A stretch of DNA of 50,595 nt from a virus: the IMG/VR virus record IMGVR_UViG_3300009604_000003, positions 1 to 50,595 of that record. The stretch is one strand, 5' to 3'. Below, one piece after another: positions 1-50,595 of the stretch. How positions within the stretch are numbered: the first letter of the stretch is position 1; every line of letters starts with the position of its first letter. Made by a program: the position numbers and the translations under genes. Below the pieces are notes generated by a model. It was not told where the DNA came from, did not search any database, and was given only the letters and a program-made list of their open reading frames with translations.

Positions 1-107
1 ATTGCCTCTTGTTCCTCGTTTAGTTTGTCAATAGCCAAGCATAGTGCTTGTCCTATGATGAACTGTCCACGCATACCCCGTGCAAACTCTGCTGCTTCTT
101 CTGACAT
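1..107 (-). CDS. Partial 5' copy of the RGxFIIGQAL-type phage gene
   Basis: This is the beginning of the gene found whole at 50256-50579, repeated here by the terminal overlap. The start codon is at 105-107 and the frame runs off the left edge. It is not a separate gene. On the closed circle it lies immediately downstream of the endolysin gene. Confidence 0.9.
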   Translation of the reverse strand, partial: MSEEAAEFARGMRGQFIIGQALCLAIDKLNEEQEA

Positions 108-123
108 ATCATCCCCTTTCTAA
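1..123. repeat. Terminal direct repeat, left copy (contig closure)
   Basis: These 123 bases are identical to positions 50473-50595. The repeat cuts through a leftward gene whose full copy lies at 50256-50579. Its length and perfect identity are typical of the overlap an assembler leaves on a circular contig, so the molecule is circular or circularly permuted. A genuine short terminal repeat is possible but less likely, because it would sit inside a coding region. Confidence 0.95.
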
Positions 124-528
124 GACCGCTCTAACCCTGTTCCAATACTTCTTGGTCTGATCCTTGTAATGACCAAGTGGACCACCATTCCATATCCTCG
201 CCTTATCCTGATCGGTAGGCTCCCGTCCTAGTCTCTCGTGAGTGGCATACCTGTCTTGGTACGCCCTGAATACTAGAACTGCGTAGTCTAGCCGATCACA
301 ATCAGACCACTCGCCTTCTAAGTTTGCGTCTATCCATGCTGAACGTGTGATCTGAAGGGGTCCACGTTCCTCGTGTTTGCCCCATATAGTTCCTTCACGT
401 GAGCCTGTTTCGACCTGCCAGATCGCTGCTTCAAGGGGAGTGAGATTGCTAGTCTCCTCCCCATGAAGTGCGACCTTAGCACCGATTAGAATCGAACTAA
501 TGAACAGTGCTAAGTACACATATCTCAT
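109..528 (-). CDS. Lysozyme-like endolysin with N-terminal signal/anchor
   Basis: This 139-residue protein is a probable peptidoglycan-cleaving lysin of the lysozyme/SLT-like fold. The N-terminus is a hydrophobic stretch (MRYVYLALFISSILIG), suggesting a signal peptide or signal-anchor-release segment. A likely catalytic Glu lies in AIWQVETGSR, followed by GPLQIT and ARIWNGGP, the pattern of short phage and bacterial transglycosylase-like lysins. The frame is open six codons further upstream, but I chose the Met at 528 because its ATG overlaps the TGA of the preceding gene (ATGA), showing translational coupling. It lies far from the membrane/lysis cassette at 37-38 kb. The fold is inferred from motifs only. 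Confidence 0.78.
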   Translation of the reverse strand: MRYVYLALFISSILIGAKVALHGEETSNLTPLEAAIWQVETGSREGTIWGKHEERGPLQITRSAWIDANLEGEWSDCDRLDYAVLVFRAYQDRYATHERLGREPTDQDKARIWNGGPLGHYKDQTKKYWNRVRAVLERG

Positions 529-749
529 GCTTTCAAGCCCTCCCATGTACCTGAATCGGTATCAAACTCAACGCCTTTACGTGAGAGTTCTGCCCCAAGT
601 TCTTTACAGGTCCAGCCTACGCTAGTCGCAGGATTCATACCCTCGATACCGAGGTGCTTCTTAGCACGATCACGAAAACCTTTCCGGTCATCCTTTGATG
701 AACCGAACATGTCAGCAAAACTCGGCTGACTTTCTTGCTTAGTAGTCAT
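525..749 (-). CDS. Small hypothetical protein, coupled to the endolysin
   Basis: The 74-residue product is charged and soluble, with a basic middle (KDDRKGFRDRAKKHLG) and a C-terminal half rich in Gly and acidic residues. I recognise no family. An AGGGGGT Shine-Dalgarno lies upstream of the ATG at 749, and the TGA overlaps the endolysin start by 4 nt. The coupling suggests joint expression with lysis, but function is unknown. Confidence 0.7.
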   Translation of the reverse strand: MTTKQESQPSFADMFGSSKDDRKGFRDRAKKHLGIEGMNPATSVGWTCKELGAELSRKGVEFDTDSGTWEGLKA

Positions 750-840
750 ATGACTACCCCCTTTCTATGGAGAAGGAACTGAATGGGCTGTCGCCCACCC
801 AGTCCCCGGAGTAACACTGCAATGAGGAAGTGTTAGTTCT
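750..840 (-). other. Intergenic spacer with two small hairpins
   Basis: The spacer between the VWA-like gene and the 74-residue gene holds a TGGGC/GCCCA hairpin with a 4-nt loop (784-797) and an AACACT/AGTGTT pairing (812-833). Neither is followed by a clear T-run, so a terminator call would be weak. No further gene is visible. Confidence 0.35.
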
Positions 841-1893
841 TTATGCCATGGCTCTGTATACCTCTTCCCCGTGCTTCTCTCCGACTAACTGATGGAGTAG
901 TCCCATCACCCTGTCACACTGATCCCCACCCTCTCCCCACGATGTCTCTACTATCGTATCCAGTCCCAGTGCATCACGAACGTAGTCCTTAGTTTCCAAT
1001 GCCCTTCCATGACTAGGATCACCGATACATGAGGATCTCTGTATCTGGAAGCAGTATCTCCTGAACAGACCGGGGACTCCTACACTCATGATCCGTTCAA
1101 CATCGAGAGGTTCGTGTCCCCCCTTCATAGGCCACATGATTGCCACGTTGTAGTCATCCCAACAGGTTCCAGTGTGACCTCCATCTGGATCACCAGTAAC
1201 TGGCGAACCATCTGGATCCTTAGTCCCATCATCCCAAGGGGGATGATCTTGGTGCTGGTTGGACAGCCCCCATATCTCCACTCCATATCCCAGTGCTGTC
1301 AGTCTCTCACATAAGCAGGCTGCCATTGCTGACATCCTGCCGAACGTCTCCTCACTGTTTCCCCATGAGACACAGACATTTATTCCGATTTTGATGATCG
1401 GATTCACACCGATGTTGGTAACGCTATCGAATACCGGGATCGGTCGGTCTGTGAACGTGGACTCTAGGTGACGTATGGGATGGACAAATCCACCACACCA
1501 GTCGTACTCATGCTTTCTTCGAGCGGACTGGCACTCTTCCATCGGCAACTCTAGTCCCATTCGAGCAGTGATTTCGGTGTTCAACTCGTGATAGATCTCA
1601 CGGCACTTATCCGATGGAGCCTTTCCTTGTAAGAGAATCTCGTCGGTCCCCTTGCTTCCATGTGAACCGAACACCCATTCATCATCGTGATCTCGACCAT
1701 ACTTCACTCCGTAGTGAGTATCCTCATCGAAAGGACGCTCCGTTTCTGCTTGGCGCATGAGATCAGTAAGGGACGGGAACCTTATCTCATGTACTTTGTG
1801 CCACTGAACACCGCCATCGTCAGCCTTGTTCACCCATCGAACATCTGCTCTAAGGGCACCCGGCATCTCATGGATTCTCATATCGTTACTCAT
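841..1893 (-). CDS. VWA-like partner of the MoxR/CobS-type ATPase
   Basis: This 350-residue protein probably has a von Willebrand A-like fold and acts with the AAA+ ATPase encoded just upstream. The segment around residues 165-210 (IIKIGINVCVSWGNSEETFG, then a helix and GYGVEIWG) has the alternating strand/helix layout of VWA-like proteins known as partners of MoxR-type ATPases, some filed as DUF7192. A full MIDAS DxSxS is not visible; the strand ends in VSWGNS instead. It overlaps the ATPase gene by 8 nt (GATGAGTAACG), so the two are translated together. The family assignment is by pattern memory and moderate. Confidence 0.6.
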   Translation of the reverse strand: MSNDMRIHEMPGALRADVRWVNKADDGGVQWHKVHEIRFPSLTDLMRQAETERPFDEDTHYGVKYGRDHDDEWVFGSHGSKGTDEILLQGKAPSDKCREIYHELNTEITARMGLELPMEECQSARRKHEYDWCGGFVHPIRHLESTFTDRPIPVFDSVTNIGVNPIIKIGINVCVSWGNSEETFGRMSAMAACLCERLTALGYGVEIWGLSNQHQDHPPWDDGTKDPDGSPVTGDPDGGHTGTCWDDYNVAIMWPMKGGHEPLDVERIMSVGVPGLFRRYCFQIQRSSCIGDPSHGRALETKDYVRDALGLDTIVETSWGEGGDQCDRVMGLLHQLVGEKHGEEVYRAMA

Positions 1894-3166
1894 CGTCGAT
1901 CACCTTTGCCCTTTCCTCGTCAGTCCAGTCTGCCATGCAAGCCTTCATGATTGAGTCATCACTCTTGCCGTCTCCATTGACACGACCTGCTTCGGTACAG
2001 CGATAGTGAACCGCTCTAGCAGCAGCAGCCACCGTCCTAGTGGATGGAATCCTGTGGGGGAGGTTCGCTTTAGCACACTTCTTCCGAAGTTTGTGAATCC
2101 TCTCCAGTAATCCCAGTGCATCCTGAAGGATACGGCGTTCTAGATTCTCGTCATACCCTACGAATATTCGGCATAGACCGGGGAAGCGATCCATCACAGC
2201 AGCATCCTGCTTCATACGACCTGTGTACTCCCCAGTGGGACCACACAGGGTATTCATAGCGATGATGGGGATGAAGTCCGGGTGCTGTGTAGCCATCGGC
2301 TTATCCCTCCTGAATGGCACGGGTCCATGGCCGTTACCGTCATAGAACGGGTTTAGTCCCACTGCTGCATTCGGTTCGAGGTTATCGAACTCATCGCTGA
2401 AGTGGATGCCCCCGTTTTCGTACATGTTCAGCATCTCATGCTCATTGAAGCCACCAGTTCGAGCGTCTGGAATGCCGAGGTAATCGAACACGGTAGTGCG
2501 GTTAGTGCAGGAGATCTCACTGAACGGCAGTCCAAGTGCCTTGGCAATCGAGGACACCATTCGAGACTTCCCAGTACCACGGGGACCATGGAGTAGGACT
2601 CGTTGCTGCTCCATGACAGTCTGTAGTACCGATGGGAACGCTTCATGCTGGTCATAAACGCCGTGCTTTTGCTGACGTTCAGGAACAGTGACCTCGATCT
2701 TCACTCGACAGTGATCGATAGCAACCTTCTCAGCAACGTCAGCAGCAGCCTCTTTAGCGACCCTTCTAACCTCGGTCCAGTCCACCTCAGCAGAGCCAAC
2801 CAAGTCCTTGATCGTACTAATGAGGACATGATCCTCTCTGGTTGGTTCGTCTTTGAACCAGTAAGAGTCATGTGAGGGATCGATCCCCAGTTCCTCACAT
2901 GCTGCTGACCATCCAGCCCAACCCGTTCCTGTCTCTTCGGGCCTGTTCTCCCATCGGGACATGTAAATCACCTTGGCGATTGCATCTCCTGAGATGGCAG
3001 CCTTACGAACCTCGTGTTTACGAGCAAAGTTCAGGCTATTCGGGAAATGCCCTTCACGGCACCTTGCGAGGTAGTCTTTGAAACCCCTCGCAGTCATGCC
3101 GTACGTATCCGTGTCCCATCTATCTGATGGTATCGGATCGAATGACATATAATCGTTATCTAACAT
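1886..3166 (-). CDS. AAA+ ATPase, MoxR/CobS-like
   Basis: The 426-residue protein is a single AAA+ ATPase of the MoxR/CobS (dynein-related) class, which remodels protein complexes with a VWA-containing partner. Walker A is GPRGTGKS at about residues 194-201 and Walker B is IHFSDEFDN at about 254-262, followed by a sensor-like IIAMNT strand and an RFPGLC segment. The N-terminal 150 residues are helical and not recognised. AGGAG stands 8 nt before the ATG at 3166. The gene follows the iteron/palindrome region and is coupled to the VWA-like gene. Such pairs occur in several phages, but the substrate is unknown. Confidence 0.82.
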   Translation of the reverse strand: MLDNDYMSFDPIPSDRWDTDTYGMTARGFKDYLARCREGHFPNSLNFARKHEVRKAAISGDAIAKVIYMSRWENRPEETGTGWAGWSAACEELGIDPSHDSYWFKDEPTREDHVLISTIKDLVGSAEVDWTEVRRVAKEAAADVAEKVAIDHCRVKIEVTVPERQQKHGVYDQHEAFPSVLQTVMEQQRVLLHGPRGTGKSRMVSSIAKALGLPFSEISCTNRTTVFDYLGIPDARTGGFNEHEMLNMYENGGIHFSDEFDNLEPNAAVGLNPFYDGNGHGPVPFRRDKPMATQHPDFIPIIAMNTLCGPTGEYTGRMKQDAAVMDRFPGLCRIFVGYDENLERRILQDALGLLERIHKLRKKCAKANLPHRIPSTRTVAAAARAVHYRCTEAGRVNGDGKSDDSIMKACMADWTDEERAKVIDDE

Positions 3167-3210
3167 TGCACTGACTCCTACTAAACGATGAAAAACAAAT
3201 CAAAATCTGG

Positions 3211-3269
3211 CCTCTCTCCCCCTCCCCCCTCTCTCTTCATTCTGAAGAGAGAGAGGGGGGAGGGGGAGG
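3211..3269. repeat. GA/CT-rich hairpin, copy 1 of a dispersed family
   Basis: The arms at 3211-3239 and 3243-3269 pair almost completely, with a TTC loop at 3240-3242 and one extra AG in the right arm. The core CTCTCTTCATTCTGAAGAG recurs exactly at 47381-47423 and 50238-50283. It sits just upstream of the AAA+ ATPase start. No T-run follows on the minus strand, so it may be a processing or regulatory hairpin rather than a classical terminator. Confidence 0.85.
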
Positions 3270-3299
3270 TATCCGGCTTCCCCCTCTCACGTTCCTGTT

Positions 3300-3425
3300 C
3301 CTGTATATGTGAACTCCTGTACATGTGAACTGCTCCTGTACATGTGAACTGCTCCTGTAACTGCACCTGTACATGTGAACTTCACCTGCACCTGTGTATG
3401 TGAACTTCACCTGTACATGTGAAAG
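3300..3425. repeat. Six iterons, consensus CCTGTACATGTGAACT
   Basis: Direct repeats begin at 3300, 3316, 3335, 3366, 3391 and 3410, each close to CCTGTRYATGTGAACT. The unit contains the palindrome TGTACA or its variant. Such arrays commonly bind a replication initiator or repressor. The array lies in a 426-base gene-free stretch between the 99-residue gene and the AAA+ ATPase gene. Here the unit is short, spacers vary from 0 to 15 nt, and there are no unique CRISPR-like spacers. Confidence 0.85.
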
Positions 3426-3580
3426 CCTCACGTGAGGGAGTCGCACCCTCACGTGAGAATGGAGAGTTATATCTCACGTGAGGAGATCATCCTCACATGA
3501 GAAAACTCACGTAAGAGAGAGTTATCTCTCACGTGAGGGAAGGGAGAAAAACTCCCTAGAGAGAGGGAAGTCCCTCTAGG
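3426..3580. repeat. Cluster of TCACGTGA palindromes and fold-backs
   Basis: TCACGTGA occurs at 3428, 3449, 3474 and 3529, with one-base variants at 3493 and 3508. Neighbouring copies pair with each other, for example 3427-3438 with 3446-3457, to form larger fold-backs. ACTCCCTAGAG pairs with CTCTAGGGAGT at the right end. This looks like a multi-site binding region adjoining the iterons. A further copy (CCTTCACGTGAAGG) lies inside the next gene. Confidence 0.8.
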
Positions 3581-3592
3581 GAGTGGGATTGA

Positions 3593-3892
3593 TCAGACCA
3601 TGGCAACCTCCCTTGGAACGAACGGGATTCCCTCCTGAAGGAGGAATCGTTCAGCCTCATCCCTCAGTATGGAGTAGTTGTAGTCCCCGTCTCCATTCAG
3701 ATCGAAGAGGTTGACATCCTCTCCTTCCTGAACAAAACCGTGAGAGAAAGCGAAGAAGATGAACTTGATGTCATTCTTCACGAACTCTGTAACTGAAACA
3801 GGTTCCTTCACGTGAAGGACTGTCTCTGTACCGCTAACGGGAAGTCCTGAAACTGTGACTCTCTCAGTCATAGACTCATTGAATAAACTCAT
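3593..3892 (-). CDS. Hypothetical acidic protein
   Basis: The 99-residue product is acidic and I recognise no family. A stretch FDLNGDGDYN around residue 65 looks like a Ca-binding DxDxD loop, but there is only one. AAAGGGAG precedes the ATG at 3892. The coding sequence itself contains inverted repeats, including a TCCTTCACGTGAAGGA palindrome near 3805 and a GATTCC...GGAATC fold-back near 3630, which is unusual for a gene. Confidence 0.65.
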   Translation of the reverse strand: MSLFNESMTERVTVSGLPVSGTETVLHVKEPVSVTEFVKNDIKFIFFAFSHGFVQEGEDVNLFDLNGDGDYNYSILRDEAERFLLQEGIPFVPREVAMV

Positions 3893-3991
3893 TGCTGTAC
3901 TCCCTTTCAGAGTAGAACTAAAGACTAAAATGGAAAAACTCCCCCTCTCTCGGAGAGAGAGAGGGAGCGGATTCGATCTCTTCAGAAGAGA

Positions 3992-4477
3992 TCAGACTTG
4001 GTTACAGATCCAACGAGAGGTCTTCACTCTCTTAGCATTGTGAAAGATCTTGTTGAAGATCATTCCAGACTGAGAGACTCTCTCTTCAATGGGAAGAGAA
4101 AGCCAGTTCTCAATGGCAAAGTGCTGAGCCTTTGAAGCCCAAACTCGGTTCTCTAGGGAGAACCGGACATTCACTTCCAAACCGGGAAGTTGAGAGGCTT
4201 TCAGGGGAGGAACTGGCCATCCAGACAGTTTCACCAGAGACCTTCCCTCTTCAGCAGGGAGACAGTGAAACTTGATCTCAGTTTCAGTAGGAACTGAAAC
4301 TGGAGCCTCGTTCCCAGAACTCACAGAGTGAGTTCTGGAGAGTTCCATTTGGAGTTGGATCAGAGCCTTGGTACTGAGTCCTTGGAATGTAGCACCTCTC
4401 ATTGAAGGATGGTCCTTCTTGATCCTAGAGATGATACTTTTTCTTGGACTGAGACGATTCTTTGTTGAAACTGTCAT
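3992..4477 (-). CDS. Hypothetical basic protein in a hairpin-rich gene
   Basis: This 161-residue basic protein is the first leftward gene from the divergent region. No family is recognised. AGGAG lies 8 nt before the ATG at 4477. The coding DNA is packed with short perfect inverted repeats: 4046-4061, 4146-4165 (8 bp), 4279-4302 (10 bp), 4314-4338 (11 bp, loop AGA) and 4404-4418. Either the frame is real and constrained by DNA or RNA structure, or the structure is the function and the protein is incidental. The clean start favours a real gene. Confidence 0.6.
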   Translation of the reverse strand: MTVSTKNRLSPRKSIISRIKKDHPSMRGATFQGLSTKALIQLQMELSRTHSVSSGNEAPVSVPTETEIKFHCLPAEEGRSLVKLSGWPVPPLKASQLPGLEVNVRFSLENRVWASKAQHFAIENWLSLPIEERVSQSGMIFNKIFHNAKRVKTSRWICNQV

Positions 4478-4539
4478 TGCAGAAATCTCCTAAATCGAAG
4501 AGGAAGAAATCCGAGCCGAGCCGAAACTTTTTCAGCCCG

Positions 4540-4651
4540 CTGCCCTTCTTTCTTCTCTCTTCTGTTCTCTTGAAGAGGGAAATCTCTCTCCCCTCACTTT
4601 GTTCGGGGAGAGATATTTCCCGTCGAACAGAAGAGAGAGAAAGAAGGGCAG
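4540..4651. repeat. Large nested hairpin upstream of the first leftward gene
   Basis: The outer arms at 4540-4567 and 4625-4651 pair nearly perfectly. They enclose an inner hairpin of about 17 bp (GGGAAATCTCTCTCCCC with a complement ending at about 4620). The structure lies in the leader of the leftward transcript. An open frame runs through it (4425-4661) but its residues simply reflect the repeat and it overlaps the better-supported gene at 3992-4477. Confidence 0.85.
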
Positions 4652-4709
4652 TACTTGCCATCTAACTATCTCCTAGTACTAAAGACATATGGCGTCGGCC
4701 TCGAAAATC

Positions 4710-4738
4710 GGGGGGAGGAGGGAGGGGAGGAGAGGGGG
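4710..4738 (+). other. Potential G-quadruplex tract
   Basis: Four G-runs of three or more (4710-4715, 4720-4722, 4724-4727, 4734-4738) are separated by 4, 1 and 6 nt, which meets the usual quadruplex consensus on the plus strand. It lies between the nested hairpin and the seven-hairpin array, within the only divergent intergenic region of the genome. Confidence 0.6.
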
Positions 4739-4812
4739 AAGTACAGATAACTAAGAAGACCGGACATCTTTGATGCTTACTTATCTATTAGAACTTACTA
4801 AGTCTCTTCACG

Positions 4813-5111
4813 ACAAACACTTAGAATCCATAGGATTATAAGTGTTTGTGAAACTCTGGTTTACCAGAGTTTCACGGCGCACGTTGGGTCACACAGTACA
4901 GAGTACTGTGTGACCCCGATCTGATTTCAAAGTACCACTTAGCATATCTCTTTGGAGATATGCTAAGTGAACCCAGCCACAACGTACCCCTTACTCTGTA
5001 AGGGGTACGTTGGTTTTCCAGAGCCGATCATCGCTTTACAGTACTAACAGGGTTAGTACTGTAAAGCGTACGCGTCTCAGGGGTCGGGTCACATCGTGAC
5101 CCGACCCCTGA
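4813..5111. repeat. Array of seven consecutive near-perfect hairpins
   Basis: Hairpins lie at 4813-4849 (one mismatch), 4848-4875, 4886-4916, 4936-4969, 4980-5012, 5032-5068 and 5077-5111. Their stems are 12-17 bp. Loops are ATA, TTTA, AGA, TTTG, TCT, AGG and ATC. The last six are separated by spacers of about 10, 19, 10, 19 and 8 nt. Stem sequences differ while the form is kept, implying selection on structure. No gene or tRNA is visible here. The array is flanked by leftward genes on one side and rightward genes on the other, so an origin, promoter hub, RNA leader or packaging site are the main options. Confidence 0.97.
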
Positions 5112-5197
5112 CGGCGGGGTTGCTTTTTAGTTATAACCTGCCCCAAGCAAATCTAAATATTTTTGGTACACTCCAGACGATCACAGGAGGATCTCAA

Positions 5198-5554
5198 ATG
5201 GATATACCTATCCCTAAAAAAGCGTGGCCTATTACTGATAAGTTCTTGGTGTACCCCGATCCACCCGACAAGGAAACAGAGGCGGGTATTATAATCACCG
5301 CAAGTTACCCCAAGTTCACTGGAACTGTAGTCAAGTTACCAGCAGATATTGAGGCGATTGATAGTCGTGGTTCATCGCACACTAAGTTCGATGCGAAGAA
5401 GAACGATATCGGCACGTTTGTTACTGTCGGTTCACGAATCCAATGGTCTAGTCAAACCGGATTCGCGGTTCCAGTTACCGTAGATGTAGATGGGGAAGAC
5501 ACTGACTATCTTCTATTCACCATTAGAGATGTGGATTTGATACTAGATGTTTGA
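5198..5554 (+). CDS. GroES-like co-chaperonin
   Basis: The 118-residue product resembles Cpn10/GroES: an opening strand ITDKFLVYPDPPDKETEAGI, then GTVV, then GTFVTVGSRI followed by a DGEDTDYLLFTIRDVDLILDV ending, matching the family order of opening strand, mobile loop, VGDRV-type strand and DILAVI-type end. Phage GroES analogues such as T4 gp31 help the host GroEL fold the capsid protein, which fits its place at the head of the capsid operon. I chose the ATG at 5198 because AGGAGG stands just before it; the frame is open upstream to 5096 but lies in hairpin 7. It carries an insert of about 20 residues (DSRGSSHTKFDAKK) in the middle. Confidence 0.75.
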   Translation: MDIPIPKKAWPITDKFLVYPDPPDKETEAGIIITASYPKFTGTVVKLPADIEAIDSRGSSHTKFDAKKNDIGTFVTVGSRIQWSSQTGFAVPVTVDVDGEDTDYLLFTIRDVDLILDV

Positions 5555-5669
5555 ATTGCCTTTTTTAACTATGATCGCAGATAAATGGAAACTTCCCTTC
5601 GATGAGGGAGAAGGTGATATATTAATAATAGAAGAAGAAGAAGAACCAGAGGACGAACCTGATGGTTAG
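5547..5669 (+). CDS. Small acidic protein before the terminase
   Basis: A 40-residue frame with an acidic tail (IIEEEEEPEDEPDG) starts inside the end of the GroES-like gene (GATGTTTGA) and overlaps the terminase start by 8 nt. The overlaps on both sides suggest a coupled, translated gene. It occupies the usual position of a small terminase subunit but is far too short to be one. Function is unknown. Confidence 0.5.
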   Translation: MFELPFLTMIADKWKLPFDEGEGDILIIEEEEEPEDEPDG

Positions 5670-7905
5670 GACAAACAAGGGTTCTATGTCGGTTAGTGAG
5701 CAAGAAGCCACTAAGCACGGTATGTCTCTGCCTTATATTCCCGGTGCTGAGAAGCCTAGTTGGATAGATCGTAAAGAAGACGTTTGGCTTGATAAAGACC
5801 ATACGCAGATCAACCCCTCCTACTTGATTGAGGAGAGGGATAGGATCATCGATTTTTCTGACAAGCATTTTAATTACTATGGATTCCGCTGGCTCATGGA
5901 GGCGGATATGTTGAAGGGCATCGTAGAGCAGGCCAAGCACTTTGGTATTGACCTGACTACGTTTGCGCCCGAGACGCTTTCTTTGAAAGACATTCAGAAT
6001 TTTGACCAGTTGATAGAAGCGGGCAGTGAGACTCTTGAGATTCTCATTAAGCGCATTGAAGATGGTCATGAGCGGGCTGTCCGCATGTTGGACGAAGCAA
6101 AAAAAAAGCGTTGGGTCGATACGCTCAAGAAAATATCGATGGTAAGGGAATTGTGCAGAGAAAAAGATCACCCAAGTCTCGACGCAAAAAGTCGGGAGGG
6201 TGAGGCTTGGCGCTACATGCATACGCTTAGGTTTGCGTTGTATGTAGGGCGAAGTGACATTACCGGCAAGTTGGACTTCATCCACTTACCAGATCACCTG
6301 ATCCTTACGGATCTTGTGAAAGAGATCGCATACGAATATCGGGAAGACGCTGAGATTCAGGGTGTCATGATTGTCATCCCGCCTCGTCACGGAAAGTCAT
6401 GGTTCATGATTTTCGATGAGTTGCTTGCTATCTGCATGAATCCAGATGAAATTGGGGCGATCATCCATAACTCAGAGGACATGGCTGCCAGTCGTCTGAA
6501 GGTTATTAAAGAACATTTCAACGATCAGTTGCCGCAGGGGAAGCGGCGGCGTGCTTTGTTCCCCGAGATTAAGATGGATTGGAATATCAATAATAGTCAG
6601 ACGATGGTTCTTCAGAACCGGAATGTCATGGCGATGGAAGGGAACTGCAACTCGTACGGTTTGCACGGCAAGCGCCTCGGTGTCACGATTCACCGTCTTA
6701 GAGGTGATGACATCATTGACCAGAAAGAGTGCAGAGAATCGTCAACTAGACAGAGAACCAACGAAACCTTTACGAAGGTGTGGCTGTCTCGATTGACTTC
6801 GAAGAGAGCATTCTTCTTTATCATCGGTACTAGGTGGCATGACGATGACATCCTCGGAAAGATGCTCAGAATGCTTCGTGCCGGTCAGACCAATTTTGCA
6901 TATGTCTCCATCCCTGCTGGCGGGCCAGAGGATGACTTCACTCCTATCTGGCCGGAGGTAGGATACGACACAAGATATCTTGAGCGGTGGTTCTATACCT
7001 TGGGGCCACAGGACTACTCCTGCATTTTCCAGAATGATCCTGACACTGCAACAGCACGTAAAATCACGAAGTTATGGTTCTATGACAAGCGGTGGGTAGA
7101 AAATCCAGACGATGCTCCGCAGCATGTAAGGAACTTCTTAGCACGTGGAACTTATGCCCTATCGGTTGATCCTGCCGGAACAGAGGCTAGGAGATCTAAC
7201 AAGGCTGGAATGACTTATTGTGTGTATGGGCCTATGGAGGTGAAGTTGCCATCAGGCCTCATTGTTGAGCAACAAACTATGTGGTTCTTGCGCAACTGGG
7301 ACTTGTCTGCCAGTCAATACACCATTACAAAGATAATCTCGGACTTCTATAATAGGCAAAGAAGGGCGGATGGAAGGCCAGAGGTGGATCGTATAGTCGT
7401 TGAAACCACCGGGGGTTTCCATGCGACTACTGAGATGCTCATCAATGATCGTGGTATTCCTGATAGCGTGGTCATTAAACGCGCTCCGGGTAAGGGAAAT
7501 AAGATTGATCGGTTCCTCCAATACTCTGCGTTTATTGAGGGAGGCAAGGTCTATTTTCCGGGTACACCATCCAAGGGTATATCGGATGACGAGCAACTTG
7601 TTATGGACAACGATTGGTCTGAAGCGGCCAACCAGATGTTGCGAGCGGGTACTGTTAGTGATTTGAACCTGCTGGACTGTATATCCCAGCAGTTGGCAGA
7701 TGTCGCCTATATCTTCATGGAAGATAATGTCCACGATCATCCCGAACTTCTTGCTAGGGAGAGGGCGCGTCAATCTTCTTATGGCGAGGTTAAGTTGGAG
7801 ATGTACAAGAGGAAGATGGAGGGAGACAAGAGAAAGAAGGACCGAAGGAAGAATGGTTCATCTCTTGGTTATTTACGTCAAATTCAATCGAGGAGATTTG
7901 GGTAA
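5662..7905 (+). CDS. terL: Terminase large subunit (packaging ATPase-nuclease)
   Basis: This 747-residue protein is the DNA-packaging motor. It has a Walker A of the PPRHGKS type at about residue 240, an ATPase domain with GTRWHDDD downstream, and an RNase H-like nuclease with Asp in LSVDPAGTEA (about 503), Glu in VVETTGG (about 580) and Asp in LLDCISQQLADV (about 672). An N-terminal extension of about 200 residues precedes the ATPase; it is longer than in most large terminases and might include small-subunit function. It is followed directly by the membrane protein and portal genes. No separate small subunit is recognisable. Confidence 0.92.
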   Translation: MVRTNKGSMSVSEQEATKHGMSLPYIPGAEKPSWIDRKEDVWLDKDHTQINPSYLIEERDRIIDFSDKHFNYYGFRWLMEADMLKGIVEQAKHFGIDLTTFAPETLSLKDIQNFDQLIEAGSETLEILIKRIEDGHERAVRMLDEAKKKRWVDTLKKISMVRELCREKDHPSLDAKSREGEAWRYMHTLRFALYVGRSDITGKLDFIHLPDHLILTDLVKEIAYEYREDAEIQGVMIVIPPRHGKSWFMIFDELLAICMNPDEIGAIIHNSEDMAASRLKVIKEHFNDQLPQGKRRRALFPEIKMDWNINNSQTMVLQNRNVMAMEGNCNSYGLHGKRLGVTIHRLRGDDIIDQKECRESSTRQRTNETFTKVWLSRLTSKRAFFFIIGTRWHDDDILGKMLRMLRAGQTNFAYVSIPAGGPEDDFTPIWPEVGYDTRYLERWFYTLGPQDYSCIFQNDPDTATARKITKLWFYDKRWVENPDDAPQHVRNFLARGTYALSVDPAGTEARRSNKAGMTYCVYGPMEVKLPSGLIVEQQTMWFLRNWDLSASQYTITKIISDFYNRQRRADGRPEVDRIVVETTGGFHATTEMLINDRGIPDSVVIKRAPGKGNKIDRFLQYSAFIEGGKVYFPGTPSKGISDDEQLVMDNDWSEAANQMLRAGTVSDLNLLDCISQQLADVAYIFMEDNVHDHPELLARERARQSSYGEVKLEMYKRKMEGDKRKKDRRKNGSSLGYLRQIQSRRFG

Positions 7906-8273
7906 TGGGCATTACACTTGTAACGGTACTCGTAATGGGCGGGGTCGCTTTGGCAGCCATTGGGATCATGGTATTCCAGTGGAGTGTTGTTAATCGTTTG
8001 GAGGAGAAACTGATTTCCGTAGTAATGGACGTTCACGAGGAAAGCCGCTTCTATCACAATGCTGGCAGGTCAAGTGCCGAACATCAACTAAGCATTGAAA
8101 GATTGAATATAGAAAAGATCCAAGCAGAGGCCGAAAAAGCAAAGGCAGAAGCGGCTAGGATGACAGAAGAGAGATTGACAAAAGAAACATTTATAGGTAC
8201 AGGCCCTCCTAAACACGGAAAACGTGGACACCGTAGAACTGTCGTAGAGGCCGCAGGCGGACCAAATGGCTAA
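7905..8273 (+). CDS. Membrane-anchored coiled-coil protein
   Basis: The 122-residue product has one N-terminal transmembrane segment (ITLVTVLVMGGVALAAIGIM), then a long helical region rich in Glu, Lys and Ala (AEAEKAKAEAARMTEERL), likely a coiled coil, and a basic tail (KHGKRGHRR). Its ATG shares the last base of the terminase TAA (TAATG) and its end overlaps the portal gene by 8 nt. The topology is holin-like or a virion membrane component; the packaging context does not decide it. Confidence 0.7.
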   Translation: MGITLVTVLVMGGVALAAIGIMVFQWSVVNRLEEKLISVVMDVHEESRFYHNAGRSSAEHQLSIERLNIEKIQAEAEKAKAEAARMTEERLTKETFIGTGPPKHGKRGHRRTVVEAAGGPNG

Positions 8274-10371
8274 ATACTCATCAGCCAAAGAAATCTTAGA
8301 ACGAGTCGATGATTTACGCGAAGAGCATCAGATGCTTCGCGCAGATCTCGCGGTTTATAGCGCGTTGGGCGTGTCATATGCCCATGGCAAGCAGTGGAAG
8401 GGTATGGATTCTTCCAACTTTGGGGATCTTATTATTGATGAATGGGAAGAGAACTACGACTTGCAGACTCGTGAGTTGCGCGTCGTAGACAATAAGGTTG
8501 GCCCCCTGCTCAGGCGGATGCAGGCCGATCTAAACCCCACAAAAATTGAGGCGAAGGTTTCAACACCTCGCCACTTGTGGGGTTTGAAGGAGAATCAACT
8601 AGCCAATACATGCGAGAAATTGTTATTGGGTATTGAAGAAGATGCCCAATTCACGAAGGCGGCGGCCCATGCTAGTTTCATGCGGTGTATTGAAGGTAGC
8701 CATTTGATGGTTATCGAGTTGTCACAGAAGAAAAAGTCTATCAGGAAGGAGGTGATCAAGAATAAGGACGGGTCGCCGGTTGAGGTAAACGATAGATGGC
8801 TTAGGTGGACAACGGCTCCACTTACTGACTTGGTTTGGGATCCCTCTAATATCCACCCAGATCTAACCCAGCACACTGTTCTGATGCTTGATCAGGTCAA
8901 AACGATCAAGCGCTTTGAGGAGATGTTTGGTCCCATTGAAAAATATGGGGTTAAAGAAGAAGATCTTCCGACCCTTGATGAGATTGCTCCGTATTACTCA
9001 CAAGCCGCTGATATAACCGGAACATCTCTTCACATCGCCTATAACGCCTATCGCAAAGAGAAGGCGGTTAAGGTCATCACTCTCCTTGAGCGTGATCCAA
9101 GAGATCCCACCATTTGGCCTACTTGCTACTTCATTCTTGATACCTCTTCTAGAGAAACCAAGAGTCGTGGCAAGGTTTTGAATATGGATAATCCAAAGAG
9201 TCCCTTTGGGCACCATGGTCGCAACATATTCAAATTGGACTGCTTTAAGAGATCGGATTCTGTGTCGGGTGCAGGCGCGCCACATGTAATGATGACAACG
9301 CAGGATCTGATCAACATGCTGCGATCAATCCAGATGCAAGCGGTGTCAGCGCAGGTTCATGGGCAGTGGCTTGTAGATAAGCAGACTGTTGATCCAGATG
9401 AATTCATGAATAAACTGAACTCCGGTATAGGCTCGGTACTTCAGTACGACAGTCGTGGCCCGGAGAATCGGAAGCCACCGCAGTTGGTATCAATGGGGAA
9501 TGTTGACAACAACCTTCTCCTTATTGCCAATGATCTATCCAACGGTCTTAGAGATCAGATCCACTTGAGTGGTGCGAACTTGGGTATCGGTAAGACTCAC
9601 ATGCCACAGCAATATGCGTTGCGCCTCTTGGAAGAAGCGGGGGCGGTTAAGGATCAGTTGATCACTGCTGATGTGAATACATACGGTGATATGCTAAAGG
9701 TAACGCTTGGAACCATTAGAGATATCATGGATACGCCGAACAGAATGCTCAAAAGGCTTATCGATGTTCATGGGTTTACAAAGGAAGATCTGGTTGGTTT
9801 TAAGAAGTTGGATGCAAAACTGATCAGATTTAATATTTTTGCACGAGAAAAATCAATAATTAGTAGGAGTGTTGCGGAGAGGCAGCAGCAACTAACCGAG
9901 GCACTTCAAGCGCAAACCATTACGCCACAGGAGTATTGGATTGGCATGGCAACCGACATCAAACAGCCGATTCTTAACTCTCATGACGACATAATCAACT
10001 GGTGTAATCGCGCAGTAGAGCAAATAGTTAACGGTGAGGAGTGGCAGGGAGTGAGTTCAATCGATGCTTCTGTCTTCAAATACTGCATAAATACGGCTGT
10101 TACTGGCCTAGATTACACGATTCCCGAAGATAAAGAGATTATCGAGCGGCTTAATAGAGCGGTTCTAATTCAGTTCACGGTATCCGCTGAAGCAGCGATG
10201 GCTGAACAGCAGATACTCCAATCGGCCATGCCTCAGCAGCCGGGACCAGAGCCGCAGGGCATGCCAGAGGGTACTCCGGGTATGAGTATAGGGCAGGCAC
10301 CGGAATCAATTAACCCACAAACCAATCCAGTAGGAGCCGCAGGTGGATTACCACTTGGACTTTCTGCATAA
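8266..10371 (+). CDS. Portal protein (podovirus, P22-like class)
   Basis: This 701-residue protein fits the large portal class of short-tailed phages, which forms the dodecameric vertex ring for DNA passage. Position after the terminase and before scaffold and capsid supports this. Visible features include an N-terminal helical region with NKVGPLLRRMQADLNP, a central mixed domain, a helical region near residues 500-580, and a Gln/Pro-rich C-terminus (QQPGPEPQGMPEG) as in many large portals. The assignment rests on size, order and general likeness. Confidence 0.85.
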   Translation: MAKYSSAKEILERVDDLREEHQMLRADLAVYSALGVSYAHGKQWKGMDSSNFGDLIIDEWEENYDLQTRELRVVDNKVGPLLRRMQADLNPTKIEAKVSTPRHLWGLKENQLANTCEKLLLGIEEDAQFTKAAAHASFMRCIEGSHLMVIELSQKKKSIRKEVIKNKDGSPVEVNDRWLRWTTAPLTDLVWDPSNIHPDLTQHTVLMLDQVKTIKRFEEMFGPIEKYGVKEEDLPTLDEIAPYYSQAADITGTSLHIAYNAYRKEKAVKVITLLERDPRDPTIWPTCYFILDTSSRETKSRGKVLNMDNPKSPFGHHGRNIFKLDCFKRSDSVSGAGAPHVMMTTQDLINMLRSIQMQAVSAQVHGQWLVDKQTVDPDEFMNKLNSGIGSVLQYDSRGPENRKPPQLVSMGNVDNNLLLIANDLSNGLRDQIHLSGANLGIGKTHMPQQYALRLLEEAGAVKDQLITADVNTYGDMLKVTLGTIRDIMDTPNRMLKRLIDVHGFTKEDLVGFKKLDAKLIRFNIFAREKSIISRSVAERQQQLTEALQAQTITPQEYWIGMATDIKQPILNSHDDIINWCNRAVEQIVNGEEWQGVSSIDASVFKYCINTAVTGLDYTIPEDKEIIERLNRAVLIQFTVSAEAAMAEQQILQSAMPQQPGPEPQGMPEGTPGMSIGQAPESINPQTNPVGAAGGLPLGLSA

Positions 10372-10393
10372 AAAATAGGGAAGGATCACTATA

Positions 10394-11368
10394 ATGAATC
10401 TCATGCTTAATACGCGATTACTGTCTTCAGATGCCCCTGACGGCGGAGGTGCCCCGGAATCCCCGGCCCCACTTCCTGCCCCAGCCGTATCAGAAGCAAC
10501 TACTGTTCCAGCCCCAGCATCCGCTCCGGCTCCAACAGAAGGTAATACTGTTTCACGCGATCAATATGATACTTTGGTCGAGAAGTACAATCGTGCCGAA
10601 GGGCGCGCTAAGACTTCGCAACGGCTTGCATCCACGGCGCAGCAATATGGTTTTGCTGATGCTGATGATCTTGCTAGACGATTGCCAAGTCTATTGAACC
10701 AACCGGTTCAACAGCAACCGCAACCGCAGCAGCCAGAGAATCCGGGCTATTACTATGGTCAATACTCCCAACAGGAGACAAGGCCAAGTAATTATTCGGA
10801 TCAGATCACTCCTTCAATGATTGATGAGCGCATCAATTCTCGTCTCGAATTTCAGACCTCTATCAACGATCACAATCTTGGTAGGGAATCTGAGAATCAG
10901 ATGATTGCGCGAATGATCACCGAATCCCCCGAGTTCAAAGATGCTTTTAGCGATTTGGATGCGGGAGACTACGGGAGTGTTTTCAACGCTGCTTATTCTG
11001 GTGGGGGTTCAGCGGCATCAGAGATCATTGCCTCTGCAATCGACAACGCCATTTATGGCGCTGCCGAAAAATATGGAGATAATCATCCGTCCCACTTACA
11101 TGGTCGGCCAATTCCCATTAAGGATCCAGTCGTTATCGATAAGGTTAAGGATCGCGTGATCGAAGGAATTAAGGAATTGGCAGCGATGACGGTCTTCGCT
11201 GCTTCCAAAGAAGGTTTGGTTGATTCGGTTATGACAGACAACTCTGTTTCTCCGGGCACTGATGTAGATTGGTTCGAAGCGAAAGATAAACGAGCCAAAG
11301 AAATCGCAGCATTTGCCCAGAAGAATTTTGAGAAGATGGCGAACGCCGGTCAGCCACAATCAAGTTAA
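10394..11368 (+). CDS. Putative scaffolding protein
   Basis: The 324-residue product starts with a low-complexity Pro/Ala stretch (about residues 20-55), followed by helical, Gln-rich and acidic regions and a charged helical end (DKRAKEIAAFAQKNFEKM). This composition and the place between portal and major capsid are typical of internal scaffolding proteins that guide capsid assembly. GGAAGGA lies upstream of the ATG. No protease motif is visible. Confidence 0.75.
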   Translation: MNLMLNTRLLSSDAPDGGGAPESPAPLPAPAVSEATTVPAPASAPAPTEGNTVSRDQYDTLVEKYNRAEGRAKTSQRLASTAQQYGFADADDLARRLPSLLNQPVQQQPQPQQPENPGYYYGQYSQQETRPSNYSDQITPSMIDERINSRLEFQTSINDHNLGRESENQMIARMITESPEFKDAFSDLDAGDYGSVFNAAYSGGGSAASEIIASAIDNAIYGAAEKYGDNHPSHLHGRPIPIKDPVVIDKVKDRVIEGIKELAAMTVFAASKEGLVDSVMTDNSVSPGTDVDWFEAKDKRAKEIAAFAQKNFEKMANAGQPQSS

Positions 11369-11379
11369 GGACATAAGAC

Positions 11380-12915
11380 ATGGCTGTTTCTGACAATGTT
11401 ATTGCTTATTTAACGTCGTGGTCTGATGCCTTCGAACAGTTTTACCGTCCCGGTGTTGGTGACTATCTCAAGCGTTTTGGTAAAACCACGCGCGCGATCT
11501 CTAAGAATCCTAAGAGGCGCGTGATTGGTGGATCCATGGAAGTCACAATGAAGACTCGTAAGAACCGATCCGCACGGCTCACAACGGACCTGATGGCCCC
11601 GCCACCAGATGCCGGACCCGGTGCGTACACGACTTACAAAGTCCGATTTGATCATACGACCCCCGCGTCGAATGACTTCTCCGCGCTTCAGATTGGTTTC
11701 CAGACCTCATGGTACGACATCAAGAAGAAGGCTGATAACACGTTTAAGGATTCTGCTGGAGACTTCATCCGGCAGGATATCGAAGATGGTTTAGAAGATG
11801 TCGCAGAAGAATTTGCAGGTTCGTTCCATTACCCCGCAAATGCAAAACTTGCAACCATTACTGGTGCCGCAGATCTTGTTAAACTTAATGACTCGGATCT
11901 ATTTGATAGTGCTTCGGCCTTTACGGGCACTGTCGCTGAGTGTCTCGTTAAGGTTGACAAGAGTGCAATGGCACATCTTGGTGATGGTGATCTAGTTGAT
12001 ATTTACAATGCAACAGAAGGCGACAACATGGAACTTCGTGCTTGTCGCATTATCAACGTAAATGCCGTTGACTATACTTTAGTTCTCTCAATTGAAACTG
12101 GCACAACGCTACTTGACGGTGGCGGTGCTGCTGCTAACTTCACTTCTTTTGAAGCCAAGGTGAATGATGATAACGATGTTATGCATCTTTACCACAGTGG
12201 CTCATTTGAAGAGGATGGCAGTCCAGATTCAGGCGCGACAATCAAGGGTTGTTTGAATAACTTCTTCGACCCATCAACTGATTGGTTTAACATCGCTACG
12301 GCTAACCGCCTTAATGCTACATATCGAACACTTAATCCTGTTCGTATCGATGCATCGGCGGGTGGCAGTGATGTCCAGTTGACGGGAGATCACTTCCGTC
12401 AGGCTGGTGAGGCTGTAGGTTGGGCAAACGGCTCTTATCTTGACACCGATTCACGAATGATCGTTATGAACCGCGATCAGTATCGTGCGGTTAACCTGCT
12501 TCAGGCAGATTCAGGCATGACTGTTTTGCCTGCTCTTCAGTCTGATGTTGGTAACAAGATGAATAAGGCGTTTGGATTTGATGGTTGGACTCTTCATGAT
12601 CCGACTCTTGGTTCTGTTCTTCTTACAGTGGATGATATGGCCGCTTACGGTGTGATCGACTTCCTCGATATTCCCTCTTGGGAATACGTTGAGCCGTTCC
12701 CCGGCGGTGCATCCTTTGACTTCCTCCCCGGACAGATGGCTAAGATCTGGCATCGGACGCACTATAACAGTGCTTCTACGGCCCAGAACTACAACGCCAA
12801 GTACGATGGTCGTCCAAGTAAGGAGTTCGAGGCTCAGGGCGAACAACTTTACGCATGGATCAATACTGCTCCTAAGCGTAATGTTCGGATTATGGGACTT
12901 GATTCGACTCTGTAA
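11380..12915 (+). CDS. Major capsid protein
   Basis: At 511 residues this is the likely HK97-fold major capsid protein. It follows the scaffold gene by 11 nt with AAGGA upstream and is followed by a strong terminator, as expected for the most heavily expressed gene. The N-terminal arm is followed by strand-rich regions. Residues around 165-285 (TITGAADLVKLNDSD onward, with VDIYNATEG) may be an inserted beta domain. There is no sign of a cleaved prohead protease segment. The assignment depends on gene order and size. Confidence 0.85.
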   Translation: MAVSDNVIAYLTSWSDAFEQFYRPGVGDYLKRFGKTTRAISKNPKRRVIGGSMEVTMKTRKNRSARLTTDLMAPPPDAGPGAYTTYKVRFDHTTPASNDFSALQIGFQTSWYDIKKKADNTFKDSAGDFIRQDIEDGLEDVAEEFAGSFHYPANAKLATITGAADLVKLNDSDLFDSASAFTGTVAECLVKVDKSAMAHLGDGDLVDIYNATEGDNMELRACRIINVNAVDYTLVLSIETGTTLLDGGGAAANFTSFEAKVNDDNDVMHLYHSGSFEEDGSPDSGATIKGCLNNFFDPSTDWFNIATANRLNATYRTLNPVRIDASAGGSDVQLTGDHFRQAGEAVGWANGSYLDTDSRMIVMNRDQYRAVNLLQADSGMTVLPALQSDVGNKMNKAFGFDGWTLHDPTLGSVLLTVDDMAAYGVIDFLDIPSWEYVEPFPGGASFDFLPGQMAKIWHRTHYNSASTAQNYNAKYDGRPSKEFEAQGEQLYAWINTAPKRNVRIMGLDSTL

Positions 12916-12946
12916 TTCAGATCATTCTCCTCCTTTCCCAGATAGT

Positions 12947-12984
12947 GGGGGGGTAGGCCGAAAGGCCGCCCCCCCTCATCTTTT
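12947..12984 (+). terminator. Rho-independent terminator after the capsid gene
   Basis: Seven Gs, a TA, then GGCC, a GAAA tetraloop, GGCC and seven Cs form a very stable hairpin, followed by TCATCTTTT. It lies 32 nt after the capsid stop codon on the plus strand. It should reduce transcription of the downstream minor genes relative to capsid. Confidence 0.85.
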
Positions 12985-13149
12985 ATGGAAGATATTAGAA
13001 CTAGAGACACTCTCGTGGAAATGGCTAAAGCCTTCGGTATATCCGAAGAGTTGCTAAAGCACTTGTCAGTAACATCTCTTAGGCGGATAATAGAATATGA
13101 AACGGAGGTAAAGGATGGGAATAGCAAAGTACAGACATCTACTGACTGA
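12985..13149 (+). CDS. Small hypothetical protein
   Basis: A 54-residue helical frame (MEDIRTRDTLVEMAKAFGIS...) begins directly after the terminator T-run and overlaps the next gene by 35 nt. The residue pattern looks protein-like (KAFGISEELLKHLSVTSLRR), but no Shine-Dalgarno is seen before this ATG. The internal Met13 is a possible alternative start. Confidence 0.45.
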   Translation: MEDIRTRDTLVEMAKAFGISEELLKHLSVTSLRRIIEYETEVKDGNSKVQTSTD

Positions 13150-13585
13150 ATTGGATCGCGCTCCGTATGGCGGGGGAATGGGTGCAGAGGCATTTGATCG
13201 AGAGTTGTTTTCTCGAATAGGATGTAACATTGCTTGGCACCGTACTCGTCGGTGTTATGTTGTTTATAAACATGTAGGGAATAACATTAAGACCTATATG
13301 GATATAGTTCCAGAGAGACACTTTCCTCTCGTCTCTACTCTTATTCCATTGGTCATGAGTACAATTAAAGCAGCCAATGCTTATATGAGTGAGGATCCTA
13401 GTCGGGCTATTCTTGAGTATTTCTCTCGTGCTAAGGTAGAAAGGAAAAGGGATATCAAGGATTATGTTGATGAACGATTCCCTGACTTTAGGCGATATGC
13501 TGAGTGGTCTTGGAACAAACTTAATTCGCCACATTCAAGATCTATTACCAAGCCAAACATGAAAACCGCTTATAATCTTCAGTGA
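13115..13585 (+). CDS. Hypothetical protein downstream of capsid
   Basis: The 156-residue product is basic with many aromatic residues (RRCYVVYKHVGNNIKTYM). No family is recognised. GGAGG with a short spacer precedes the ATG. It lies between the capsid terminator and the capsid-associated proteins, so a head-completion or virion role is possible but unproven. Confidence 0.7.
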   Translation: MGIAKYRHLLTELDRAPYGGGMGAEAFDRELFSRIGCNIAWHRTRRCYVVYKHVGNNIKTYMDIVPERHFPLVSTLIPLVMSTIKAANAYMSEDPSRAILEYFSRAKVERKRDIKDYVDERFPDFRRYAEWSWNKLNSPHSRSITKPNMKTAYNLQ

Positions 13586-13596
13586 TCCTCCCCTAA

Positions 13597-13662
13597 CTAC
13601 TGTAAGTGAGCGCTCACTTGCAGTAGATCAATCGGGGCTTCGGCCCCGGCTTAACGCCGATT
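13597..13662 (+). other. Cruciform-type palindrome and UUCG hairpin
   Basis: Positions 13597-13626 are a 30-base palindrome with arms of 15 nt, one mismatch and no loop. Just after, GGGGC-TTCG-GCCCC (13634-13647) forms a very stable tetraloop hairpin, with further AATCGG/CCGATT pairing around it. There is no T-run. The element lies in the leader of the next gene and may be an RNA processing or stability structure. Confidence 0.7.
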
Positions 13663-13677
13663 GAAAGGAAAAACCAA

Positions 13678-14187
13678 ATGGCGCGAAAAAACACTGCCCC
13701 TAAGAATTCTCCGTACAAAATTGACGCTATTAACTACACCACCGCTGACGTGCTGAGTGATACTACTGGTCAAGGTGGAAGCCCTCGAAACCTCACAAGC
13801 ATTTGGGAAAAATTGAACTCAATGTGCTTTGATGTTGAGTGGACGATTGGCGCTGAGTCCGGAAATGCCATCATTGTTACTGCCCAACTCTTGGATCTCA
13901 AGCGTCGAAACCTTGGTCGATATGCGTCTGGAATTTTCAGTCTTCACTCCTCAGATGCAGCAGGTGCTTCGTATGGTGCAATTGATACTGCAACTGAAGG
14001 GCTAACTCTCTCAACGGGAGAGTGGATGCACGAAGAACTTACGGACTCGCTGGCACTTGTACAAACAAACTCAGACGGCAAGATAGTCTTCAGTATTAGC
14101 GAAACTACTGGTGCGGATCACTTTAAGTGCATCCTGCATATTGGTGATCGAGTTTTCCTGAGTCCGCTTATTGCCTTCGCAGCATAA
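13678..14187 (+). CDS. Capsid-associated structural protein (putative)
   Basis: The 169-residue product is rich in Ser, Thr and Ala with beta-type patterning (IIVTAQLLDLKRRNLGRYASGIF), as in head decoration or minor virion proteins. AAAGGAA precedes the ATG. It sits between the capsid gene and the repeat-containing fibre-like gene. No specific family is recognised. Confidence 0.6.
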   Translation: MARKNTAPKNSPYKIDAINYTTADVLSDTTGQGGSPRNLTSIWEKLNSMCFDVEWTIGAESGNAIIVTAQLLDLKRRNLGRYASGIFSLHSSDAAGASYGAIDTATEGLTLSTGEWMHEELTDSLALVQTNSDGKIVFSISETTGADHFKCILHIGDRVFLSPLIAFAA

Positions 14188-14205
14188 TCTAAGGAGTCTT
14201 AGATA

Positions 14206-15450
14206 ATGGCTGTCTTCGTCTATGGCGCACCTCCGGTTTTTACGGGCAAAGTCTCGACAGACTCTTGGTTTCCTGTCAGGCTTGTGGATGCTACCGATCT
14301 AAAGACAGGTGAAGCAAGTATTGCCTATGGCGATCTCACGGTTAAATACAAAATAGCCGGAACTGCTAGTGCTGCCACATATTCAATCGCTTCTGCTGAT
14401 TGGGTAGAACACGCAGATGGTCACTATTCCATGCGTATTGGAGCAGCCGAGTTTACTGCCGCTGGTAACTATTCTGTTTGGATAGACGCTACCGCAACAG
14501 CGGCGACAAGTTTCTCGGTTCAAGTATTTGCTGCAACTATAGATGATCTTGTCCGCTCGACTACACCAGCCAATGCATTAACGGTTGTGAGTGGGCGGGT
14601 AGATGTAGGTAAGTGGCTTGGCACGGCAGTTACGGTAAATGCTACTACCAGTAAGCCTGATGTGGATGTGTTTGGTATTAGTAGTGATGCGACAGCCGCA
14701 GATAACTTGGAGTTGATTACTGAGCAGTCGCGTGGTGTTGATATAGCCGAATGGAATGGTACGGCAGTCACACTCACTGGAGGTCTGCCAGATATCAATG
14801 TCAAGTCTATTAGTGGCGATTCGGCAGCAGCCGATACTCTCGAATCCATCATAGATGGGGGTGCCAATATCGGTGCTAATATATTGGCTGTTAGTGATGA
14901 TGCAACCGCAGCCTCAAATCTGGAACTCATAATTGAAGGCACCAATCTCCTCTCTGTCGATGCGATTAAGATTAGCGGGGATACGACAGCAGCAGATAAC
15001 CTTGAGTTGTTTACTGAAACACTATCTTCCGGCAAGTTGGCGGCAGGTTCTCTTTCTGACGATACGATTACAGCAGCATCTATTGCTACAAATGCCATTG
15101 CCGCTGATGGGTTAGCCACGGATGCTGTTGCAGAGATCGCTGATCAGGTTTGGGATGAAGCAACATCAGGCCATACTACAAGCGGCACCTTTGGCGAACA
15201 GTTGAAGACAGATGTAGATGCTATTCTTGCGGATACCGGAACTGATGGGGTACAGATTGACCTTACCCAAAACTTGCTAGAAACACATAGCGGTCTTCAG
15301 GTGGGTAAGGCTTTGTATCTGGCTCTTGCTCACTTCGGTCACAAGTGGACTACATCTGGTGGAAATAGCAAGGTATACAAGGCTGATAGCGCTACTCTAT
15401 TCCAGACAAGAGTTATTACTAGTACCACGGAAATACAGAAGGGTTCGTAA
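14206..15450 (+). CDS. Repeat-containing virion appendage protein
   Basis: This 414-residue protein starts with a beta-rich domain of about 110 residues and then carries four related units near residues 155, 199, 226 and 253, each like ISxDxTAADNLELITE. It ends with AEIADQVWDEATSGHTTSG, a motif often seen in phage tail or head-fibre proteins. It is probably a beta-structured fibre or decoration. Low-complexity repeats of this kind may vary in copy number between related phages. GGAG lies upstream of the ATG. Confidence 0.65.
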   Translation: MAVFVYGAPPVFTGKVSTDSWFPVRLVDATDLKTGEASIAYGDLTVKYKIAGTASAATYSIASADWVEHADGHYSMRIGAAEFTAAGNYSVWIDATATAATSFSVQVFAATIDDLVRSTTPANALTVVSGRVDVGKWLGTAVTVNATTSKPDVDVFGISSDATAADNLELITEQSRGVDIAEWNGTAVTLTGGLPDINVKSISGDSAAADTLESIIDGGANIGANILAVSDDATAASNLELIIEGTNLLSVDAIKISGDTTAADNLELFTETLSSGKLAAGSLSDDTITAASIATNAIAADGLATDAVAEIADQVWDEATSGHTTSGTFGEQLKTDVDAILADTGTDGVQIDLTQNLLETHSGLQVGKALYLALAHFGHKWTTSGGNSKVYKADSATLFQTRVITSTTEIQKGS

Positions 15451-16325
15451 TGGCATCGTATCCACCACCCACATTTTCGCCGAGTCTTCCGGCCCCAGTG
15501 CCGTTTATAGGCCAACCCATGGTAGGTGCGCCCGACCCATCTTTAATGGGTTCTCGTGGTATAATGTCGCACCTACCTTCAACAGCATCAAGAGAGGCTT
15601 TCTCTCAATTACCGCAGGTAGCACAACGCGCTGCTCAGGCTGCGTTTACCCCCCCGCCGCCATTGGTTTTCGATGAAATACTCGGGCGATTCGGCAATCC
15701 CGGGATACCTCTTCATCGAGAAGGGGCACAGCCTATCGCCGATAGATTGTTTAGTACAACGGCTGAGTTAGACCGAGCGAAAAAAGCACAACAGATGGCA
15801 CAACAGTTGGCAACGCGCTTCCCATCGGAGTACGCACCGCACGGTTGGGCCTCCTTCGAGGATAATGTGCGATTAGGTAGGAGAGTCCCTAATGCTGCAT
15901 GGTTGGAGACTCAGGCTAGTCAGACCCCATGGAAGACACCATGGAGTGAAGACACCATTAGGTTCAAGAGAGAATTGAGCAAGGCTGGAAGACGAGCCAC
16001 ATTAGGAAGAGTGGCAGGAAGGGGCCTTGGCTACTTAGCGACTGGTGCCGGAGTAGCGAATTATCCCCTTCTAGGTTATGCCGCTGGTCAGTTCCTTGGT
16101 CAGGCCCACGAAGAACCTAGTTATCGTGTCGGAACACCTGAATTCATGGATCGGTATTGGCCAATTGAATGGGGTGCGAATCCGCCTGCTCCAAGTCCAG
16201 AAAGAACCGATATACCGAGTCAATATGATATTGATAGGGTTATGGGAGTGAACCCCGGTATGGGTCGTGAAGAAGCATATGCCTTGTGGCAGTCACGAAA
16301 CGTACTTCCGATACCTTATAGATAA
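15450..16325 (+). CDS. Putative internal virion protein
   Basis: The 291-residue product has a Pro-rich N-terminus, a helical middle, and a glycine-rich hydrophobic stretch near residues 190-215 (GRGLGYLATGAGVANYPLLGYAAGQFLG) that could enter membranes. It is the last rightward gene. Its ATG overlaps the previous stop (TAATG), and its 3' end overlaps the convergent metallophosphoesterase gene by 10 bp. The composition suggests an ejected internal protein; no family is recognised. Confidence 0.6.
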   Translation: MASYPPPTFSPSLPAPVPFIGQPMVGAPDPSLMGSRGIMSHLPSTASREAFSQLPQVAQRAAQAAFTPPPPLVFDEILGRFGNPGIPLHREGAQPIADRLFSTTAELDRAKKAQQMAQQLATRFPSEYAPHGWASFEDNVRLGRRVPNAAWLETQASQTPWKTPWSEDTIRFKRELSKAGRRATLGRVAGRGLGYLATGAGVANYPLLGYAAGQFLGQAHEEPSYRVGTPEFMDRYWPIEWGANPPAPSPERTDIPSQYDIDRVMGVNPGMGREEAYALWQSRNVLPIPYR

Positions 16326-17086
16326 GTAATCAGATCAGCGTCCCACTCACGACTCTTAAGCCTATGGTTCTTACCGGTCTTGCAGCAACCAACCACAATC
16401 CCTGCTCCCCACTGCGTCACATCCTTGCGCTTCATGTAGTTCGGTTGTGAATTACCTAGTCCTATAGATCCAGTATTTACATAGAAGTGTGGCAAGAGAA
16501 CCTTTGCGGTTCTCTTGGCTTGAGTCACTGGTATTGGTCGGTGGGTATGGCCTCTTACCGTTAATCTCCACGAGGGTGCGCCACCACAGGAATACGCCAT
16601 TTGGAGTCCTTCTAATTCATCAGAGTTTTGGCCGCAGTCGTATCCATGGTTGAAGATAACCTGCCCCAATTGGTAGCATCCCTTCTTGGATTTCTCGTAG
16701 GGAAATTGCCTCCATTTCCTGAACTCCTTGCCAAAGTCTTTGTGGTTATTCCATTGAACAAGCGAACGCAGTTCCTTGGGAATCCTGCGTGCGTCATTGG
16801 CTTGTAGATTGTCGTCGTGGTTTCCAAGCATCCAAATATACTTGGTCGTCGTTGGTAGGACAGATCTTATGTCCTCCAAGTATTCCGACGCTATTTCATA
16901 CTCATCTTCGAGAACATGGTCAACCTCATCATTGAATACGGACGCAGCAGCGGCATCAAATAGATCTCCAAGCAATACAAAGTGTGTTAAGTCTAGCCCC
17001 TCAAGAGTATCGAGAAGCCAATCCTTTATCTTTGGATCTGCGTGCGGTACATGAATACAACTAATTGCCGCGAATTGTGCGTTCAT
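16316..17086 (-). CDS. Calcineurin-like metallophosphoesterase, altered motif I
   Basis: The 256-residue protein has the metallophosphoesterase order: GDLFD (residues 40-44), GNHDD (88-92), NHGYD with His147, and GHTH (179-182). Motif I, normally DxH, reads C-I-H (residues 10-12), so one metal-binding Asp is replaced by Cys. The enzyme may use one metal, or bind without cleaving. The substrate could be nucleic acid or phosphate esters. It is the last leftward gene, downstream of the virion polyprotein, and converges on the capsid operon without an obvious terminator. Confidence 0.85.
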   Translation of the reverse strand: MNAQFAAISCIHVPHADPKIKDWLLDTLEGLDLTHFVLLGDLFDAAAASVFNDEVDHVLEDEYEIASEYLEDIRSVLPTTTKYIWMLGNHDDNLQANDARRIPKELRSLVQWNNHKDFGKEFRKWRQFPYEKSKKGCYQLGQVIFNHGYDCGQNSDELEGLQMAYSCGGAPSWRLTVRGHTHRPIPVTQAKRTAKVLLPHFYVNTGSIGLGNSQPNYMKRKDVTQWGAGIVVGCCKTGKNHRLKSREWDADLITYL

Positions 17087-17091
17087 AATTA

Positions 17092-20000
17092 TTAGAACTT
17101 AGGTTGCTGCGGAATATGTTGTCCGGGGACAAATCCCTCGCGCCTAAGAACCGTCATATCCTCTCTTCTAAATTGCGGATGTAGCACCTTGGGAACCCTC
17201 TGTCTCATGCCAGAATGCCACATAATCCGATACTCTTGAATAATTCTTGTTGCTATACTTTCTGCTAAAACTTCGTCGCCTTCTCTTACTGCTCTATTTA
17301 CCTGTCTTTTTAAAGCCTGAATATCCTTGTTTCTTTCCATGCTAATTCGCATCTGCAATTTTCCGATGTCTAGCGGCTGCCATCTACCCCTAACCGCTAG
17401 TTTATATAGTACACCCTCTAAGCCGTCTGTTTTCCCTGCTTGTGTTAATTGATTATAAGAACCAACCCACCCGATTTGCCTTCTTAGATACTCTCCGATT
17501 GATAACCCGCCGAGTTCTTTGTCTCCGATTAGTCGTTGATCGAAGGTTTGTATTCCCAAAGCAATTTCAATTGGTGCCTTAATTAAAGGCGAAGAAGACA
17601 TAAGGAAATAATGCATCATTTCCTTCAATCCTTCTGCGCCATAGAGTGCTTGACCGATTTCCGCGAGTTCTTGAATAGGTGTTAGTGTCCCAATCCTAAG
17701 ACCCTTGGTGGTACCGTCATCCGCGCTCATCTGTATCATGAGTTGATTGCGCTGATATCGCGGCAATATAAATGTCGGTACTTTATCTTCTTCCTTTAAT
17801 GTTTCTTCCTCTATCGCGTGTTTGATCTTCTGGAAAGAAGCGTGATATTTAGGTTTCTCGAATAGCAGTTTGAATTGAAGTGCAATGTTATTTCTCTGCC
17901 ACGCATAGAATGGAATAACTCGTCGTCCAATAGACTGTTCGAGATTGGTGAAGTCCCCGTAATCGAAGTGCGCCTTCTTCATCAACAACTGGGCTGCTTC
18001 CAGAGAATCGCCCCTGTCTCGCCTTGCCATATAAACAAGTGTTCTAAATGTATCGTCGATAGATGCATTTAGTTTGAACCACCAAGCACCAAGTGGACCT
18101 GCGGTGGCGATATTTTTAAGGAAGCCTTGTTTAACCTTTCGGGCCTGTGCATTGGGATTGGCGTAGGCCGTTCTATGAGTCATAAAGATTTCGCGCGCAA
18201 CCTGACTTCCATCCAGCGCATTAATACGAACAAGATGTTCGGCAAACTGCGTTTCGTTTAATTCTTCACCCGCAATGATATATTTTTTGGTGTCGTCGAA
18301 AGACAGTCCCGGTCCATGTGGAATGGTTTTTGCCAACCTGTTGCCGAAGTGGTATTGGCTCGCAATATGATGTGCCTTCCTGAAGTTTCTAAAGAAATCA
18401 GCGGGCGTAAGTTCTCCAACTACGATTGAGTGGATGACTCCCCCCATTATATTTACAGTGGTCCAGCCGGGGTGCATCAGGACCGTACCTTTCCAGATGG
18501 ATTGTATGTAATCAAACATACCGGCTATAGCGGATAGATTCTGGTCGTTGGTTATCTTGGTTAGATAATCTTCAACGGATGCTGCGAGATCTTCTGGATA
18601 CCAGAGATGCTTCCCCTCAGTTCCAAATAGCGCTTGTAGTGTTGCATCGTCTCTGACTTCTTTAGACAATCTTCGGTAAGAAACATTATTAATAATGATC
18701 TCCCCGCCTTCGCTAATTGATCCTACTCCAGCGCGGGGGTTTCTTACATAATCCTGAATCTCAGCATCCTTTAGGATCTTTATTTCAGGGCCAATGTAAT
18801 TCAGGAAATCATGCACTGCTTCTATGCGGTGATGTTGCTTGGCTCTGTTCCCAAGAACAAGACCTAAATCAGTTTCGAAGATTTCTCCCGCAAAACTATT
18901 GCCAGTTAAGTGTGCAAATCTGTCTCTTACACCCGGTCTATTTAGTTCATATGGGCTAGTTGGGTGTGCTTTGAACTGCCACGATTCACCTTTAATATCG
19001 CCTCCGGGCAGCCCGCCAGTTTTGCCTTCTGCAAGTAGCGCTTGGTTATATTCCGCGATATCTCCGGGCAGCATCTTCTCCGGGTTTTGTCGTAGGAATG
19101 TTCGTCTTGCTAGTTCATACGCCTCTGGCAAATTGCCATCGTTTATCTGCTGGCTAAATACATAGGACCAACCCTGACCAGTTTCATCAACCCAGTCCGG
19201 GTCATGTTCTGTTGGATACCAATGCCTGTTCGTTGCCCTATGTCTACCGGATGGCTCGTTTATCGATATCCTTCCGGTAGAAGGATTCCTTCGAACACCA
19301 AGAGCGCCCTGTTGATATGCCGCTTTTTGCGCTTCCTTGGTAAATCGTAATGGTATATAGGCAAATGCGGGGTTATACGTGCCCTGTGCGGCCCAATCCG
19401 ATTCACTTAATCCATATTGTCTATGCCTATCAACAACCTCTTGGGCTAGATCCGTGATCTGCTGATCCTTCCAGATAGCATCTCGCCCCCCATGCTTAGC
19501 CATTACGTTGTCTAGTGACTGAGGATTAGATGGATCAAATATCCAATCTGATTTATGGAATCCTCTTAGACCGTGTTTGCCGCCTTCTTGCAGTTCTATC
19601 ATCTTGGCGAGGAGGATTACATTAGCGTCCTCGATATCCATGTCGTGTCTTTTTGCTATTGTCTTTACACTTTTGTCATAGTGCCTAATAACAAGAGACT
19701 GCTTGAATCCCGGCAGGTTGCCGTGTGCGTATCTGAATCTCGATACGGCTTCACCAGATGTAGCATATCTTCTACCAACACCAGTTACGTTTCGGAATAC
19801 CCGATCAAATCTTTCCGCTACTTTAGCCGCTGAGTTTACACGGCTTTTCTTCATGGTATCCAACTTCGCGTCAATGGGTGCCCTTGCTTTACGAGCGGCA
19901 TCTCTAGCCATCTGCACTTTTTCGTTTAGATCTACAGTCGAACTGGCAAGATCTTCTATATGGTTATAGTGCCCTCTGTTCTTGGCTTCAATCCGGGCCT

Positions 20001-23000
20001 TTTTGTTGGCTTGTTTTCGATACTCTGTGGCTGATCTCTTGGATTCTATTGTTGCACCAAATGTCAGGTCGAGTGTTTGCTTTAACCTGCCTCTAATTGG
20101 CGCTTCCCTAAATGCTGCCTGACCGTATACCTCTTTCATGTATGCGGCTAAAGTTTCAAATGCTTCTTGCAATTCCGGGGTAGGTGCCTTGCCTGTTCTG
20201 ATGTTTTCCAGCACAGCATCTACAAAGGCCTCGTGCGCTTCTCTTGTCCAGTTCCCCTTAACTACTCCGAATTGTCTTTCTATACGTGCCCTTACGCCTA
20301 CCGGCATAAACTCCAATATAACGTGACCCATTTCATGCAAGAATGAAACAGCATCGGGCGCATCAAGTGCGCGAATTAGAGCGGTTCCACTCTCCAAGAA
20401 TTCAGCCGAGGCCTTAATGGTTCCGTCTCTTGTTTCGAAGAAGTAATCTCTTCCTTGTGCCGACCTTCTTCTGACATCACTACTCATTGTGAAGTACGGT
20501 CTTTGCACCATTCTGGATGCTATTTCATCCACCGCTTCTAGGCCAATTGTGTCATAAAGTCTTTGGAGATCCCTACTCTTAAGTTGACGCACAACCTGTG
20601 CGCCGGTTGGGTTAACATCTACCGTTAACCCAACAATTTTGGCAAATATATCTGCTTCCGCATCTATAACCTCCATGGTTGATGTGTCTCTCCATCGACT
20701 TGGATTCGTAAATCCAGCGTCATCTGCCTTGAGTCCCTTTCTAGTTTTATATAGAGTCACGGCCTCCTCAAAAGACATCTCATTTAGCCTTTTGGCCCAC
20801 TCATCTGAATTTTCCGCGATCCCAAGTGCCCTTAGTTGATCTTTTGCATTATCTACTTTGTTATAGAAATCCCTAACCATTTCCTCTACAAGTTTACGTG
20901 ATTCAACGGCGTCGGCCCCGGTTGATAAACCACTTATAGACTCGAAGTTTGCACCATCTAATCTTGCAAGGGCTGCTGATCTGTCTGTAGCCATGAATAT
21001 ATATGGATCGCCCATAATGTTTCCCATTATTGGGCCAGCGAATCCTCCAATCGGGCCATATTCAAGTTTTCCACCGACACTTTCTACGGCTTCTTTGAAG
21101 AATCTCGGGAGTTCTTTTTCATACCAACGTCCTGTTTGAGTTTCCAGTACATTAGTATTATTCCACCTGTTGAGTTTTATTTCGTTTGCTCGCGTGTGAC
21201 CGATTTGTTGTGTCAATTCATTGACATCCCAATCCACTCTCGTCGGGATTATTAACTCATTGACTTCTTGCTTCCCAGTTCGCTTTTGTGGACCAACTGC
21301 GCCTTTCTTTCGTGCCTTGAGTTTTAGTTTAAGGTGCGCTGTGTATCTACTCGTATCAGCCTCACTGATTCCACGAGAAGCGTTATGAACCAAATGATCC
21401 GATAAAGATGCACTATCATGCGCCTCGGGCGCTGCTCTGGCAGCCTCTTTGGTACGAACTATTTGCCATTCAACTACATTGTTTCTTCCGTGTAGCAGTC
21501 CTACCCCGTCACTGATTCCGTCTCCCTCTGTTACGGAACGCAAAAGAGGCGCGATGTTTTGTGAGTCTGCCGGTTCAGCAAGCCTTGAATCTTCTATCAA
21601 TGAAATTATGAATTTTCGCGCTCGTTTTATTGTTAATCCGGGATTTAGGTCTTTCAATTCTTTGGCTAAATCATCTACCGTTCTCGTAGGAGTTCCTGTA
21701 ATAAACTCTTGGAGCGCATCCCATTGTGTGGTTCGTGTAAGCCTATTAACAAACTTATCTCCATCCCCCATCGCACCAACCATATGTTTAGCATCGCCTA
21801 TCATGACCTTCTTAATATCACCATGTTCGTGAGCATATTTGCCTATCATTTGGCGTATTGCTGTTCTGGCCCAGTTCTTCTTTGTGGCTCCGTGGAATTC
21901 GGGAGCGAACTGCCCGCCCCATATACCTCGACCAGCGCCCTTGGCGGTTTGTTCAATGCCTTGATTAATTAGGAATGCCGAGCGTAGTTCCGGTGGCAAA
22001 TCCCCAAGCGCTTGCACTACATCTCTGGTTAGTACCCCATCAGACCTTACTATATTATCGATAGCATTTCTAGTTTTTCGTAGGGCATCGTCCTCTTTCC
22101 TCCCCAAACCTAAACGTAGAACTGTTTTTATATCTTCCCCATAATGGGCTTCCACGCTTCTAATAAAGCCCTGCAAAGCGTTTTCTGCGCCTTGCATAAC
22201 ACTACTACTCACATCATCAATTACCATAATTTTGCCGCCAATGTTGCGGTCGTGAAGTATGGAAACTTGGATTTGCCCGACATGTCCGGCCATGTCCCCC
22301 AACTGACTTTCCGATGCGTTGCGAGATACAGGCAATGCGCCTCGTGATCCAAATCCCTGACTTCTAGTATCCACGGCGAATAAGTTGTACACTTGTGTTT
22401 CGAGTACATCAGCGTTTCCAACGCTTCTTTCGGGAGAATGATCCCCATAAACCCGGCTTCCATGACGCTCGGTACTTTGTGCGTGCTTAGAGGCACTAGG
22501 AACCATCGCCTCGCTTCCCATGTCCATAATCAAGGACATGTTTCTTGCTTCTGTTTCCAAGTTCGAATATTGAATTGCTAAGCGTGTCAACCTTGGATCA
22601 TTGATATTAGCAACAGCGTGCCAGAAACTCGATGCTTCATAGATCGCTAGGTTCCCCGATCCCTCAGATGGTACTTTAGTCCCAAGAAGACGCGATCTCT
22701 TCTCACCCCCGTAGCGAGAATGACCAGCAAGATCCCCACCAAATTCGGATTGTATTTCATCCCACAATGTTGCTTTGGCTGCTTTGTTTTCTTGGTGCAT
22801 CCGATGGAAATGAGCGCCAAGTTCTTCCGGTATATGTTGGTTGTATCCATCAGATCCAACCAAGTGCATATACAAACCATCTGATGAGTTAGCATCAACC
22901 CAAGAATTCATAGCATTGTGATCAATACGTGCTTTGGTGCCTCGGGTGGGCTGAATCGGAGCATGTATAGGACTATAAGGTTCCCATGTGCCTATACTTA

Positions 23001-26000
23001 CTTCTCCGGGTCTAGTGAATCTATCTTCACCCAGTCTTTTTACAATTTTGCCACCCTCTGGTCTGACTCGTGTTCTTCTTGCAATTGCTGGATCAAGTAT
23101 CACATATGAAATACTCCCCTTATCTTCTACTGTGTTAACGTAAGGAATTACGTCGTATCCCCGATCTCGTATTTCTGCTATTTTTTCGGGGTGTTTAATG
23201 AGCCATTCGTTTACTGTAAGGTCTTCAATCATACTCCCATCTATTTCACTGTAGAATGGTCTTGTGGCCCTTATCTCAAGTTCATAAACTGCCTTGGGGA
23301 TTTGGCCTTCCCGATGTCGTTTGGAATACTTAGCGGGCTGGAGGGGCAGTCTTTCTCTAGCGGCTCTTAATGTTCCGGCGTGAAGTGGTGGTGCCTTTTT
23401 ATACGTGTACAAACGAAATTCACCCCGCACCTCATCCCCACCGTGATAAACCGTAATAGTTTGGTTTTCTGGAAATCCCGATTCAATTCTATCGAGATAA
23501 TCCAGCATCCAAGAGGCCCGTAGTTCCTCTTGGTTGGGCGGAGCAATAACATTCAACTCATCAACTAGATCCCACCCATCATCTATAAGGGCGGTTTTTT
23601 CTGCGTTGTTCAACGAACGCCAATCCTCAAAGAGAACTGAATCAGGCTCACCAGCCGCAAACGCTAGTTCCCGCTCAGCAGGGGTTCGATGGTCTCTGAC
23701 CTCAAACTCCATAAGGAAGTGTCGCCATTCCTCTACCGAGGAGTTTTTCTTCATTACACCAGAACGAACAGCAACATCCACGAGGTTTTGCACTCGCCAT
23801 CGTTGCCATATTTTCGGATGGTGAGTTAGTCTAAGTTGCTCGACGATGTTCCCGAGAAAATATAGACCCTCTGAGTTGACTCCATCTGCTCTGGAGAGTT
23901 CGTGGGCATTTCTGTAGTGGAGGCGTATCGCTTCGTGGATCCTTTCTTCCCTTTTTGCCTGCGTGGTCGCTTTCGTGGACGGGGCGAGTTTTTGTTTGGT
24001 CCCTTTTTGGGCATTTACTTTTGCTCCTTTAAATAATTTCTTGAGTTCTATCCCGTGAGCCTCGGTCCAAGGTACATCCTTATCCAAGAATAACCAAGCG
24101 ACCATTTTGCCATCTTTTTCAGCGATGTGTATATCAATACCACTAGCCTTAGCGCCGGTCCATTTCTTGAATTGATTAAGGCCAACCGCAACTGAACTCG
24201 CCCTTGTTGCTGCTGGGAAATTTCCAGCAGAAATGCGACTAAGTTCTACAATTGTCTCTGAACCATCGCCGGTAACAAAGGTGATAGCCGTGTCATGGCC
24301 GCGAAGTCCGGCCTGATGATGCGCGGTAAATGCTATTTGGTGTCCCAATACCTCTTCTGTTGTATCACCGATCCACAAGGCGGAATCCGTGTGGCCTGCG
24401 GTTCCGTGGGATATTCCCATGCTGTTGTCTACCGGTGTTACTTTCGACAATTGTTTGCCGATAAGTTTAACCGCTGTTTGGTGCCCTTCTTTTTTCGCGA
24501 GTTGCTGAGTAAGTTTCCATGCATCCCCCGCACTTGATTCAGCCTCAACCCCTCGATGTAAGTAAAACAGTCTTGTTGCATCTCCGCTTTCCGATGCAGG
24601 GATAGAGTGGAAGAATGCACCTCTGCCGGGGGTTCCGCCCTTAACGACATTGATCTTTGTTGACAAGAATTCGGTGGGTGTCAACCCAAATCTGGGAGCA
24701 AGAGAGGTAGCCATGGCATCTACTAGATATGACAGAGCCTTTGCCACCTTTGCTGGGACATTGAACTTTACTTTTATGTTGTCAACGAATTCGGTTGCAC
24801 CGGGTCGTGGCTTGTAGTCCTCGGGTATGAGGGCTTCCATCCTCTTCGTAATCTCATCGATTTTCTTTTGGTTCCCAAGAATCACGTTGGCTTGAAGACG
24901 AACTATTTCGTTTGTATTGGATCTCGTAACCTGACCAATTTGTTGTTCTACCAACTTCCTTTCATGTTCAATGGCGTTTACCGATGCTTCCATCGTGTGC
25001 ATCTTTTCGTTCCACCCACGGAACATTCGGCCAAACCCACCCGGCCCAATGTACATGTCGAGGGCTTGCGCCATCTCGTTGCCCCGAACACTATCCACCG
25101 CATCAAGAATGGCTGACGATTGCGGGGAAAGAAGGGATTGGATTTCTCGTGTAGTTAACTCTTCTCTTTGCAAAAGAGACTTGAGTTCTTTTTCTGTCTT
25201 TGTTATTACCTGTTGAAATTCAGCCAGCCCCTCTGCCACTTCTGCTGGTACTTGCTGCAACTCACCAGCCGCGCCCTCTAGCGCAGGAAGTGTGTTTTTT
25301 AGTTCCGACTCCGCGACCTTGGCTGATTGCAGTTTGTTAGTTGCCTTCTCAATAGCCGATAAATGCACGGCATTTCTTTCGTGCAATTCGACGAGTTCTG
25401 CCAAGGAGTCCCGCCTTCTGGTTTTACTTTGTTGTTTAAGAAAAACCTCCAAACTCGGCTCATCAAATCCTGACGTTATATCCGCATCTGGTTTCCACTT
25501 GATCCTTTTACCGTCCTCCATGAGTATGCCGTCTTTGAGATATTTGTATTCATCAGCAGTTAGATCTACTACCTTTACCCTGAATCCAACTTGCGGCGCT
25601 GTCTGGTAATCGGAAATTCCATTTCCATTGCGGGGTGCCCATTCGATTTTGTTAGCCAACTTCTCGTTGCCCATGGCTTTTCGAAGAGCGTTTTGATATT
25701 CAACAACAGCCTCTCCCTCCCTCTTGAATATCGGAGCGACGAGTTCAACTGTTTTATAAGCACCCATCTTGCCGAGCAACCCAGCCTTATATGCTTTTAG
25801 AACTGCTCTATCAGCATTTACAAACGCCTCATAAGCGGTCCTTGCCTCCATGCCCTTTGAGCCTGTTGCACCCGGCACTCTCTTAAACTTGGATAATCCG
25901 CGAAGGGCTTTGTACTGCCGTGCAGTAGCCCCGAACTTAAACGGGACAGGCATATTGGTAAGTATGTTCCTGTATCCAATCCTTCTCCACAGGAGTGGTG

Positions 26001-27348
26001 CCACCCAATCCATGAATGGGAGATGTGTTTGAAACATACTCTTTGCTTGGAATCGCCTGAAGAACTCTAGGCTGATCTCTTGGCTTCTGATCAAGTGCTT
26101 AGATTTTTCAATTGCTGGCGTCAAAGATCTGTAGTGCATCAAGTTATCTTGAAGCGCTTTCATAATCTGGCCGCGTGCCCGCCCTATGTCTTTCCGAGAC
26201 ACACGGATTAATGCCCCTTCAGCACCCCTTATCATTCGCCCATCAAAACTGTTTACGATTTTCAGTGCCTCATCCAAGCGAGCGAGGTGATCCATTCCAC
26301 CCCCAATGTGGCGGATCTCGTTTCCAATTACGATGTGATTATTAACCAGATCCTCAAGAATTTTGTATTGGTGTCCGCGCGGCATGACCAGTTTGCCGTT
26401 TACTATCTTCCCCTCCTTGAGCATCATGTCCGATGCGTGCTTAAGATATTTAACTCCCCGACTTTCAACTGATACAAATCCCCTCGAAGCGATCCCCACT
26501 CCCTTGCCCCACTTCGAAATTGTTCCCCCCGCTGTCATATATGACAGTGGATCAAACAATATGTCTCCAAATAGACCCAAGAGTGTGCGCTTAACGCCCG
26601 GCTCCATGCCCAGTTGCTCAAGAACCTCTGAGTACCAAAGCCGTGGTACTCCAGCCGAGGCCAACTCTTGGCTTTCTATTTTCTTGCGGATAGCAATGCT
26701 CGCTGCCGCAGTAATGGATCGAGAGGCTATCCCAGCCGCCACTGTTGTGCCTGTATATGTTGCGGCAGCCAGCGCCATACCCCATCCGGCACCAGCGATG
26801 GTTCCTCCGGGGCCACCGGCCAGAGTTCCAAGAATACCACCACCAATAGCACCGAAAACCTCTTGGGCCGCAAGGCCCCTAAACCATGTGGAGGCATCCG
26901 GTTTATCGGTATACATTATGTTGGCTATGGAGTTTCTAGGTAGATCAATAAGATCGAGGAACTTCATAAACGAACCACGCTCATCTCCAATGAGGTGCTG
27001 CCCAGATTGGTCAATCAAGTCTCGGATCTCAGATGGATCCATTCGATTAATCTGGTCAATTGTGAGCCGTGGAACCGTTCTCTGTTCCAGTTGTGCCTGT
27101 GTTCTTGGGTTTGCTTCCCTGTTAGCAAAGATCGCTTCGTCTATTATCTGTTGCCTTGCATTATTAAACTGATTAGCATTCGCCTCCATAAGCAACTTGC
27201 TGCGCATCTGACCTATTTCATATTGATCTTTCGATTCGGTATTATTAAAGGGTGGCGGTGCAAGTCGCACGCCGGTAACGCCACCGCGACCCATGTTGCG
27301 GAGGAACGTCTCGTTACCAAGTTGAATTGGACCAGAGAACTGGGTCAT
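17092..27348 (-). CDS. Giant polyvalent virion protein: ART-like, zinc-protease and C-terminal ejection module
   Basis: At 3,418 residues this fills a fifth of the genome. Residues 155-220 are Gly/Ala-rich and hydrophobic, a possible membrane-entry segment. About 650-740 is a coiled coil. About 1290-1425 resembles the ADP-ribosyltransferase domain of phage polyvalent proteins (VYHGGDE, an AARERLPL segment, ENTVEDKGSISYV-like end). HEMGH at 2338-2342 followed by a TGKAPTPELQEAF helix is a zincin metallopeptidase. About 3140-3155 (GRRVIPFYAWQRNNIALQ) belongs to a C-terminal module common in very large phage internal proteins. Such proteins travel in the virion and are thought to be ejected to modify the host. 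It overlaps the upstream gene by ATGA. I saw no RNA polymerase motifs. Confidence 0.85.
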   Translation of the reverse strand: MTQFSGPIQLGNETFLRNMGRGGVTGVRLAPPPFNNTESKDQYEIGQMRSKLLMEANANQFNNARQQIIDEAIFANREANPRTQAQLEQRTVPRLTIDQINRMDPSEIRDLIDQSGQHLIGDERGSFMKFLDLIDLPRNSIANIMYTDKPDASTWFRGLAAQEVFGAIGGGILGTLAGGPGGTIAGAGWGMALAAATYTGTTVAAGIASRSITAAASIAIRKKIESQELASAGVPRLWYSEVLEQLGMEPGVKRTLLGLFGDILFDPLSYMTAGGTISKWGKGVGIASRGFVSVESRGVKYLKHASDMMLKEGKIVNGKLVMPRGHQYKILEDLVNNHIVIGNEIRHIGGGMDHLARLDEALKIVNSFDGRMIRGAEGALIRVSRKDIGRARGQIMKALQDNLMHYRSLTPAIEKSKHLIRSQEISLEFFRRFQAKSMFQTHLPFMDWVAPLLWRRIGYRNILTNMPVPFKFGATARQYKALRGLSKFKRVPGATGSKGMEARTAYEAFVNADRAVLKAYKAGLLGKMGAYKTVELVAPIFKREGEAVVEYQNALRKAMGNEKLANKIEWAPRNGNGISDYQTAPQVGFRVKVVDLTADEYKYLKDGILMEDGKRIKWKPDADITSGFDEPSLEVFLKQQSKTRRRDSLAELVELHERNAVHLSAIEKATNKLQSAKVAESELKNTLPALEGAAGELQQVPAEVAEGLAEFQQVITKTEKELKSLLQREELTTREIQSLLSPQSSAILDAVDSVRGNEMAQALDMYIGPGGFGRMFRGWNEKMHTMEASVNAIEHERKLVEQQIGQVTRSNTNEIVRLQANVILGNQKKIDEITKRMEALIPEDYKPRPGATEFVDNIKVKFNVPAKVAKALSYLVDAMATSLAPRFGLTPTEFLSTKINVVKGGTPGRGAFFHSIPASESGDATRLFYLHRGVEAESSAGDAWKLTQQLAKKEGHQTAVKLIGKQLSKVTPVDNSMGISHGTAGHTDSALWIGDTTEEVLGHQIAFTAHHQAGLRGHDTAITFVTGDGSETIVELSRISAGNFPAATRASSVAVGLNQFKKWTGAKASGIDIHIAEKDGKMVAWLFLDKDVPWTEAHGIELKKLFKGAKVNAQKGTKQKLAPSTKATTQAKREERIHEAIRLHYRNAHELSRADGVNSEGLYFLGNIVEQLRLTHHPKIWQRWRVQNLVDVAVRSGVMKKNSSVEEWRHFLMEFEVRDHRTPAERELAFAAGEPDSVLFEDWRSLNNAEKTALIDDGWDLVDELNVIAPPNQEELRASWMLDYLDRIESGFPENQTITVYHGGDEVRGEFRLYTYKKAPPLHAGTLRAARERLPLQPAKYSKRHREGQIPKAVYELEIRATRPFYSEIDGSMIEDLTVNEWLIKHPEKIAEIRDRGYDVIPYVNTVEDKGSISYVILDPAIARRTRVRPEGGKIVKRLGEDRFTRPGEVSIGTWEPYSPIHAPIQPTRGTKARIDHNAMNSWVDANSSDGLYMHLVGSDGYNQHIPEELGAHFHRMHQENKAAKATLWDEIQSEFGGDLAGHSRYGGEKRSRLLGTKVPSEGSGNLAIYEASSFWHAVANINDPRLTRLAIQYSNLETEARNMSLIMDMGSEAMVPSASKHAQSTERHGSRVYGDHSPERSVGNADVLETQVYNLFAVDTRSQGFGSRGALPVSRNASESQLGDMAGHVGQIQVSILHDRNIGGKIMVIDDVSSSVMQGAENALQGFIRSVEAHYGEDIKTVLRLGLGRKEDDALRKTRNAIDNIVRSDGVLTRDVVQALGDLPPELRSAFLINQGIEQTAKGAGRGIWGGQFAPEFHGATKKNWARTAIRQMIGKYAHEHGDIKKVMIGDAKHMVGAMGDGDKFVNRLTRTTQWDALQEFITGTPTRTVDDLAKELKDLNPGLTIKRARKFIISLIEDSRLAEPADSQNIAPLLRSVTEGDGISDGVGLLHGRNNVVEWQIVRTKEAARAAPEAHDSASLSDHLVHNASRGISEADTSRYTAHLKLKLKARKKGAVGPQKRTGKQEVNELIIPTRVDWDVNELTQQIGHTRANEIKLNRWNNTNVLETQTGRWYEKELPRFFKEAVESVGGKLEYGPIGGFAGPIMGNIMGDPYIFMATDRSAALARLDGANFESISGLSTGADAVESRKLVEEMVRDFYNKVDNAKDQLRALGIAENSDEWAKRLNEMSFEEAVTLYKTRKGLKADDAGFTNPSRWRDTSTMEVIDAEADIFAKIVGLTVDVNPTGAQVVRQLKSRDLQRLYDTIGLEAVDEIASRMVQRPYFTMSSDVRRRSAQGRDYFFETRDGTIKASAEFLESGTALIRALDAPDAVSFLHEMGHVILEFMPVGVRARIERQFGVVKGNWTREAHEAFVDAVLENIRTGKAPTPELQEAFETLAAYMKEVYGQAAFREAPIRGRLKQTLDLTFGATIESKRSATEYRKQANKKARIEAKNRGHYNHIEDLASSTVDLNEKVQMARDAARKARAPIDAKLDTMKKSRVNSAAKVAERFDRVFRNVTGVGRRYATSGEAVSRFRYAHGNLPGFKQSLVIRHYDKSVKTIAKRHDMDIEDANVILLAKMIELQEGGKHGLRGFHKSDWIFDPSNPQSLDNVMAKHGGRDAIWKDQQITDLAQEVVDRHRQYGLSESDWAAQGTYNPAFAYIPLRFTKEAQKAAYQQGALGVRRNPSTGRISINEPSGRHRATNRHWYPTEHDPDWVDETGQGWSYVFSQQINDGNLPEAYELARRTFLRQNPEKMLPGDIAEYNQALLAEGKTGGLPGGDIKGESWQFKAHPTSPYELNRPGVRDRFAHLTGNSFAGEIFETDLGLVLGNRAKQHHRIEAVHDFLNYIGPEIKILKDAEIQDYVRNPRAGVGSISEGGEIIINNVSYRRLSKEVRDDATLQALFGTEGKHLWYPEDLAASVEDYLTKITNDQNLSAIAGMFDYIQSIWKGTVLMHPGWTTVNIMGGVIHSIVVGELTPADFFRNFRKAHHIASQYHFGNRLAKTIPHGPGLSFDDTKKYIIAGEELNETQFAEHLVRINALDGSQVAREIFMTHRTAYANPNAQARKVKQGFLKNIATAGPLGAWWFKLNASIDDTFRTLVYMARRDRGDSLEAAQLLMKKAHFDYGDFTNLEQSIGRRVIPFYAWQRNNIALQFKLLFEKPKYHASFQKIKHAIEEETLKEEDKVPTFILPRYQRNQLMIQMSADDGTTKGLRIGTLTPIQELAEIGQALYGAEGLKEMMHYFLMSSSPLIKAPIEIALGIQTFDQRLIGDKELGGLSIGEYLRRQIGWVGSYNQLTQAGKTDGLEGVLYKLAVRGRWQPLDIGKLQMRISMERNKDIQALKRQVNRAVREGDEVLAESIATRIIQEYRIMWHSGMRQRVPKVLHPQFRREDMTVLRREGFVPGQHIPQQPKF

Positions 27349-29762
27349 CTAGGGCCGGTCAGAAGAGGTCTGACATCGGCTGGCGGCCACTGACTCACAG
27401 TAGAACCCGCACCCGCCGGGGGCGGTGTACCTTGGGGCCGGGATACCGCAGCCGCTCCTCCATAGATTTCCTTGTATGCATCGTGGATCTGGAAGAAATC
27501 GGGGGACTGTCTAGCGCTTCCAAGGCCCGCTCTGTTGGTTCTGGGCATAGGTCCAGTAAGACCAGTGCCACCAGCAAACAGGTGGAGGGTATCAAAGAAT
27601 ACATTCCTCACCTTTATGGCATTGGATTGTTTATCTGACAGAATGTTGCTCCAATCCAATCCGCCACTCCAGCCATTGTCGGTCATTAGGAATGTAATTT
27701 CTTGTGCAACTCGCTTCGCATCTTCTGTGCGCCCAAATTTAGCGAGAATCCGTATCATATCTACCGTTTCCCTCATCCCGTTCATGTGATCTAAAAATTC
27801 ATGTAGTTCTGTGGGGCTTACTATTTCCAGAAACTCGAAGTTTGCAAAATCCTGTATATACCCCGGAGTGCCAGTGGGATGAGATTTGGCTCCTCTCAGC
27901 GCTACATTAGCGTACTCATCTGAACCCGGCCCGTAATCAGAGATTGTCATGGATCCATCATTGAATACTAGCGGACGTTTATCCGTACCGGGTATTCTCG
28001 AAATACCCGGTATGGAATTACCGGGGTGCGGCTGTCCCTGATCTAGTGGCGGTAAAACTTTTGCCTGAGTGCCAGTGGGAGTTGCAACTGCGTCTGGATC
28101 AACTGCGTTTGGATCAACCGGCGGCTGTGTTCTTGTTTTCCCAAGTTGGTCCCAACCGGGGAACGCACTCGGATCACCGGTAAACGTGTCAAGTAGTCTT
28201 ATGTCTACTCCCGGCAACATCTCGGCAATAATCCTATCAACAAGCGGCTGGGCTATACTAGGGGGCATCGATGCAAATCCCTGTTGCAGTAGGGTTAGTA
28301 GATCTTGGGGCATGAGCAATCCGCTTGCCGCAGCATCACCCAAAGCCGCCACAAACGCGTTTACCTTTGATGCATCATCCGTGTTTATTGTGGCAAGAAA
28401 ACTTAGATTGGATTGAAGTCTTGCGAGAGCATTTTCCTCAGTCACTTGCCCCTGCTCAAACTCAAACCTGTCTTGTTCCAACTTAACAAGCGTGTCTTGT
28501 AGATCTAGATCCGACAATTGTTGAGTACTAAGGCCAAGCCGATTAGCCCTTTCCATGAATGCTTTGTCATCTTTCCGCTGTTGCGCAGTGGCTCTTCTAC
28601 CAGCCCTGTCAGCCACCCTTCTAGCCACGACTTCTTCACGAGTCTCCTGTCCTCTAGCCGTGCGCCGTATATCCATTTCTTGGTTTTGAATTGCTTCCGC
28701 TGCCGCCAATTCAGTTGTGCCCGGATTCTCTGCTATATGAGCCTCTATGCGGTCTTGCGTTCCACCAACACCTGTTCGTGCAATACCCCTCTTTTCGAGC
28801 CAATCTGTAATACTATCTATCTTATCTTCATCCGTTCGGGGTGTCCCCACAGGTAGCGCGTATTTCTTCGCTCTCCTGCTCACCTGTCTCTGGTATCGAG
28901 CCTGATCCTCAGCCGCTTGATTCTTTATCTCCTCATGTCTCATCGCAACTTCGAGCGACCTTGGAGATCTTTCGTATTCCCGCGCTAGATCTACCCCATA
29001 CCGTTCCATTAGCCTATTTCTGCGCACCAATTCTGGTGTCTCTGGCATATCCCACGTACCCTCCGCACGCATTTTTGCTTCTACCTGCGCTCTAGCAGCA
29101 TCCTCTCCCGCAGCAAAACGCTGATTTATAGCATCGGCTCTCCGGCCCACTTGTTGTCCAACCCACTGGCCCCCCATATGGCGGGGTGAGGTAGGCCGCG
29201 ATGGGCGAGGGACGGGGGTGTAGTCGAAGGGTAGTCCCTGACGAGGGGGGTGAGTCACTTTCGCTATTGCTGGTGGCGGAGGATATTGACCATATGCGCC
29301 ACTCTTAATACCTTGGATTGCAAGTTGACCGGGATCATAGGGAATGACATCTGGCTGATCGGGTGGTAGTGGTGGCGGTGGTGGCGGAGGGACGTAAGGT
29401 ACATGCACAGGCGGGCCATACTCGCCATGTGCCTGTCCGCGTGCCGCTTCACCCATCATGCTTTCCGCCACTCGTCCCCACGGAGTTCTATTCCATGGTA
29501 TCTGTGGTATCTGTCTTCGCGGTGGGCGTGGTGGGGGTGGAGCCGGTGGTACACCACCATGCATCTCCAACATGCCAAGATCTTCTAGTGGGTGCGGCGG
29601 CGGAGGTGGTGGATATCGACCATACTTCCCACTCTGAATATCCATGGCTGCAAGTTCACCGGGACTATAAGGAATAATATCCGGCTGATCTGGAGGAGTA
29701 ACAACATCCGGTCCTCCTCCAAACTTTTGTCCTCTCTTTGGTCGTTTCTTAGCCACGATCAC
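27345..29762 (-). CDS. Proline-rich virion protein with duplicated N-terminal unit
   Basis: The 805-residue product has a basic N-terminus, then polyproline tracts. A unit PPDQPDxIPYxPGxLA...QSGKYGxYPPPPP appears twice (about residues 23-56 and 133-166). The middle is helical and charged (about 200-450). The C-terminus is also Pro/Gly-rich. It overlaps the giant polyvalent gene by 4 nt (ATGA), suggesting the two are made together, perhaps as an internal core or ejection partner. No enzyme motif is seen. Confidence 0.65.
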   Translation of the reverse strand: MIVAKKRPKRGQKFGGGPDVVTPPDQPDIIPYSPGELAAMDIQSGKYGRYPPPPPPHPLEDLGMLEMHGGVPPAPPPPRPPRRQIPQIPWNRTPWGRVAESMMGEAARGQAHGEYGPPVHVPYVPPPPPPPLPPDQPDVIPYDPGQLAIQGIKSGAYGQYPPPPAIAKVTHPPRQGLPFDYTPVPRPSRPTSPRHMGGQWVGQQVGRRADAINQRFAAGEDAARAQVEAKMRAEGTWDMPETPELVRRNRLMERYGVDLAREYERSPRSLEVAMRHEEIKNQAAEDQARYQRQVSRRAKKYALPVGTPRTDEDKIDSITDWLEKRGIARTGVGGTQDRIEAHIAENPGTTELAAAEAIQNQEMDIRRTARGQETREEVVARRVADRAGRRATAQQRKDDKAFMERANRLGLSTQQLSDLDLQDTLVKLEQDRFEFEQGQVTEENALARLQSNLSFLATINTDDASKVNAFVAALGDAAASGLLMPQDLLTLLQQGFASMPPSIAQPLVDRIIAEMLPGVDIRLLDTFTGDPSAFPGWDQLGKTRTQPPVDPNAVDPDAVATPTGTQAKVLPPLDQGQPHPGNSIPGISRIPGTDKRPLVFNDGSMTISDYGPGSDEYANVALRGAKSHPTGTPGYIQDFANFEFLEIVSPTELHEFLDHMNGMRETVDMIRILAKFGRTEDAKRVAQEITFLMTDNGWSGGLDWSNILSDKQSNAIKVRNVFFDTLHLFAGGTGLTGPMPRTNRAGLGSARQSPDFFQIHDAYKEIYGGAAAVSRPQGTPPPAGAGSTVSQWPPADVRPLLTGPR

Positions 29763-30345
29763 GTGCCCTCATATATCTCTCGATTTCTCTCCGCCTATCA
29801 CCGAATGGATCTTCCACCTCTCTCTGCATTGCCGAAAGAGTTTGCTGGCTTCTTCTTGGCAAAAAGCCCTGTATCGGTGTACTCATCGCCATTGTTCTTT
29901 GCCAATCAGGAGGTGGTTTCCATGCATATTCGCCACCACCTCTTTCCATAGCCTCAAACGCAGAACCGGGATTTAGTCCGGGGAATAATCCTTGACTCAG
30001 TTTACTCTGTAGGGGTTTGATTTGTTGGTTTAATTCATTAACTAGCAACGACACCTGTTCGGGCGTAGGGCCAGTGGGAGCGAAGGGATTAACACCACCC
30101 ACTTGCTGCGGTTGCGCGCCAGCGCTTCTCCGTCCCCCGACCTGTTGCCCGCCAGTGCCACCTGTTTGCCCCGCTAGGGTGGGATACCCAGCCCCCTGCT
30201 GGTAAAGCGGCTTAGCAAACATACCTCCTGCGCCGGGCGTTATGGCCGGTTCTGTCGTTGGCTGCTGGTCAACGCCCGGCATACCGCCTTGCACCAATGC
30301 GCCTAGCGCAGCCCATTGAGCGGCCATTCCCGCTGGTCCCGGCAT
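29749..30345 (-). CDS. Gly/Gln/Pro-rich hypothetical virion protein
   Basis: The 198-residue product is low in complexity (GGTGGQQVGGRRSAGAQPQQ) for its first half and ends in a charged helix (DRRREIERYMRARDRG). It overlaps the proline-rich protein gene by 14 nt. Composition is like disordered internal virion or assembly proteins; no family is recognised. Confidence 0.6.
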   Translation of the reverse strand: MPGPAGMAAQWAALGALVQGGMPGVDQQPTTEPAITPGAGGMFAKPLYQQGAGYPTLAGQTGGTGGQQVGGRRSAGAQPQQVGGVNPFAPTGPTPEQVSLLVNELNQQIKPLQSKLSQGLFPGLNPGSAFEAMERGGGEYAWKPPPDWQRTMAMSTPIQGFLPRRSQQTLSAMQREVEDPFGDRRREIERYMRARDRG

Positions 30346-30346
30346 G

Positions 30347-30607
30347 TTAGTAGCCTAGTTCAGGCCCGCCACCCATCATGGGGGGCGGCCCGCCCATTGG
30401 CGGCCCCATTGGTGGAGGTCCACCCATGGGGGGTCCACCCATCGGCGGTCCCATCATGGATGGGGGTGGCATTTCCATGCCTTCGGGGGGCATGGGCATT
30501 TCTCCGCCCATATCCATCTCCCTCTGACCCTCAACCAAGATCATTTGTATGGCATCCAAGATGCCCATCGGGTCGTATCCGAAATCAATACCATTCACAT
30601 TGGGCAT
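30347..30607 (-). CDS. Met/Gly/Pro-rich small protein
   Basis: The 86-residue product is half a normal helix (MGILDAIQMILVEGQREM) and half a repeat of MGGPPMGGPP type. Its start shares a base with the stop of the preceding frame (TAATG). Function is unknown; such tails occur in virion assembly proteins. Confidence 0.55.
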   Translation of the reverse strand: MPNVNGIDFGYDPMGILDAIQMILVEGQREMDMGGEMPMPPEGMEMPPPSMMGPPMGGPPMGGPPPMGPPMGGPPPMMGGGPELGY

Positions 30608-31008
30608 TACTTGTTGTCCTGTTTCCTATGGAATGGTACCCACTCATTGAGTTTTGCCTTGCGTTTGTTGCAACCACAATCTCCAGTGGGCTTTATTCCC
30701 GTTGTCTTACTGATAACTTTACCAACTAAATCCCCTAATCCCCCCATTTCTTTTAAGGATTTCATGATGCGCTTAAAGATGTTGGGCTTTTTAACACCCG
30801 ACCTTCGCGCAAATTCCTTTGGAGAAACGGTTTCTATATAGGGGGCTAGAGGCGATGTGCTTTGACCTACTACCTTGGTCCGGTAGCGCACTGTTGTATC
30901 ATCGCTGTTTATGCGATGTCTCACCGTTCCCAGTGAGTGCCGGACTATCTCTTCGTCATTATGACGCTGGGCGCTCGTGGATGTATTATCGATTTGGCTT
31001 CTCAACAT
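30607..31008 (-). CDS. Downstream exon frame of the intron-split cysteine-rich tail gene
   Basis: A 133-codon frame, of which about the first 40 codons lie inside the group I intron (30889-31204) and are probably not normally translated. The likely exon part is 30607-30888 (93 residues), starting near RYRTKVVGQSTSPLAPY and ending with CGCNKRKAKLN, a motif seen in phage proteins that can bind metal. Exon 2 at 30888 and exon 1 ending at 31205 are both on codon boundaries, so splicing would give one protein of about 365 residues. The apparent start at 31008 has no good Shine-Dalgarno. Confidence 0.7.
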   Translation of the reverse strand: MLRSQIDNTSTSAQRHNDEEIVRHSLGTVRHRINSDDTTVRYRTKVVGQSTSPLAPYIETVSPKEFARRSGVKKPNIFKRIMKSLKEMGGLGDLVGKVISKTTGIKPTGDCGCNKRKAKLNEWVPFHRKQDNK

Positions 31009-31204
31009 CTAGTCTCTGCACCTTCCGCTTACTTTAATACCATTCAGCGGCTTGGCTCAGGATTGCCGGTTCTCGGTTTCCCTGAATTCACCCAGTAAAG
31101 GCCTATGATCCGATGGGATCACATGTTACCCATGTATCTACAAGATACACAGCGGAGTGGGAATCACACAGACTGTGATTCCTCCTGAAATTCAAATGTA
31201 GTAT
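30889..31204 (-). ncRNA. Group I self-splicing intron (IC3-like), no endonuclease
   Basis: The minus strand carries the catalytic-core signature in order. P4 is TCAGG (31085-31081) within GAATTCAGGGAAAC, pairing with CCTGA (31061-31057) in GGCAATCCTGAGCCAAG. P6 is GCCGCT/AGCGG. GGTGCAGAGACTA carries the P7 strand GACTA (31014-31010), pairing with TAGTC (30947-30943) in GATAGTCC. P9 is CTCAC/GTGAG (30937-30920) and P9.1 is CATCGC/GCGATG (30918-30900). These closely match the cyanobacterial tRNA-Leu intron. The candidate 5' site follows CCTT at 31205 (U-G pair with GAGG downstream); the candidate 3' site follows G30889. The core is certain; exact ends are inferred. Confidence 0.95.
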
Positions 31205-32020
31205 AAGGTAAAAAAACTTATCCGTATCTGGCAAAGTGATTTGCCCCGTTACATGTGTGTATATCGTTCGCCATTCTGCGTAAGTAAAATGAAACCAATC
31301 GGTATCGGTTGGGCCACTCTCACAGGGGCAATCAAGTCCCCCGGTTGACCATCCGCCAATCCCGCAGTGCCTCCAGTAAAACGGAAAGCGGTCCAACACG
31401 GAGTTAGGGCAACCACTAGCGGCACTACCACAATCGCTGTTGCAATTTGGTCCCCCCTCAATCGCGGCATCCGAATCATTGCAGCATGGGTATGCGGCAT
31501 CTGGGGTAGATTGACCCGACGCGCATGGGTAGGATCTGGGGGGAATCATAATATTCCTGCCACATTCTCTACAGCAGCAGAATGGCGCACTTCGTGGGTC
31601 TTTCCCGGTTGTATTTAGTATCGTTCTAAGCCACTCGGTTTGGTTTGTAAACTGAATCCCATCATGCTGTGCGCAAGAGAATATAAATAGCCTCGAACAT
31701 TGTCTTCCGGGGAACCCATCGGGGTAATCTTCTTGTGTTGGCTCACAATCTGTACCCGGAACATATGGTGTATACGGTCTAATGAGAATTCTAGGGAAGT
31801 TTGCTTCTAAGCAAACACCCTCACTTAGTCCGCAAGTAGCGTTAGTCCCATCACATTCCGACGGGGGATCTTCGGGAGAACAACATTCAGAATCAACATC
31901 GGGGTCGTCGCCACCACACCCCACCTTCCACGGAACATACTCCCCCTCATCCGAATCTAGTGCAAGAAATCCAGCACGAGTATTATCTGGCACAAGCAGA
32001 AACTTGCCCTCACTAGACAT
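31103..32020 (-). CDS. Cysteine-rich tail protein, upstream exon frame
   Basis: The unspliced frame has 305 residues with about two dozen cysteines, many in pairs or triplets (FCCCRECG, YPCC, ECC), spread over its length. The last 33 codons lie inside the group I intron, and the stop at 31103 is intronic. The exon is probably 31205-32020 (272 residues, ending DTDKFFYL). Clustered Cys suggests metal binding or disulfides, uncommon in cytoplasmic phage proteins. It lies just after the nozzle gene, which has its own Cys-rich insert, so the two may interact or share an origin. Confidence 0.75.
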   Translation of the reverse strand: MSSEGKFLLVPDNTRAGFLALDSDEGEYVPWKVGCGGDDPDVDSECCSPEDPPSECDGTNATCGLSEGVCLEANFPRILIRPYTPYVPGTDCEPTQEDYPDGFPGRQCSRLFIFSCAQHDGIQFTNQTEWLRTILNTTGKDPRSAPFCCCRECGRNIMIPPRSYPCASGQSTPDAAYPCCNDSDAAIEGGPNCNSDCGSAASGCPNSVLDRFPFYWRHCGIGGWSTGGLDCPCESGPTDTDWFHFTYAEWRTIYTHVTGQITLPDTDKFFYLILHLNFRRNHSLCDSHSAVYLVDTWVTCDPIGS

Positions 32021-32023
32021 CGC

Positions 32024-32587
32024 TTATGGCTCTGGGCAAAGAGTGGTTGATAGTGTCTCGTTGGCATTAAAAAGAACCCACGTTTCTTCAACGGGATCGT
32101 AGAAAGCCGTGCCATATTTCACCGTATTAGAAGGTCCGGGGTCAGGGTTTCCCGTCGAGGCAACAGCACTTGTATCCAATGTCCCAACGCTAGGCCTTCT
32201 AAGTACAGGTTGCATGGTGCCTATTTCATCCCCGCTCAGAGTTGTAACCAAGTAACTCGCTGTACATGGGCCAGAGATTCCGCCATGCTCTTGGTTGGGT
32301 AACTCATTTACTATCACGGGGACCATCTTTATTCCCTGATCTGGAATCCCACCAATTCCAACGGACACATCAGATGATGTGTCCGGCATGATGTTGGGGT
32401 GCATGTATTCAATGCGATCTCCGACATCAGTAAACTTAATCGGCTGATCGATTATAGATCTGGTTCCAAGTACCGTCCTCTTGTCTGTAATTAGAGGTTC
32501 TCCCTCAGATATGATGCCCTCACTTGTCCAGAGAGGCTCTATTCCAAGGTTGTCTTCATGCTCAAATGAGATCGGAGAGATTGTCAT
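32024..32587 (-). CDS. Hypothetical tail-associated protein
   Basis: The 187-residue product is beta-type, with no recognised family. It overlaps the nozzle gene by 4 nt (ATGA), and the cysteine-rich gene follows after 3 nt. Position suggests a tail component attached to or following the nozzle. Confidence 0.65.
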   Translation of the reverse strand: MTISPISFEHEDNLGIEPLWTSEGIISEGEPLITDKRTVLGTRSIIDQPIKFTDVGDRIEYMHPNIMPDTSSDVSVGIGGIPDQGIKMVPVIVNELPNQEHGGISGPCTASYLVTTLSGDEIGTMQPVLRRPSVGTLDTSAVASTGNPDPGPSNTVKYGTAFYDPVEETWVLFNANETLSTTLCPEP

Positions 32588-35040
32588 CCATCACTCTCCG
32601 CCATCTCTGCCATGCTGGTGGGTCGAAGGTCGTAGTGGAAATGCGCGACGACCTTAGCCAAGGACCAATCAAGTTCCCCAGTTGATTCTATTCTGACACG
32701 GATGTACTTCCCCCTCATGCCAAGGAAGTATGGGAGCATGAATCTGCGTCCTAACTTGGGGTCAATGTTGGTGGCGGCGGTGGCTAGAGCATTCTCTGCT
32801 CCTGTTTCATTTACATCGTGTGGGTTATCAAACGTAGAAACTCGAACAGTGAGGTTCGCGTCTTTTGTATTCTTACCCAAGTCAATGACTAACTCATCCA
32901 TCTGCTTAGTCATGTCTGGGTTCTCATTAACCCACAACTCCACATAACTGGCTACAGTCCCATCTTCTGAGTCACTTCTTTCGGTTGGATCGTATTTATA
33001 CGGGCTGTTACCAACCCAAGTGAGAAATCTGTATCCACTATCAGCCCTGTGCGAGGCCATGTAATTTACCTTCCCACTTGAGCCGGGAGAGGTTAGTTCT
33101 GTCGCTGGATCGCTTGTCTGGGAACCACCGACCCACCACTCTGAGGTAAAGTTCTTCCCTACATCGTGCATCAAGATCCTGTAAGAGTCGGTCGTATCTT
33201 CAATTGGCATAGAGATCAGGATCTTGTTTTCGCTTTCAATCATACCGACACGGATATCATCCTTCTGTTCGTCAGTAAGATTGCGTATCCATCCATCGAA
33301 CCCCAGTTTAGTTAGCAGGTTTATGGGCTTGCCGCCCTGAAGAAGTATTGGACCCTCGTCGCCCACATACAACATGCCATTAGATACAGGGTGAAGTGAC
33401 TTAGGATTCAGTACACCCGGCCCACCCATCTCTGCTACCTGAACATCTTTTCCCTTTTGCCCTATCTGGTAGATAGTCTTTCTGGTGATAAGCATGGTGC
33501 TGGTCCCCTCAGTCCATGCCCTAATAGGCTTGCCCTTCAGTTCAGGCATCGGTGCGAACGTATCACTCTGGGAGTTGGTTAGCCTGCCGATTTGCTCGGG
33601 ATGTCCCACGCTGTACTCTGCTCCATTTAGATGGACACCACTGTCAACATCCTCATATGGGTTATCTTCATAAGTTGCGTTGTACGTCTTCATTGCAGAA
33701 GCGTTGTACCCATCTACTTTCAGTGGGTACATATAGATAGCAGTCCCATTGCTAAGAATAGCCATGAGGTGTGACGGAACTGGACGTTCGTATTGATCCG
33801 TGTAATGCCCCGAATTAGACAGAGATTCGTTATCTCTATACAGGCACATGGAACTGCCGGGACAGTTGGAAACATCTATGTGAGACAAAGATGTATTTCC
33901 CGGCCAAATGTTCTCTAGATATGTCAGTGATGCCATGTAGTTAGACATGCCATGCGCTTGGTTATACAACATTCCGGGGAAGTGCGAATTAGGAACGGTG
34001 TACGTCATGACCTCTTTGCCGGTGGAACACCAGATGGCTATGTCATAGTCATCTTCTAGGCTCGTCATTTCGGGTCGGTCGGCAACAATCTGGTACTGAT
34101 ATCTGGTAGTCGTGGGGGCAGTAGGAGGAAATCGGATAACTGCCTTGGGGTCACAGGCTTTGCCAAATGTCTTTCTCTTTCGATCATATAAACCCACTCG
34201 GAACGCTACGTTCAGTGTCTTCTCTCCGCGATTGTTATGTGCTGTGGTTGGAACGTGCCAACAAAAGAGCGTCCCACTTATTGCCGTTGAATACAAGATG
34301 GAACACTGGTGTTCAAACCCCAACTCACTATCTTCACAACTGCAACCAGATTTGCAACCGCCGGAACCTCCAAGAGGCTCTGAGCATTGTGCGAAGCCCT
34401 CAATTCCACAGTTGCCTCCCCAAGTGGTGTTATTGCAGCAGACAAACTCGCCCACCGTACACCCACCTATGTTACCCTCGCTATCCACGCTGCAACATGT
34501 GCAATAATGGGCGCAATAATCACCCGATGGCAGTTGGAGGTTTTGCGCTGAGTACACATCCGGCACACTACCAATGTACCCACCCCCTATAGCCGGTACT
34601 CCGGGGGATCTGACGGTTGATCCGTCATATGAAAATATCGCCTGACCGAGATCGCCCTGACAAAAGTAAACTTCCCCACCATAAAGCGCAAAAGAACCGG
34701 GGTTATCTCCGCTTATGAGGGAGTAATTAGCGCCACTCGCGTCTATTGATTTAAATTCATCGTTACCAAAATAGTAAATGGTGTCACCGGATTTCAGCAT
34801 CAGGTCCGATGACCTACCACTATTAACAAGGTATGCACTTATGTGGTTGTCTGGATCGGTGGCACCATTGGGAGTGACAGCAGTAAACCCGCCCCTTCTC
34901 CTGAGACATCCATCGTTGCCGATGTCCATGTTCACCAGTTTTGTTACTGGGTTCTGGCCCATCGTCGGGCTGTTAGGTGAGAGTTTGAACTCTTCCCATA
35001 CAGCAGATGAACGATGAGACTGAGGTGTTTGCTTTGCCAT
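32584..35040 (-). CDS. Tail nozzle (tail tube B-like) with cysteine-rich insert
   Basis: At 818 residues, downstream of the adaptor, this fits the beta-propeller nozzle of podoviruses (T7 gp12 or P22 gp10 role), which closes the tail and guides DNA. The N-terminus (PNSPTMGQNPVTKLVNMDI...RRRGGFTAV) is typical of that class: opening segment, then repeated strands. Residues about 172-255 form an unusual insert with about 18 Cys (CAHYCTCC, FVCCN, CKSGCSCED). A role in surface binding or metal-stabilised folding can be suggested. It is transcribed opposite to the head genes. Confidence 0.8.
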   Translation of the reverse strand: MAKQTPQSHRSSAVWEEFKLSPNSPTMGQNPVTKLVNMDIGNDGCLRRRGGFTAVTPNGATDPDNHISAYLVNSGRSSDLMLKSGDTIYYFGNDEFKSIDASGANYSLISGDNPGSFALYGGEVYFCQGDLGQAIFSYDGSTVRSPGVPAIGGGYIGSVPDVYSAQNLQLPSGDYCAHYCTCCSVDSEGNIGGCTVGEFVCCNNTTWGGNCGIEGFAQCSEPLGGSGGCKSGCSCEDSELGFEHQCSILYSTAISGTLFCWHVPTTAHNNRGEKTLNVAFRVGLYDRKRKTFGKACDPKAVIRFPPTAPTTTRYQYQIVADRPEMTSLEDDYDIAIWCSTGKEVMTYTVPNSHFPGMLYNQAHGMSNYMASLTYLENIWPGNTSLSHIDVSNCPGSSMCLYRDNESLSNSGHYTDQYERPVPSHLMAILSNGTAIYMYPLKVDGYNASAMKTYNATYEDNPYEDVDSGVHLNGAEYSVGHPEQIGRLTNSQSDTFAPMPELKGKPIRAWTEGTSTMLITRKTIYQIGQKGKDVQVAEMGGPGVLNPKSLHPVSNGMLYVGDEGPILLQGGKPINLLTKLGFDGWIRNLTDEQKDDIRVGMIESENKILISMPIEDTTDSYRILMHDVGKNFTSEWWVGGSQTSDPATELTSPGSSGKVNYMASHRADSGYRFLTWVGNSPYKYDPTERSDSEDGTVASYVELWVNENPDMTKQMDELVIDLGKNTKDANLTVRVSTFDNPHDVNETGAENALATAATNIDPKLGRRFMLPYFLGMRGKYIRVRIESTGELDWSLAKVVAHFHYDLRPTSMAEMAESDG

Positions 35041-35046
35041 GATCCA

Positions 35047-36132
35047 TTACCCCATGCCGCCAAGGAACCTGCCATTGAAAGACTTGAAGGACTTGATGAA
35101 CTTAGTTGGCTTGTAGTAAGAAGCGTTCCACTCAATGGATCCCTGATCATCGAACTCAGCAAGGAGTGTCATGTAATCCCTGTCCACCTTAGCCATGAAT
35201 CGAAGAGCATCCTTGTTGTCCCCGCTGTACTCGTGCATTGATCTTGCAACAACCCTGTCTCTGAGGTGCATACGGAATGCTGCGGGCATTTGATCTAAGC
35301 CTGTAGTGGAATCGTAGTCAGTTCCCAGATCCGGTGCGGATGTATAAATGGTGGCGAATACGTCATACGCTTTGTCTGGTTCTGGCAGGAAATGGATCTG
35401 CGGCAGGGTGGATCCGTCTGGCACTAGATAGAAGAACCTCGGCCTGCCAGTCTGATCTGATGCTTCTGCGTACCTAGCCATGAGTGCTGCAAATCTAGTT
35501 GAATCTTGCCACTCACAATCTGTGACTGTCTTGTTAGTATCTTTAATGTGAAGGATTTTACTAGCGAAACCATCGAACCCGATCTCAGAGTCCCCGGAAT
35601 CAAGAGTGCCATCGGCGTTGAGAACCAACCAGACGGGCCGCCTTCTCCATCTCCACTTCTTAGCCTCCCAGAGGAAGATGAACTCCTCTTGGATGGACCT
35701 GTCTACTTCAGAAACGGGTGGGAATACGGGTGTTGGCCGCCTGATAAGGACGGAGATTATTGATCTCCTAAACTTCCCTATCGTAGGGAGGCTGGATTCT
35801 CCGAATGTTGTGGCCCAATCAGATGCGTATGTCTGTGCTATCTGCCCCAGCAGTGGTACTACATGTGCCTGTTGAAATGCGGTGGCGTCATCGACTGACC
35901 GATAGATGCGCATCATGCGCATGATGGCCTCGGCTTCAGTTAGTTCGTCCCACGATGTGTCTACCGTGGTCTGACCATCTTCGCCTGTGGCATCTACATA
36001 CCAACGCTGCAACTCTTTGACGCGCAACTCTGACTGAGCCTGAGCAGCATTTAGTGCGTTATTGGCATCCGTTGGGATGTTGTCAGTTCTGCCGAATACC
36101 GCTCTTAGTACGTTGTTATCGACAAAGGCCAT
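35047..36132 (-). CDS. Head-tail adaptor / tail tube A-like protein
   Basis: The 361-residue product carries a central block EEFIFLWEAKKWRWRRRPVW and a region FYLVPDGSTLPQIHFLPEPD, which are typical in pattern of phage adaptor proteins binding below the portal. Its position directly before the nozzle gene supports this. It starts on the last base of the previous stop (TAATG) and ends 6 nt before the nozzle start. Confidence 0.72.
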   Translation of the reverse strand: MAFVDNNVLRAVFGRTDNIPTDANNALNAAQAQSELRVKELQRWYVDATGEDGQTTVDTSWDELTEAEAIMRMMRIYRSVDDATAFQQAHVVPLLGQIAQTYASDWATTFGESSLPTIGKFRRSIISVLIRRPTPVFPPVSEVDRSIQEEFIFLWEAKKWRWRRRPVWLVLNADGTLDSGDSEIGFDGFASKILHIKDTNKTVTDCEWQDSTRFAALMARYAEASDQTGRPRFFYLVPDGSTLPQIHFLPEPDKAYDVFATIYTSAPDLGTDYDSTTGLDQMPAAFRMHLRDRVVARSMHEYSGDNKDALRFMAKVDRDYMTLLAEFDDQGSIEWNASYYKPTKFIKSFKSFNGRFLGGMG

Positions 36133-36779
36133 TAGATTTCCGCGAATGCACAGTTGCCGGATGCGGCGGCAGTGCCAGCACCACCGTTTACATCAACACT
36201 GAATTGCACATACTTGGCACCCAGAGTCAACAGTGAGACAGAAACCCCTGCTCCAGAAGTGGTACCAGCCCCGTCCCCAGCAGAGGTAACGAAGTCAGGA
36301 AGCCCGCCAACGTAAGAGGTTGACTTTCCTGTTCCCAAGTAGTGGTGGGTAGTGCCACCAGCAGCAGCGATAAGGGTACACCACATATCGGTTGTGGCAA
36401 TCGGGCCAGCCTGAGCAGCGGCGATTGCACCATCGTGAATTGTGCAATCAAGTGCCGCGATGATTTGTGGAATCCATGCAACAGTCTCGCTGGACTTAAC
36501 GACAGGTTCATAGTCGTAAAGGGGGTGCCACAGAGTAACCCACAGACGAAACTCTTCGGATCTGGCATCTGTTCCGTATGGCATAATCATGATGGCATTG
36601 CATTTGCCCAACTTGTGGACCCCAGCCGTTGCTAGCAAGGGTTCTGTGGCTGTAGGAAGAAGCCCGGCAAACGAGGTTGTTGTTGCGTTTGTCTGGAATG
36701 CCCGGCGCAGGACTCCCTGTGGGAAATGGTCCTGTCTATGGGCAGATGTAATCGGTGATCTTGGATATGCGTCTGTCAT
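36132..36779 (-). CDS. Hypothetical structural protein
   Basis: The 215-residue product is rich in Ala, Gly and Thr with a beta-type pattern, as in virion decoration proteins. No family is recognised. It shares a base with the adaptor start (TAATG), so it is co-translated with tail genes. Confidence 0.65.
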   Translation of the reverse strand: MTDAYPRSPITSAHRQDHFPQGVLRRAFQTNATTTSFAGLLPTATEPLLATAGVHKLGKCNAIMIMPYGTDARSEEFRLWVTLWHPLYDYEPVVKSSETVAWIPQIIAALDCTIHDGAIAAAQAGPIATTDMWCTLIAAAGGTTHHYLGTGKSTSYVGGLPDFVTSAGDGAGTTSGAGVSVSLLTLGAKYVQFSVDVNGGAGTAAASGNCAFAEI

Positions 36780-36785
36780 TGTTCC

Positions 36786-37025
36786 TTAACTTTCTGGCTT
36801 AGTGAGTGTTCGACTCTCAAGTAGTGTATAGCCCTTTAGATTCTCAGCGGTGTCACCTTTAGCGGCAGCCGAAGTGGTGAACGGGAATCCGAATGTGGTG
36901 TAATACCCGCCACCAGTGGTGCCGAAGGGGTCAGGCAAGATGCCCATAGTCACGAGGTTCTCAGCAACCACGGTAGCCACGGGTTCAGATAGTGTTCTAC
37001 TTGCTGTTAGTTGATAAAGAGCCAA
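36786..37025 (-). CDS. Small hypothetical structural protein
   Basis: The 79-residue product is short, beta-type and Gly/Thr-rich (FGTTGGGYYTTFGFPFTTS). It lies between the membrane cassette and the tail genes. No family is recognised. Confidence 0.6.
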   Translation of the reverse strand: MALYQLTASRTLSEPVATVVAENLVTMGILPDPFGTTGGGYYTTFGFPFTTSAAAKGDTAENLKGYTLLESRTLTKPES

Positions 37026-37032
37026 GCCTCAC

Positions 37033-37152
37033 TCACTTCCTTCCGCACCCCACGCCAAGCATTCGCTTAACGAATGGGCAGCAGTAGATGCCTGCGCAAA
37101 ACGAAAGAACCCCAACAAGAACTACGAACCACATTGTGTCCATAAAATCCAT
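37033..37152 (-). CDS. Tiny single-pass membrane protein
   Basis: A 39-residue frame (MDFMDTMWFVVLVGVLSFCA...) has one hydrophobic segment and a basic C-terminus (FVKRMLGVGCGRK). Its ATG shares a base with the upstream lipoprotein stop (TAATG), which supports translation. It may be a holin-like or spanin-accessory protein of the lysis cassette. Confidence 0.6.
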   Translation of the reverse strand: MDFMDTMWFVVLVGVLSFCAGIYCCPFVKRMLGVGCGRK

Positions 37153-37541
37153 TACGAAATTTCCCTATGACTGAGAATTTGCTTGGTCGTCTTGTACGTC
37201 CATGCCAATGTTAGCACACCAGTGGCAACTACCACTGGAATAAATAGCGCATGAGCGTATGTACATACGATCCAATTCAAAAGAATGAGCGAGATGCCCC
37301 CTACGATGGGGTACCATCCCTTCTTCCCTGATGTGATTACCAGAAGAACTAGGCCTGCGGCCACAGCCAGCGCGCCTATCCAACTTAGTAACTTCATCCC
37401 CTCGAAGCCCCCGCTCTCTACCACGTGCGTGATCAACTCAACAGGGCTAGTTTCACTACTAGACCACGGTAGTTGCACGATCTTCTGCCCCTTACAGGCA
37501 GCGAGAAACAGGATTGGTAGTGCAAAGAATAGTTTTTTCAT
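37152..37541 (-). CDS. Lipoprotein-like multi-pass membrane protein
   Basis: The 129-residue protein begins with a clear lipoprotein signal (MKKLFFALPILFLAAC, lipobox LAAC, Cys16). A short periplasmic-type segment is followed by two or three hydrophobic stretches (about residues 50-72, 78-95 and 98-115). A lipobox followed by several membrane segments is unusual. The genes on both sides are also membrane proteins, so this is likely part of the lysis cassette. Confidence 0.7.
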   Translation of the reverse strand: MKKLFFALPILFLAACKGQKIVQLPWSSSETSPVELITHVVESGGFEGMKLLSWIGALAVAAGLVLLVITSGKKGWYPIVGGISLILLNWIVCTYAHALFIPVVVATGVLTLAWTYKTTKQILSHREIS

Positions 37542-37756
37542 TTGGTTAGTACCAGAATTGTGGTTGTCGTGATGCTGGAGAAAATGACGGCTGCTGTTGC
37601 AGATGCGATATACATCTTGGTTCTTAGAATTGCAATGTCTTTCTCTATATTTTGCAGCCTTCCTTCGATCTTGTCCAGTCGCTTCTGGGTTCCGCCAAGG
37701 GATTCGGTTACGAATTTCCTGTACTCTACCCAGCCGTTTCCTGACTCGACATCCAT
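37538..37756 (-). CDS. XhlA-like coiled-coil holin-type protein
   Basis: The 72-residue product has a coiled coil (QKRLDKIEGRLQNIEKDIAI) followed by one C-terminal transmembrane helix (YIASATAAVIFSSITTTTIL), the plan of haemolysin XhlA-type proteins associated with lysis. It overlaps the lipoprotein gene by 4 nt. A paralogue-like gene of reversed topology lies at 41577-41783. Confidence 0.7.
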   Translation of the reverse strand: MDVESGNGWVEYRKFVTESLGGTQKRLDKIEGRLQNIEKDIAILRTKMYIASATAAVIFSSITTTTILVLTK

Positions 37757-38217
37757 GGTGGGATCATATTACCAGAAGTATCTTCTTTAGGAGAAACATA
37801 AACGCTATGTTCATTACGTCCATAGCCACGAGCATACATGAAGTCTTCTAAGTTCATGGTCATGGGTAATTCTGATGGGTTCAATTCACTACTAACAGGG
37901 GGGTGAATCGTCATTAGGAACGTAGCCTTCCACCTCTCCCTGCTTTTTCTCCACACAACGACAGCGAGATCGCCCATCGTTTTGTCTCCGTGCGCTTGGA
38001 AGAGTGCTTCTTCAAGGATCTTGGACCCAACAGATATGCGCTCGTTGAACTTAACCTCGAAGTGAACGCCCGCCATATCGTGTATTACGTCCGGTGAGTT
38101 GGGGCCACCGGCCCGCTGCTGTCCTCTTACCGCATGAATGCCATAGTGCCCCAGTTCTTTGGCAAACTGCAACTCACCACGACATCCCTTAGCCCTAGAA
38201 TTCACCCTCTTCTTCAT
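37726..38217 (-). CDS. Holliday-junction-resolvase-like nuclease
   Basis: The 163-residue protein matches a PD-(D/E)XK resolvase plan: GEL with Glu15, SPDV with Asp43, and HFEVKFNE with Glu54 and Lys56. Such enzymes resolve recombination intermediates or branched DNA before packaging, as with archaeal Hjc-type proteins. It overlaps the 97-residue gene upstream by 23 nt and the XhlA-like gene downstream by 31 nt. Confidence 0.75.
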   Translation of the reverse strand: MKKRVNSRAKGCRGELQFAKELGHYGIHAVRGQQRAGGPNSPDVIHDMAGVHFEVKFNERISVGSKILEEALFQAHGDKTMGDLAVVVWRKSRERWKATFLMTIHPPVSSELNPSELPMTMNLEDFMYARGYGRNEHSVYVSPKEDTSGNMIPPWMSSQETAG

Positions 38218-38488
38218 CTGATTGCTCTTCTAATAAAAACAAGAATCCCGGCGTGTTTCTACCTTTATAAACACCACAGACATTCTCTTCCATCCACTCC
38301 ACTGCATCATCCCAACTCCCACCCTTCTCCTCCATGATGATCTCTACGCAACTGTCGTAGTCATATACCGCAATGGTTGGTACTCTCGCTCGTCTAACAA
38401 ACCCCACATAGGCCTTCTCAAAGCCATCGATTACAATTATGTCTTTGTTAAGGGCCGATACGTCACGATATTCTCTCGACATTCCCAT
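38195..38488 (-). CDS. Conserved small phage protein (WDDAVEWMEENV type)
   Basis: The 97-residue product contains VYDYDSCVEIIMEEKGGSWD then AVEWMEENVCGVYKG, a pattern I know from phage hypothetical proteins that have no assigned function. It starts inside the end of the HTH gene and its acidic end overlaps the resolvase start. Met3 is an alternative start. Confidence 0.75.
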   Translation of the reverse strand: MGMSREYRDVSALNKDIIVIDGFEKAYVGFVRRARVPTIAVYDYDSCVEIIMEEKGGSWDDAVEWMEENVCGVYKGRNTPGFLFLLEEQSDEEEGEF

Positions 38489-38681
38489 AACCGCATCCTA
38501 GAGCATCCAGCATCCTCTCCACGGTAGATATACGACAATCAAGATCCCCCTTCAAGTAACTATATATAGTGGGTGAATCAAGTTTTGTTTCTTTCATCAA
38601 CCAATATCTGGTGCGTCCCTGCCGCTCCAATTCTACAAGTATCGCTTGTGCAGTTGGCCCAATTTTTTTCTCTTCACTCAT
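38463..38681 (-). CDS. HTH transcription regulator, XRE-like
   Basis: The 72-residue protein has a Cro/C1-like helix-turn-helix (YWLMKETKLDSPTIYSYLKG, then STVERMLDALG). It is the first gene after a 292-base gap bearing a candidate promoter and GTGTCCC repeats, and probably controls its own operon. No C-terminal domain is present, so it is a compact DNA binder. Confidence 0.82.
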   Translation of the reverse strand: MSEEKKIGPTAQAILVELERQGRTRYWLMKETKLDSPTIYSYLKGDLDCRISTVERMLDALGCGYGNVERIS

Positions 38682-38756
38682 TCTAACGAGGCTCCCATCT
38701 CATCCATCGGCATCATACTCTCTATCGCTCCAATTACAGCGGCTTGTGGATACTTG

Positions 38757-38974
38757 GGACACATGGGACACATGTTCTTATAAAGCCCAATCAACTCTAT
38801 TCGCTTACTCTCTTTTTGTTATATATTTCTACTGTTTAATGTGTCCCAAGTGTCCCAAGTGTCCCAGCCCCAAAAAAAATTGTGTGTAAATATTTGTCAA
38901 CACAGGCCTTATAAAACTTCCTGAGACTGTGGCCCTTCGCCCAACATGTGTCCCAACATGTGTCCCATGTGTCC
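38757..38974. repeat. Cluster of GTGTCCC / GGGACAC operator-like repeats
   Basis: The heptad GTGTCCC occurs twice inverted at about 38757-38775 (GGGACACATGGGACACATG), three times in a row at 38841-38866, and three times at about 38947-38974. The cluster runs from the leader of the HTH gene to the end of the primase gene. The region is otherwise gene-free apart from the promoter. These are good candidates for HTH-protein operators or replication iterons. Confidence 0.8.
38820..38849 (-). promoter_or_regulatory. Candidate sigma-70-like promoter for the HTH operon
   Basis: On the minus strand TTGGGA (38849-38844) and TATATA (38825-38820) are 18 nt apart. The -35 box overlaps the triple GTGTCCC repeat, as expected for repressor control. 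The predicted start lies about 130 nt before the HTH gene, whose leader holds two more repeat copies. An exact TTGACA is seen upstream (38900-38895) but lacks a matching -10. Confidence 0.45.
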
Positions 38975-41382
38975 TAAATCGAGTCGTATTCAGGTATGTC
39001 GTACACAATGTCACCGACTTTATGCTCATCCCCATACCAAACCCAGCATCGAGACTTCCCATGCCGCCTGTCTAGTTTGAGTTCCTCAAGGGGTTCGAGG
39101 GTCATCATGTTTTTGATCCACGTGGTGCAGCCCTTGGGCGACATGGAGTTGTCTATCACATCTTGGTCCCTCAACTCGTTCACCAATATCTTCTTGGGCA
39201 TTCGAACAGCATCAGTGATGGGACTGTATCCCCTTCTGCGGATGAGGTCACAGATGCACTTGGCGACCTCTTCTGCCTCCTCCAGATCAGAGTCAACCTC
39301 TGGCCGGAGTGCTTGGTAGTAGGTGATGACGGCATCGGCGTTATCAAACTTCCCGATTATGGCTCTTTGCCATGTGGCCCATCGGTCTAGTTTCCCCGAA
39401 GAAATCGTGCTAAGACTGGGCTGTTCCAACCAGTGCATGATGTCGGAGATAAGTTGCGCCCGGTTCTCCTTGATGAAGTTCTCTTTCCAAGAGTTGAAGT
39501 CATTGGAGTGCTGGGGCTGCCCCACATTTATGATGATCGACCTCTCTGCTAAGTCGCGGCTTAGTGTGGGCGTGTTGGCTGTGATAAACCAAGTCAGATA
39601 GTTGGGCCTGCTAAATTGCCCCTTGTACATCTTCTTGCCATCCATAGTCCTTGCGGTGATGGCGCTCTCAAGACCACCACGGGACAGTCTGGATTTCAGG
39701 TTGTCGATTAGTACGCACCGTTGGGACAAGGACTCGTCGGACAACAACCTTGCTCGGACTGCCTCCCAGTCCTCCCTCTCGCTAATTGACGGTGCCCCAC
39801 CCCATATCTCACAAATCAACGAGGCGGTCGTGGTCTTCCCTACACCACGACCATACCTCGATGTGAATACGAACGCTGGTCTTGTGCCCGGAGGCCCACC
39901 CCACCCCGGAGTTACCAGAGCAGCCAGCATGAGTTGCCGGTCATAATCCGTCTCTGGATTGAATCTACTAATGAGTTCATCCAGCGCATGGCCTGTTGGC
40001 TCAGGCAGTTCAGACTTCAGGTAGTAAACACCATCAACCTCTGGAAAATGTGGGAGTATCTCCACGGATTTGTACTGCGGCTTGGCCTCCATGCACATGT
40101 ACTCATGCATCTCCTTCTTGGTCACAGTGTTCCGCTTAGCGTTAGTGTCACGACACACACACTCGCGCGATGTCCACCTGATGTCGCATTCCTTTAGTAA
40201 GTATGCAAAGAAGGCAGCCTCGTTGGTGATGTACCTGATGCTGCCACCACTGGGCAGTTCGCCCTCCGGTGGTTTGTCGCCAAGAACAAACATCATGCCG
40301 TTCACCAAGCGGGGCCAGCCGTCATTGGATTCTTGAATCATCTCGCAGATCTTTGGTGCCGTGATGTAGCAGCGACGAGACTCGTCACCTGTTCCTAAGT
40401 CTGCGACATTAGATACGGTTGGCCTGTATTTGCGACCTGTCCCCGAAGCACGCTCCCTAGATTCATCCGTTCCATAAATCATTCTCTGGATGCATGATTC
40501 AATCGTGTCATCATCATCTTCCCGTGGTGTCCGGGGCTTCGAGTATGCGGATTTGATGGAGGTTTCTATCTCTGTCGGGGTAAGACCAGAGTTCATGGCC
40601 GGGCGTACTAAGAGATCCATAGTCTCTCGCTCGGTGTACCCGCGCCCGGACAGGTCGCACGCAGCAGTAAACAACCTGCTGTTGCGCTCACCTGCGGGTG
40701 CGCCTTGCTTCATGAAGTAGATTGTTGCGGGGTGTGGCTCCGCCTGCCCCATTTCTATCTCGCGCGGGGTGGCGGTGGACGCGGGCTTGATGTTTTCTAA
40801 TGGTTCAACACCAACGTCGTTGAGTTCGTAGACAGCATCTAAGTGAATGCTAAGCGACTTGCACTCGACATGCGGATCGTACTTCACGTTTAGAAAACCG
40901 GGAAGACGCATGATCCTTGGAGGATCTTTGATCTTTGGGTCACTCCCGCACGCAGCGATTAGTCCACGCTGGTATGCAGACCAGACCTCGGGATCAGAGA
41001 TCGGCTCTTCTAAACGCCAATAGATATGCACGCCGTGTCCGCTATGAACTTCTGCTGTGGGGGTGGGCAACCCTTGGTTGCTGATGATTGTTCTTGCGTA
41101 GTCTGCTGATACGTTGTCGAAGTCTACGAACAGGCAACGGAACGTGGCTACATCTTCGGTTGCGCTCCCGCCCTTCCTAGTACGCGGGTTGGCACCGAAG
41201 TAGATATTCTGGCCGTCGAGGTTTCGGCTATTGTAGTACGCTAGTTTCTCGTGGATTTCACTGGCCTTGCACCAGTCGCGCTCACCCGATGGGAGCATCC
41301 GTACTTCTACCAGATCATCTTGGTTGAATATCGCGGAGATAAACTCCGCGACGATTTCTACGGTTCTCGTCTCTTCCGACAT
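38974..41382 (-). CDS. Primase-helicase fusion (AEP/PrimPol-like plus superfamily 3-like helicase)
   Basis: The 802-residue protein joins an archaeo-eukaryotic-type primase-polymerase to a helicase. FVDFDN (about residues 85-90) and SGHGVHIYW (114-122) match the metal-binding and His motifs of AEP primases. A Walker A of the GRGVGKTT type is at about residue 510, followed by a VLIDNLKS Walker B-like strand and WFITANTP, as in phage D5/SF3-like helicases. With no DNA polymerase in the genome, this protein probably primes and unwinds for a host polymerase. Repeats of GTGTCCC begin right after its stop. Confidence 0.85.
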   Translation of the reverse strand: MSEETRTVEIVAEFISAIFNQDDLVEVRMLPSGERDWCKASEIHEKLAYYNSRNLDGQNIYFGANPRTRKGGSATEDVATFRCLFVDFDNVSADYARTIISNQGLPTPTAEVHSGHGVHIYWRLEEPISDPEVWSAYQRGLIAACGSDPKIKDPPRIMRLPGFLNVKYDPHVECKSLSIHLDAVYELNDVGVEPLENIKPASTATPREIEMGQAEPHPATIYFMKQGAPAGERNSRLFTAACDLSGRGYTERETMDLLVRPAMNSGLTPTEIETSIKSAYSKPRTPREDDDDTIESCIQRMIYGTDESRERASGTGRKYRPTVSNVADLGTGDESRRCYITAPKICEMIQESNDGWPRLVNGMMFVLGDKPPEGELPSGGSIRYITNEAAFFAYLLKECDIRWTSRECVCRDTNAKRNTVTKKEMHEYMCMEAKPQYKSVEILPHFPEVDGVYYLKSELPEPTGHALDELISRFNPETDYDRQLMLAALVTPGWGGPPGTRPAFVFTSRYGRGVGKTTTASLICEIWGGAPSISEREDWEAVRARLLSDESLSQRCVLIDNLKSRLSRGGLESAITARTMDGKKMYKGQFSRPNYLTWFITANTPTLSRDLAERSIIINVGQPQHSNDFNSWKENFIKENRAQLISDIMHWLEQPSLSTISSGKLDRWATWQRAIIGKFDNADAVITYYQALRPEVDSDLEEAEEVAKCICDLIRRRGYSPITDAVRMPKKILVNELRDQDVIDNSMSPKGCTTWIKNMMTLEPLEELKLDRRHGKSRCWVWYGDEHKVGDIVYDIPEYDSI

Positions 41383-41478
41383 GTTGGGTTAGTCGCCTCC
41401 CTGCGTCTGGTACTGCATTGTACAGCACCTACCCAAATCACCTTCGACCTGTTCTAAAACATGTTCATTGATTGTGCA

Positions 41479-41580
41479 TCAGGCAGGGAAGATCAGCCCG
41501 CCGATCCATAGACCAACTAGAAGACCAAGCAAAGACGCTAGGATCTTCAGGTCAATGGGAAGACTTCCGATTTCTTTCAG
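41479..41580 (-). CDS. Possible 33-residue membrane peptide with CTG start
   Basis: The frame LKEIGSLPIDLKILASLLG... is one membrane helix (ILASLLGLLVGLWIGGLIF). Its CTG start overlaps the TGA of the next upstream gene (CTGA), mirroring the ATGA couplings elsewhere. No ATG, GTG or TTG start is available in frame. It may be a holin-type peptide or chance. Confidence 0.3.
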   Translation of the reverse strand: MKEIGSLPIDLKILASLLGLLVGLWIGGLIFPA

Positions 41581-41783
41581 GGGCGCGGCTTCATTCTCTT
41601 CATGATCGTAAAAAGTCTTTGGTCATCTCGTTCTAATCGACGCTCGACTAGATTCGTTTTTTCTCTCAACCTGAACAGGTCTTCCTCGATCTTCGTTAGC
41701 CTATGACTCATCTTCCAGAAGGTCGCAAATGAACCCGTGACGGCTGCCGAGGCAACGACTGTCAGTATCTCTGCCCAGTCCAT
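41577..41783 (-). CDS. Holin-like membrane/coiled-coil protein
   Basis: The 68-residue product has an N-terminal transmembrane helix (ILTVVASAAVTGSFATFW) followed by a charged coiled coil (RLTKIEEDLFRLREKTNLVERRLERDDQR). This is the reverse of the XhlA-like gene at 37538-37756. It could be a second lysis or membrane-anchor protein, set between the primase and helicase genes. Confidence 0.65.
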   Translation of the reverse strand: MDWAEILTVVASAAVTGSFATFWKMSHRLTKIEEDLFRLREKTNLVERRLERDDQRLFTIMKRMKPRP

Positions 41784-41789
41784 GGTTGA

Positions 41790-43130
41790 TTAGTTCGCTG
41801 ACTTGATCATTCTGAGTAATGCGTCAGACATTTTTGCCTTATTCCGCACACACCAGAGTATACCTTCGTCAACTGTCCTATCGGCAACAATGTGGTAATA
41901 GGTACAGGGATTCTCCTGACCTTTTCTATGAATTCTATCTCTCGACTGTTGGTACCTCTCATACGAGAAGTCCATCGAGTAGTAGATGGCGTAACTGGCG
42001 GCGGTTAGTGTGATGCCGTGACCAGATGCAGCCGGGTGACAGATCAGCGCGCCTAGTTTCCCCTCTTGGAAATCGCTAATGATCTTCTCGCTGTCCTTAG
42101 TACGCCCATCCAAGATCCCGTATTCCTTGCCCATTTCGCTTAGCACCTTGGAGATTGAGTCGATCTCTGCTCGGAAGTGCGCCCAGATAACCACGGGTTC
42201 ACTCCCCAGTTCCTCCAGTATGCGCATCAACTCAGTCAGTTTTGGCTGGCCGTTCGTTAGAAGGGTGTGATCTCCCTCGTAGTAGAACCCACCTGACAAC
42301 TGCCGCATCTTCATGACCTTTGCCTGCCCTGCCGGGGATAGAATCTCGCCGTTCATTTCTGCGGCCAGTCCAGCGTAGGTCATTTCATACGTGGCCCTGT
42401 CCTTAGTATCAAGGTCAACAACTCTAATGATGTCGGTTTGTGGCGGCAGATCCAGAGCATCCTTCTTAGACAGGCTCCAAGAGTGTGCCCCTAGTTTCTC
42501 GCTAAACTCTTCCTGCCTGTCTTTGCGGGGGATGTATCCGACGATGACATCCCGGCCATTGATGGGCCTAGTCTGCTTATAGAAGAACCGGGCAGCGAAG
42601 CCGTAGAAACTCCTACCGAATACCTCCATGCCAATGGCCCTCATCTGTGTGAAGTATTCCGTTGGACAGTTAGGCGCAGGAGTACCAGACAGGAGGTAGA
42701 CGCTCTTCATTTCATCAGCGAACTCTATCGCTGCGGCTGTTCTCTTGGCCTTATGGCTCTTTATCATGCTCGATTCGTCCAAAATCAGACGCTCGACCCC
42801 TACCTCTCGCAGTTCTTTCACGTGATTTTTGAACAAATCTATGTTGATTACGAGGATATCTGCGTCACTTCTGATCAGTTCAAGCCTCTTCTTCTTGTTG
42901 CTTGCCCAACAGCAGACGATGTTCAAGTGCGGAAAGAACCTCTCCGCATCTGCTATCCACGCTGCCTTCATGACAGACTTGGGACACACAACCACCGTCT
43001 TCATAGGCTGGTCATCTATGATCGCCAGTGATCCGGCGGTCTTGCCTAGTCCCGGCTGTAGCCAGAACCCATAGCGTGGACGCTCCCGCGCTATCTCCAT
43101 CATCCTGATCTGGTGTTCCATTAGTTTCAT
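41790..43130 (-). CDS. SNF2/SF2-type helicase
   Basis: The 446-residue protein has helicase motifs in order: QPGLGKT (25-31), LDESS (117-121, DEAH position), SGTPAPN (148-154) and a C-terminal QQSRDRIHRKGQ motif near residue 395-405. This is the pattern of phage SNF2-like DNA translocases often found with replication genes. Its start overlaps the small basic gene (ATGA). It may remodel replication forks or displace proteins. Confidence 0.9.
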   Translation of the reverse strand: MKLMEHQIRMMEIARERPRYGFWLQPGLGKTAGSLAIIDDQPMKTVVVCPKSVMKAAWIADAERFFPHLNIVCCWASNKKKRLELIRSDADILVINIDLFKNHVKELREVGVERLILDESSMIKSHKAKRTAAAIEFADEMKSVYLLSGTPAPNCPTEYFTQMRAIGMEVFGRSFYGFAARFFYKQTRPINGRDVIVGYIPRKDRQEEFSEKLGAHSWSLSKKDALDLPPQTDIIRVVDLDTKDRATYEMTYAGLAAEMNGEILSPAGQAKVMKMRQLSGGFYYEGDHTLLTNGQPKLTELMRILEELGSEPVVIWAHFRAEIDSISKVLSEMGKEYGILDGRTKDSEKIISDFQEGKLGALICHPAASGHGITLTAASYAIYYSMDFSYERYQQSRDRIHRKGQENPCTYYHIVADRTVDEGILWCVRNKAKMSDALLRMIKSAN

Positions 43131-43273
43131 TTCTTGCGCCTCTTGTATCCCGCCTTATTCTTGGAGATGCGAGACTTAGATCGATCCTTGACCGTTCCAC
43201 TGTGCGTGTGCGGTGAAATTGACGTGGTGATGACATCTTTCGCACAGACGTAAGAATTCACGAGTTTTCTCAT
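43127..43273 (-). CDS. Small basic protein coupled to the helicase
   Basis: A 48-residue frame (MRKLVNSYVCAKDVIT...KAGYKRRKK) with a strongly basic tail ends with ATGA overlapping the helicase start. A longer frame in another phase (43012-43245) covers this region but is Arg-rich and inside the helicase, so is likely a shadow. Function is unknown; DNA or RNA binding is possible. Confidence 0.6.
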   Translation of the reverse strand: MRKLVNSYVCAKDVITTSISPHTHSGTVKDRSKSRISKNKAGYKRRKK

Positions 43274-43312
43274 TGAAACATACGAGTGCAAGGCAAAGTG
43301 TGATAGAGGTAT

Positions 43313-43654
43313 TCATGCGTCACCTCCCGTAGCCTTGGCGATTGCACGGTCTATGATTACGCGCAGTGGCAATTCCTCCCCGTTGAAGTCTCTAACCACT
43401 AACAAGGAAGGATATAGATATGACAGTTCAGTACGGGGCATGTGCAGCCCGTCCATTATTTGAAGTGCGGCCAGCATGTCGGGGGCTGCTGCAATCAGTT
43501 GCTGGTTCATCCACTTTGTCTCCCAGCATTTTATTGTGCGCCCAAGGTTCTTCCCCTTGGCAATTCGCGCTATAAACGTAGGTTCCTCGCGTGTTCCAGT
43601 GAATACCGCCCCGGCGAAGGCATTCCACGGTCCCGGTGTGTGTTGAGTAGTCAT
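43313..43654 (-). CDS. Conserved phage protein (HTPGPW...LIAAAPDMLAAL family)
   Basis: The 113-residue product starts MTTQHTPGPW and carries NQQLIAAAPDMLAALQ near the middle, a well-known conserved phage protein of unknown function. The C-terminus (RAIAKATGG) is also typical. AAGGAAGG precedes the ATG. The gene leader and its own codons around SYLYPSLLVVRDF form a 38-bp perfect inverted repeat. Confidence 0.82.
   Translation of the reverse strand: MTTQHTPGPWNAFAGAVFTGTREEPTFIARIAKGKNLGRTIKCWETKWMNQQLIAAAPDMLAALQIMDGLHMPRTELSYLYPSLLVVRDFNGEELPLRVIIDRAIAKATGGDA
43387..43424. repeat. 38-bp perfect inverted repeat, left arm (inside gene)
   Basis: Positions 43387-43424 are the exact reverse complement of 43650-43687. 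This arm is coding sequence in the last third of the 43313-43654 gene. The arms are separated by 225 bases. Confidence 0.95.
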
Positions 43655-43687
43655 ATCTATATCCTTCCTTGTTAGTGGTTAGAGACT
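43650..43687. repeat. 38-bp perfect inverted repeat, right arm (gene leader)
   Basis: This arm covers the end of the ArdA-like frame, the Shine-Dalgarno and start codon of the 43313-43654 gene. It pairs exactly with 43387-43424. Inversion between the arms would swap the N-terminal coding segment while keeping the ribosome-binding site and ATG. Confidence 0.95.
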
Positions 43688-43981
43688 GAGGTAGACGTAC
43701 ACGCCGCCGGATGCGGTCCGGGCGGTCCAGTAGCCACCCTCCAGATCACGTGCATATGCGGCGTGGTCGAAGTAGCACCGTATGGACTCGGGCATCTGAT
43801 CGAGATACCCGCAATCATCCGCATGGTCATAGGCGAAATCTTCAATGCTGTTCCACTCGCCTTGGTACGCCTCCTCGAAGGCTTCCACATTGTCGGCGGT
43901 GTCATTGCCATACGAACCGTGTGAAGGGATTCGGGTGTAGGCATGTTGCGCCTTCCTTTCAAATAAAAACCCGGCCACCAT
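43679..43981 (-). CDS. ArdA-like antirestriction protein, truncated or frameshifted
   Basis: The frame contains EAFEEAYQGEWNSIEDFAYD and a C-terminal segment like YFDHAAYARDL, matching the C-terminal part of ArdA, a DNA mimic that inhibits type I restriction enzymes. The usual first two thirds are missing. The only good Shine-Dalgarno/ATG (43951-43960, ATG at 43944) is in a different frame, and the frame itself has no suitable start; the ATG used here, at 43981, lies within the terminator hairpin. A frameshift, a non-canonical start or a decayed gene are possible. Confidence 0.55.
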   Translation of the reverse strand: MVAGFLFERKAQHAYTRIPSHGSYGNDTADNVEAFEEAYQGEWNSIEDFAYDHADDCGYLDQMPESIRCYFDHAAYARDLEGGYWTARTASGGVYVYLSL

Positions 43982-44022
43982 CAGCGTTGCTTGGGGGAAG
44001 CATTGCTGATTAGGTGGCCGGG
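43962..44022 (-). terminator. Rho-independent terminator after the SSB-like gene
   Basis: CCCGGCCACC (43970-43979) pairs with GGTGGCCGGG (44013-44022), with an inner ATCAGC/GCTGAT stem. On the minus strand it is followed by GTTTTTATTTG. It ends the SSB-like transcript and precedes the ArdA-like gene, whose frame runs back through it. Confidence 0.85.
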
Positions 44023-44051
44023 GCACGCCTCCGGGTAAAAAAGAGGTGATA

Positions 44052-44774
44052 TTAGAACGGCAAATCGTCGTCCGTTGCTGCCGCTGCCACTCTTCCGACA
44101 ACAGCGTTGGGATCTCCCAACCTGTTGTACCAAGAGATGGCCGCTTCCATGTGGTCACTCGTGGCATCGCCAGCAGGCCGTGGCACAGGGATTAGTGCTG
44201 ACCCTTCGGCAAACTTCTTGTCACGGATCTCCATGATGTAAGCACCCGGAGATGTAGTCTCTCCATCCTTGACAGCAGCCTGACGAGCAGCCTCCATTCT
44301 CATGAGTGCCTGACCAGACTTGATGCTGGTCTTCTTGAAGGAGAGGATCACGGGAACCGTGTGTCCCTCAAACAGGACAACCCAGTTCACGTGCTTGATC
44401 GCAGCGTAACCCACGCCCTTCCGTCCAGTACCCCAAACAAGATCTGCGTCTGGCACATCTTCTTTGTTCATGGTGCGGTACTCGATGCCTGAGCCTGCGC
44501 CTCCTTCTGCGTACTTGATCCACTCGTTGTACCCGAAGATTGGAACCATCTTCACGTCCTCGATAGCAACAGCCGCTCCTGTACTTGAGTAGACCCACGT
44601 GCCACGCTTGTGGTCGCCGTGCATCTCTGTTTCCATGGCGGTTCCTTGGATGAGCGACAGCCGATCAAGGCTGAAGTCTTCCTGCTCTGCGTTTAGCATG
44701 GAGCCAAACCCTGCTGGCCCCGTGGAGGGTGCCAGTGTTGTGTCTTCTTTCTTCGTAATGCTTTTCTCTGTCAT
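44052..44774 (-). CDS. Single-stranded DNA-binding protein (putative)
   Basis: The 240-residue protein ends DDDLPF, the acidic-tipped tail used by ssDNA-binding proteins to contact partners. The body has beta-type patterning (VPVILSFKKTSIKSGQALMRM), consistent with a T7 gp2.5-like or other phage SSB. It lies upstream of the helicase and primase genes, in the replication region, and is followed by a terminator, which suggests high expression. Confidence 0.72.
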   Translation of the reverse strand: MTEKSITKKEDTTLAPSTGPAGFGSMLNAEQEDFSLDRLSLIQGTAMETEMHGDHKRGTWVYSSTGAAVAIEDVKMVPIFGYNEWIKYAEGGAGSGIEYRTMNKEDVPDADLVWGTGRKGVGYAAIKHVNWVVLFEGHTVPVILSFKKTSIKSGQALMRMEAARQAAVKDGETTSPGAYIMEIRDKKFAEGSALIPVPRPAGDATSDHMEAAISWYNRLGDPNAVVGRVAAAATDDDLPF

Positions 44775-44778
44775 TGTT

Positions 44779-45168
44779 CTAAGTCCTTCGTGTCAGAATC
44801 TTTGTTATTGGTGTGAGGGTCAACCCCTTTGGTAAAGCCCCACCGCTTTGGACATGCTCTCGGATCTTCCCACTTGATACACGCCTCTGGATGAAGTCGT
44901 ATCGTCCAGACTCAGCGCACCACTTGAAGATTTCCTCGAACTGTTCCGGGTCGTAGTCTGCCACCAACTCTTCTTTCCGTGTGATTGACAGTCCCACTTC
45001 CGTGTTCTTGATTGTATCAACGCCGGAGGCTTCCATGTGTCGCTCTATCTCCCTGTTGATAGTTTCCTTCTCCTGTTTCAAGAGTGACAGCCGGGCGTTT
45101 AGATCCTCGATCATGTCGAGTACCTCCCGCAACTTTTTGATGTTGTCACCCACTCTGATCGTTGTCAT
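44779..45168 (-). CDS. Coiled-coil hypothetical protein upstream of the SSB-like gene
   Basis: The 129-residue product begins with a heptad-rich helix (LDMIEDLNARLSLLKQEKET) and then a compact domain with a GLTLTPITKIL tail. Genes of this shape are common next to phage SSB-type genes, but no function is assigned. It ends 4 nt before the SSB-like start. AAGGAAGGA lies before the ATG. Confidence 0.7.
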   Translation of the reverse strand: MTTIRVGDNIKKLREVLDMIEDLNARLSLLKQEKETINREIERHMEASGVDTIKNTEVGLSITRKEELVADYDPEQFEEIFKWCAESGRYDFIQRRVSSGKIREHVQSGGALPKGLTLTPITKILTRRT

Positions 45169-45287
45169 ATTGATCCTTCCTTAGAGATTCCCCCCGCCCT
45201 TCCACCGAGAGTGCGAGACATCACGCCGAAGATGCGGCGGATTTGATCCGTCAAAAGCACACCGGATTCCAGACGGGGGGAGATCAT
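45165..45287 (-). CDS. Small basic hypothetical protein
   Basis: A 40-residue frame (MISPRLESGVLLTDQIRRIF...) starts 2 nt after the upstream stop and ends in an ATGA overlap with the 129-residue gene. The tight fit suggests a real gene in an otherwise short gap, but the Shine-Dalgarno is weak. A G/C-rich pairing (CCCCCC near 45190 with GGGGGG near 45275) flanks it. Confidence 0.4.
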   Translation of the reverse strand: MISPRLESGVLLTDQIRRIFGVMSRTLGGRAGGISKEGSI

Positions 45288-45289
45288 AG

Positions 45290-45598
45290 TCATACTCTAA
45301 ATCCTGCCGCCCTTAGTATCTTCTTGGCTGTCGAGGTCAAGTAGATCTGTGATTGCGGCTTCCACGGTTCGTATCTGATTAGTCCCACCTTCGCCATTCG
45401 CCTGATAGTTCTTCGCACGCTCCTGTTTTCCAAGAGTCCAGAGAGAATCACATCTCTCTTAGTCGGGTTCTCTGAACACAGGAGCATTTGCTTTGCCGTA
45501 TGAATGGCGGTCGGTGTGCTTAGTACACGTATCCTTTCTACTGCTGTCGCTAGTTCGTTGATCCGATCAAAGGTCGGGGTCTGCTTCTCTTGTTCCAT
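45290..45598 (-). CDS. Winged-helix-like protein (putative)
   Basis: The 102-residue product has a helix pattern with RDVILSGLLENRSVRRTIRRMAKVGLIRYEP then YLTSTAKKIL, resembling a winged helix-turn-helix regulator. It overlaps the 147-residue gene by 32 nt. A transcription role is inferred only. Confidence 0.6.
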   Translation of the reverse strand: MEQEKQTPTFDRINELATAVERIRVLSTPTAIHTAKQMLLCSENPTKRDVILSGLLENRSVRRTIRRMAKVGLIRYEPWKPQSQIYLTSTAKKILRAAGFRV

Positions 45599-46010
45599 AT
45601 TTACCCAGTGATCTTAGTTCTAGGGCTGTTAGTTGGTCGAACCTCGGGTCGCTACCCCCGAACTTATACTTCACCCGGCTCGTCTTCTCCTCCACTTCGG
45701 AAGCGTCCAAGATAGCCGGAGTCGGGAGAGTCTTCCTCGGGATTTTCTCGTCGCTGATCTGGAGTGGCCTCACTTGAGTCGATGTAATGTTGTATTCTTT
45801 CAATCGCTTTGAGAGTGTATCTGTGTAGTTCTTCAACGCACGCTCTATCGTCCGGCATGATTCGATCCTCCATTTCTCGCCCTTCCCTTGAGTCGGGCTT
45901 TCTAACCAGAGCAATGCCCACTCTAACGCTTGGACCTTCCACAGTAGTTTGGTCAGGTTCTTACGTACAGACTTGAGGCTGCGTCTGCGTTCTCGCATCT
46001 GCTTGAGCAT
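45567..46010 (-). CDS. Hypothetical helical protein
   Basis: The 147-residue product has a very basic N-terminus (MRERRRSLKSVRKNL) and a long helix. No family is recognised. It lies among small early genes of the leftward block. Confidence 0.6.
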   Translation of the reverse strand: MLKQMRERRRSLKSVRKNLTKLLWKVQALEWALLWLESPTQGKGEKWRIESCRTIERALKNYTDTLSKRLKEYNITSTQVRPLQISDEKIPRKTLPTPAILDASEVEEKTSRVKYKFGGSDPRFDQLTALELRSLGKYGTREADPDL

Positions 46011-46122
46011 AGGCTTCCCTGCTTATATCGGTAACGATGATTAGTCTGCTCCAGAAGAGCAGCACAAAGCAGGCGGTGTTCGCCATTAGCACCAACCTGC
46101 TTTGCACCGCACGCTCTTCCAC
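46011..46122 (-). other. Short spacer with paired repeats
   Basis: CTGCTC/GAGCAG and AAAGCAGG/CCTGCTTT pairings occupy the spacer. A 41-codon frame (MANTACFVLLFWSR...) starts here and runs into the next gene, with little support. I see no other gene. Confidence 0.35.
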
Positions 46123-46554
46123 TCATCCCTCTCTAGGCGATTTCTTACCCCAACGGGTTCTCACAGCATCTGCCGCCTTGAACCCTTCCATTCCTCCGGT
46201 TACAGGGGCAATCGAATCGAGTACCTCTTCGGTATCGGTTTTCAATGTTGGCCTGCCCCTTTTGACATCACCCTTGGACCCGTTCCTATAGACGTACCCA
46301 GTGTAGGTTCCATCTACTTCACGGTCATGGCGGTAGGACATATGCAAATCATGCTTGCTAAGCATGTTGTAGTTGCTGACTAAGATGCGAACGTAGTCGC
46401 TCCTAGATCGCTTCATGGGACTAATCTCTATGTGAGATTCCTTCTCACTGGTAAGTTTCTTATCGATAAGGTCGAAGAGTTGCCCCCTAAGACCAAGACG
46501 TACCAGCCCGAACGTGGGCTGGCCCTTTTTTACCTTGAACTGTAGTTCATTCAT
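46123..46554 (-). CDS. Hypothetical protein
   Basis: The 143-residue basic product (start MNELQFKVKKGQ) contains a possible DNA-binding helix and ends RTRWGKKSPREG. I chose the ATG at 46554 because it overlaps the stop region of the preceding gene by 8 nt; the frame is open 32 codons upstream but would lie mainly in that gene. No family is recognised. Confidence 0.65.
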   Translation of the reverse strand: MNELQFKVKKGQPTFGLVRLGLRGQLFDLIDKKLTSEKESHIEISPMKRSRSDYVRILVSNYNMLSKHDLHMSYRHDREVDGTYTGYVYRNGSKGDVKRGRPTLKTDTEEVLDSIAPVTGGMEGFKAADAVRTRWGKKSPREG

Positions 46555-46954
46555 TGTTCCAGTCTCCTTGCTGCATGTAGTCACTGATACCTCTAAGGAG
46601 GTTTTCCTCCACCGCATCGATACTCTTGATGCGAACATTCTCATCATCACAATCTGGAAGACCCTCGTTAGTCACATCTACGAAGTTGTTACCGTCATTT
46701 AGCACTTCTAGGTATGGGACATGCACAAGGATCTTGGTTCCAGTGTCGTTATCTCGAAGAACAAATCCAACGCGGACCTGTTCTTCACCTTTCATTTTGC
46801 CACTGGCGAACGTGAATCCCTCCACTACACAGTCGTGTAGAGAAGAAACAGCACAGCCAGCGTCTAGCATCTTCTCCCGTTCATCGCTTGAGGCTTTCTG
46901 GAAGAACGGGTAGTCTTCCAAAACCCTTTCCATTTTGTCTCTGTCAATCATCAT
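46547..46954 (-). CDS. Hypothetical acidic protein
   Basis: The 135-residue product has a helical N-terminus (MERVLEDYPFFQKASSDERE) and a beta-type core. No family is recognised. It overlaps the upstream gene by 11 nt and the downstream gene by 8 nt, so it belongs to a coupled series. Confidence 0.65.
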   Translation of the reverse strand: MMIDRDKMERVLEDYPFFQKASSDEREKMLDAGCAVSSLHDCVVEGFTFASGKMKGEEQVRVGFVLRDNDTGTKILVHVPYLEVLNDGNNFVDVTNEGLPDCDDENVRIKSIDAVEENLLRGISDYMQQGDWNNE

Positions 46955-47354
46955 CTACCCCCTCAAGTATTGATTCGTACGCAGAACCCCATGTCTGGTC
47001 GGTCATCACAGACAGTGTGGTAACGTCTTGTAGGAACTGCTTCGGATTGCTCCATTTCTCAGCGATCTCCTCGCTTTTCATACGGATACGCTGCATCTTT
47101 CCTATGAATATCAGGAAGCACGCCGCAGTTTCGTCATCTGAATATGGCGGTGGTCCCATCGGTTCATGTACGAAGTCAGCAAACTCCATCATCTTGTCTT
47201 TGCCCAACTCGAACATGTCGTCAACGTCTTCGGACTCGGACAGTCTCCCGGCTTGCTTGCCCACCATGACGGCGGCTTCAGCAAGGCATCCGGCTACGCT
47301 TTCCATCACCTTTACATATACGTTCTGTGATTTTTCGTCTTCTGCATCAAACAT
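46944..47354 (-). CDS. Hypothetical acidic helical protein
   Basis: A 136-residue acidic helical product ending VDDD. I prefer the ATG at 47354 because AAAGGG lies 6 nt before it; an in-frame ATG at 47369 is the alternative. A hairpin of the dispersed family (47381-47423) stands just upstream. No family is recognised. Confidence 0.65.
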   Translation of the reverse strand: MFDAEDEKSQNVYVKVMESVAGCLAEAAVMVGKQAGRLSESEDVDDMFELGKDKMMEFADFVHEPMGPPPYSDDETAACFLIFIGKMQRIRMKSEEIAEKWSNPKQFLQDVTTLSVMTDQTWGSAYESILEGVDDD

Positions 47355-47380
47355 TTTTAACCCTTTCATTTTTCATTACC

Positions 47381-47423
47381 ACCCTACCCCCTCTCTTCAT
47401 TCTGAAGAGAGAGAGGGTAGGGT
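47381..47423. repeat. GA/CT-rich hairpin, copy 2 of the dispersed family
   Basis: The arms at 47381-47399 and 47403-47423 pair around a TTC loop, with two extra bases in the right arm. The core equals that at 3211-3269 and 50238-50283. It lies in the gap before the 136-residue gene on the minus strand. Confidence 0.85.
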
Positions 47424-47460
47424 GTATGGCTACCATAGCCACTCTATACCGCCTGTCAAA

Positions 47461-47790
47461 CTATTCACCATGCAACTCTCTTATAACCCGCACTAAGACT
47501 GCTCTCGATACTTCAAGTAGTCGCTTCTCAAGTACCAAGTCTCCGCTTTTGTATGCTAACACTGCTAACTCCTGCATGGTTTTGTACAAATCATCGGTCT
47601 TGGCAACCGCGATTATGTGTTCCTTCTTTATATCGGACCACGATTTTTCATCCACAATCTTCATGGATACACGCTCACCGCTCCACAAGAGCAGCCTACG
47701 AATGTCACCTATGCTTTTCTTATCGTCCCAATACAGGCGATTGACTAGAAGTTCCTCTTCTTTTAGTACGGATAACTTCTTACGGCCCAT
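47461..47790 (-). CDS. Hypothetical helical protein
   Basis: The 109-residue product is charged and helical (LSVLKEEELLVNRLYWDDKK). It might contain an HTH, but no clear motif supports it. It overlaps the upstream DUF3846-like gene by 11 nt. Confidence 0.6.
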   Translation of the reverse strand: MGRKKLSVLKEEELLVNRLYWDDKKSIGDIRRLLLWSGERVSMKIVDEKSWSDIKKEHIIAVAKTDDLYKTMQELAVLAYKSGDLVLEKRLLEVSRAVLVRVIRELHGE

Positions 47791-48169
47791 CGGTGTAGTC
47801 CTCGTTTAGGGAATACACCTCGAACCGTGGCTCTTTTAGCATGTTTGGGATCTCTTTCCTGACATTCTCGGGGACGCTTAGAGTCTCCCCCTCATCATCG
47901 ATGCAACCCATTACCAAGACATCACCATGTATTGGGTTAGTGAAGGCGGGCCACTTGTCGTTCCTTAGTAGCCATAAGCAGGCAGGCATATTGATCGGCA
48001 GTTCATTGATAAGCCCCTCCTCATTGATGTACACGGATACACTGTGCTTCATTTCATCTATAGAGAGGGCCTCTATTAGTCCACCGACACACTTTTGCAT
48101 GTCTTCTAAGCCGTTTATCTCTACGTCCTCCACTTTTCCTGACGTTTGAATCCATATTCCATGCTTCAT
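47780..48169 (-). CDS. DUF3846-like protein
   Basis: The 129-residue product has the layout of DUF3846: a QKCVGGLIEAL motif, then SVYINEEGLINELPINMPAC and a GDVLVMGCIDDEGE segment. These proteins are frequent in phages and mobile elements; function is unknown. The start shares an ATGA with the preceding gene. Confidence 0.75.
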   Translation of the reverse strand: MKHGIWIQTSGKVEDVEINGLEDMQKCVGGLIEALSIDEMKHSVSVYINEEGLINELPINMPACLWLLRNDKWPAFTNPIHGDVLVMGCIDDEGETLSVPENVRKEIPNMLKEPRFEVYSLNEDYTDGP

Positions 48170-48396
48170 ACTGGGTACTCCTTAGTTTCAAAAAATCTAG
48201 TGGGCAGGTATCTCTTCGCTGACCTGCCACCCTTGGTTACATCCATGTACTCTATAAGCAGGGGAGTACCTATGCTCCCCTGCTTAGTCCATTGCTTACG
48301 AAGAACCGTAAGAGCCTTGCTTTTGGGGTACGTTTTCTCGGTAAACGCCTCAATCGCATGGTCCCTAGCGTGGATCTTCGCTTCACTCACTGTCAT
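48166..48396 (-). CDS. Small basic hypothetical protein
   Basis: The 76-residue product starts MTVSEAKIHARDHAIEAF. I chose the ATG at 48396 because it overlaps the upstream stop by 14 nt, rather than the earlier in-frame ATG at 48435. No family is recognised; the basic end (GGRSAKRYLPTRF) may bind nucleic acid. Confidence 0.6.
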   Translation of the reverse strand: MTVSEAKIHARDHAIEAFTEKTYPKSKALTVLRKQWTKQGSIGTPLLIEYMDVTKGGRSAKRYLPTRFFETKEYPV

Positions 48397-49105
48397 CGTC
48401 GGTATCTTCACCGATAATCTCCAGTGTATAGGCATTCGAAGCCTCGATCACAGCAGCAGTACGCTCATCTAACTCACCACTCTTCAACCTTATTCTGCCA
48501 GCCGTTATACGGGGTTTCCCGTCTGGACGGCTAGGGTCTGGATGGGACACCTTTTCCAAGATGAATGGCGAGAGATAATCTGGAGTGGTAGCCCACACGC
48601 CGCCAACCTTTAGTGAATCCATTATTCCATCGAACCAATCCACCCACTCGGAGGCATCGAACCCATTCACAACCACACCACTTGTGATTTCATGACGAGG
48701 TTGGCCGATGCTTGCTGAGGCTGAGTATCCAGTCTCAATCTTCTTTGTGATCCTTGCCTGAAGATCACGTGCCTCAAATCCACGGCCTATCATCTCACTA
48801 GGCTCGATCTCTAGTTGACCCGCTATCGCCCTTAGTGCCGATAGCCCGTAGATAGAGTTCTCTATGCTGTCCACCTCGTTGCCATCGGGATCAAACAGCG
48901 CACCCTTTTGACCGTCTGTTTCCTTGGTGTTGTGGATTGTTTCTGAAAGCGAAACGAATGCACCTAGTTCTGCACCCGTTTCCTTGGCAGCATGCTCTGC
49001 TCCAAAGATGCCATGACCATTACACATGTTCACGAATGAGACTAACTGTTCCTTAGTAAGGGGAACCTTGGCCTCGCCAATATAAATATCACTCATTGTC
49101 CTCAT
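48383..49105 (-). CDS. Hypothetical protein
   Basis: The 240-residue product is acidic and mixed alpha/beta, ending EDTDDDSE. No family is recognised. The ATG at 49105 forms an ATGA overlap; Met4 (MSDIYIGEA) at 49096 is an alternative with GGATGAGG upstream. Confidence 0.65.
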   Translation of the reverse strand: MRTMSDIYIGEAKVPLTKEQLVSFVNMCNGHGIFGAEHAAKETGAELGAFVSLSETIHNTKETDGQKGALFDPDGNEVDSIENSIYGLSALRAIAGQLEIEPSEMIGRGFEARDLQARITKKIETGYSASASIGQPRHEITSGVVVNGFDASEWVDWFDGIMDSLKVGGVWATTPDYLSPFILEKVSHPDPSRPDGKPRITAGRIRLKSGELDERTAAVIEASNAYTLEIIGEDTDDDSE

Positions 49106-49308
49106 CCTTCTTTTACAGCCTGTAGGAGACTGTCTCCTACCCTTAGAACCGTTGATATATTCACGCCCTTATCATCTACATGATCCACGATCCACTGTTC
49201 GCACTCCGCAGTGTCCCCTAGATACTCTGGTACACGTAGAATCTTGCACCCCTCAATGGAGTCCCATGTCTCGCCGTCACTTAGTACGACCACCATTTCG
49301 TCACTCAT
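49102..49308 (-). CDS. Small phage protein (VVVLSDGETWD type)
   Basis: The 68-residue product has VVVLSDGETWDSIEGCKILR, a motif found in small proteins of many phages without known function. I chose the ATG at 49308 because it overlaps the upstream stop (GATGAGTGAC); an in-frame ATG at 49335 is possible. Confidence 0.72.
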   Translation of the reverse strand: MSDEMVVVLSDGETWDSIEGCKILRVPEYLGDTAECEQWIVDHVDDKGVNISTVLRVGDSLLQAVKEG

Positions 49309-49741
49309 CCGAATCACCTGCACTAACCAGTTCACCCGTTGAACTATCTTCCGTCACCAATGCGGTACTGGCTACGTTGCTAAGACCCCTTAGCAGTGTT
49401 GGCAAGACTGACCGCGAGATTGCTGCTCGGAAAGAATCAGATTGCATCTGCTCATCTAGAAGAGTGGATAGAGCGTTCTTCGTTATCAACTCGATCTCTG
49501 CCTTGGCACAAGTACGAATAATCGACCTGATATTCTCGCTGATCTGCTCTTCGACTGCCTCTGAACACATATCAGCAGCCTTGTCTTCAGTCATAACATC
49601 TGAACCGAAGTGATTATCGATAGTCTCCGTGATGAGAGTCTCGATCCGACACTCCATCTCATCGAACATCTCGTCTGAATCGACATCGAAATATACATCG
49701 ACACAAGTATCAATATTTACACTGTCACCTACATGCATCAT
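49301..49741 (-). CDS. Hypothetical acidic helical protein
   Basis: The 146-residue product is strongly acidic, with long helices (TLITETIDNHFGSD, EQISENIRSIIRTC) and five or so clustered Asp/Glu repeats near the N-terminus. DNA mimicry is imaginable from the charge but not shown. It overlaps the neighbouring gene by 4 nt. Confidence 0.6.
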   Translation of the reverse strand: MMHVGDSVNIDTCVDVYFDVDSDEMFDEMECRIETLITETIDNHFGSDVMTEDKAADMCSEAVEEQISENIRSIIRTCAKAEIELITKNALSTLLDEQMQSDSFRAAISRSVLPTLLRGLSNVASTALVTEDSSTGELVSAGDSDE

Positions 49742-50259
49742 TCATCTCCTAAAAGTTCCTTGAGTGAATCAACACCGACCTTGTTTAGCACGTTGCTTTT
49801 CATGTGTTCGGCGTACTCTTCATCTGTCTCTGCATAATCTGCTGCTGCCTTGAATACATCATTACCTAACTCTGAGGCATCGCTAGAATCCAGCGTCCAC
49901 TCACCATAATCCCTAATAATCCCCAACAGTTTTGTGTAACACCCATGTGGAGTGGGGTCGCCGGGTCCAATCTGGTTTCCCTCACTGTCGTGAGTAAGGT
50001 CGTATACCAGTCCTGTTAGTGCTGCGGCAGCAACACTCTTTCTAGGGAGACATTCGAGCAATCTCCCTAGATCGACGATTTCTTGGTCCTCACGCAACTC
50101 AAGTGGCGTGCTAACCAACTTGTTTAGACCTTGCATGATTACCTTCCCAAGCAGGAAGGCACCACGATTTGATCTCATTAGGTCCATGTTTTCTTCGTGT
50201 GTCCATTTCATTTCTTTGATCCTTGTTTTCGGTCTACCACCCCTACCCCCTCTCTTCAT
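49738..50259 (-). CDS. Conserved phage protein, paralogue of the next gene (RGAFLLGK motif)
   Basis: The 173-residue product shares with the 50256-50579 gene a unit of RxxRGxFxxGxxxxxxxxKL followed by REDxxIxDLxxLLxxLP. Its start ATG lies in the loop of the hairpin at 50238-50283, so the first residues MKRGGRGGRPKTR are encoded by the hairpin arm. Met17 (MKWTHEENM) could be the real start. Function is unknown. Confidence 0.68.
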   Translation of the reverse strand: MKRGGRGGRPKTRIKEMKWTHEENMDLMRSNRGAFLLGKVIMQGLNKLVSTPLELREDQEIVDLGRLLECLPRKSVAAAALTGLVYDLTHDSEGNQIGPGDPTPHGCYTKLLGIIRDYGEWTLDSSDASELGNDVFKAAADYAETDEEYAEHMKSNVLNKVGVDSLKELLGDE

Positions 50260-50283
50260 TCTGAAGAGAGAGGGGGTAGGGGT
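50238..50283. repeat. GA/CT-rich hairpin, copy 3 of the dispersed family
   Basis: The arms at 50238-50258 and 50262-50283 pair around a TTC loop, with one extra AG in the right arm. The ATGA junction of two genes lies in the loop and left arm, so both stop and start codons are within the structure. This could control translation of the downstream gene. Confidence 0.85.
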
Positions 50284-50579
50284 GTATTGTCGCCATCTTT
50301 GTCACTCATAGTGCCTTCGGGAAAGCCACGCATCATGTCACGCGCTTCCCCCTTTAGGTTGGGATGTTCAACGATATCGGGAGCCACCTTTCTTGCTTGA
50401 CGCACTCCAGCGAACATCGGGAACAGATTGTCCCGTAGATACTCCATATCTGAGATGTTTGATTGCTCCCGCATTGCCTCTTGTTCCTCGTTTAGTTTGT
50501 CAATAGCCAAGCATAGTGCTTGTCCTATGATGAACTGTCCACGCATACCCCGTGCAAACTCTGCTGCTTCTTCTGACAT
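50256..50579 (-). CDS. Conserved phage protein (RGQFIIGQAL motif)
   Basis: The 107-residue product has RGMRGQFIIGQALCLAIDKL and SNISDMEYLRDNLFPMF, a pattern seen in hypothetical proteins of marine and freshwater phages. Its last ten residues (NTPLPPLSSE) come from the hairpin. It is the full copy of the gene split by the left edge of the window and follows the endolysin gene on the circle. Confidence 0.75.
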   Translation of the reverse strand: MSEEAAEFARGMRGQFIIGQALCLAIDKLNEEQEAMREQSNISDMEYLRDNLFPMFAGVRQARKVAPDIVEHPNLKGEARDMMRGFPEGTMSDKDGDNTPLPPLSSE

Positions 50580-50595
50580 ATCATCCCCTTTCTAA
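50473..50595. repeat. Terminal direct repeat, right copy (contig closure)
   Basis: These bases equal positions 1-123. Joining them gives a circular sequence of 50,472 bp and restores an uninterrupted leftward gene order from the endolysin to the 107-residue gene. Confidence 0.95.

Follow-up and report, generated by a model that had tools for sequence, protein, structure and literature searches.

The Divergent Region of the Phage Genome

The window, that is, the whole stretch of DNA analysed (50,595 nt), is the complete phage record IMGVR_UViG_3300009604_000003; it closes on itself via a 123-nt terminal repeat (circular, 50.5 kb). It represents an uncultured tailed double-stranded DNA phage, for which no DNA match, and only remote protein matches, were found among cultured phages. 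The leftward genes begin at position 4477 and continue across the circle junction as far as 16.3 kb; the rightward genes extend from 5198 to 16.3 kb. The gene directions leaving 4477 (left) and 5198 (right) make the region between these two divergent operons the sole divergent point of the genome, and it is there that a hairpin array is located, as had been noted when the sequence was first inspected. The first rightward gene (5198-5554, plus strand) has a weak GroES-like match and is followed by the gene for the large terminase (5662-7905, plus strand), about 0.6-0.8 kb downstream of the array.

Elsewhere, the phage encodes an AEP primase-helicase, an ArdA-like antirestriction protein (43679-44167, minus strand), and a giant protein of 3418 aa (17092-27348, minus strand), which carries no polymerase signature and both ends of which are conserved in G001, one of two relatives (G001 and G002) introduced below. 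The tetranucleotide AGCT is absent from the window and from the parts of G001 and G002 examined (0 seen versus 138, 126, and 102 expected, respectively), suggestive of hosts of a common kind that exert strong restriction pressure.

The Hairpin Array

Seven consecutive inverted repeats occupy positions 4813-5111, just where seven near-perfect hairpins had been reported; six of the seven are perfect, with stems of 13-17 bp and loops of 2-4 nt. The original prediction had put the stems at 12-17 bp and the loops at 3-4 nt. Hairpin 1 (4813-4849) comprises 17 bp with one G/A mismatch and a loop of 3 nt (ATA); the mismatch creates a TATAAT on the minus strand (4840-4835). Hairpin 2 (4848-4875), which overlaps hairpin 1 by 2 nt, can be read either as 13 perfect bp with the loop TT or as 12 bp with the loop TTTA. 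The next four are perfect and have a C-G pair closing the loop: hairpin 3 (4886-4916; 14 bp, loop AGA), hairpin 4 (4936-4969; 15 bp, loop TTTG), hairpin 5 (4980-5012; 15 bp, loop TCT), and hairpin 6 (5032-5068; 17 bp, loop AGG); altogether, such a pair closes the loop in six of the seven. Hairpin 7 (5077-5111; 16 bp, perfect, loop ATC) extends with its right arm into the conserved sequence CCCCTGAC. Among the 107 pairs in the array, 106 are Watson-Crick and one is the G/A mismatch; since there is no G-U or A-C pair on either strand, both strands fold equally well.

From hairpin 2 on, the spacers measure 10, 19, 10, 19, and 8 nt, exactly the regular spacing claimed before, and this alternation groups hairpins 2/3, 4/5, and 6/7 into pairs. 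One more pair, built by the same grammar (4279-4302 and 4314-4338; 10 and 11 bp, loops of 4 and 3 nt, spacer of 11 nt), is located inside an orphan gene at 3992-4477. The double-hairpin units thus described have their members 8-11 nt apart, with stems lengthening from 10/11 over 13/14 and 15/15 to 17/16 bp; within a pair, the first hairpin tends to have a loop of 4 nt and the second one of 3 nt (hairpin 2 being readable as 2 or 4). These pairing regularities are a post hoc observation.

The notion that structure rather than sequence is preserved holds: the stems are mutually unrelated apart from three shared 7-mers (CACTTAG, ACAGTAC, and GGGTCAC), which is slightly above chance (P ~0.0075), and no common operator emerged when one was sought among them. 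The arms of the array have no match longer than 10 nt in the rest of the genomes, and the genome contains no second copy of the array. The palindrome AGTACT has five of its six genome copies in the divergent region (4650-5060), three of them within array hairpins; the rest of the genome avoids it (14 expected genome-wide), and it does not occur in either relative. No T-run is present within 2 nt of the stem after any of the seven hairpins, and intrinsic terminators were rejected for the array hairpins on that ground. A search of Rfam 15 at the gathering score gave no relevant family, only a group I intron (30920-31175, minus strand; 76.5 bits), which adjoins the gene at 30607-31008, reaching threshold. 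Searches of the literature on hairpin arrays yielded no description of such a layout and no named counterpart, in accordance with the earlier remark that no named element built this way was known.

With a first-order Markov null model of the same composition, 0.0008 stems of at least 10 bp are expected per 320 nt, and 2000 shuffles of 4478-5197 never yielded a stem of 12 bp or longer. The fold z-scores of 100-nt windows across the array are -8.2, -6.0, and -4.6; in the genome-wide calculation, carried out at reduced depth, array windows account for three of the four lowest scores.

The Surrounding Island and Its Orphan Genes

The array makes up the core of an island rich in hairpins, at about 3.2-5.1 kb, which reaches into an orphan gene; the excess of hairpins left of the array, to about 3.2 kb, had been overlooked in the original prediction. 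Seventeen of the 49 stems in the genome (at least 7 bp, loops of 2-6 nt) fall in 3.1-5.2 kb, and the segment 3170-4480 contains 11 stems versus 0.8-0.9 under local null models. The orphan gene itself (3992-4477, minus strand) is an ORF of 161 aa preceded by a ribosome-binding site, with no family match; it harbours four hairpins versus 0.39 in synonymous-codon shuffles (P 0.001), and it is missing beside the ATPase gene in both relatives. A second orphan ORF of 99 aa (3593-3892, minus strand) also has a ribosome-binding site and no family match. The predicted folds of both orphan proteins are of low confidence (mean pLDDT 46-50), too low for a fold search.

Between the 161-aa ORF and the array, the leftward leader contains a long inverted repeat (4538-4651), rich in CT/GA and enclosing a further hairpin, which overlaps an ORF of 78 aa (4425-4661, minus strand) with a good ribosome-binding site. 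The rest of the island (3216-3584), downstream of the orphan genes, consists of a 21-bp CT-rich hairpin (3216-3268), direct repeats of the iteron CCTGTACATGTGAA (3300-3423), palindromes of CTCACGTGAG whose core is as in parS (3426-3537), and a terminator-like hairpin (3551-3584, minus strand); the latter and another one at 3938-3968 are true T-tailed hairpins. Neither the CCTGTACATGTGAA repeats nor the CTCACGTGAG palindromes are present in the relatives. The hairpin at 3216-3268 belongs to a CT/GA-rich family with the core CTCTCTTCATTCTGAAGAGAG, the other members being located at about 47381-47420 and at 50238-50284, with compensatory changes in the outer stem; two of the CTCTCTTCATTCTGAAGAGAG-core hairpins lie at start sites of leftward genes, where they could hide the ribosome-binding site.

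Relatives and Conserved Flanking Blocks

A search for relatives in viral contigs and genome contigs gave only G001 (IMGVR_UViG_3300032134_000004; terminase 76% and primase 69% identical) and G002 (IMGVR_UViG_3300021197_001498; 75% and 67%), plus one distant terminase, whose contig (L016) has no array. G001 and G002 have a common gene order, in which an intergenic region separates the leftward ATPase gene from the rightward genes for the GroES-like protein and the terminase. Two blocks flanking the array in the window are common to both: on the right (5105-5172, plus strand) CCCCTGAC..GGGGT, CCTGCC, and ATTTTT(C)TGGTACACT, the extended -10-like TGGTACACT being at 5164-5172, and on the left (4760-4776, minus strand) CCGGACAT....GATGC, the latter partly in G002. 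Between the blocks, the relatives have no perfect hairpin of at least 8 bp and fold z-scores near zero, with the proviso that the G002 contig may miss a piece between its ends. Both contigs end at a similar distance from the rightward promoter block, possibly a physical genome end. The original prediction had looked to homologous phages for stems with or without compensatory changes; the two homologues show no array at all rather than altered stems.

As far as these genomes tell, the array together with 1.3 kb holding the two orphan genes is confined to the lineage of the window. The array is real, highly non-random, and lineage-specific; because the relatives manage without it, it cannot be needed for a basic function of this phage group. 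Since the right arm of hairpin 7 enters the conserved CCCCTGAC, the left arm is the newer part.

Possible Functions of the Array

The array probably serves local gene control, and not as a replication origin. The reading we place first, at a probability of only about 0.3, closely followed by a transcribed RNA and then by a product of snap-back synthesis, is that of lineage-specific hairpins kept for their structure and acting as DNA, namely as supercoil-extruded cruciforms between two divergent promoters. Transcription outward from both sides would render the DNA in between negatively supercoiled, and inverted repeats with short loops (2-4 nt), mostly closed by C-G, might then extrude as a row of cruciforms, which would absorb supercoiling and/or present hairpins to a protein, the outcome being that the two promoters are insulated from each other or tuned. 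In the DNA of phage N4, short hairpins are known to extrude at physiological supercoiling (PMC4496689). As to sequence, the array does have the inverted repeats with short spacers that extrusion under negative supercoiling would require.

Promoter positions, cruciform extrusion, and function are all inferred. The array itself would be silent DNA between the promoters. A transcript starting at the putative rightward promoter sequence TGGTACACT, to the right of the array, would not include the array; on the other side, the minus-strand TATAAT, which stems from the sole mismatch of the array, would, if used, give rise to a leftward RNA from the left edge of the array. In the relatives, extended -10-like or TATGAT sequences can be seen by eye in the corresponding region, likewise on the side facing the ATPase gene. 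All these promoter calls are by-eye readings of consensus sequences, and a formal promoter scan returned none on the minus strand in the array region. Selection acting on RNA only is expected to leave some G-U pairs; their absence is in keeping with selection acting on the DNA, or with stems that are young. Indeed, the perfection of the stems could reflect nothing but young age, which counts against a DNA-level role, as does the lack of the array in the relatives, by which its function cannot be general; and the hairpins which the island has within a coding sequence do not fit a role purely between promoters.

It is possible, if again far from probable, that the array is transcribed, either as the 5′ part of the leftward leader or as a separate small RNA, and that the seven hairpins would protect the message, bind a protein, or serve as a decoy. 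Every array hairpin would be very stable as RNA (-17 to -33 kcal/mol), a weak minus-strand -10 sequence (TATAAC, 5137-5132) is found right of the array, the island extends into the leftward 161-aa gene with its enrichment over synonymous shuffles, and the phage seems to use RNA hairpins at start sites elsewhere. There is also a precedent for structured phage RNA being of consequence in host immunity (cabRNA, PMC10686824). However, a structured RNA is at odds with the complete lack of G-U pairs and of a matching Rfam family; moreover, no supported promoter puts the array within a transcript, and the relatives show no conservation.

Less probable, though still to be reckoned with, is that the array has little or no selected function and arose by mutation, that is, by repeated snap-back (template-switch) synthesis which placed inverted copies beside existing DNA. 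The left arm of hairpin 7 does resemble an inverted copy of older DNA, as CCCCTGAC is conserved in the relatives; the adjoining coding sequence also has hairpins; and the stems are perfect, little alike, and missing from the relatives, with arms matching nothing beyond 10 nt elsewhere in the genomes. On the other hand, uniform loops of 2-4 nt, closure by C-G in six of seven cases, and spacers alternating between 10 and 19 nt are unlike random events, and a strong hotspot would be needed for seven of them in 300 nt.

The proximity of the array to the large terminase gene recalls a DNA packaging or genome-end region (cos/pac), and the contigs of both relatives end in the corresponding region, at a distance of 219 and 208 nt upstream from TGGTACACT, which would be rare for random breaks. 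We nevertheless consider this unlikely. Contig ends may also arise where GC-rich or variable DNA assembles poorly; the two ends of G001 overlap by 240 nt, the joined ends of G002 aligned to G001 no better than shuffled sequences, and the closure point of the window lies elsewhere. Also, the central DNA is unconserved despite the 75-76% identity of the terminases, and the relatives do without hairpins.

A bidirectional replication origin or a single-strand initiation site, as once suggested, is very unlikely, although the AEP primase-helicase belongs to a class that can need structured sites. The local GC-skew switch to be looked for at the divergence point is indeed present, but skew tracks gene direction; and again the relatives have no hairpins in the equivalent region. 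What all three phages have in common are GTGTCCCA iterons of either orientation, accompanied by an AT-rich stretch and adjoining the primase-helicase gene (38754-38972 in the window; L014:14665-14887 and L026:5567-5798), far outside the array, and this site is the likely replication origin of the phage group.

On the boldest reading, which is rather improbable, the array would stand for a kind of control element new to phages, an array of double-hairpin units defined by structure only and free of fixed sequence, used as a cruciform row or as a hairpin RNA, which can be gained within one phage group without altering the flanking promoter blocks. Were the array to have a function, it would be an element from nature that carries its information solely in structure, at a site where negative supercoiling is concentrated by divergent transcription, and the part played by cruciform extrusion or hairpin RNA in the gene control of phages could be tested directly; the relatives, with the same flanking blocks and no array, would be natural controls. 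As a mutational product, it would document snap-back synthesis in the genome of a phage at unusual density. The interest lies in the clean grammar of double-hairpin pairs, 8-11 nt apart, for which there is no named counterpart.

Comparison with Known Systems

The early promoters of phage N4 share with the array short inverted repeats, loops of 3 nt, and a double-stranded DNA phage as carrier; the N4 hairpins can extrude under supercoiling, as those of the array may. They consist, however, of one hairpin per promoter with conserved bases, a purine-centred 3-nt loop, and a stem of 5-7 bp (the stem length in part after PMC4496689), whereas the array has seven hairpins in a row, with mutually unrelated stems of 13-17 bp and varying loops. 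That the hairpins are promoters read by a virion RNA polymerase of the N4 type, injected with the DNA, for which the 3418-aa protein would be the candidate, is therefore highly improbable: the stems are about twice too long and share no bases, and the giant protein has no Pfam, PHROG, or PDB polymerase match, nor are catalytic motifs A, B, and C in order. These searches agree with the original prediction, in which the 3-nt loops had called N4 to mind and no N4-type polymerase was recognised; a search of the genome with PF00940, run without a positive control that scored, found no cognate polymerase either.

TIGR-Tas stem-loop guide arrays, too, have tandem stem-loops with variable, consistently palindromic stems, spacers of 8-12 nt (near the 10 nt of the array), and occurrence in phages (PMC12045711). 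In these systems, each hairpin carries two guide spacers and box C/D in a large loop and the array lies by a gene for a Nop-domain protein, neither of which applies here. Searches of the genome for Nop-domain (PF01798) and IS110-type (PF02371) proteins found none while their controls scored, though a very divergent Tas could escape; membership was rejected on account of the 2-4 nt loops and the missing Nop-domain gene, and a guide array is accordingly just as improbable as N4-type promoters.

Organellar double-hairpin elements, compared by name, resemble the array in having hairpins in close pairs; they form repeated mobile families with recurring sequence, in contrast to the array, which is present in a single copy and has stems with no sequence in common. 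Finally, the intergenic region of filamentous phages (M13/f1) has several consecutive hairpins in one intergenic control region, just like the region described here. Those hairpins are imperfect and conserved and serve replication and packaging of single-stranded DNA, whereas the array belongs to a tailed double-stranded DNA phage with an origin-like site elsewhere in its genome.
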